Virus record (IMG/VR): IMGVR_UViG_3300044626_000051
Location: 1 to 31,149 of that record
DNA length: 31,149 bases
Source: a virus
Reading direction: 5' to 3' (one strand)
Position 1 is the stretch's first letter. Every line of letters begins with the position of its first letter. Of the stretch, positions 1 to 31,149 are shown piece after piece. The notes below the pieces were generated by a model. It saw nothing but the letters and a program-made list of their open reading frames with translations, had not been told where the DNA came from and did not search any database. The position numbers and the translations under genes are program-made.

Positions 1-2
1 TC

Positions 3-494
3 ATTTGGATTGACGGTTCCATCAGGATCACAAGTCCTAAATTTGTCGAGTACATGATTTCCCAGGCTGGCGATACGGTTGCAATGTTCCAGCATCCTTG
101 GAGAGATTGCATTTACGAGGAGGCCGAGGAGTCATGGAATATGAGAAAGTACGTCGATCAGCCGGTAAGACAGCAAGTTGAGCATTACAGGCAAATGGGG
201 TGGCCGGAGAAGGCCGGACAGGTTGCGACAGGCATTATGTGCTGGCATGGTGGTTATCTACGGTCAGATCACGTTGCTACGTTTCTGGATGCCTGGTGGA
301 CAGAAATCAAGGAATGGTCACTACACGATCAGATTGCGTTTCCTGTTCTAGCTCAGACTCACGGGATTGTTGTCAACGGTTGCGACAAACATCTCATGGA
401 TAACGAATATTTCCAGGTGGTTGCAGGCCACAGAATGGAGGGGTATGAAAAAATTACCGATTTTGATATGCACGACAGGATCGCCAAGCCTTGA
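3..494 (+). CDS. DUF616-like glycosyltransferase, 5'-truncated by window edge
   Basis: The frame is open from base 3, so the gene starts outside the window and only its C-terminal part (about 163 residues) is present. The piece carries W-I-D-G-S near its start, then MFQHPWRDCIYEEAE, the sequence KYVDQPV with a following YRQ.GWP, and WWTEIKEWSLHDQIAF. From memory these match the DUF616 (TOD1/MUCI70-type) glycosyltransferase-like family, which has the HP.RDCIYEEAE and DQI motifs. Its acceptor cannot be told. It overlaps the next gene by 50 bases in another frame. With two further glycosyltransferase-like genes in the window it could modify a phage or host surface sugar; that is inference. Confidence 0.72.
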   Translation: MWIDGSIRITSPKFVEYMISQAGDTVAMFQHPWRDCIYEEAEESWNMRKYVDQPVRQQVEHYRQMGWPEKAGQVATGIMCWHGGYLRSDHVATFLDAWWTEIKEWSLHDQIAFPVLAQTHGIVVNGCDKHLMDNEYFQVVAGHRMEGYEKITDFDMHDRIAKP

Positions 495-1137
495 AATCAC
501 GCTGTCGAGCATTAGCTTATACGCCAAAGAAGCGCCTGTTTATCTGTCGAGCAGGTCCGAGACAATGGACCCACGAGTTTACAAATGGCTACTCAACTCG
601 CAGAGTAACTTCGGTGACGCTTACAACAGGATCATGGACGATGCCTTCCAGCATTACGATGAAGTCATCATAGCTAACGACGATATATGTCTGACTCCTG
701 ATTCCTACAGGCTTCTTTGTGAGGATGTCCAATATCTGAAGGAAGCGGGGCATAAGGTCGGTGTTGTTGGGTGCAGGTCTGACTTCATCCTTGCGGAACA
801 AAACATTAGATATGAGTCTGGCCCAAGAGATGGGATCAGATGGGCTGAAGAACAGACGATCAAGGAAGTGTCTGTGATTGCGCCTATCTTTGCCTACGTC
901 TCAAAGGAGGCTTTTAGTCAGGTCAGGTTTCCGCCTATCAACTGGTTCTCAGATAACGTCTTTTGTCATACACTAACAGTATTAGACTTTAGGCATTTCG
1001 TTTCAAGGGCTTACGTTCATCACGCCGGATCTCAAACAGTCGGTAAGGATGACCGTAAAAACCTCATGGAGGCTTCAAAATGGATGTGGAAAAACGAGCC
1101 AGGGATAGCAAGGCACTACAGAATCCCTACCGAATGA
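445..1137 (+). CDS. GT2-like glycosyltransferase
   Basis: A 230-residue protein. I chose the ATG at 445 because GGAGGGG lies just before it and the protein then begins MKKLPILICTTGSP, the usual first beta strand of a GT-A fold; an upstream in-frame ATG at 367 has no such support. FGDAYNRIMDDAF leads to EVIIANDDICL (residues about 73-83), where the NDD resembles the metal-binding DXD region of family 2 glycosyltransferases. YVHHAGSQTVG near residues 204-214 resembles the C-terminal H.GS.T motif of GT2-like enzymes. The product and acceptor are unknown. It overlaps the DUF616-like gene by 50 bases and a small ORF at its 3' end, so all are probably co-transcribed. Confidence 0.7.
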   Translation: MKKLPILICTTGSPSLEITLSSISLYAKEAPVYLSSRSETMDPRVYKWLLNSQSNFGDAYNRIMDDAFQHYDEVIIANDDICLTPDSYRLLCEDVQYLKEAGHKVGVVGCRSDFILAEQNIRYESGPRDGIRWAEEQTIKEVSVIAPIFAYVSKEAFSQVRFPPINWFSDNVFCHTLTVLDFRHFVSRAYVHHAGSQTVGKDDRKNLMEASKWMWKNEPGIARHYRIPTE

Positions 1138-1211
1138 AGGTTCCTCCGGTTCCGATCAGGTACGACAGGAAGGTGGGTATCCCTATGCAACCTCCGAAAG
1201 GTAAAAAATGA
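1080..1211 (+). CDS. Small basic ORF, hypothetical (43 aa)
   Basis: A 43-residue ORF lying mostly inside the 3' end of the glycosyltransferase gene in another frame. Its ATG at 1080 has GGAGG about 7 bases upstream, and its stop overlaps the start of the next gene in an ATGA arrangement, as for most junctions here. The product is rich in Pro, Lys and Arg and ends QPPKGKK. A second in-frame ATG at 1134 overlaps the upstream stop (ATGA) and would give only 25 residues with a weaker site. No family recognised. The translational coupling at both ends is the main argument that it is real. Confidence 0.45.
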   Translation: MDVEKRARDSKALQNPYRMKVPPVPIRYDRKVGIPMQPPKGKK

Positions 1212-1597
1212 AGGGCTTGCTCTCACCTAAAGTCATGATCGTCATCAAGCAAAAAGAAGACGAAGAAAACGAGTGTCCGCTGCCGACCCAAGACGAGAAG
1301 CTCAACGAGGAAAACAAGCAGATCGCTAGGGAAGAGGGTATGTACGGTCCTGAACGAGAGGGCGATACTCAATTCTGGCGCGATCTAGGTGCAAAGTGGC
1401 GTATCTCTGCAAGCCAGGCTCAAGAGAGGCGTTGCGAGAATTGTGGATATTTCGACATGGAGATGCAGGATTGTCTACCTGAAGGTGTCGGGTACTGCCA
1501 CGAGTGGAACTTTATGTGTGCGCCTGAGAAATCTTGTATGGAGTGGAAAAGTGAAGAAAACGAAAGCGGAGAAGAAGATCTCCAAGGTGATGACTGA
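1208..1597 (+). CDS. Cys-rich small protein, putative metal or Fe-S binding
   Basis: A 129-residue protein with an acidic N-terminal half (KEDEENE, REEGMYGPERE) and a Cys-rich segment at residues about 75-113: CENCGYFD, then C, then GYCHEW, MCAPEKSC and MEW. The C..C..F....C...C...C....C..W pattern recalls small phage proteins with a high-potential iron-sulphur-like or zinc-binding fold, but I cannot decide which metal, if any. The tail is again acidic (SEENESGEEDLQGDD). The ATG overlaps the stop of the preceding small ORF. Its 3' end overlaps the next gene by 47 bases if that one begins at its GTG. Confidence 0.55.
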   Translation: MKGLLSPKVMIVIKQKEDEENECPLPTQDEKLNEENKQIAREEGMYGPEREGDTQFWRDLGAKWRISASQAQERRCENCGYFDMEMQDCLPEGVGYCHEWNFMCAPEKSCMEWKSEENESGEEDLQGDD

Positions 1598-1709
1598 GTA
1601 CAACAAGGGTAAGTTGCACTCTGGAAGCAAGAAGGGTCCGGTAGTTAAGAGCCGATCCCAAGCGACCGCGATAGCATTGGCAGAAGCTGGTGTGAAGAAG
1701 AAGAAATGA
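1551..1709 (+). CDS. DUF6496-like small basic protein
   Basis: A 52-residue very basic protein with HSGSKKGPVVKSRSQATAIA, which matches the core I remember for DUF6496, a family common in phages and Proteobacteria with no known function. I chose the GTG at 1551 with GGAGTGG upstream because the family usually has a short Lys-rich lead before the conserved core; an ATG at 1590 with AAGGTG close by would give 39 residues. Together with the next two genes it forms a run of Lys-rich mini-proteins. A virion or DNA-binding role is possible but only inferred from charge. Confidence 0.68.
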   Translation: MKKTKAEKKISKVMTEYNKGKLHSGSKKGPVVKSRSQATAIALAEAGVKKKK

Positions 1710-1861
1710 AAGGCTTATACGCAAATATTCACGCCAAGCGTGAACGCATAGCCAAGCAAAAGGCTGCGGGAAAGACTCCAGAGAAGATGCGTAAGCCTGG
1801 TAGTCCTGGTGCGCCAACTGCTAAGGCTTTCAAAGAATCAGCTAAAACGGCTAAGAAATGA
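1706..1861 (+). CDS. Small Lys-rich conserved phage protein (51 aa)
   Basis: A 51-residue ORF whose ATG overlaps the TGA of the DUF6496-like gene (ATGA) and whose TGA overlaps the start of the next gene, so it is coupled on both sides. The protein begins MKGLYANIHAKRERIA and continues with KMRKPGSPGAPTAKAFKES, ending KTAKK. I recall the KMRKPGS.GAPTA.AF pattern from other phage contigs, where it sits among structural genes without a function. It is almost entirely polar and strongly positive and has no membrane segment. Confidence 0.65.
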   Translation: MKGLYANIHAKRERIAKQKAAGKTPEKMRKPGSPGAPTAKAFKESAKTAKK

Positions 1862-2154
1862 CTGCAGCTTGGACTCGTAAGGAAGGCAAGAACGCCAAAG
1901 GTGGTCTTAACGAGAAGGGCCGGAAGTCTTACGAGCGTGAGAATCCTGGGTCTGACTTAAAGGCTCCTGTTAAGTCAGGCGATAACCCGCGTAGAGCGTC
2001 TTTTCTTGCGCGAATGGGTAACATGCCAGGGCCGGAGAGAAAACCCGATGGGAGCCCTACCAGACTGCTCCTGAGCCTAAAGGCATGGGGTGCAAGTTCC
2101 AAGGCTGATGCGAAAGCAAAGGCTAAGGCTATCTCGGCGAGGAACAAAAAGTGA
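1858..2154 (+). CDS. DUF6321-like basic protein
   Basis: A 98-residue basic protein beginning MTAAWTRKEGKNAKGGLNEK, with ENPGSDLKAPV and RRASFLARMGNMPGP following, then a long Lys/Ala tail (residues about 78-98) likely to be helical. The WTRKEG...GGLN.KGR.SY and SF.ARM.GM motifs fit the DUF6321 family as I remember it; function unknown. It starts inside the stop of the preceding gene (ATGA) and ends GTGA into the next. It is the third of three consecutive Lys-rich proteins. The K/A tail resembles those of histone-like proteins, but that likeness is composition only. Confidence 0.68.
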   Translation: MTAAWTRKEGKNAKGGLNEKGRKSYERENPGSDLKAPVKSGDNPRRASFLARMGNMPGPERKPDGSPTRLLLSLKAWGASSKADAKAKAKAISARNKK

Positions 2155-3518
2155 AGCGTAGAAAAGGACTGTTAGACGAGGAGAAGTTTCTCCCTCCGCT
2201 GCCTGAGCAACTACCGAGGGGCGTAAGTTCGCTGCCAGGTTACGGTCAGACAAGTCCTATCGCGCAGGGATTACTAGGGTTTACGGGCAGGCAACCCACT
2301 TACTCGGTGATGGACCCAGAGGCTCAGAAGATGTCTGAGGCTTACAGACTAGGCGAGCAAGCAAGTGTCGCTAGTCAGCTTTACGGGTCTGTGGCTCCGT
2401 TTGCGGTTGCTTCTTCGCTTAGTAAGTTAAACGCCTTGCCAGGGGCTGCTGTCTACAGAAAGTCAACGCCTACTGCTCCAGATCCATCTGTTGGCACTAG
2501 GTTTGAGCGAGAGTTTCTTGGCGGCTTGGCAGAAAGAAAGCCGATTGATCTTGAGCAGTACAGGGGAGCAAGCCTGATGGTTTTGCCGTGGGATAGCTCA
2601 AGTAGAAACTATCGAATTACATCTGTTTCGGATGAGCTTTTGCCAAGACCTGTCGTTACGCATGGTGGCTTTGATTACACAAGAGATCTTGAACATATAA
2701 AAGAAGGTATTGCTGGAGCTTCAAATCTCGGTATTGCAAAGAGAATTAGGGATAGAGATGCTGTCGCTAGAAGAGAAAACCTAGAGGCTGGAGGAACCGG
2801 AGAGGTTTTGCATGCGCCTATTACGATGGGCTCAGGATCAGAAAACTTCTCGGTGCAACCGACAGAGGTATTGCTTGGCCTGATTGATCGTGCAAACGTT
2901 TCAAAGGGCGTTATTGACGATCTCAATAAAGAGATTAGAGAGCTTAAGATATTCAAGGGAACTGGAGAATCTAGAAAGACGTTGCAGCCATTCAAAAACT
3001 TCCGCGGCGTTACTTCAGAAGAGGGAAGGGTTCAGCTTTACCGCGGGGGCGATGGTCTTGAATCAACAGAGGGCGAATTAAGAAAAGCTCTTGTTGGCGT
3101 AATGTCTAAGAAGAAGTTTCAAGAGCAATTTGGGTTTAATGCTGAAGATGTGTCCGCGGCCATAACAAGCCCGACTTTAGCTGGAGTTCCGAAAGGCTAC
3201 ATTGGTGACGCTTTGTTTTCGACCAATCCGGCCAGTGGAATGCACTTAAGGCCATCAAAAAACGCAACTTACAACACAGACTTTACTGGCGAATACGAAG
3301 GATCGCTTGGGTTAAGCCTACCTGTAGAAGTCCTGATGAAAAGGACGTTCGACAGGATTGCTCAAGAGCAGGCTGGTAAATCAGGCGACATCAGAAACAT
3401 GACTATAGGCGCATTAGAAAAGCGTAAGGAGGGTGTTTCTGAGATCATTGATGATTACATGCTCGATCAGTACGATAAGTATCTGAGGCAACAGAGAAGG
3501 CTAGGCTTACTCGACTGA
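2151..3518 (+). CDS. Putative virion-associated protein with polyvalent-protein-like domain
   Basis: A 455-residue protein, GTG start overlapping the preceding stop, with GAGGA upstream. The N-terminal 100 residues are Pro/Gly-rich. From about residue 138, GASLMVLPWDSSSRNYRITS leads into VVTHGGFDY, then APITMGSGSENFS (about 224-236), FQEQFGFNAEDVSAAITSPT, and near residue 380 YNTDFTGEYEG. This order recalls a domain I remember from very large phage polyvalent proteins and internal head proteins; it has no enzyme motif I can name. The stretch after about 2530 looks more AT-rich than its neighbours, which may indicate a different origin. The 3' end overlaps the antisense small gene by 12 bases. 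Confidence 0.5.
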   Translation: MKRRKGLLDEEKFLPPLPEQLPRGVSSLPGYGQTSPIAQGLLGFTGRQPTYSVMDPEAQKMSEAYRLGEQASVASQLYGSVAPFAVASSLSKLNALPGAAVYRKSTPTAPDPSVGTRFEREFLGGLAERKPIDLEQYRGASLMVLPWDSSSRNYRITSVSDELLPRPVVTHGGFDYTRDLEHIKEGIAGASNLGIAKRIRDRDAVARRENLEAGGTGEVLHAPITMGSGSENFSVQPTEVLLGLIDRANVSKGVIDDLNKEIRELKIFKGTGESRKTLQPFKNFRGVTSEEGRVQLYRGGDGLESTEGELRKALVGVMSKKKFQEQFGFNAEDVSAAITSPTLAGVPKGYIGDALFSTNPASGMHLRPSKNATYNTDFTGEYEGSLGLSLPVEVLMKRTFDRIAQEQAGKSGDIRNMTIGALEKRKEGVSEIIDDYMLDQYDKYLRQQRRLGLLD

Positions 3519-3665
3519 GTTTATGATGTTGCTTGCATGGAACTTAAGCATGTGAATGGCGTTTTCTAAAAACTCAACAAGTGCGTAGTCATCAAGTTTT
3601 AAGGCTTCGTCATCAAGGTCAAGGTTCATGCCTGATTCTTTTGTTTCTGTGATAATGATCTTCAT
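3507..3665 (-). CDS. Lone antisense small acidic protein (52 aa)
   Basis: A 52-residue ORF on the minus strand between plus-strand genes. Its ATG (complement of 3663-3665) has AGGAG 6-7 bases upstream, a better site than that of the terminase gene it diverges from. The product begins MKIIITETKESGMNLDLDDE and continues with AL.LDDYALVEFLENAIHML, an acidic, probably two-helix protein ending NIINSVE. No family recognised. It converges with the 455-aa gene (12-base overlap at the stops) and diverges from the small terminase gene over 84 bases that hold an inverted repeat. A regulator or an early gene is conceivable; nothing in the sequence proves it. Confidence 0.6.
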   Translation of the reverse strand: MKIIITETKESGMNLDLDDEALKLDDYALVEFLENAIHMLKFHASNIINSVE

Positions 3666-3684
3666 AGTAACTCCTGATAGACCT

Positions 3685-3713
3685 AAAATTGTATGAATTT
3701 TGAGCCCAAAATT
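3685..3713. promoter_or_regulatory. Inverted repeats in divergent intergenic region, possible operator
   Basis: AATTTTG (3696-3702) and CAAAATT (3707-3713) form a perfect 7-bp inverted repeat with a 4-base spacer. AAAATT at 3685-3690 is a third half-site that can also pair with AATTTT. The elements lie between the divergently read 52-aa gene and the small terminase gene. On the minus strand TACAAT within 3688-3694 resembles a -10 box overlapping the repeat. On the plus strand TTGGTT and GATAGT are 17 bases apart but poor matches. An operator or a divergent promoter is inferred, not shown. Confidence 0.4.
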
Positions 3714-3749
3714 GGTTGTTTTTACGCAACATGAGATAGTAAAGTAGAA

Positions 3750-4037
3750 ATGGAAACAACGAAGTGGATACCTCCAAACGCGGGAAACGGCAGGCCAAAG
3801 GGCTCGCCCAATAAGTCCACTGCCGCGGTGAGGGAAGCCATTGCAAAAATGGCTGAGATGAACGCTCCGAGGTTCGCAATGTGGCTAGATGAAGTGGCTC
3901 AGAAGAGCCCAGAGAAGGCTTGCGACATTTACCTGAGAGCAATCGAGTACCACATACCTAAATTAGCCAGGACAGAGGTAACGGGAACTGACGGTCAACC
4001 AGTTGCGATGCAGATCTCATGGGCGCAACCCGAATAG
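3750..4037 (+). CDS. terS: Terminase small subunit
   Basis: A 95-residue protein directly before the large terminase, overlapping it by 19 bases. The N-terminus has NAGNGRPKGSPNKSTAAVRE, the Gly/Arg/Pro/Lys segment seen at the start of many small terminases and related phage proteins, followed by helices (REAIAKMAEMNAPRFAMWLD) and KLARTEVTG, where such proteins often end in a T.V.G..G segment. Small terminases recognise the packaging site and feed DNA to the large subunit. There is no strong Shine-Dalgarno in front of the ATG (AGTAGAA only), so translation may be weak. Confidence 0.8.
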   Translation: METTKWIPPNAGNGRPKGSPNKSTAAVREAIAKMAEMNAPRFAMWLDEVAQKSPEKACDIYLRAIEYHIPKLARTEVTGTDGQPVAMQISWAQPE

Positions 4038-5275
4038 TCATCCCTTATGCGCCGAGGGAGCAGCAGCTAAAGATCCACAATGCGCTATCAGACAAGCGTT
4101 TTGCTGTTGTTGTCGCGCACAGACGTATGGGAAAGTCGGTAAGTGCTGTCAACCATCTCATTCGAGCAGCGATAGAAAACAACAAGGAGGCTCCGAGATA
4201 TGCGTTTATTGGGCCTACCTATTCCCAGACCAAGCGAGTTATCTGGGATTACCTCCTCAAATTTACCCAACCACTTAACGCCACTGCCAATATTGCGGAG
4301 CTACGGGTTGATTTCTGGAACAGAAGGATTCAGCTTGCAGGATCTGATAACCCAGACTCTCTGCGAGGACAGTATTTCGATGGCGTTGTATTCGACGAAT
4401 TTGGCGATCAAGACCCGCGTATCTGGTCGGAGGTGGTTCGTCCCGCCTTGTCCGATAGGATGGGATGGGCCTTATTCCTTGGGACCCCAAAAGGCGCAAA
4501 TCACTTTAAGACCCTGAGAGACCATGCAGCAGAGCATAACGACTGGGCTATGCTTGAGTTCAGAGCGTCAGAGACAGGTCTTATCCCTCAAAGTGAGCTC
4601 GATGCCGCCAGGTCAGAGATGGGGGACGACAAGTATTTACAGGAGTTTGAGTGTTCCTTCGACTCAGCCATCGAAGGTGCTTACTACGGGCAGCTTCTCA
4701 ATGAGCTACCGTCTGAAAGGTTCCATGACATCCCTGTAGATGGCATAGCCAAGACTTACGCAGCATGGGATCTAGGGATAGGCGACTCTACTGCTATCTG
4801 GGTCTGTCAGAGGGTGGGCTTAGAGACAAGGCTTATCGACTTTGTTGAGAATCACGGGCAAGGATTGGATTGGTATGTGAACTGGCTCAGGACGAACAAC
4901 TACGAGCTTGCAGAGCAATTACTTCCGCATGACGTACAGGTTAGGGAGCTAGGCTCAGGCAGATCGAGACTCGAACTTCTACAAGAGGCGGGGTTAAACA
5001 TCACAATCGTGCCAAGGATGGGCGTGGACGATGGGATACAGGCCGTGAGAAGGCTGATTCCTTACTGTTGGTTCGACCCTAAGACTAAGCGTGGAGTGGA
5101 CGCGCTAAGGAATTATCGGCGACAATACGACGATAAGCGTCAAGTTTACTGGGATAAGCCTCTTCACGATTGGGCATCTCACGCAGCAGACGCATTTCGG
5201 TATTTGGCGGTCGGGATGAATGAGACAACAAGTTGGTCCAAGCCTCTGAAACCTAACGTATCTTGGGTGGTCTGA
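4019..5275 (+). CDS. terL: Terminase large subunit (packaging ATPase/nuclease)
   Basis: A 418-residue terminase motor. Residues 34-40 (HRRMGKS) form the Walker A-like loop; VVFDEFGD (123-130) is Walker B with the catalytic Glu; LFLGTPKG (152-159) fits the coupling motif. The RNase H-like nuclease begins with AAWDLGIGDSTAI (248-260), whose Asp is the first metal ligand, and ends with HDWASHAADAFRYLA (383-397), which carries the last acidic residues. Length is at the short end for large terminases but both domains are complete. It precedes the portal gene by one base, the usual order. It cuts concatemers and drives DNA into the prohead. Confidence 0.96.
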   Translation: MGATRIVIPYAPREQQLKIHNALSDKRFAVVVAHRRMGKSVSAVNHLIRAAIENNKEAPRYAFIGPTYSQTKRVIWDYLLKFTQPLNATANIAELRVDFWNRRIQLAGSDNPDSLRGQYFDGVVFDEFGDQDPRIWSEVVRPALSDRMGWALFLGTPKGANHFKTLRDHAAEHNDWAMLEFRASETGLIPQSELDAARSEMGDDKYLQEFECSFDSAIEGAYYGQLLNELPSERFHDIPVDGIAKTYAAWDLGIGDSTAIWVCQRVGLETRLIDFVENHGQGLDWYVNWLRTNNYELAEQLLPHDVQVRELGSGRSRLELLQEAGLNITIVPRMGVDDGIQAVRRLIPYCWFDPKTKRGVDALRNYRRQYDDKRQVYWDKPLHDWASHAADAFRYLAVGMNETTSWSKPLKPNVSWVV

Positions 5276-5276
5276 A

Positions 5277-7244
5277 ATGGATGATGGTCGGCTAAAAGCA
5301 ATCCTACAAGGCGAGATCGACAACGCCATTGGTTTCTTAGAGACAGAGACCGTCGAGCAACGTAAGAACGCACTTACTGCGTATATGAGGGACCCATACG
5401 GCAACGAGGTCGAGGGCAGGTCTCAGATTGTTACGGGTGAGGTCGCAGAGGCTGTGGACGGGATGCTGCCTCCTCTCATGCGTTTGTTTACATCTGCGGA
5501 TCAGATCGGTGTGTTCGAGCCTGTAGGCCCAGGTGATGAGCCATTAGCAGAGCAGGCAACCGAATACTGCAATTGGGTGCTGATGAAGCAAAACCCAGGT
5601 ATTGCAATCATGCACGATTGGTTTAAGGACGCGATCCTTCAGAAGGTCGGGATCGTCAAGGCTTATTGGGACGACTCCATTTCGGTCAATAAGGAGCAGT
5701 ACGCAAACCTGACGGACGATGAACTTGCGATGCTTTTGTCTGATGGGACGATGGAGATCGCAGGTCAAGAGACAATAGAGCAAGAGATGGACGGGCAGAT
5801 CATGCGTGTCCATAACGTGGCTCTGATGAGAAAGACCAAGGCAGGCAGGGTCAAGATCGAGAATGTGCCTCCAGAGGAGTTCCTGATCTCTAAGGCAGGC
5901 AAGACCGTGAGAGACACGCCGTTCGTCGCGCATAGAAAGCTCATCACGAGGTCAGACCTGATTGCGATGGGGTTCGATGCCGAGATCATCATGAACCTGC
6001 CGGTATACAACGACCTAGAGTTCTCTGCCGAGTACATTGCAAGATACAACCGAGACGAGCAGCCCTTCATGGAGCCTAGTCTCGATAAGTCGATGCAGAC
6101 GGTTGAGGTGTTTGAGTGTTACCTAAAGACAGACTACGATGGTGATGGGATTGCGGAGCTAAGGCAGGTTTACTTCTCTGGGAACGAGATACTTGCAAAT
6201 GAAGAAACCGACTATGTTCCGTTCTACTCTATTTGCCCTATTCCGATACCTCATCGCTTTTTTGGGGATTGTCCTGCTGATCGTACAGTCGATCTCCAGC
6301 TTATCAAGACTACTGTAACGAGGCAGATGCTGGACAATATGTACCTTCAGAACAATACCCGAATGGGTGCTGTCGAAGGTCAGGTCAACCTGGATGACCT
6401 CTTAAGCGTTACGCCTGGTGGTGTGGTCAGGCTCAAGAATCCTGCTGCTCTAGTCCCGATACAAACACCTCCTGTCGGCCAGCAAGCCTTCCCGCTTCTT
6501 GAATACTTAGACCAGGTTCAAGCTAAGAGAACGGGTCTCACAGAGGCTTCCCAGGGCTTAGACCCCAACATCTTGCAGAACGTGACTGCCGCGGCAATTG
6601 CGGCGCTCACACAAGCATCACAGGGCAAGATCGAACTCATTGCTCGTGTTTTTGCTGAGACAGGTGTAAAAGACTTGTTCAAAGGACTCTTACATCTCTT
6701 ATGCAAGTACCAGGACAAGGCAGTCATCCTGCGGATGCGTGGGCAGTACGTCCAATACGATCCGAGAGAGTGGTCGAACCAATACGATGTCTCAGTGAAT
6801 GTGGGTCTTGGGACAGGCAACATCGAGCAAAAGATGGCCATGCTCTCAATGGTTCTCTCAAAGCAAGAGCAGATGCTCCAAATGTTGGGGCCAAACAATC
6901 CTTTAGTGTCGCTCTCGCAATATCGTGCAACGCTCGGAAAACTGGTTGAGGCGGCAGGGTTTGCGGATTCTGCTGAGTTCTTCAAGCCCGTAACACAAGA
7001 GGTCGATCAAGCCCTTGCCCAACCCCAACAACAAGGCCCAGATCCTGCGGTCCAGATGATGATGGCGCAGGCTCAAGCAGACATCGAGATCAAGCGTCAG
7101 AAAGCAATGGCCGACATCCAGCTTGCAAGAGAGAAGGCCATAGCCGAGTTGGAGCTTAAGAAGATGGAGTTCGAGGCCGAGGCTCAGATGAAGGCTATGA
7201 AGGTAGGCGCAGGCATAACCAGCAACATCGAGATACCAGGGTAA
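5277..7244 (+). CDS. Portal protein (P22-like / head-tail connector)
   Basis: A 655-residue protein right after terL. The N-terminal part has EGRSQIVTGEVAEAVDGMLP, typical of the P22-like portal family (S.vv...v.d.vd.i.P.L...F), and LMRLFTSADQIGVFEP after it. The middle has DISKAGKTV-type segments around FLISKAGKT and RRFFGDCPADR-like IPHRFFGDCPADRTVDLQ, where the portal wing and stem are expected. From about residue 590 onward the chain is Gln/Met/Lys/Glu-rich (MMMAQAQADIEIKRQ and following) and predicts a long coiled coil, a barrel-like C-terminus. Twelve copies would form the DNA channel at the capsid vertex. Confidence 0.93.
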   Translation: MDDGRLKAILQGEIDNAIGFLETETVEQRKNALTAYMRDPYGNEVEGRSQIVTGEVAEAVDGMLPPLMRLFTSADQIGVFEPVGPGDEPLAEQATEYCNWVLMKQNPGIAIMHDWFKDAILQKVGIVKAYWDDSISVNKEQYANLTDDELAMLLSDGTMEIAGQETIEQEMDGQIMRVHNVALMRKTKAGRVKIENVPPEEFLISKAGKTVRDTPFVAHRKLITRSDLIAMGFDAEIIMNLPVYNDLEFSAEYIARYNRDEQPFMEPSLDKSMQTVEVFECYLKTDYDGDGIAELRQVYFSGNEILANEETDYVPFYSICPIPIPHRFFGDCPADRTVDLQLIKTTVTRQMLDNMYLQNNTRMGAVEGQVNLDDLLSVTPGGVVRLKNPAALVPIQTPPVGQQAFPLLEYLDQVQAKRTGLTEASQGLDPNILQNVTAAAIAALTQASQGKIELIARVFAETGVKDLFKGLLHLLCKYQDKAVILRMRGQYVQYDPREWSNQYDVSVNVGLGTGNIEQKMAMLSMVLSKQEQMLQMLGPNNPLVSLSQYRATLGKLVEAAGFADSAEFFKPVTQEVDQALAQPQQQGPDPAVQMMMAQAQADIEIKRQKAMADIQLAREKAIAELELKKMEFEAEAQMKAMKVGAGITSNIEIPG

Positions 7245-7246
7245 TC

Positions 7247-8701
7247 ATGGCTACTTACAACGGCTATACAACGGACCAACTTAGGGCGTTTGTCGATCAG
7301 TATTTCTCAAACCCGAATAGCGCGGACATCCAGTATCTTGTCAACCAGGGTCTGATACCAAACACCAACCCTGATACGTTGCTCTACTTTGGCCTGACTA
7401 ATATGTTGGGCTTTAGTCCGAGCCAAGCACAGGCAGCGGTGTCGGATGTGTTCTCTGCTTCGTCTGCTCCTGAGCCAGGAACGCCTGAGCCTGTCTACGA
7501 ACCACCTCCGGTTTACGAGCCGCCTCCAGCGCCTCCTCCGGTCTATGAACCTCCTCCAGCGCCACCTCCGGTTTATGAACCTCCTCCAGTTTACGAACCT
7601 CCTCCGGTCTATGAGCCACCTCCGGTTGTAACGCCACCACCTGTTACAACGCCAACGATTACAGATGTAATCAATGCGGTAACTCAACCTGTTACTCCAA
7701 CGCTTGAGTCCTGGCAGAAGCTCGATGCTAGCGGGAACATCGTCAACAAAACGATGGCTGACTACACAATTGCCGAGATGATTCCGTATGCTCAGAACAT
7801 CATCGCCCAACAACAAGCGGCAGGGACGTATGTAACGCCAGCGCAATTCCAAGCGTTTGCCGCGCAGCAAGGCGTTCCTGAAGGCCAGATTCCGATGTTG
7901 ATTGCTGGCCTGACGTTCCCAACGGCTCCAGTTACACCAACAACTCCGACAACTCCAACGACCCCGACGACTCCAACAACACCAACAACTCCAACAACTC
8001 CGACAGGAACAAGACCGCTCTCTGCTTATACAAGCGCGGAGATGATTCCGTACATCCAAAACCTGCTCAACAGCAATCCGTATGCAACATCACAAGCGGT
8101 TAGGCAGTATGCGTTATCACAAGGTGTACAACCTGGTGTGATTGACGCGGCATTGTCTGGCGTTCAGATACCTACGGCCACCTTTTCTAACTTCACGGTT
8201 GGTGGAGGCAACACCAAGTTAGCAACACCGACCACGGACTTCTTTTACGGTGTCGGTCCTACTGAACAAGCTCCGTATATGTTCAAGTCCGGTGCTGCCG
8301 GATATACGCGTCTGTTACCTCAATCCTTAGAGTTTGGCGTTCCTGCTGTCACGGGAACAAAGCCTGCATTTATGCCTGGTATCTTCGATAAAGAGCAACT
8401 GCAAAAAAGTTATGAGGCTCAGACCGGAGCAACCTATGGCGGCGAGTCGGTTCAAGATCAGTTGCAGCAAGCAAGTTACAAAGGCGGCAAGATAACCGAA
8501 GAGAAGATTGCTTACGAGAAGGGCGGCAAGGTAAAGGGTCTGCTAGGCCCAAACCCTCCGACTCCAGATGATGGTTACGGAAGTCTCCAGGTCGGTGAGT
8601 ACGTCATCCGCAAGAAAGCGGTCAACAAATACGGCGAGGATTTCTTGAAAGCACTCAACGAATCACGGTTACCTAAAGACAAGGTTAAGAGTCTCTTATG
8701 A
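7247..8701 (+). CDS. Pro/Thr-linker repeat protein, putative structural
   Basis: A 484-residue modular protein. Three related helical segments are visible: residues about 5-65 (YTTDQLRAFVDQYF), about 171-222 (YTIAEMIPYAQNII) and about 260-308 (YTSAEMIPYIQNLL). They are joined by low-complexity linkers: six VYEPPP units (about residues 82-130) and eight TPT units (about 226-250). The C-terminus has GPNPPTPDDGYGSLQVGEYV and IRKKAVNKYGEDFL, a P.DG...L..GE.VI.K.AV.KYG motif I remember from phage structural proteins. It sits between portal and scaffold, overlapping the next start by ATGA. Role unknown; a flexible head-associated protein is the best guess. Confidence 0.6.
   Translation: MATYNGYTTDQLRAFVDQYFSNPNSADIQYLVNQGLIPNTNPDTLLYFGLTNMLGFSPSQAQAAVSDVFSASSAPEPGTPEPVYEPPPVYEPPPAPPPVYEPPPAPPPVYEPPPVYEPPPVYEPPPVVTPPPVTTPTITDVINAVTQPVTPTLESWQKLDASGNIVNKTMADYTIAEMIPYAQNIIAQQQAAGTYVTPAQFQAFAAQQGVPEGQIPMLIAGLTFPTAPVTPTTPTTPTTPTTPTTPTTPTTPTGTRPLSAYTSAEMIPYIQNLLNSNPYATSQAVRQYALSQGVQPGVIDAALSGVQIPTATFSNFTVGGGNTKLATPTTDFFYGVGPTEQAPYMFKSGAAGYTRLLPQSLEFGVPAVTGTKPAFMPGIFDKEQLQKSYEAQTGATYGGESVQDQLQQASYKGGKITEEKIAYEKGGKVKGLLGPNPPTPDDGYGSLQVGEYVIRKKAVNKYGEDFLKALNESRLPKDKVKSLL
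7489..7655 (+). repeat. Tandem VYEPPP-coding repeats
   Basis: Six VYEPPP units, two of them spaced by APPP, are encoded in tandem. Each uses variants of gtytaygarccncctcc, so DNA units are similar but not identical; the array looks purified at the protein level. Extended Pro-rich linker inside the structural gene. Confidence 0.85.
7930..8005 (+). repeat. Tandem TPT-coding repeats
   Basis: Eight TPT units in a row, encoded by nine-base units of the aca-cca-aca type with third-base variation. It forms the second linker in the same gene, between the second and third helical modules. Confidence 0.85.
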
Positions 8702-8928
8702 CGAAATGGGAGCGAGCCAAGGCTTTACTTGGCGATGAGTTTCTGCAAGAGGTCTTTGCCGAGTTGGAAAAAGACAACATCTTGCGTATCATCAACAGCA
8801 ATCCTGATGAGATTGACAAACGCGAAGAGGCTTACGGGTCGATTCGGGCAGTCAATCAGGTAAAAGCCCGTTTGGAAGCTATTGCCGCCGAAGGCGAGAT
8901 GGTGAAAAAACGGTTTCGTATATTTTGA
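8698..8928 (+). CDS. Small conserved phage protein (76 aa)
   Basis: A 76-residue charged, likely all-helical protein (MTKWERAKALLGDEFLQEVF at the start, VKARLEAIAAEGEMVKKRF near the end). Its ATG overlaps the stop of the Pro-rich gene (ATGA). Small helical proteins of this type often sit just before the scaffold in podovirus head modules; I recall similar sequences without a function. No metal or DNA-binding motif is visible. Confidence 0.65.
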   Translation: MTKWERAKALLGDEFLQEVFAELEKDNILRIINSNPDEIDKREEAYGSIRAVNQVKARLEAIAAEGEMVKKRFRIF

Positions 8929-8942
8929 ATTGAGGTTAGTTT

Positions 8943-9878
8943 ATGGAAGGCAGCAACCCGCAAGGGACTAGCTTGACAGTGGGACAGGCAGCAAATGCGT
9001 TCTTAGGGATGATGGGTGGCGGCGAACCTCCGCAGGAGCAAGTTCAAGACCAACCAGACGAGCAAGAGCTTGTTGCCAGTGAATCTGAGCCAGAGGAGTC
9101 TGGAGAGGAAGTTCAAGAGGAGGAACAGCGTTTCGTAGTCAAAGCAGCAGGCGAAGAACGCGAGGTGACCCTCCAAGAACTGATCGAAGGCTACCAAAAG
9201 GGTACGGATTACCACAAAAAGACTAATCAGCTTGCCGAGCAGAGAAAAACGGTCGAGGCCGAAAAAGCTGCAATCGAGCAAGCAAAGCAGGCGAGAGATG
9301 CTTACTCAGAGCGTTTGAAGGTGATGGATAACTTCCTGTCACAGCAGATGCAGGGTGAGGATATTGAAAGTCTGAAGGAAACCGATCCGATTGCTTATGC
9401 AGTCAAGGTCGCAGAACGTACGCAGCAAGAAAAGCAGTTGGCTCAATTACGCGCTGAACAGCAACGCATTGCTAGAGAGCAACAGGCCGAGCACGAAGCG
9501 GTGATGGAGAAGCGTCTTGTTGAGGAAGCTAAAAGGGTTGCCGAGGCAATTCCCGATTACGCGCATCCTGAGAAGGGTGAGAAGGTACGGTCTGAACTTC
9601 GGAGTTTTGCCAAGTCCATCGGGTATTCGGACGCTGAACTGGCAAATGCAACAGACTCTCGCGCTGTGTTGACATTGTGGATGGCAAGCCAGTACCAGAA
9701 ACTGCAAAAGGCCAAGCCTGGTGTGACCAAGAAGGTCGCCGAGGCTCCCAAGATGCTTAGGTCTGGGAACGCGACAGGTAAGACCATAGCCACAGAAGCT
9801 GCAAAACAGGACTTTGCGCGGCTGAGAAAGACGGGATCTCGTCAAGACGCTGCCAGAGTATTTGAACGATTCTTATGA
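8943..9878 (+). CDS. Capsid scaffolding protein
   Basis: A 311-residue protein directly upstream of the capsid gene, with GAGG upstream of its ATG. The first 60 residues are acidic and Pro/Gln-rich (QDQPDEQELVASESEPEESG), then RFVVKAAGEEREVTLQELIEGYQKG, and from about residue 95 to 210 the chain is Glu/Gln/Ala/Lys-rich and strongly coiled-coil. The C-terminus is basic (DFARLRKTGSRQDAARVFER), where scaffolds commonly bind the coat protein. Position, acidity, coiled coil and basic end fit a scaffold. The VTLQELIEGYQKG.DYHKKT motif is shared by many podoviral scaffolds as I remember. Confidence 0.85.
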   Translation: MEGSNPQGTSLTVGQAANAFLGMMGGGEPPQEQVQDQPDEQELVASESEPEESGEEVQEEEQRFVVKAAGEEREVTLQELIEGYQKGTDYHKKTNQLAEQRKTVEAEKAAIEQAKQARDAYSERLKVMDNFLSQQMQGEDIESLKETDPIAYAVKVAERTQQEKQLAQLRAEQQRIAREQQAEHEAVMEKRLVEEAKRVAEAIPDYAHPEKGEKVRSELRSFAKSIGYSDAELANATDSRAVLTLWMASQYQKLQKAKPGVTKKVAEAPKMLRSGNATGKTIATEAAKQDFARLRKTGSRQDAARVFERFL

Positions 9879-9892
9879 TTTAGGAGTTAAAA

Positions 9893-10849
9893 ATGACTGT
9901 TCCTTCAGGTACATTCCAGACCTTCACGGCTGTAGGCCAGCGTGAAGATTTGACTGATGTCATCTACAACATCAGCCCCACAGAAACCCCTATCCTTTCG
10001 TCGCTTGCTCGCACGAAGGCAACCGCTGTTTACCACGAGTGGCAGACGGATACCCTCGCAGCAGCAACCACCAACAACGCTCAGGTTGAAGGTGACGATG
10101 CAACGGCTGCAACCATCAGCCCAACGACTCGTCTTGGTAACTATACCCAGATCGTTGCTAAGACGATCCAGGTATCAGGCACGATGATGGCTGTTGATCT
10201 CGCAGGTCGCCGCGCAGAGAAGGCTTACCAGCTTTCTAAGGCTTCGCAAGAGCTTAAGCGTGACCAAGAGACGATCATCGCTGCTAACCAGGGGCGTTCT
10301 GCTGGCAACTCGTCAACGGCTCGCAAGATGGGTTCGTTGTTGTCTTGGCTCAAGACTAACTCGAACTACAACACCACTGATGGTGCTAACCCCACCACCA
10401 TCGGTGTTTCGACCCGTAGCGATGGTACGACCCGTACCTTCACCGAGGCAATCCTCAAGGATGGCGTTCAGCAGGTTTATACCTCTGGCGGCAGTCCTAA
10501 GATCCTCGTGGTTGGTCCTGCTCTCAAGCAGACGGTGTCTGCCTTTGCTGGTATCGCAGCACAGCGCTACATGGCTCCCGATAACGCTCCCACGACCATC
10601 ATTGGCGCGGCTGACGTTTATCTGAGCGACTTCGGATCGATCTCTGTTGTACCTGATCGTTTCGTCCGTAGCCGTGATGCGTTCATCCTTGACCCTGAGT
10701 ACGCAGCGATTGGTTATCTGCGTCCTTTCCAGACCAACGAGCTTGCAAAAACTGGTGACTCTGAGAAGACCCAGATTCTTGCTGAGTTCACGATGGAAAT
10801 GCGTAACGAAGCAGCCCACGGTATCCTCGCGGATCTGAAAACTGCCTAA
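9893..10849 (+). CDS. Major capsid protein (SU10 / DUF5309 family)
   Basis: A 318-residue capsid subunit with the strongest ribosome site of the region (TAGGAG, 7 bases from the ATG). The order SGTFQTFTAVGQREDLTDVI, YNISPTETPILS, HEWQTDTL, the central QVSGTMMAVDLAGR and RDQETIIAANQGR, and the C-terminal VPDRFVRSRDAFILDPEYAA are the marks of the DUF5309 / SU10 major capsid family (HK97 fold). Length is complete. A terminator directly follows, as expected for the most abundant protein. No maturation protease is visible nearby. Confidence 0.95.
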   Translation: MTVPSGTFQTFTAVGQREDLTDVIYNISPTETPILSSLARTKATAVYHEWQTDTLAAATTNNAQVEGDDATAATISPTTRLGNYTQIVAKTIQVSGTMMAVDLAGRRAEKAYQLSKASQELKRDQETIIAANQGRSAGNSSTARKMGSLLSWLKTNSNYNTTDGANPTTIGVSTRSDGTTRTFTEAILKDGVQQVYTSGGSPKILVVGPALKQTVSAFAGIAAQRYMAPDNAPTTIIGAADVYLSDFGSISVVPDRFVRSRDAFILDPEYAAIGYLRPFQTNELAKTGDSEKTQILAEFTMEMRNEAAHGILADLKTA

Positions 10850-10870
10850 GTTATAAACTGTGGTAAAAAG

Positions 10871-10898
10871 AAGGGAGGCGTAACAACCTCCCTTTTTT
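10871..10898 (+). terminator. Rho-independent terminator after capsid gene
   Basis: AAGGGAGG (10871-10878) and CCTCCCTT (10887-10894) form a perfect 8-bp stem with an 8-base loop, followed directly by further T residues. It lies 22 bases after the capsid stop codon and should stop or thin transcription into the tail genes. Confidence 0.92.
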
Positions 10899-10910
10899 GT
10901 TGCTCGCTAA

Positions 10911-10940
10911 GGCTCGTTAAGGCTCGTTAAGGCTCGTTAA
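10911..10940 (+). repeat. Three perfect 10-bp tandem repeats GGCTCGTTAA
   Basis: GGCTCGTTAA occurs at 10911-10920, 10921-10930 and 10931-10940. An imperfect copy (TGCTCGCTAA) precedes at 10901-10910 and a degenerate start (GGCTTATGAA) follows and contains the next ATG. Each junction reads TTAAGG, and the last one (TAAGG) lies 5 bases before the ATG at 10946, where it would act as the Shine-Dalgarno site. The array directly follows the capsid terminator. Confidence 0.9.
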
Positions 10941-10945
10941 GGCTT

Positions 10946-11233
10946 ATGAACACTAAGACTACATTCCACGCTACCGACGATCAGTTTGTATTCCAGAGAA
11001 CGCAAGAGATAACTGACATCGTCGAGCAGAACAAAGCCCTGTATAACGCCACAGACGAGCGTGAGCGATGGGGAGAGTGGACACGCTACGCGCAACTTCC
11101 CTTCGTTGTTGTTGATGACCTCAACGCCAAGGGCATCATGCGAGGGTTTGCGGTGATCGACGAAAAAAAATTCAGGGCGTGGATGAACGACCCAGAGAAC
11201 AGACACTTCAGGACGAGGCCAGGTAAAGTATGA
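10946..11233 (+). CDS. Conserved phage protein following the capsid gene (95 aa)
   Basis: A 95-residue protein, MNTKTTFHATDDQFVFQRTQ at the start, EQNKALYNATDERERWGEWT in the middle and FRAWMNDPENRHFRTRPGKV at the end. The pattern of a central .NK.L.n..d....g....a..P and a C-terminal F..W.NDP....frT matches a small family I remember beside phage capsid genes, function unknown. It follows the tandem repeats and overlaps the glycosyltransferase start by ATGA. It could be a minor head or decoration-related protein; that is inference from position. Confidence 0.65.
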   Translation: MNTKTTFHATDDQFVFQRTQEITDIVEQNKALYNATDERERWGEWTRYAQLPFVVVDDLNAKGIMRGFAVIDEKKFRAWMNDPENRHFRTRPGKV

Positions 11234-11895
11234 AAGTCGCTTTTTGCGTCCCATGTCGGGACACGATGATGACGGGAACGTCTTTTGATATGGCTCGATT
11301 GGCTGCGTATGACGGAGCGAATCGGGTCGGTAAACACGGTGGGGCTTTGTTGCTCTACACAGCGCCAGGTACGCTCATCTTCTCCCAACGCGAGTCTTTA
11401 GCGAAAGAAGCATTGGCTGATGGCGCGGAATACATCCTCTGGGTGGACTCAGATATGAGATTCCCCAAGAACACATTGGAACGTCTATTAGCTCACGGCA
11501 AACAAATCGTCGGGGTCAATGCGGTTACGCGGCGAAAGCCTGTATTGCCCACGGCCATAAACTTTCACCAAGACAAGGAAATCTTCGAGAAGATCGAGAG
11601 TCGGGGGAAGAAGGGTATCGAGGCTGTGACTGCTGTAGGTTTTGGGGTTGTCTTAACCCACAAGTCTGTGTTTGACGCTATGCCCCAACCTTGGTTTGAT
11701 GTAGTATGGGGGGCGGGTGGTCTGATTGGCGAAGATGTGCATTTTTGCGTGAAAGCCTTAGATCACGGTATTCAGACGTTCGTGGATCACGAATTGAGTC
11801 TTGAGATAGGACACATAGGGACGCACGAATATCGATGGAGCGATGTCGAATATGGCCCTAAACACTTACAGCGCACTGCAAACGACGATAGCTAA
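11230..11895 (+). CDS. GT-A fold glycosyltransferase within head-tail genes
   Basis: A 221-residue protein. MKVAFCVPCRDTMMTGTSFD is a GT-A-type N-terminus; ILWVDSDMRFPKNTLERLL (about residues 69-87) has the DSD motif (DXD, metal and sugar-nucleotide binding) seen in family 2-like enzymes. VGVNAVTRRKP and AVGFGVVLTHKSVF follow, then WGAGGLIGEDVHFCVKALD, the ED acid motif. The C-terminus has IGHIGTHEYRW. It is complete and probably active. It sits between the capsid and adaptor genes and overlaps the latter. Targets could be virion proteins or host surface; unknown. Confidence 0.8.
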   Translation: MKVAFCVPCRDTMMTGTSFDMARLAAYDGANRVGKHGGALLLYTAPGTLIFSQRESLAKEALADGAEYILWVDSDMRFPKNTLERLLAHGKQIVGVNAVTRRKPVLPTAINFHQDKEIFEKIESRGKKGIEAVTAVGFGVVLTHKSVFDAMPQPWFDVVWGAGGLIGEDVHFCVKALDHGIQTFVDHELSLEIGHIGTHEYRWSDVEYGPKHLQRTANDDS

Positions 11896-12472
11896 TTATC
11901 TCTCACGAGATGATCTTACTGCCGCGATCCCAGACTTCATCCAACTCGCAGAGATTCGACTCCGTAGAGATCTACGCCTGCGGCAAATGCTTACGCAAAC
12001 ATCGGTTACGGCGACCGGTGGAGTCTCGACAATTAACCTCCCTAGTGACTTCCTGCAAGCAAGGGATGTGTACGTTGACTCTGACCCCGACTTCCCTATT
12101 ACGTTCGCAACGCCGAGCATCTTTATTCGGAACGGTCGGACGAACCAAAGTGGTGTACCAGCTTTCTACACCATCCTTGGGTCTACGATTCAATTTGCCC
12201 CAATTCCTGACAGCAATCACGACATCAAGATCCTCTATTACGCGGCCCCTGCGTTTTTATCTACGTCAAACACGTCAAATCTCTGGCTTACGACCTGTCC
12301 GGATGCACTCCTCTACGGGGCGTTAGGCGAGGCTGAGCCTTATCTTATGAACGATCCCAGGCTACAGACCTGGGGTGCGCTTTATGATCGCGCTATTGCT
12401 GCACTTACGCGTTCAGACGAGGAAGGTCAGTATTCGGGTGTGCCTTTAACGATGACGTTGGCTAAACGATGA
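11852..12472 (+). CDS. Head-tail adaptor protein (SU10-type)
   Basis: A 206-residue protein if started at 11852 (MALNTYSALQTTIANYLSRD), which aligns best with the family start I remember; the ATG at 11843 adds three residues. GGAG lies about 11 bases before the chosen ATG. LTAAIPDFIQLAEIRLRRDL leads into a beta-rich middle (STINLPSDFLQARDVYV) and ends with DPRLQTWGALYDRAIAALTR. Helical N-terminus, beta insertion and helical C-terminus fit the adaptor that binds the portal and joins it to the nozzle. It overlaps the glycosyltransferase by 44 bases. Confidence 0.83.
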   Translation: MALNTYSALQTTIANYLSRDDLTAAIPDFIQLAEIRLRRDLRLRQMLTQTSVTATGGVSTINLPSDFLQARDVYVDSDPDFPITFATPSIFIRNGRTNQSGVPAFYTILGSTIQFAPIPDSNHDIKILYYAAPAFLSTSNTSNLWLTTCPDALLYGALGEAEPYLMNDPRLQTWGALYDRAIAALTRSDEEGQYSGVPLTMTLAKR

Positions 12473-13920
12473 GAGTCAACTTTGGTGAGTGGTTGCCGGA
12501 TCAACCAGGGGTAGCGGGTGCGCTGGTTGAGGCGTTGAACGTTATTCCTCAACAGGTGGGTTATGGCCCTTTATCTGCGCCTAGTGAATGGAGCAATGCG
12601 GCTTCAGAGTCGCTTAATCAGGTTGTGTCTGCGACTTCTACGGATGAGTCAAACACGGTCTTTGCGGGCGGCGAGACGAAACTATTCAAGCTAGGAACAA
12701 ACAGGAACCTAACGGACGTTTCTAAGGCTGGAGGTTATACAACCCCTTCGGATCAGAAATGGCGTTTCGCTCAGTTTGGCAACAGGCTGATTGCCGCTAA
12801 TGGCGGTGACAGGCTTCAGGGATGGTTATTAGGCACATCCACAGCCTTTGCAGACCTTGGTGCTGCTGCGCCTAAGTCAAGGTATGTAACGACGGTCAGA
12901 GACTTTGTGGTTGCAGGATTCAACAACGGAACAACGGTTTACCCCAATAGAGTCGAGTGGTGCGCGTTGGGTGACGAAACAAGTTGGGCACCTTCCGCTA
13001 CAACACAGGCTGACTATCAGGACATCCCAGACGGTGGGCATGTCAAGGGTTTGACGGGCGGTGAGTTTGGGCTTGTGTTTATGGATCGTGCGGTTGTCCG
13101 TATGTCCTACGTTGGAAGCCCTCTTGTGTTTCAGTTTGACACGATCTCGCGTGGTTTAGGGTGCATGGAGGCTGGATCTATCGTTCAGTACGCAGGGTCG
13201 AGCTTCTTTTTGTCTGATGATGGGTTTTATGTCTGCAACGGGCAGACTGTGCAGTCTATTTCCGTTGAGAAGATTGATCGTTGGTTCTTTAATACAGTAG
13301 ACATCTCGCAGTTGTCAACGATGTCTGCTGCTGTAGATCCTCTTAAAAACCTCGTTATATGGGCGTTTAAGACGGTAGACCAAACGACTGCTTTGCTTAT
13401 CTACAACTTCAATCTTTCTAAGTGGTCTCATGCTGAGGTTACGTTAGATTCGATTGCATCTTCAACGGCGATCACGACATCTTCCTCGTCTGGTCTCACG
13501 TTAGAGCAACTAGACGCATACGGGAGCATTGATACGCTACCTGCAAGCCTAGACTCTTTTGGGTATACGGTTACGTCTAACCTTCTTACAGGAACCATAG
13601 GCACAAAGATCGCAGCTTTCTCAGGGTCAAACTTAACGGCCAGCATTATTACGCCTGACCTTTCCATGAATGACATGCCTTCGGTTGTTACTTTGGTAAG
13701 ACCTGTCATTGACAGCGGTTCTTGTTCAGTACAGATCAACTCCAGAAAGCGTTTGAACCAACAGACAGACTTCACGGGTTCCACATACGCCTCGAACTCT
13801 GACAACAGGATAGGTCTACGCTCGGCAGGAACCTACCATCGTTTGAACGTCATTCCTTCTGGTGTCTGGACTTCCGCGGTTGGTTTGGATGTGACGGTTG
13901 TGCCGCAGGGTATGCGATGA
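12469..13920 (+). CDS. Tail nozzle / DNA-stabilisation protein
   Basis: A 483-residue beta-rich protein that overlaps the adaptor stop (ATGA). FGEWLPDQPGVAGALVEALN starts it, followed by repeated strand motifs such as FAGGETKLFKLG, WRFAQFGNRLIAANGG and RYVTTVRDFVVAGF, then VEWCALGDETSW and SSFFLSDDGFYVCNG, which suggest a beta-propeller-like fold. I recall this arrangement from the tail hub/nozzle or P22 gp10-like stabilisation proteins of podoviruses. Position right after the adaptor agrees. It would close the tail and hold packaged DNA. Confidence 0.72.
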   Translation: MRVNFGEWLPDQPGVAGALVEALNVIPQQVGYGPLSAPSEWSNAASESLNQVVSATSTDESNTVFAGGETKLFKLGTNRNLTDVSKAGGYTTPSDQKWRFAQFGNRLIAANGGDRLQGWLLGTSTAFADLGAAAPKSRYVTTVRDFVVAGFNNGTTVYPNRVEWCALGDETSWAPSATTQADYQDIPDGGHVKGLTGGEFGLVFMDRAVVRMSYVGSPLVFQFDTISRGLGCMEAGSIVQYAGSSFFLSDDGFYVCNGQTVQSISVEKIDRWFFNTVDISQLSTMSAAVDPLKNLVIWAFKTVDQTTALLIYNFNLSKWSHAEVTLDSIASSTAITTSSSSGLTLEQLDAYGSIDTLPASLDSFGYTVTSNLLTGTIGTKIAAFSGSNLTASIITPDLSMNDMPSVVTLVRPVIDSGSCSVQINSRKRLNQQTDFTGSTYASNSDNRIGLRSAGTYHRLNVIPSGVWTSAVGLDVTVVPQGMR

Positions 13921-14699
13921 TCTTCAGGACGCTACCTCCGTTTGGTGGCGATCAGCGAGCCGTTGCTGAGATTGTCCGCAATATCATGGACGGTAAGACG
14001 AACAACACCGGAACGGTGACGCTTGCCACAGGAAACGCCACTACGACCACGATTACAGACGCAAGGATAGGGGTAGAAAGCAAGATCATCCTTGTTCCCT
14101 ACTCTGCTAATGCCTATGCTGATTCGATCCCGTATGGCTCGTTTTACGACGTTAACGATCAATCTGCTGCAAGCACGACGACAGCGTATGCGATTACGTT
14201 TTCTAATACCGACCTGACGAACAACGTTTACCTCTCTAACTCAAGTCGGATTAACGTGAGGGCGGCAGGTAAGTACAACTTCCAATTCTCGATTCAGTTC
14301 GCTAACGATGACTCGCAGATCCAAGATGTAGATGTGTGGGTAAGAAAGAACGGAACCGATATTGCCGACTCAAACTCAAGATTCTCGATTGACTCTAAGC
14401 ATGGGTCGGTAAAGGGTCATGTCATTGCTGCGCTTAATCTCTTTGTAGACCTTGCGGCTAACGACTACATCGAGTTAATGTGGGCAACAAGTTCAACGCT
14501 GGTCATCATCGAGCACATCGCCGCTCAGACGAGTCCTACGCGACCTGCGACTCCTTCGGTGATTGCCACGATGCAATTTGTGGGCGGGTTTTCTAACGGC
14601 GGGGTTTACATCTCTTCGGTTACGAACGGGTCCGCGACGATTACGCATTTTCCAAATGCAACCTCTGATAAAACTTACGGCTATGTGGTGGTCGGATGA
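13917..14699 (+). CDS. Beta-rich tail-associated protein with jelly-roll-like domain
   Basis: A 260-residue protein, start overlapping the nozzle gene (ATGA). MIFRTLPPFGGDQRAVAEIV and NIMDGKTNNTG form a short N-terminal segment I remember from podovirus tail modules. A spacer with TITDARIGVESKIILVPYSA follows, and residues about 110-190 (AAGKYNFQFSIQFANDDSQI, VDVWVRKNGTDI, LAANDYIELMWA) look like a TNF/C1q-type jelly roll with alternating strands. The C-terminus has TATITHF-like repeats. It may be a trimeric spike or head-tail fibre anchor; no enzyme motif is visible. Confidence 0.6.
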   Translation: MIFRTLPPFGGDQRAVAEIVRNIMDGKTNNTGTVTLATGNATTTTITDARIGVESKIILVPYSANAYADSIPYGSFYDVNDQSAASTTTAYAITFSNTDLTNNVYLSNSSRINVRAAGKYNFQFSIQFANDDSQIQDVDVWVRKNGTDIADSNSRFSIDSKHGSVKGHVIAALNLFVDLAANDYIELMWATSSTLVIIEHIAAQTSPTRPATPSVIATMQFVGGFSNGGVYISSVTNGSATITHFPNATSDKTYGYVVVG

Positions 14700-15082
14700 A
14701 TGTGCAATATATCAAGCCAGATGAACTCAGAAAGGTCTGGCAGTACATCAAGCCAGGGCTTGAGGTTGTTCTCAAGAAGAGTCCCGAAGCGTGGATACCG
14801 GAGGACATCTATTCTGACTGCTTTAACCAGCGATCAATGCTTTGGGCTTTTGTTGAGGACAACACTGTTGTTGGCTTTGTTGTTTTGCAGCCTATGGGCG
14901 ATAATTTGCATGTTTGGGTTGCTTATGGCAAGGGAGATTTTGATGCAGGCATGGATCATGTTCTCCGCATTGCGAGAGATGGTGGCGCGAAAACTATCAG
15001 CTTTGATTCTTGGCGTAAAGGTTGGGATAAAAAAGCTAAGGCGTTAGGTTTTAGACCCAGAAAGTGGGTAAGAGAGGTTTGA
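14696..15082 (+). CDS. GNAT-like protein in the tail gene cluster
   Basis: A 128-residue protein, ATGA-coupled. YIKPGLEVVLKKSPEAWIPE forms the N-terminal helices, MLWAFVEDNTVVGFVVLQPM (residues about 48-67) the central strands of a GNAT fold, and HVLRIARDGGAKTISFDSWR followed by KKAKALGFRPRKWVREV the C-terminal part with the usual helix then GF segment. The acetyl-CoA loop (Q/R..G.G/A) is poorly conserved, so catalysis is uncertain. GNAT-like proteins occur in several podoviral tail/ejection clusters. Bases around 14850-15060 appear more AT-rich than the flanks. Confidence 0.6.
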   Translation: MNVQYIKPDELRKVWQYIKPGLEVVLKKSPEAWIPEDIYSDCFNQRSMLWAFVEDNTVVGFVVLQPMGDNLHVWVAYGKGDFDAGMDHVLRIARDGGAKTISFDSWRKGWDKKAKALGFRPRKWVREV

Positions 15083-15083
15083 T

Positions 15084-15977
15084 ATGGCTGGCGGTTCAAC
15101 AAACACAGTAACCAGGACAGAACTTGATCCTACGATGCGTCCGTATGTTCAATACGGATTAAGCGAGGCTCAACGTCTCTACCAGGCTGGCACTCCCGAA
15201 TACTTTACAGGCCAGACGTACGTAGGACCGTCTCAGCAGACGCAATCTGCTCTGTCGGCCATGCAGTCTAGGGCCATGCAGGGCAATCCGCTTGTACCTA
15301 TGGCGCAACAACAACTTGCAACGACATTAGGTGGATCTCGTGCTGAAACGCTAGGGTCTGCAACGTCTCCAACACTTGCAAACACGATTGCAGGTGGTTA
15401 TTTAGGACAGAACCCCTACTACACGGCTGCTTTGCAACCAGGCTTCCAGGCAGCGAGTACGTCCTATCAGGACGCAATCAACCAGATGAGATCGAGAGCG
15501 TCTGCTGCGGGAAGGTACGGAACCAACGAAGCGCTTATGTCCCAAGAGCAAAGGGCTCAGGGTGCACTTGCTAACGCTCTTGCAGGGCAGGCTGCACAGT
15601 TAGGTTACTCTGGTTACGAGGCTGAGAGAGGTAGGCAACAACAAGCACTAGGCATGGGGCTTGATCTCTACGAAGCAGAGAGGGCCAGACAACAAGCGGC
15701 GATTGGTGCTGCGCCAGGTTTGGCTGCTCAGGACTACACGGACATTGCTCAACTCGCACAGGTCGGACAGGCGGCAGAGGGCTACCAACAAGCTGCCCTG
15801 CAAGACGCAATCCAGAGGTTTAACTACCAACAACAGGCTCCCTACGCTGCGCTGCAATCCTTCTTATCGTCATCGTACGGCGCTCCACAGGGTATGCAGA
15901 CCGTACAGCCTAGTTACTCCAATCCGCTTGCTGGCATCTTAGGCACAGCCCTCGCAGGAAAGGCATTGTTAGCATGA
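15084..15977 (+). CDS. Putative ejection/internal virion protein A (297 aa)
   Basis: A Gln/Ala/Gly/Tyr-rich protein beginning MAGGSTNTVTRTELDPTMRP. It has repeated helical blocks such as YEAERGRQQQALGMGLDLYE followed by AERARQQAAIGAAPGL, and a SRASAAGRYGTNEALMSQEQ stretch. The C-terminus (NPLAGILGTALAGKALLA) is hydrophobic and Gly/Ala-rich and may insert in a membrane. This composition and its place after the tail genes and before three similar proteins are typical of podovirus proteins ejected with the DNA. No enzyme motif found. Confidence 0.6.
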   Translation: MAGGSTNTVTRTELDPTMRPYVQYGLSEAQRLYQAGTPEYFTGQTYVGPSQQTQSALSAMQSRAMQGNPLVPMAQQQLATTLGGSRAETLGSATSPTLANTIAGGYLGQNPYYTAALQPGFQAASTSYQDAINQMRSRASAAGRYGTNEALMSQEQRAQGALANALAGQAAQLGYSGYEAERGRQQQALGMGLDLYEAERARQQAAIGAAPGLAAQDYTDIAQLAQVGQAAEGYQQAALQDAIQRFNYQQQAPYAALQSFLSSSYGAPQGMQTVQPSYSNPLAGILGTALAGKALLA

Positions 15978-16474
15978 GTGGCGCTGAGCCAATTATTGCG
16001 GCTGAGGTTATTGGAGCGGCAACAGCGGCTGAGGGCGCAGCGGCAGCGGCAGCGGCTGCGACAGCAGCAGAAGCGGCGGCAGCGGCTAGTGCGGCACAAA
16101 CAGCGGCAGCAGCAACAGGAGCGGCTAATCCATTTTTATCGGCAGCTTATGGCTCCCTGCCTGGGATGACGATGGGCTCTCAACAAGCGGCCATGCTCGC
16201 AGCGCAAACAGGTGAGTTTGGCCTGCCTGGGTTAATGGCAACGGGTCAGTCTGCAACATCTGCCGGTGCTGGCGGTCCGTTAGCCAAGGCTTTGTTTTCG
16301 TCTGGAACGCCTACGACCGCGAGGATGGGCATGCAGGGATTAAGTCTCATGCAACAGTCTGCTCCACAGGCTCCACCTCCACCAGGCATAAAGCGAGGCC
16401 AGCAGGTACAGGTAGCAGACTTTGGCTCCTTGATGGCCCAACCCGTACAGCGCAAGCGTATATCTTTGCTGTGA
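15974..16474 (+). CDS. Ala-rich putative ejection protein (166 aa)
   Basis: A 166-residue protein starting at the ATGA overlap with the previous gene. Residues about 8-48 are nearly all Ala with Glu, Thr and Gln (a block of about 20 Ala-dominated codons, gcg/gca/gct mixed). After that come Gly/Pro/Met segments such as GSQQAAMLAAQTGEFGLPGL and a Pro-run (QAPPPPG), ending in a basic tail QRKRISLL. The Ala block could form a hydrophobic helix. It sits among ejection-type proteins; function inferred from position. Confidence 0.5.
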   Translation: MSGAEPIIAAEVIGAATAAEGAAAAAAAATAAEAAAAASAAQTAAAATGAANPFLSAAYGSLPGMTMGSQQAAMLAAQTGEFGLPGLMATGQSATSAGAGGPLAKALFSSGTPTTARMGMQGLSLMQQSAPQAPPPPGIKRGQQVQVADFGSLMAQPVQRKRISLL

Positions 16475-16481
16475 GGATGTG

Positions 16482-17999
16482 ATGGAAGAATACTTAGCTC
16501 GATTGTTTGGAAGCCAACCCTCTTACATGGGGCAACTCATGGGGGCAGAGGACGCTGAGAGGCTTCGCAGAGAGGCGCAGAACCAAGGCTTGTTAGGCGC
16601 TGGTATCGGGCTGCTCATGGCTTCTGGCCCGTCAGCGCAGAAACAAAACATCGGCCAGATCATCGGCCAAGGTCTGATGGCAGGCCAGCAAGCCTACCGT
16701 GGTGCTATGCAGCAAGCGGTGCAGGATCGCGTTACTGGCTTGCAATTGCAGCAAATGCAAAGACAAATGCAGGCAGAAACTAACCTACCAGAGGTTCTTC
16801 GCTCAGGCATTGTTCGCCCAGTTACGGTTCAGCAGCGCCCTCTATCAGACCTTGAGCAAATGGAAATGCAGACTCCTTCGGTAGAAGAACGCACGATGGG
16901 CGCTCCAAGGTTAGATGTTGAGCGACTGCTTTCCGCTGCTGTATCTAAAGGCGTTCCTATTGACAAAGCCTTAACCGCAGCAAAAACCATTCAAGGCGCG
17001 ATGCAACCAGAGGTTAGGGAGTCTGGTGGCGTTATATACGAACGTCAGCCAGATGGAACGTTTAAGCCTGTTGCTGGAGCGTCAAAGGCGACAACGGTTA
17101 AGAAAGGCGAGAGCCTTGTTGTTACCGATTTTGCAGGTAACACCAAAACAATTATGGCCCCAACGCAGCAAACAGGGACAACAGAAAACCCATTTACTCC
17201 ATTGATTCAGGGTGGCGTCATTCACCCTTCTATTCGTCCGTTTGCCAACCAGTTAGAGCGTAGTTTTGCAAACATGGATGAGGATGCTCTGAATAAAGCG
17301 ATGGAGCGTCTAACTTCGATGAACTCCCAGGCTCTTCAGCGCGAAGAGTCAAGGGCTGACAGGGCTGCGCAACAAGGCATAAGCAATCAACTCCTACAGT
17401 TACGGATAGACGAAGCAAAAGCAAAGCAAGCGCAGGCGCAAGACGGAAAACCGCTTCCAGGTCCGGTTCTTAACGACCTGGCTTCTAAGTCAGAAAATGC
17501 TGCCAACCTAACAAGCCTTGCCAATACCTTCAAAGACGATTACGGCGGTTACAAGATTGATGCGCTAGGAAGGGCATCGGTAATGATTGCTCTTCGCTCT
17601 GATGACCCTGCTAAAAAGGACTTTGGTCAGTGGTGGCAGCAGTACGATCTTTTTGCGAACCAGATTAGAAATCAATTGTTTGGTTCTGCGCTCACAAGGA
17701 CAGAGGCGCAAGCGTTTGAGTCTGCAATGGTTACGCCTGGTATGTCGCCAACTCAAATCAAGGCAAACCTTAATAGGCAGGCAGAAGTTGCTCGCAATGC
17801 TTTTGACAAGATGTCTAATGCTGCTACCGCTCAGGGCTATAGCAAGTCAGCTATTGATGCCCTTAAGCCAGCGTTAACGCAACCAGTAGGCAACGAACAG
17901 GCTCCTATAAGAGTGAACAGCAAGGCTGATTACGATAGGCTTCCGGTAGGTTCTATTTACATAGACCCTCAAGGCAATACACGCAAGAAAGGTGGTTAG
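16482..17999 (+). CDS. Putative DNA-ejection protein (505 aa)
   Basis: I chose the ATG at 16482 with GAGG 5 bases upstream; the adjacent GTG at 16479 would add one residue. The N-terminal 70 residues include GLLGAGIGLLMASGPSAQKQ and GQIIGQGLMAGQQAYRGAM, a Gly-rich amphipathic region, then Gln-rich helices. The middle has a long Arg/Asp/Gln-rich helix (residues about 275-320) and the C-terminal 20 residues include RVNSKADYDRLPVGSIYIDP and GNTRKKGG. That DYD.LP.G..Y.DP.G. ending is a motif I remember from podoviral injection proteins. It precedes another Ala-rich ejection protein. Confidence 0.65.
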   Translation: MEEYLARLFGSQPSYMGQLMGAEDAERLRREAQNQGLLGAGIGLLMASGPSAQKQNIGQIIGQGLMAGQQAYRGAMQQAVQDRVTGLQLQQMQRQMQAETNLPEVLRSGIVRPVTVQQRPLSDLEQMEMQTPSVEERTMGAPRLDVERLLSAAVSKGVPIDKALTAAKTIQGAMQPEVRESGGVIYERQPDGTFKPVAGASKATTVKKGESLVVTDFAGNTKTIMAPTQQTGTTENPFTPLIQGGVIHPSIRPFANQLERSFANMDEDALNKAMERLTSMNSQALQREESRADRAAQQGISNQLLQLRIDEAKAKQAQAQDGKPLPGPVLNDLASKSENAANLTSLANTFKDDYGGYKIDALGRASVMIALRSDDPAKKDFGQWWQQYDLFANQIRNQLFGSALTRTEAQAFESAMVTPGMSPTQIKANLNRQAEVARNAFDKMSNAATAQGYSKSAIDALKPALTQPVGNEQAPIRVNSKADYDRLPVGSIYIDPQGNTRKKGG

Positions 18000-18001
18000 T
18001 C

Positions 18002-19522
18002 ATGGCTAACTGGTGGGATAAGGACGAACAAATAGGTGGAAAGCCTCCAGAAGAAAAGCCTTTAACTACTGGACAGGTCGCTCAACAAGCGATCACTAAC
18101 CTTCCAAGATCCGTTGCCGGTGTTATCGGTGGTGTTGTCGAGGCGATAACAAGTCCGATACAAACCGCAAAAACCGTCTTAGATCTTGGCGCTGGTGTAT
18201 TGCAAAACATCCTTCCAGAAAGCATGGTTCAGGCTATCGGTGAGGACAAAGCCTCACGAGAGCTTGCAAATAGAGTTGGGCAGTTTTATGTAGACCGTTA
18301 TGGCAGCGTAGAGAGCGCAAAGAAAGCCATTGCTACCGATCCCGCTGGAGTTCTTGCTGATATATCTACGGTTCTAACTGGCGGCGCAATGGTCGCTCCA
18401 AAGGCCGGAGGTGTTGCGTCTGCTTTGTCAAAGGCCGCCTACGCAACTGATCCTTTGGTTATGACCGCCAAAGCCGCATCGGCTACCGCACAGGCGGCAG
18501 GAAAAGGCGCAAAAGCCGTACTTGGGTCTACAACGGGTGTTGGCGGCGAGGCTATCCAGCAAGCATTTGAGGCCGGAAAAGCCGGTGGGCAGCAGGCCAA
18601 GTCATTTACAGAGAACCTTCGCGGCAAAGTTAGTGCGATGGAGGTTCTTGACGCTGCAAAACAAAATCTTTCTGACATCCAGTTAGCTAAGCAAAACGAA
18701 TACCGCTCTGGCATGGTTGACATCAAGAACGACAAAACGGTTCTTGACTTTGCAGGCATTGATAGCGCGATCAACAACGCGATCAACAAGGTAACTTATA
18801 AAGGCCAGGTTAAAAATAAAGACGCTGCCGAAAGGCTTTCTACGGCAAAGACGTATATTGAGGAGTGGAAGGCTTTAGACCCTGTTGAATACCATACGCC
18901 AGAGGGCTTAGACGCTCTTAAGCAAAAAGTTGGTGATGTTTTAGAGGGTATTCCTATTGAGTCAAAGACCGCTCGATTGGCTGTTGGCGAGGTCTACAAC
19001 TCGATTAAAAACGAGATTACTAAGCAAGCCCCAACGTATGCCAAGGTGATGAAGGCTTACACCGATCAGAGCGACCTGGTTCGTGAGATAGAAAAGGCTT
19101 TGAGCCTTGGGCAAAAGGCATCGGCTGATACCGCAATCCGTAAACTGCAAAGCCTGATGCGTAATAACGTAAACACCAATTATGGCGAGCGTTTGCGTTT
19201 AGCCAGAGAACTCGAAAGGCAAGGTGGAAGGCAGCTTATGCCTGCGCTGGCTGGTCAAGCCATGTCCGATTTAACGCCTCGTGGTATTCAAAGGGCTACC
19301 GCTCCGATTACTGGCGGCATGGGTTTTATGGCCGGAGGTGTTCCATTAGCGGCTGGAACGATGCTCGCTTCTTCACCAAGAATTGTTGGCGAAACTGCTT
19401 ATGGCGTGGGACAATTACAACGTGGATTGCTAGGGGCGCAAGCTGCTGCTCCTAACTTACCGTACCGAGGGTTGCTGAATATGCTTTACCAGACACAGCA
19501 GCAAAAAGAGTTGATGGAGTAA
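18002..19522 (+). CDS. Putative DNA-ejection/internal virion protein (506 aa)
   Basis: A 506-residue protein beginning MANWWDKDEQIGGKPPEEKP. The first 200 residues include Gly/Ala/Val-rich segments (GVIGGVVEAITSPIQTAK, PKAGGVASALSKAAYATDP, KGAKAVLGSTTGVGGEA) that are likely membrane-active; the middle is helical and charged (QKASADTAIRKLQSLMRNN) and the C-terminus has GGMGFMAGGVPLAAGTMLAS, another Gly/Ala hydrophobic stretch. Similar compositions occur in podovirus ejection proteins that form a channel in the cell envelope. It ends the ejection block before the fibre gene. No lytic transglycosylase motif is visible. Confidence 0.62.
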   Translation: MANWWDKDEQIGGKPPEEKPLTTGQVAQQAITNLPRSVAGVIGGVVEAITSPIQTAKTVLDLGAGVLQNILPESMVQAIGEDKASRELANRVGQFYVDRYGSVESAKKAIATDPAGVLADISTVLTGGAMVAPKAGGVASALSKAAYATDPLVMTAKAASATAQAAGKGAKAVLGSTTGVGGEAIQQAFEAGKAGGQQAKSFTENLRGKVSAMEVLDAAKQNLSDIQLAKQNEYRSGMVDIKNDKTVLDFAGIDSAINNAINKVTYKGQVKNKDAAERLSTAKTYIEEWKALDPVEYHTPEGLDALKQKVGDVLEGIPIESKTARLAVGEVYNSIKNEITKQAPTYAKVMKAYTDQSDLVREIEKALSLGQKASADTAIRKLQSLMRNNVNTNYGERLRLARELERQGGRQLMPALAGQAMSDLTPRGIQRATAPITGGMGFMAGGVPLAAGTMLASSPRIVGETAYGVGQLQRGLLGAQAAAPNLPYRGLLNMLYQTQQQKELME

Positions 19523-19524
19523 TT

Positions 19525-22500
19525 ATGGCAAAGACAAAGATTTCCGAGTTCTCCTCAACTCCAGGCAACAACACCGATATTGATGGCATTGACATTGCCG
19601 AGGGCTGCGCTCCCAGTAACATCAATAACGCGATTCGTGAGCTTATGTCACAGCTCAAGAATCAGCAGGCCGGATTAGATGGCGACACCTTTACGACTAA
19701 TGACGTTCTCACGGTTTCAGGTGTCACGGCTAACGCAGGCCGCGTACGGCTTGGTGAAGATGCAGACAACGGCACAAGCTACACAGAACTCAGGTCTGCC
19801 GCGTCTCTTGCCTCTAACGTCACTTTCGTTCTTCCCTCTGCTGATGGTTCAGCTTCGTCTCTAGTTCAGACAGACGGGTCGGGAAACCTATCCTTCCAAG
19901 CATCGACGGGAACAGGAAACATCGTACGCGCATCTTCTCCTGCACTTACGACTCCAGACCTCGGCACGCCTTCCGCGGTTAACCTTTCTAACGCCACCAA
20001 TCTCCCGATCTCAAGCATTGCAAGCCTTGGGTCTGGTGTCGCTTCTGCGCTCGCGGTCAATGTTGGCTCATCGGGCGCCTTTACGACCTTTAACGGCGCG
20101 ATGGGGACACCATCAAGCATTACCCTTACTAACGCAACCGGAATGCCGCTGTCGGGCGTTACGGGGCTAGGTACGAACGTAGCGACTGCGCTGGGTGTAA
20201 ACGTAGGATCTACAGGCGCATTTGTCACGACTTCGGGTTCTGGTGCTGCTGGAACCTGGGGGATTTCAATCTCAGGTAATGCCGCAACGGTCACAGACGG
20301 TGTGGTTACTTCGGGGTCTTATGCAAACCCTGCTTGGATCACATCGCTTGCATCTTCCAAACTCACGGGAACGATCCCGATTGAAACAGGCGGTACAGGA
20401 CAAGGAAGTAAGACTGCTGCCTTTAACGCTTTGTCTCCTTTGTCTACCAAGGGCGACATTATTGCTCACTCAGGTACAGACAATGTAAGGGTTCCTGTAG
20501 GTTCAAACGGACAAGTTTTGGTTGCTGACTCTGCCGAAACAGGCGGGGTCAAGTGGAGCACGGTTTCCGGTGTCGGTACGGTGGTGAGTGTTGGGATTAC
20601 ACCACCTGCCTTCTTGACAGCGGGTTCTCCCGTTACTTCGTCTGGAAACATCACTCTTACTTATTCAGGGACGGCAATCCCTGTTACATCTGGGGGTACA
20701 GGGCTAACCAGTCTTGGTGCTGCACTAGATGTCTTAAGGGTCAACTCCGCGGGAACAGCCTTAGAGTTTGCAACACTAGCCACAGGTGGCGACGTAACAG
20801 GCCCAGCAAGTGCAACTAACGGTCAGTTAGCGATCTACAACGGGGTTACAGGAAAGATCCTCACCGGATCATCGGTGACAGGTGTCCTAAAGGCTGCTTC
20901 TGGTGTGGTGGCTGCCGCTACAGCAGGAACCGATTACGTCGCTCCTGGTGGTGCGTTAGGAACCCCTTCATCGGGTACGCTCACAAACGCCACTGGCTTG
21001 CCGATCTCCACAGGTGTTAGCGGTCTCGGCACAAACGTTGCAACTGCGCTTGCGGTCAATGTTGGTTCGTCGGGTGCAATCATCACAAACGGCGGTGCAT
21101 TAGGAACACCCTCTTCTGGAACCCTTACGAACGCCACAGGGCTTCCGATTTCCACAGGGGTATCAGGCTTAGGTACGGGCGTAGCAACGGCCCTAGCGGT
21201 CAATACGGGCTCCACAGGGGCGATTGTGACGAGGAACGGTGCGCTAGGCACACCTTCTTCTGCAACGCTCACAAACGCGACTGGGTTACCTCTCTCGTCA
21301 GGTGTCACAGGAACGCTTCCTGTCTCTAATGGTGGTACGGGCCTAACGGCTTTAGGTTCTGCTCTGCAAGTCTTAAGGGTTAATGCTGGTGCTACGGGGT
21401 TAGAGTTTGCAAGTGGGTCTAGCGGTGATGTAACGGGGCCAGCAAGTTCAACAGATAACAGAATTGTTAGGTTTGACGGAACGACGGGCAAGATCATCCA
21501 GAGTTCGTCTGCAAGCATTACAGACACTGGACAGGGTTCTTTTGTTGGCTACATGCAGGTTACGGCCAACACAGGCGCAGGGACTTCTGGTTACCTTGAG
21601 CTTCAGTCGAACGACGCGGGATCGGGAACGAAAACGCTTCGGATTCAGCCCTCTAACGCTGCGTCAACTTCAACCCAAACTTATGTGTTCCCGACCTCTT
21701 ATGGAACAAACGGTCAGACGCTCAATACAGACGGAGCGGGGAATCTCTTCTGGGGTACGGCATCAGGGACAGGTGATGTCTACGGGCCTGTAGGTGCGAC
21801 CAACAACCAGATAGCACTTTTTGATAGCACGACGGGTAAGTTAATCAAGGCAGCAACAACGACGGGTCTATTGAAAGCCTCATCGGGTGTAATTGCTGCT
21901 GCGGTCTCAGGTACGGATTACGCACCCGCTACTTCTGGCAGCGGGATTCTTAAGGGCAACGGGTCGGGCGGGTTTTCTACCGCGTCGTCAGGAACGGATT
22001 ACGCGCCTGCTACTTCTGGCACATCAATCCTCAAGGGTAATAACTTAGGCGGCTTTCAAGCTGCTCAAGCCAATGTCGACTATCAGCAAGTCATTAACGT
22101 CACGGGGCTTGTAAAAGCATCGGGTTCTGGTGTTGTTGCTGCGGCTGCTTCTGGGATTGACTACGCACCTGCAACATCGGGAACCAATATCCTAAAGGGT
22201 AACGGTTCTGGTGGGTTCACGCAGGCCACATCGGGGACTGACTTTGTCCCACCATCAGGAACGGGCGCGACAGGAACCTGGGGCATCTCGATTTCAGGTA
22301 ACGCTGCTACAGCGACTTCGGCAACGTCTGCAACGTCTGCAACGACTGCGACTACGGCAACAAACATTGCAGGTGGTGCTGCCAACAGGATTGCTGTGCA
22401 GAGTGGATCAGGCGCGACAGGCTTTATTGCTGCCCCAACGTCAGGATCAACCTATCTCCAGTGGGACGGAACAGCTTTCACATGGACAACAGTATCAGGT

Positions 22501-23310
22501 TCTGGTGACGTTGTAGGCCCAGCATCTTCGACAGATAACGCAGTTGCAAGATTCGACGGGACAACCGGAAAACTTGTCCAAAACTCTGCTGTCACGATTG
22601 CAGACACGACGGGCGACATCACAGCAGGCAAGTTCAACGGTCTTACAGTCTCGACGACCACAGGAACGTTGACGCTTGCTAACGGTTCTACGCTTGCAAC
22701 GTCGGGTGCTAACAGCGTCACGATCACAAGCACAGGGGCGACAAACGTTACGGTTCCGACCACAGGAACGTTAGCAACGCTTGCAGGCTCAGAGGCACTT
22801 ACCAACAAGACCATCAACGGTTCTAGTAACACGATCACGAACGTCTCGTTGTCCACGGGCATCACAGGGACGCTAGGAACAACAAACGGCGGTACAGGTC
22901 TAACGACCATCGGAACGGCACTACAAGTTCTTCGTGTCAACGCTGGTGCTACTGCTTTGGAGTGGGGTACGGTTTCTGCAAGCCCTGGTGGTTCTAATAC
23001 TCAAATTCAGTTCAACAACTCAAGTTCGTTTGGTGGTTCTGCAAACCTTACTTGGGATGGCACAAACGTCCAGATCGGGGCTACAGGAGCCTTACGGTTT
23101 GCGGACACGGATTCATCCAACTATGTAGCTTTCAAGGCTCCAGGGACGGTTTCTGCAAACGTAACGTGGACACTTCCGAGTGCTGATGGTACTAACGGAC
23201 AGATCCTACAAACAAACGGTTCTGGTACGCTTTCATGGGTCACAAACACAGGTGGTTCTGGCATTTCAACAGGCAAGGCAATAGCTATGTCACTTATCTT
23301 CGGGTACTAA
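19525..23310 (+). CDS. Long repetitive tail fibre
   Basis: A 1261-residue Gly/Ser/Thr/Ala-rich fibre. The N-terminus (MAKTKISEFSSTPGNNTDID, GCAPSNINNAIRELMSQLKN) is the usual virion-attachment segment of podoviral fibres in this group. Repeated blocks follow: GTPSS.TLTNATGLP.S.GV with G.GVATALAVN.GS.GA (two copies near 19963-20250, three near 20950-21330), VTGPAS(S/A)T(D/N) blocks near 20800, 21430 and 22510, and SGTDYAPATSG.(S/G/N)ILKGN copies near 21910-22200. The tail is ISTGKAIAMSLIFGY, a C-terminal motif I remember from related fibres. The repeats suggest a beta-structured trimeric shaft. Likely a host-range protein. Confidence 0.85.
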   Translation: MAKTKISEFSSTPGNNTDIDGIDIAEGCAPSNINNAIRELMSQLKNQQAGLDGDTFTTNDVLTVSGVTANAGRVRLGEDADNGTSYTELRSAASLASNVTFVLPSADGSASSLVQTDGSGNLSFQASTGTGNIVRASSPALTTPDLGTPSAVNLSNATNLPISSIASLGSGVASALAVNVGSSGAFTTFNGAMGTPSSITLTNATGMPLSGVTGLGTNVATALGVNVGSTGAFVTTSGSGAAGTWGISISGNAATVTDGVVTSGSYANPAWITSLASSKLTGTIPIETGGTGQGSKTAAFNALSPLSTKGDIIAHSGTDNVRVPVGSNGQVLVADSAETGGVKWSTVSGVGTVVSVGITPPAFLTAGSPVTSSGNITLTYSGTAIPVTSGGTGLTSLGAALDVLRVNSAGTALEFATLATGGDVTGPASATNGQLAIYNGVTGKILTGSSVTGVLKAASGVVAAATAGTDYVAPGGALGTPSSGTLTNATGLPISTGVSGLGTNVATALAVNVGSSGAIITNGGALGTPSSGTLTNATGLPISTGVSGLGTGVATALAVNTGSTGAIVTRNGALGTPSSATLTNATGLPLSSGVTGTLPVSNGGTGLTALGSALQVLRVNAGATGLEFASGSSGDVTGPASSTDNRIVRFDGTTGKIIQSSSASITDTGQGSFVGYMQVTANTGAGTSGYLELQSNDAGSGTKTLRIQPSNAASTSTQTYVFPTSYGTNGQTLNTDGAGNLFWGTASGTGDVYGPVGATNNQIALFDSTTGKLIKAATTTGLLKASSGVIAAAVSGTDYAPATSGSGILKGNGSGGFSTASSGTDYAPATSGTSILKGNNLGGFQAAQANVDYQQVINVTGLVKASGSGVVAAAASGIDYAPATSGTNILKGNGSGGFTQATSGTDFVPPSGTGATGTWGISISGNAATATSATSATSATTATTATNIAGGAANRIAVQSGSGATGFIAAPTSGSTYLQWDGTAFTWTTVSGSGDVVGPASSTDNAVARFDGTTGKLVQNSAVTIADTTGDITAGKFNGLTVSTTTGTLTLANGSTLATSGANSVTITSTGATNVTVPTTGTLATLAGSEALTNKTINGSSNTITNVSLSTGITGTLGTTNGGTGLTTIGTALQVLRVNAGATALEWGTVSASPGGSNTQIQFNNSSSFGGSANLTWDGTNVQIGATGALRFADTDSSNYVAFKAPGTVSANVTWTLPSADGTNGQILQTNGSGTLSWVTNTGGSGISTGKAIAMSLIFGY
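20950..21381 (+). repeat. Fibre repeats with exact 144-bp period
   Basis: The block beginning GGTGCGTTAGGAACC recurs at 20950, 21094 and 21238, exactly 144 bases (48 codons) apart, with divergence mostly at third bases. The same block in older form begins around 19963 and 20104 (141-base spacing). It encodes GALGTPSS.TLTNATGLP. The third copy runs only part of the unit before switching to another motif. Confidence 0.85.
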
Positions 23311-23320
23311 GGAGTTTCTC

Positions 23321-23707
23321 GTGGCAAATCCTAATTTAGTCAACGTCGCGGCGATCTACGGGAACACCTCGTCGTATCTCATATCATCGACGGCAGATCC
23401 TTTTGCTACCGCGCTTATCAATAACCCTGCTTCGTCAGGCAAGGTCTTTAAGATCAATTCAATCGTTGTTGCAAACGTAGACGGTTCTGCTGCTGCTGAC
23501 ATCACGATCAAGCTATTTAGCCAAGATGATTTAGGTGGAACGGGAACTCAGATAGCATCGACTATATCGGTTCCTGCGGACGCTACATTGGTTGTGACTG
23601 ATAAGTCCACATCGTTTTATCTGTTGGAAGATAAGTCAATTGGCGCAACAGCAGGAGCAGCTAATGATTTAGTTGTCACCTGCTCTTGGGAAGAAATGAA
23701 CGCTTAA
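23321..23707 (+). CDS. Small beta-rich tail protein (128 aa)
   Basis: A 128-residue protein with a GTG start preceded by AGGAG. MANPNLVNVAAIYGNTSSYL leads into PASSGKVFKINSIVVANVDG (about residues 36-55) and SSFYLLEDKSIGATAGAAND, ending VTCSWEEMNA. The N.P.SSGKVFK...i.vaN.dg pattern resembles a family of small phage tail proteins I recall near the fibres, of jelly-roll or Ig type. It follows the fibre gene by 10 bases and precedes the LamG protein. Its job may be as fibre-attachment or tip; not demonstrated. Confidence 0.6.
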   Translation: MANPNLVNVAAIYGNTSSYLISSTADPFATALINNPASSGKVFKINSIVVANVDGSAAADITIKLFSQDDLGGTGTQIASTISVPADATLVVTDKSTSFYLLEDKSIGATAGAANDLVVTCSWEEMNA

Positions 23708-23716
23708 GGGGTTGCT

Positions 23717-25756
23717 ATGCCAGTAGGTAACGGCGGGGTTATCGGCCCCGCAAACATTCCAACGCAGTCAGCAGCCAAAGGTGTCTGGTCACTGCAAGAG
23801 CAGTATTTAGCGCAACGACAAGGTATTTGGCCGCTTTCCATTCTTCCCGATCCTTACTTTGAATACACCACACTCCTGCTCCCAGGCAACGGAACCAACG
23901 GCGCACAGAATAATACCTTCTTAGATGCGTCTACCAACAACTTCACCATCACCCGCAACGGCAACACCACACAAGGCACTTTCTCACCGTTCTCGCAGAC
24001 GGGGTGGAGCGGTTCTTTCAACACAAGTACAACGTACTTAACGGTTACAGACACTTCAAATCTACGTTTTGGCAGCTCAAACTTTACGATTGAAGCATTT
24101 GTTTATCGTGCTGCAAGTGGAGCGACACAAACAATTGCCAGCAAAGGAGCGTCTACACCGACAGGTTGGGTTTTCCAGATTAGTTCGGCAGACAAATTAG
24201 TCTTTACAGACACAAGCACAAGCATTACCGGAGCAACTTCATTAGCAGCTAATACATGGTACTACGTTGCGGTTGTTCGTGCCGGAACTGGATCAAATCA
24301 AACCACGTTGTATGTCAATGCGGTATCAGACGCAACAGGAACGTCTGCGACTACATTTAGTCAAACAGACAACATGAAGATTGGTGCTGATCGTAGCAAC
24401 ACAAATTTTGCTAACGGTTATATCTCAAACTTAAGATTAAGTAATACAAACAGGACAATCTCAAGTACACCAACCTCTGCATTGGCAGCAGACTCTAATA
24501 CTATTTTCTTAGGGCTTTACAACAACAGATTCCAATATACAGACAGCACTGCTGCGTTTACAAATATGACTGTTACGGGGACTCCCTCCGTACAAGCCTT
24601 CTCCCCATTCAACCCCACCTCAAGCTGGTCTGCTACGACTAATGGTGGGTCAGGGTATTTCGATGGGACTGGGGATTATTTGAGTGTTGCGGATAATTCT
24701 AACTTAAGGTTCGGTACTAACGCTTTTACTATTCAAGGGTGGATTTATAGAAATGCCTCTGGAGCCGCTCATTCAATTATAGCCAAAGGAGGTGCTTCAA
24801 CAGGGTTTGTGTTGCAGGTAACTTCAACAAATATATTGAGGTTTACTCACGGAACAACAAACGTCGATACAACAACCACAATACCTGCGTCTGCGTGGAC
24901 GCATATTGCAGCGGTAAGAACTAATACATCAACCAATGGTTTCCAACTATATATAAATGGGGTTAGTTCTGCTACGGCGACTGTTTCAACAGACTTTAAC
25001 CAAACAGATACACTTTATGCGGGTGCTGATCGTAGTGCCGCCAATGTAATGAATGGTTTTATTAGCGGTTTGAAGTATACAAACGGAACGGCAGAAAGCA
25101 TTGCGGTTCCAACTGAACCGCCAACAGCGACAACAAATGTAGCCCTCCTCCTCAACTACACTAACGCTGGTATTTACGATGCCACAAGCAAGAATGATCT
25201 GGAGACGGTGGGCAATGCTCAGATAAGTACGACACAGAGCAAGTGGGGTGGTAGCTCTATGGCGTTTGATGGGAGCGGGGATTATTTGCTTCAAACAGCA
25301 AATATGCTGAACTACACGTTAGGAACCAGTGATTTTACGATTGAGCTTTGGCTTTATTTTAATGTCACCAATGTAGAACAAGGCATATTTGGTATGAGGC
25401 CAAATACAACAAACGGCGCTTATCCGGCTTTGTATTTTTTATCAGGAACGCTTCGGTATGTTGTAAGCGGTGTTGATGTAATTACTAGTAGCACGGTATC
25501 GTCCGGTCAGTGGTACCACATTGCAGTTTCTAGGTCTGGAACGTCAACTAAGATGTTTGTAAATGGAGTGCAACAAGGCTCTACATATACAGATACGACG
25601 AATTATTTGGCTTCAAGGTTTGCTGCGGGTGGTAATGATTTTAGTTTGGGTACAAACTCATTAAACGGCTACATCCAAGACCTTCGCATTACCAAAGGCT
25701 ACGCTCGCTACACAGCCAATTTCACTGCACCAACAGCAGCGTTTCCGACCCTTTAG
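23717..25756 (+). CDS. LamG/concanavalin A-like repeat protein, probable receptor binding
   Basis: A 679-residue protein with a short N-terminal segment followed by three concanavalin-like domains at residues about 92-250, about 293-455 and about 512-679. Each has NLRFG..(N/A)FTI(E/Q)..(V/I)YR or DFTIELWLYF, then (W)(Y)(H/Y)(I/V)AV.R.G and LYVNAV/LYING/FVNGVQ, matching the LamG-like fold (strand, W.H.A..R, L.vdG). Domains one and two are close paralogues (GADRS.AN..NG.IS.L..TN); the third is more distant. Such domains bind sugars. The end (LRITKGYARYTANFTAPTAA) is the usual LamG ending. It is likely a receptor-binding or accessory adhesin. Confidence 0.78.
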   Translation: MPVGNGGVIGPANIPTQSAAKGVWSLQEQYLAQRQGIWPLSILPDPYFEYTTLLLPGNGTNGAQNNTFLDASTNNFTITRNGNTTQGTFSPFSQTGWSGSFNTSTTYLTVTDTSNLRFGSSNFTIEAFVYRAASGATQTIASKGASTPTGWVFQISSADKLVFTDTSTSITGATSLAANTWYYVAVVRAGTGSNQTTLYVNAVSDATGTSATTFSQTDNMKIGADRSNTNFANGYISNLRLSNTNRTISSTPTSALAADSNTIFLGLYNNRFQYTDSTAAFTNMTVTGTPSVQAFSPFNPTSSWSATTNGGSGYFDGTGDYLSVADNSNLRFGTNAFTIQGWIYRNASGAAHSIIAKGGASTGFVLQVTSTNILRFTHGTTNVDTTTTIPASAWTHIAAVRTNTSTNGFQLYINGVSSATATVSTDFNQTDTLYAGADRSAANVMNGFISGLKYTNGTAESIAVPTEPPTATTNVALLLNYTNAGIYDATSKNDLETVGNAQISTTQSKWGGSSMAFDGSGDYLLQTANMLNYTLGTSDFTIELWLYFNVTNVEQGIFGMRPNTTNGAYPALYFLSGTLRYVVSGVDVITSSTVSSGQWYHIAVSRSGTSTKMFVNGVQQGSTYTDTTNYLASRFAAGGNDFSLGTNSLNGYIQDLRITKGYARYTANFTAPTAAFPTL

Positions 25757-25764
25757 GAATAGAT

Positions 25765-26076
25765 ATGTACTGGACTAAAAACGGGTCTATCCCATCACAA
25801 GAGACAGACGGAACAGAGGGCTGGCAACAGGCTCCATCACCTCCTACAGACATTCCTGAAGGCAAGGAACTTGTTTGGTTAAACTGGGAATGGATCATAA
25901 GAGACCCTAAGCCAGCAGACAGAGCAGGCTACCAGTGGAATTGGCAGCACGATACAAGAAGCTGGGTAGAAGGTTCGTGGGGTACGGTTCCTGAGATCAC
26001 AATAAGCACCCCAGAGCAAATAAGCAACTTAACTACAGCGCAAGTTTCTAACTTAACTACGGCGCAGATGCTATGA
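25765..26076 (+). CDS. Small Trp-rich protein with C-terminal NLTTAQ repeat
   Basis: A 103-residue protein starting MYWTKNGSIPSQETDGTEGW, with LVWLNWEWIIRDPKPADRAG and NWQHDTRSWVEGSWGTVPEI in the middle. The C-terminus carries QISNLTTAQVSNLTTAQML, a 9-residue unit (SNLTTAQ.V/M) repeated twice. Small Trp-rich proteins of this kind follow fibre genes and may be fibre-tip, chaperone or assembly proteins; I am not sure. GGAAT is upstream of the ATG. Its stop overlaps the holin start (ATGA). Confidence 0.5.
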   Translation: MYWTKNGSIPSQETDGTEGWQQAPSPPTDIPEGKELVWLNWEWIIRDPKPADRAGYQWNWQHDTRSWVEGSWGTVPEITISTPEQISNLTTAQVSNLTTAQML

Positions 26077-26291
26077 CACCGGAACAAAAGAGCGATGTGC
26101 TCACGGAGGCCGTAAAAGCTGCGCCTCCCATAGCCATTACCACCGCCGTTACTGTTGGTGGATTGACATTGAATGAGTGGGTTGCTCTTGCCACGTTGTT
26201 ATATATTGTGCTTCAATCCGGTTGGCTTGTCTGGAAGTGGTATCACGCCATAAAAGATAAGAAGAATGAAGCACAATCTTCCAATAGTTAA
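26073..26291 (+). CDS. Holin-like membrane protein (72 aa)
   Basis: A 72-residue protein starting at an ATGA overlap. Residues about 16-30 (AAPPIAITTAVTVGG) are moderately hydrophobic and about 33-53 (LNEWVALATLLYIVLQSGWL) form a clear transmembrane segment, followed by VWKWYHAIKDKKNE, a positively charged tail. The short length, one or two TM segments, charged C-terminus and place in front of the lysis block fit a holin. The GGLTLNEWVA motif recalls P22-type holin relatives from memory. The second holin at the end of the block makes its exact role uncertain. Confidence 0.62.
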   Translation: MTPEQKSDVLTEAVKAAPPIAITTAVTVGGLTLNEWVALATLLYIVLQSGWLVWKWYHAIKDKKNEAQSSNS

Positions 26292-26532
26292 AGTAGTTTG
26301 GGAAGATGCCTGCCACGACACTCTTGGGTGGGGTGATAGCCCAGAGAAAGCCAAGGACTTTCAGGTTCCGCTTGTTGTTTCTATAGGCTTTTTGTTAGGA
26401 GAGACCAAGCAGGGCGTGAAAATTTGTCAGTCATTGACTGACGACGCAATTGCTCAGTCTTTGGTCATTCCTCGAAAGATGATCCAGAGCATAGAGCGCG
26501 GAGCTTGGCGTGAGAAAAAAGGCAGAAGATGA
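26266..26532 (+). CDS. Conserved phage protein (88 aa)
   Basis: An 88-residue protein overlapping the holin by 26 bases. IVKVVWEDACHDTLGWGDSP at the N-terminus and LVVSIGFLLGETKQGVKICQ lead into SLTDDAIAQSLVIPRKMIQS. The V.V.W.DA...., G.ll.e....v.l..s, s......iP..wI...  pattern matches a small phage family I recall, function unknown. The end overlaps the start of the metallophosphoesterase. It is probably cytoplasmic, having no membrane segment. Confidence 0.6.
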   Translation: MKHNLPIVKVVWEDACHDTLGWGDSPEKAKDFQVPLVVSIGFLLGETKQGVKICQSLTDDAIAQSLVIPRKMIQSIERGAWREKKGRR

Positions 26533-27445
26533 AGAGTTCATCAGAGTCTGGAAAGAACTAGGCAGCCCAACGAAGATTTCAGACCGTATCGGTCTTACTC
26601 TTCGCAATGTGTACGAGCGAAGAAGGGCAATCGAGAAGAAATACAACATTTTCCTACCTACAAAGGACGCTCGTTTTACCTTACCCGAAAATCGTAGGCG
26701 AGCGACGCTAGAAACTGAAGGCTATGTGATCGTATTCTCTGACGCTCACTTTATGCCTGGGGAGCCTTCTGCGGGGTTCAATGCCCTCTTAAAACTCATC
26801 AAGACCCTAAAGCCCAAAGCGATTATCGCAAACGGAGATATTCTCGACGGGGGAACAATCTCTAAGTATGGCCCTATGGATTGGGAGCCAGTCACGAGCT
26901 TACGAGACGAACTCGAAGCAGTTCAGTGGCATATGGATCAGATCGTCAAGGCTTGTAAAGGTCTAGGCACTTTCTTGCATCGGACTACAGGCAACCATGA
27001 CATACGGTTTGACAAAAGATTAGCCGGATCTGTTCCTGAGTTCAAAGGCATACAAGGCACAACCCTCAAAGACCATCTTCCTGAGTGGTCTGTCAGTTGG
27101 TCAGTCATGGTTAATGACATCTGCATGATTAAGCACAGACTCCAACATTCAGGTATCCACTCCGGTTACAACAACACCCTAAAAGCAGGTATCTCTACCG
27201 TCTCAGGGCATACTCATCTTTTGGAAGTCAAAGGATGGGGCGACTATCGAGGGCGTAGATACGGTGTATCTACAGGGATGTTAGCCGATCCTGATGGTGG
27301 TCAGTTTTCTTACATCGAGGACAATCCCGTCCCTTGGTGTCAAGGCTTTGCTGTCTTGTGTTTCAGAGATGGCCTACTCTTGCCTCCAGAACTGGTCGAG
27401 GTTATCGAGGGGACTGCATACTTTAGGGGGCAAGCCGTTGGCTAA
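26510..27445 (+). CDS. Metallophosphoesterase with N-terminal helix-turn-helix
   Basis: A 311-residue enzyme with a GTG start and GGAG 6 bases upstream. Residues about 15-43 (KELGSPTKISDRIGLTLRNV) look like a helix-turn-helix. The calcineurin-like metal motifs are in order: FSDAHF (D78, H80), NGDILDGG (D110), TTGNHD (N162, H163), KHRLQH (H209), SGHTHL (H234, H236). All key metal ligands are present, so it should be an active phosphoesterase. Substrate unknown: nucleic-acid end, nucleotide or phosphoprotein are possible. It is placed inside the lysis block, between a small gene and the endolysin, which it overlaps by 8 bases. Confidence 0.85.
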   Translation: MRKKAEDEEFIRVWKELGSPTKISDRIGLTLRNVYERRRAIEKKYNIFLPTKDARFTLPENRRRATLETEGYVIVFSDAHFMPGEPSAGFNALLKLIKTLKPKAIIANGDILDGGTISKYGPMDWEPVTSLRDELEAVQWHMDQIVKACKGLGTFLHRTTGNHDIRFDKRLAGSVPEFKGIQGTTLKDHLPEWSVSWSVMVNDICMIKHRLQHSGIHSGYNNTLKAGISTVSGHTHLLEVKGWGDYRGRRYGVSTGMLADPDGGQFSYIEDNPVPWCQGFAVLCFRDGLLLPPELVEVIEGTAYFRGQAVG

Positions 27446-27938
27446 CTTTGAACAAGCGTTTGACAAGATGATGGAGGACGAGGGAGGTTACGTCCTTCAT
27501 GAAGTACAAGGTGACCGAGGTGGTCAAACTTACGCGGGTATTGCTCGCAAGATGCACCCCAAATGGGAGGGCTGGCAGCATATTGACTACCAGGAAACAC
27601 CTCCGACGCAGTTAGTCCGAGACTTCTATAAAGAGAACTTCTGGAACAAGATCAAAGGCGATGACTTAACGCATGACGTTATAGCCTCGTCCCTCTTTAA
27701 CTTTGCTGTCAATGCTGGCGTACCTGTATCAATCAAACTTGCCCAGATATGCGTCAAAACGGCCCCAGACGGCGTTATTGGCCCTAAGACCATATCTGCA
27801 CTCAACCAAGCCAATCCTGAGCTATTTGTGGCTTATTACGCGCTGGCGAAGATCGCTAGGTATCGGGATATTGTTTTGCGTGATCGCAGCCAACTTAAGT
27901 TTCTTCTTGGTTGGGTTTCTAGGACGCTCAAGCTATGA
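27438..27938 (+). CDS. Endolysin, GH108-type with peptidoglycan-binding C-terminus
   Basis: A 166-residue lysozyme if begun at the TTG at 27438, which has AGGGGG 7 bases upstream and gives MANFEQAFDKMMEDEGGYVL. The Glu of EGGY (residue 15) is the expected catalytic acid, with DRGGQTYAGIAR next. The downstream ATG at 27468 would cut into the catalytic motif and has no site. The C-terminus has DGVIGPKTISALNQANPEL, the peptidoglycan-binding repeat of the GH108 family. No signal peptide is visible, so it needs a holin. It overlaps both neighbours. Confidence 0.88.
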   Translation: MANFEQAFDKMMEDEGGYVLHEVQGDRGGQTYAGIARKMHPKWEGWQHIDYQETPPTQLVRDFYKENFWNKIKGDDLTHDVIASSLFNFAVNAGVPVSIKLAQICVKTAPDGVIGPKTISALNQANPELFVAYYALAKIARYRDIVLRDRSQLKFLLGWVSRTLKL

Positions 27939-28360
27939 ACCTGCTCGGAATCTCTTCCATCGTTGATTCGGTCGGTAAGGTTATCGGAGACCTACACACC
28001 TCCGACAAAGAACGCATGGAGCTTGAGCTTGAGGCCAAGCGTATTGACCAGGCAATAGACCTCGGTCAAATGGAAGTCAACAAGGTCGAAGCCGCCAATC
28101 AGAATATGTTTGTTGCTGGCTGGAGACCCGCTATTGGTTGGGTTGGTGCTGGAGCGATGTTCTACCAGTTTCTTGCTTATCCGCTTTTAGTCTGGGCATG
28201 GACTTGGATGCAAGCAGAACAGATTGTCCCGCAAGAGGTAAAGCCTCCTCCCATGCTTGATACCGACGCTCTATGGGTTATTTTGAGCGGTATGTTGGGG
28301 ATTGCTGGCATGAGAAGTTTTGAACGCGTTAAGGGTGTTGTTCCTCCAGCTAAGTCTTAG
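27935..28360 (+). CDS. Holin of the 3TM superfamily
   Basis: A 141-residue protein directly after the endolysin (ATGA). The N-terminal 50 residues are charged and helical (KERMELELEAKRIDQAIDLG), then NMFVAGWRPAIGWVGAGAMF (residues about 58-77), YQFLAYPLLVWAWTWM and ALWVILSGMLGIAGMRSFER are three hydrophobic segments. The AGWRP.IGWV motif is that of the Holin_3TMs family from gene-transfer agents and many phages. The C-terminus is short and basic. Along with the 26073 gene it makes two holin candidates in one lysis block. It ends convergently with the minus-strand operon. Confidence 0.85.
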   Translation: MNLLGISSIVDSVGKVIGDLHTSDKERMELELEAKRIDQAIDLGQMEVNKVEAANQNMFVAGWRPAIGWVGAGAMFYQFLAYPLLVWAWTWMQAEQIVPQEVKPPPMLDTDALWVILSGMLGIAGMRSFERVKGVVPPAKS

Positions 28361-28586
28361 GTCTTTTGTGTTGCGCGGTAACTTCATCTCGCACCATCTG
28401 GCCGATCTTATCCCCGTGTACCTTGTCGATCTTCTCAATGATCGGAAGCCGTTTGCTTTTAGCTAACTTTAAGATCATCTTCGCCCAATCTTGAACGACA
28501 AACGGCAGCGCTTTCTCATACGCTGCCGCTATCTCCTCTACGTCCGAAGACTTAACCTGCTTGATGAGGTTGATCCACGATGCCAC
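28350..28586 (-). CDS. Small helical protein, hypothetical (78 aa)
   Basis: The last gene of the minus-strand operon. The GTG (complement of 28584-28586) gives MASWINLIKQVKSSDVEEIA and continues AYEKALPFVVQDWAKMILKL, ending RDEVTAQHKRPKT. The product is helical and basic. The site is weak (AAGGA about 12 bases upstream) and the start lies 35 bases inside the preceding gene, suggesting coupling. I do not recognise a family. It converges with the 3TM holin gene, sharing 11 bases including both stop codons. Confidence 0.55.
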   Translation of the reverse strand: MASWINLIKQVKSSDVEEIAAAYEKALPFVVQDWAKMILKLAKSKRLPIIEKIDKVHGDKIGQMVRDEVTAQHKRPKT

Positions 28587-28740
28587 GGATCGACCATTCC
28601 TTAAACGCTTTATGCTTTGCCATCGTCTCTGGACACTCGGTGCTTGGAGGAATCCACCCGTACTCCCTCCATATTTCTTCGACGGGTCGGAAGCGTTTTT
28701 TCCTGGTCTGATTCTCGATTAACTCTTTCCAGTTGCTCAT
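28552..28740 (-). CDS. Small protein, hypothetical (62 aa)
   Basis: I chose the ATG at 28740 (MSNWKELIENQTRKKRFRPV) because AAGGA lies 7 bases upstream and the ATG overlaps the preceding stop (ATGA); an upstream in-frame start at 28758 is less likely. The protein has EEIWREYGWIPPSTECPETM, then AKHKAFKEWSIRG. Two helices joined by a Pro-rich turn are likely. No family recognised. It is part of the minus-strand recombination operon. Confidence 0.55.
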   Translation of the reverse strand: MSNWKELIENQTRKKRFRPVEEIWREYGWIPPSTECPETMAKHKAFKEWSIRGIVDQPHQAG

Positions 28741-28967
28741 AATAATTCCTTCGGCCACGCATGAGTAGCAGCCGCGTAAGGAGTGCCTGGCCGTGGTGCA
28801 TGATAGAACCTCCTCTTTTCAAAGTCCTTCTCTTTCCAAAACGCACTAGGATTCTCACTCTCGATGGTCTTGATCGCTTTATCTAAAGCTGGAGAATCAT
28901 CGGTTATGAGCTTAGGTCTGACAATATAAGCCTGCCTCAACAGGCTTTGGTGTTTGCTCAGGTGCAT
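28737..28967 (-). CDS. Small hypothetical protein (76 aa)
   Basis: I chose the ATG at 28967 because GAGGAG lies 6 bases upstream, a strong site; an open frame to 29030 lacks one and would run into the SSB-like gene. The protein begins MHLSKHQSLLRQAYIVRPKL and continues TDDSPALDKAIKTIESENPS, ending HAWPKELL. It is charged, without membrane segment or known motif. It overlaps the next gene by 4 bases. Confidence 0.55.
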   Translation of the reverse strand: MHLSKHQSLLRQAYIVRPKLITDDSPALDKAIKTIESENPSAFWKEKDFEKRRFYHAPRPGTPYAAATHAWPKELL

Positions 28968-28977
28968 GTTTGTCTCC

Positions 28978-29199
28978 TCAGAACGGTACGGAATCGTCAT
29001 CGTCTTGTTTTGCGGGTCTTGACTCTCCATCCTTCTGTTGGAACTTCAACCCCAGATACTTTCCATCCGATCCCTCGTTGACCCAACCTGAGATCCAGTA
29101 GTCAATCCCTCCGATAGTCGCTGACCCTCTGTAATCAGGATGAGCGTCTTTTTCTTTTTTCTTGTTCTTGCTGATACTTCCGGTTAGTTCTTTTGGCAT
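28978..29199 (-). CDS. Candidate small single-stranded DNA-binding protein
   Basis: A 73-residue protein starting MPKELTGSISKNKKKEKDAH, with PDYRGSATIGGIDYWISGWV in the middle (beta-rich) and GSDGKYLGLKFQQKDGE. It ends SRPAKQDDDDSVPF: an acidic run and a final Pro-Phe, the pattern of the SSB C-terminal tip (DDDIPF), which binds partner proteins. The middle strands look like a small OB- or beta-barrel-type core as in some phage small SSB families. The ATG is preceded by GGAG. It lies between the YqaJ exonuclease and small genes in a recombination operon. SSB function is inferred. Confidence 0.58.
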   Translation of the reverse strand: MPKELTGSISKNKKKEKDAHPDYRGSATIGGIDYWISGWVNEGSDGKYLGLKFQQKDGESRPAKQDDDDSVPF

Positions 29200-29780
29200 A
29201 GCGATTTCTCCATTTCGTTCACCTCGGCTAGAAAGTTCGTGAGTTGTAGCTCGATGATCTTGAACTCCTCTGGCTTTGGTTCGTATCTAACAATGAATAA
29301 CTGCAAGTGATCTGGAAGTCTTGGGTCGAAGCTAACAAAGTCGCACCATGTTCTTCCTGTCACGAGCATTTGAGTGAGCATTTGGCTTTTGTACTTAGTC
29401 GGAACCTCCTTTGCGAGTAAATAATCAACGTGAGTGTTTGAGTTGGGACACTTGATCTCGATCAGCCCTGAGCCCACAAACCCGTCAGGACTCGCTCCAA
29501 GCCATTCTATGCTCTTGTGCTTGTGAAAGCCTGTCTGCTCCACAATCGAGCCTGTAGCCTGCTCATACGCGACTCTAGCGATAGGTTCTTGCTCTGTACC
29601 CCACTGCATAGCAGCGTTCGTGAAGGAATCGCTCTGTAAGCCCGTTAAACGCTCTGTGACGAGCTGTATTGCGTAGTTCCTACGTGTAGCCGTACCTTGC
29701 TTGGCAATCGCGTCTGAAGCCCTAGAAGCCGTTACATGGCCTAGTCTTGCCTTAAACCAATCCTCAGTTCTTTGTTCCAT
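29184..29780 (-). CDS. YqaJ-type exonuclease (lambda Exo-like)
   Basis: A 198-residue nuclease. EDWFKARLGHVTASRASDAI (residues 6-25) is the usual W...R.g..tAS start, WGTEQEPIARVAYEQATG (60-77) the second motif, and LGASPDGFVGSGLIEIKCPN (94-112) the catalytic D99, E108 and K110. SQMLTQMLVTG follows (Q...QM). These are the features of the YqaJ viral recombinase family, which degrades one strand 5' to 3' and hands the 3' tail to an annealing protein. Its partner is the DUF1071-type protein at the right edge. The start overlaps the preceding gene by 17 bases. Confidence 0.92.
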   Translation of the reverse strand: MEQRTEDWFKARLGHVTASRASDAIAKQGTATRRNYAIQLVTERLTGLQSDSFTNAAMQWGTEQEPIARVAYEQATGSIVEQTGFHKHKSIEWLGASPDGFVGSGLIEIKCPNSNTHVDYLLAKEVPTKYKSQMLTQMLVTGRTWCDFVSFDPRLPDHLQLFIVRYEPKPEEFKIIELQLTNFLAEVNEMEKSLCQKN

Positions 29781-30057
29781 TTTGCACCTTTAGAAATCCT
29801 CGTTCGATCATTGCCTGCATCGTGTTGATATACGCTTGGTTCCAGAAATCCCTCCGTTCTTCACGAGACATATCCTTCCCCTGATCTAAGTATGTGTGAC
29901 AACGAAAGCACAGGGATGCTACTAAAGCATCAGACACTTTTATGCCCATGCCTTTTCCTTGATTCCTGTGTGCGGCTACTACAGTCCCATCCTCTGCAAA
30001 ACAAGACCCGCAAGGGATATGCCTGCAAGCCTCAAGCAGCTTTTTGTTGACGTACAT
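29764..30057 (-). CDS. YbcO-like nuclease (DUF1364)
   Basis: A 97-residue protein beginning MYVNKKLLEACRHIPCGSCF. Cys16, Cys19, His30 and the CFRCH motif (Cys50, Cys53, His54) would bind zinc, and GTVVAAHRNQGKGMGIKVSD with ALVASLCFRCHTYLDQGKDM matches the DUF1364/YbcO family as I know it, an HNH-like (beta-beta-alpha) nuclease of lambdoid prophages. GAGGA precedes the ATG. It probably acts on recombination or replication intermediates. It overlaps the NinB-like gene by 26 bases and the exonuclease by 17. Confidence 0.85.
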   Translation of the reverse strand: MYVNKKLLEACRHIPCGSCFAEDGTVVAAHRNQGKGMGIKVSDALVASLCFRCHTYLDQGKDMSREERRDFWNQAYINTMQAMIERGFLKVQNGTKN

Positions 30058-30451
30058 TGATTTTCCTCAAGTCTAATTCCGCGTCTTTCATCTCGTCCGT
30101 CCAGATCAAGCCTTTTTCCAACGCGTACTGGAGGAGCTGTTCCACAAGATCAGAGAACTCAGAGACCGTGAGAGAAGCGGTAGAAGGCTCAATCTCCTTC
30201 ACCTGGCCTCCAGGTAGGTCTACGATCCTTGTGGGAAGAAATCTTGTCTTAACCCACTCATGCCAGATGTCCTGTGTATATTCCTGGTTCATGAGTTGTT
30301 CAGAACACGCAGTTAGGATCGCCCAATAAAACCGATTCTGAGCCGCTGTGCGAGGTGGTTTGGATATAGTTACCATGTAGCCTAGTTCAGTGGCTTCTAC
30401 GGCCTCTATGACCCTTCTACGGTCATTCTCAGTCGTTAAAATCAGTCGCAT
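30032..30451 (-). CDS. ninB: NinB-like recombination protein
   Basis: A 139-residue protein with GGAGG before its ATG. TELGYMVTISKPPRTAAQNR and FYWAILTACSEQL (residues about 22-55) fit the NinB motif (P.RS..QN...W..l.....), and KTRFLPTRIVDLPGGQVKE with TASLTVSEFSDLVEQLLQYA is the usual later part. In lambda NinB (Orf) binds single-stranded DNA and RecO/RecF-like functions in recombination. Its place between an unknown gene and a YbcO-type nuclease repeats the lambdoid nin arrangement. Confidence 0.85.
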   Translation of the reverse strand: MRLILTTENDRRRVIEAVEATELGYMVTISKPPRTAAQNRFYWAILTACSEQLMNQEYTQDIWHEWVKTRFLPTRIVDLPGGQVKEIEPSTASLTVSEFSDLVEQLLQYALEKGLIWTDEMKDAELDLRKINVRQQKAA

Positions 30452-30782
30452 TGAGCCTCCACCAGTTGTAATTTGCTCTGAAAGCCCTTCTTGCCATGTC
30501 TGGGAACTTATCGTGGTGATCCGAGAACATCGCTTCCAAGAGTCTCCTTCTGAACACCGGACCGTTTACGTCCAGCCACATCAGCCAAGAATCGAGATCG
30601 GCTTCCTTGCCGTTCCCGATTAAAAACCTCATCGCGGTTATTGACTCGGTGCTTGGCTTTTTGTTGTACGGAGCGCGGCACGCATCTTCAACTGCCAGGT
30701 TGATGACCGACCACAAGAGTTTCTTGCAGCGGTCAGTCTGGATGTCGTCGATCAAACCCTCTTCAAATCGGTCTAAGTTCAT
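30429..30782 (-). CDS. Conserved phage protein, unknown function (117 aa)
   Basis: A 117-residue protein, ATGA-coupled to the gene before it, GGAAG upstream. KKLLWSVINLAVEDACRAPY starts the conserved part (L...i..A..D), then NKKPSTESITAMRFLIGNGK and DLDSWLMWLDVNGPVFRRRL (W...d...fr..L...F). I recall small phage proteins with the A..D....... and ..ld....r.rL pattern near recombination genes; no function known. It is all-helical and without metal ligands. Confidence 0.6.
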   Translation of the reverse strand: MNLDRFEEGLIDDIQTDRCKKLLWSVINLAVEDACRAPYNKKPSTESITAMRFLIGNGKEADLDSWLMWLDVNGPVFRRRLLEAMFSDHHDKFPDMARRAFRANYNWWRLNATDFND

Positions 30783-31149
30783 TTGACTTCCGTGAGTGCT
30801 TTCTTCTTGGCTTCGTAAACTGCGACGAGTTCTTTTATTTCTGGCTTGTCTTTCATGGCTTTGTAGGCCGGAGAGAACTCTGCTTTTAACGTGTCTAATG
30901 ACTCTGCCGCTTCGAGTTTTGCCTTATAGGCCTCAAGCTCATCAACTTTTTCCTCGCTAGGAATATCCTCTCCAGCATAGATATACAAACCGATGCCGTG
31001 TAAAGCTATTGCCTTTGCTAAACACCTTTGCATAGCCGTATTGACTGCAAAAGCATCAGGATTAGAGATCGCCTTGTTTCTGTGGTCCATAACCGGAAGT
31101 TGGGCAGTGCGAGAAACTCCAAATGCTTTGACCTCGCAGAACACCATGA
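30779..31149 (-). CDS. DUF1071-type single-strand annealing protein, truncated at window edge
   Basis: The frame is open to the right edge, so the N-terminal part is missing; the Met at 31147 is internal. The visible 122 residues have AQLPVMDHRNKAISNPDAFA and VNTAMQRCLAKAIALHGIGL followed by YIYAGEDIP, the DUF1071 core (lPVmd..NkA......a.n.a..RClvKAia..GlGlYiYaGEDlP), one of the Rad52-like phage annealing protein groups. The C-terminus is Glu/Lys/Ala-rich and helical. It is likely the partner of the YqaJ exonuclease in the same operon. Confidence 0.8.
   Translation of the reverse strand, partial: MVFCEVKAFGVSRTAQLPVMDHRNKAISNPDAFAVNTAMQRCLAKAIALHGIGLYIYAGEDIPSEEKVDELEAYKAKLEAAESLDTLKAEFSPAYKAMKDKPEIKELVAVYEAKKKALTEVK

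Follow-up and report, generated by a model that had tools for sequence, protein, structure and literature searches.

The DNA analysed here, referred to below as the window, is the 31,149-base virus record IMGVR_UViG_3300044626_000051. The region of interest lies between a 52-aa gene on the minus strand (p52) and the small terminase subunit gene on the plus strand (terS), whose start codons are separated by 84 bp, a spacing given in the preliminary description of this DNA and borne out by direct reading of the sequence. The features of the locus are provided in Table 1. Gene terS directly precedes and overlaps terL, and its product matched phrog_11043, a family of unknown function. Judging from the TerL sequence, the phage is placed near Methylophilales phage Venkman and the HTVC010P-like pelagiphages: the TerL of the window was 59–60% identical to those of Venkman and MW202481 and 43% identical to that of HTVC010P. 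Venkman EXVC282S (TerL 59% identical) and HTVC010P share with the window a portal gene downstream of terL, but they carry different genes upstream of it. Only three matches to the terS of the window were found among named phages, and neither Venkman EXVC282S nor HTVC010P was one of them. A blastn comparison of positions 3301–5300 with named phages gave no match, and the Rfam search returned none. Scans of positions 1–16000 were uninformative, with 6 promoter-like sites vs. 12.9 in shuffles and 14 terminator-like sites vs. 15.1 in shuffles.

Table 1. Features around the terminase genes, with their positions in the window
Feature	Position	Strand	Description
455-aa protein gene	2151-3518	+	Shared N-terminal ~91 aa followed by an exchangeable C-terminal domain
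Exchangeable C-terminal domain	2451-3515	+	About residues 101-455 of the 455-aa protein
p52	3507-3665	-	52-aa gene; candidate convergent partner of the C-terminal domain of the 455-aa gene
Region between start codons	3666-3749		84 bp between p52 and terS
Third half-site	3685-3690		AAAATT, followed by gtatg and then the palindrome
-10-like hexamer of p52	3688-3693	-	TACAAT (plus strand ATTGTA), 22 nt before the p52 ATG
Palindrome AATTTTG-AGCC-CAAAATT	3696-3713		Arms 3696-3702 and 3707-3713, spacer AGCC 3703-3706
Dyad GTTGY-N6-RCAAC	3715-3730		Here GTTGT-TTTTAC-GCAAC (GTTGTTTTTACGCAAC), 2 bp past the palindrome; predicted protein-binding site
terS, type 1	3750-4037	+	95 aa with GNGRPKGSPNKST; assigned as the small terminase subunit from its position
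terL	4019-5275	+	Large terminase subunit (phrog_2, E 2.2e-35)

The AATTTTG/CAAAATT palindrome and its conservation

The palindrome had been described as a perfect 7-bp inverted repeat with an additional AAAATT half-site, and this was confirmed in the sequence itself. Its pattern was found a single time in the window, even when up to three mismatches were allowed. When the 84 bp were dinucleotide-shuffled 4000 times, inverted repeats with arms of at least 7 bp and a spacer of at most 12 bp appeared in 204 of the shuffles (about 5%); in the actual sequence they were present in 5.4% of all 84-bp stretches and numbered 28 across the 31 kb. Therefore, the palindrome is real but statistically modest. 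Three of the only seven AAAATT/AATTTT hexamers of the window fall inside the 84 bp; the 4000 shuffles gave at least three such hexamers 11 times, a measure that was picked after the site had been seen.

For the comparison with relatives, 146 related viral loci were gathered via terS and terL and the DNA upstream of terS was examined. The palindrome was in place in only one other contig, the near-identical sister 3300035666_000225 (L001 and its copies), which was identical to the window across the 136 bp compared upstream of terS. Window and sister differed at 2 of 500 positions in 3300–3799 and at 0 to 21 positions per 100 elsewhere (1800–6999); full retention of the palindrome within this 500-bp stretch would also fit constraint. 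The exact 18-mer was found in eight viral stretches, of which six lie within coding sequence of unrelated phages (L148, L150–L154), one lies behind an unrelated gene (L155) and one is the sister contig (L149). The matches besides the sister were taken as chance.

The preliminary description had named absence of the palindrome from close relatives with conserved flanking genes as the observation that would refute its reading. This absence was found in L166, which has the same terS type as the window, a C-terminal domain 84% identical and a p52 58% identical to those of the window, and 66 bp between the start codons with neither AAAATT nor any inverted repeat with arms longer than 5 bp. It was found as well in the five other p52-bearing intergenic regions that were read (L158, L160, L163, L162, and L171), in which there was no AAAATT and no arm exceeding 5 bp. 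The palindrome is most likely lineage-specific and probably arose by chance in an AT-rich spacer. It falls within the −35/spacer zone of the p52 promoter and might instead be a true lineage-specific operator, in which a repressor or activator dimer would bind AATTTTG/CAAAATT together with the third half-site, cover the −35 zone and control p52 and perhaps also terS. In favor of such an operator are the three half-sites within 29 bp, the location of the palindrome immediately ahead of TACAAT, where the promoter has no recognizable −35 box, and its identity in the sister contig. We nevertheless consider it unlikely, given that the palindrome is missing from L166 and the five further p52-bearing regions, that a repeat of this kind is expected in about 5% of comparable stretches and that the 31-kb window has no second copy.

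The p52 gene and the cargo slot upstream of terS

Sequence comparison indicates that p52 is a real gene. Homologs were present in all nine of the other contigs with the C-terminal domain (L157, L158–L163, L166, and L171), that is, in 10 of 10 including the window, and in every case they were convergent with the gene of that domain and overlapped its end by 9–12 bp. Several of these contigs are near-identical and the set comprises five clearly distinct p52 proteins. A profile scan recovered p52 in seven contigs, all of them among those carrying the C-terminal domain. By codon-level comparison, p52 is under purifying selection: the differences between the window and L166 were distributed as 15/12/31 over the three codon positions, with an excess at the third, and L158 vs. 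L162 gave a dN of 0.09 and a dS of 0.90. It must be noted that L162 and L171 have a terL of a different kind, as seen by reading.

The minus-strand TACAAT reported previously is present and is supported as the −10-like hexamer of p52. In the eight aligned p52 upstream regions, two of which are those of the window and its sister, TA-N-A-N-T, GGAG and the ATG were invariant, and the relatives had TATAAT or TAAACT 21–22 nt before the p52 ATG. As located by hand, TTGCGT is found 16 bp before TATAAT in L158, L160, and L163, while TTGCAC or TTGTGT is found 16 bp before TAAACT in L162 and L171; no −35 box like these was present in the p52 promoter of the window. p52 would be transcribed leftward from a promoter of its own. 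Its product had no match among named phages nor in Pfam or PHROGs, and the 55-aa homolog of L171 showed a weak match to phrog_24566 (E 0.0035, function unknown). The structure model of p52 (pLDDT 86.7) consists of a beta hairpin and a long helix, and its comparison with solved structures gave nothing with an E-value below 2.

The N-terminal ~91 aa of the 455-aa protein are common to many relatives, in which they are joined to several C-terminal families. Among the 36 loci with an insert, the window included, these families comprised 20, 9, and 3 members, and four loci stood alone (L015 being a short insert only). The slot is located between a DUF6321 gene (1858–2154 in the window) and terS, an arrangement also observed in L002, L008, L012, L013, L033, and L112. 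It is sometimes devoid of any gene, with 8–9 bp left. ART-PolyVal scored above the cut-off in three of eight slot proteins scanned, and LPD23 in one. The third C-terminal family, weakly related to the domain of the window (E 7e-6, a single pair), is followed by a small same-strand ORF of about 63 aa. The domain of the window itself had no Pfam or PHROG match and no PDB match of note, its structure model reached a pLDDT of 31.7, and the genome-contig search with it yielded no relative. A remote relative was found in the named phage C72C1 (22.6% identity, E 1e-3), where it is followed by same-strand small genes with no evident likeness to p52. An assignment of the domain as an ADP-ribosyltransferase, based on LYRGG/LFSTNP, was considered and found no support; the ART matches belong to other occupants of the slot.

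Because no domain or structure matched and the model of the C-terminal domain was poor, the proposed effector and partner roles are read from the genomic setting, which suggests a partner or immunity function for p52. In this arrangement, the C-terminal domain would be a cargo exchanged beside the terminase genes and p52 would neutralize or assist it. With respect to the layout of polymorphic toxins, a variable C-terminus on a conserved N-terminus was found, and a small adjacent gene was present in 10 of 10 cases, convergent rather than co-directional. By analogy, the slot fits the polyvalent-protein theme and its layout resembles that of the MuF toxins. In the case of the polyvalent proteins of phages (PMC5512222), cargo-type genes likewise lie beside the portal/terminase module, and some occupants of the present slot match ART-PolyVal (PF18760) and LPD23 (PF18838); the domain of the window, in contrast, matches no described domain and has a convergent 52-aa partner. 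The MuF polymorphic toxins of temperate phages (PMC5576092) also combine a variable C-terminus with a shared N-terminus, a location in the packaging region and a small ORF right behind, but no MuF domain was found in the window and its small gene is on the opposite strand. In addition, the related phage HTVC010P is described as exclusively lytic (PMC8163748), whereas the MuF toxins belong to temperate phages. The C-terminal domain and p52 may represent a so far uncharacterized candidate effector-partner pair beside terminase genes, in an unusual opposite-strand order.

A conserved dyad ahead of terS

A second repeat, the 16-bp dyad, follows the palindrome. GTTG-N8-CAAC was present at most 60 bp upstream of terS in all 63 distinct type-1 terS loci. 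This count derives from 64 rows after loci with identical 260-bp keys had been dropped; only L149 did not score, and as it is the sister contig in reverse orientation it was left out. There were 17 distinct dyad 16-mers, in which the arms never varied and all eight inner positions did, position 5 being restricted to C or T and position 12 to A or G. Exactly one copy was found in 13 of 15 records searched, some of which may be fragments, and the reversed-pattern control gave 0. The other two records, G001 and G002, had a second copy. In G001, the two dyads were not explained by one genome being repeated, as the sequences differ and the terS frame is broken after ~17 residues; a chimeric contig is more likely.

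The dyad was kept whichever gene abuts it, also where the upstream gene belongs to another family. The preceding gene usually ends 3 bp ahead of the dyad or within it, and even a dyad that shares sequence with this stop codon was retained (GTTGCACAGTAACAAC). By contrast, none of the 15 relatives with a swapped terS (terL at least 85% identical) had the dyad within 700 bp of terL. Under the same 700-bp rule it was present in 3 of 20 more distant loci (L126, L127, and L129; terL ~67–69% identical). In L158, L160, and L163, with homologous terS and terL, the GCAAC half alone remains.

Some further observations were made in these loci. In the terS swap (L085, L087, L094, L097, L098, L100, and nine more), an unrelated protein is substituted for the first ~73 residues; the C-terminal ~22 residues of terS are retained and terL is >90% identical. 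In L162 and L171, whose terS genes differ from each other, GTTTA-N6-TAAAC near p52 takes the place of the GTTGY dyad in the same 5-6-5 layout. More distant relatives (L125, L126, L127, L132, L138, L141, L142, and L144) showed a hairpin-like CCGAA...TTCGG or CCCGATGGCCCGAAAGGAATCGG around the terS ribosome-binding site. The ends of two contigs near the dyad (L004 and L017) were considered as packaging ends and not retained as such, given that they could just as well be assembly breaks where a variable region begins or ends.

Proposed function of the dyad

We interpret the 84 bp as a compact region of divergent control, in which the dyad is conserved and from which a genuine small gene, p52, diverges. 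From its sequence and distribution, we read the dyad as a putative protein-binding site of the terminase module. A sequence-specific DNA-binding protein, which would be dimeric, is favored because RNA folding of the dyad region gave no signal beyond that of shuffled sequence (z 0.12 to −1.41) and the arms showed no compensatory changes. Of the proposal that an operator or protein-binding site lies between the divergent genes, the predicted protein-binding dyad thus stands, at GTTGY-N6-RCAAC, and the placement at the palindrome does not. Taken as a whole, the explanation comprising a divergent control region, an unconserved palindrome, a protein-bound dyad and p52 as a partner is, in our judgment, slightly on the probable side.

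The likeliest binder would be TerS, which would thereby start packaging or control its own gene. TerS is the first candidate because the dyad is near single-copy, adjoins terS and is lost when terS is swapped. Even so, this assignment is held tentatively and falls somewhat short of probable, since linkage alone could give the same pattern, the dyad lying ~20 bp from terS and co-swapping being explicable in that way. TerS proteins in general recognize packaging initiation (pac/cos) sites (PMC6854486). Like those sites, the dyad is near terS; it occurs once in most records and goes with the terS type, which close linkage would also explain. A single copy beside terS fits a packaging site, but it also fits a gene-specific operator. 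That the dyad might be the TerS-recognized packaging start of a widespread HTVC010P/Venkman-like phage group, situated at the edge of the cargo slot, is put forward as a possibility that is as yet doubtful. If it were true, each exchanged effector, with or without a convergent p52, would have to preserve the packaging-start dyad. The feature to watch is the short adjacent dyad and not the eye-catching AT palindrome; the function of the dyad is open to a bench assay that needs a single protein and a single oligonucleotide.

The most probable alternative is that a phage or host regulator binds the dyad as a transcriptional operator, for instance as a class-II-type activator site for p52 where that gene is present, and that the dyad is no TerS site. 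With its 16 bp in a 5-6-5 layout, the dyad resembles the sites of the CRP/FNR family. In the window and in L166 it is located upstream of the −10-like hexamer of p52 with 21 bp between the two, and its center falls at about −41.5 as counted by hand, which is the position of class II CRP/FNR sites. Against this, the dyad is equally conserved in many phages that have no p52, and it is lost together with the terS swap. Moreover, in the largest group the terS ATG is only 2 nt after the dyad with no −10 between, a gap too short for a promoter that would serve terS; control of the late operon from this site, as originally suggested, is not upheld for the same reason. We regard the operator as rather unlikely. 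A mere cassette-exchange sequence, kept by recombination and bound by no protein, would account for exchange boundaries located within 3–12 nt of the dyad in most loci, but fixed arms around eight varying inner positions are unlike either a homology arm or a crossover core, making this quite improbable. Least credible of all is that the dyad forms a small hairpin in the mRNA and acts on translation where terS begins: it does lie 2–20 nt ahead of that start and some loci have no clear Shine-Dalgarno sequence there, but it would offer only four pairs with an 8-nt loop, and the folding result and the 17 variants with no compensatory changes speak against it.

Elsewhere in the window, [KRQ]GLL was over-represented in the predicted proteins (8 occurrences vs. 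0.6 expected, a number reached in 0 of 1000 shuffles), the motif having been chosen post hoc. The genes concerned start at 1208, 2151, 5277, 7247, 16479, and 18002, and the motif may serve as a targeting signal for proteins that are packaged. In addition, a strong hairpin of nine pairs is located behind the major capsid gene (10871–10894) and is followed, at 10902–10944, by 4.3 copies of the 10-bp tandem repeat GCTCGTTAAG.
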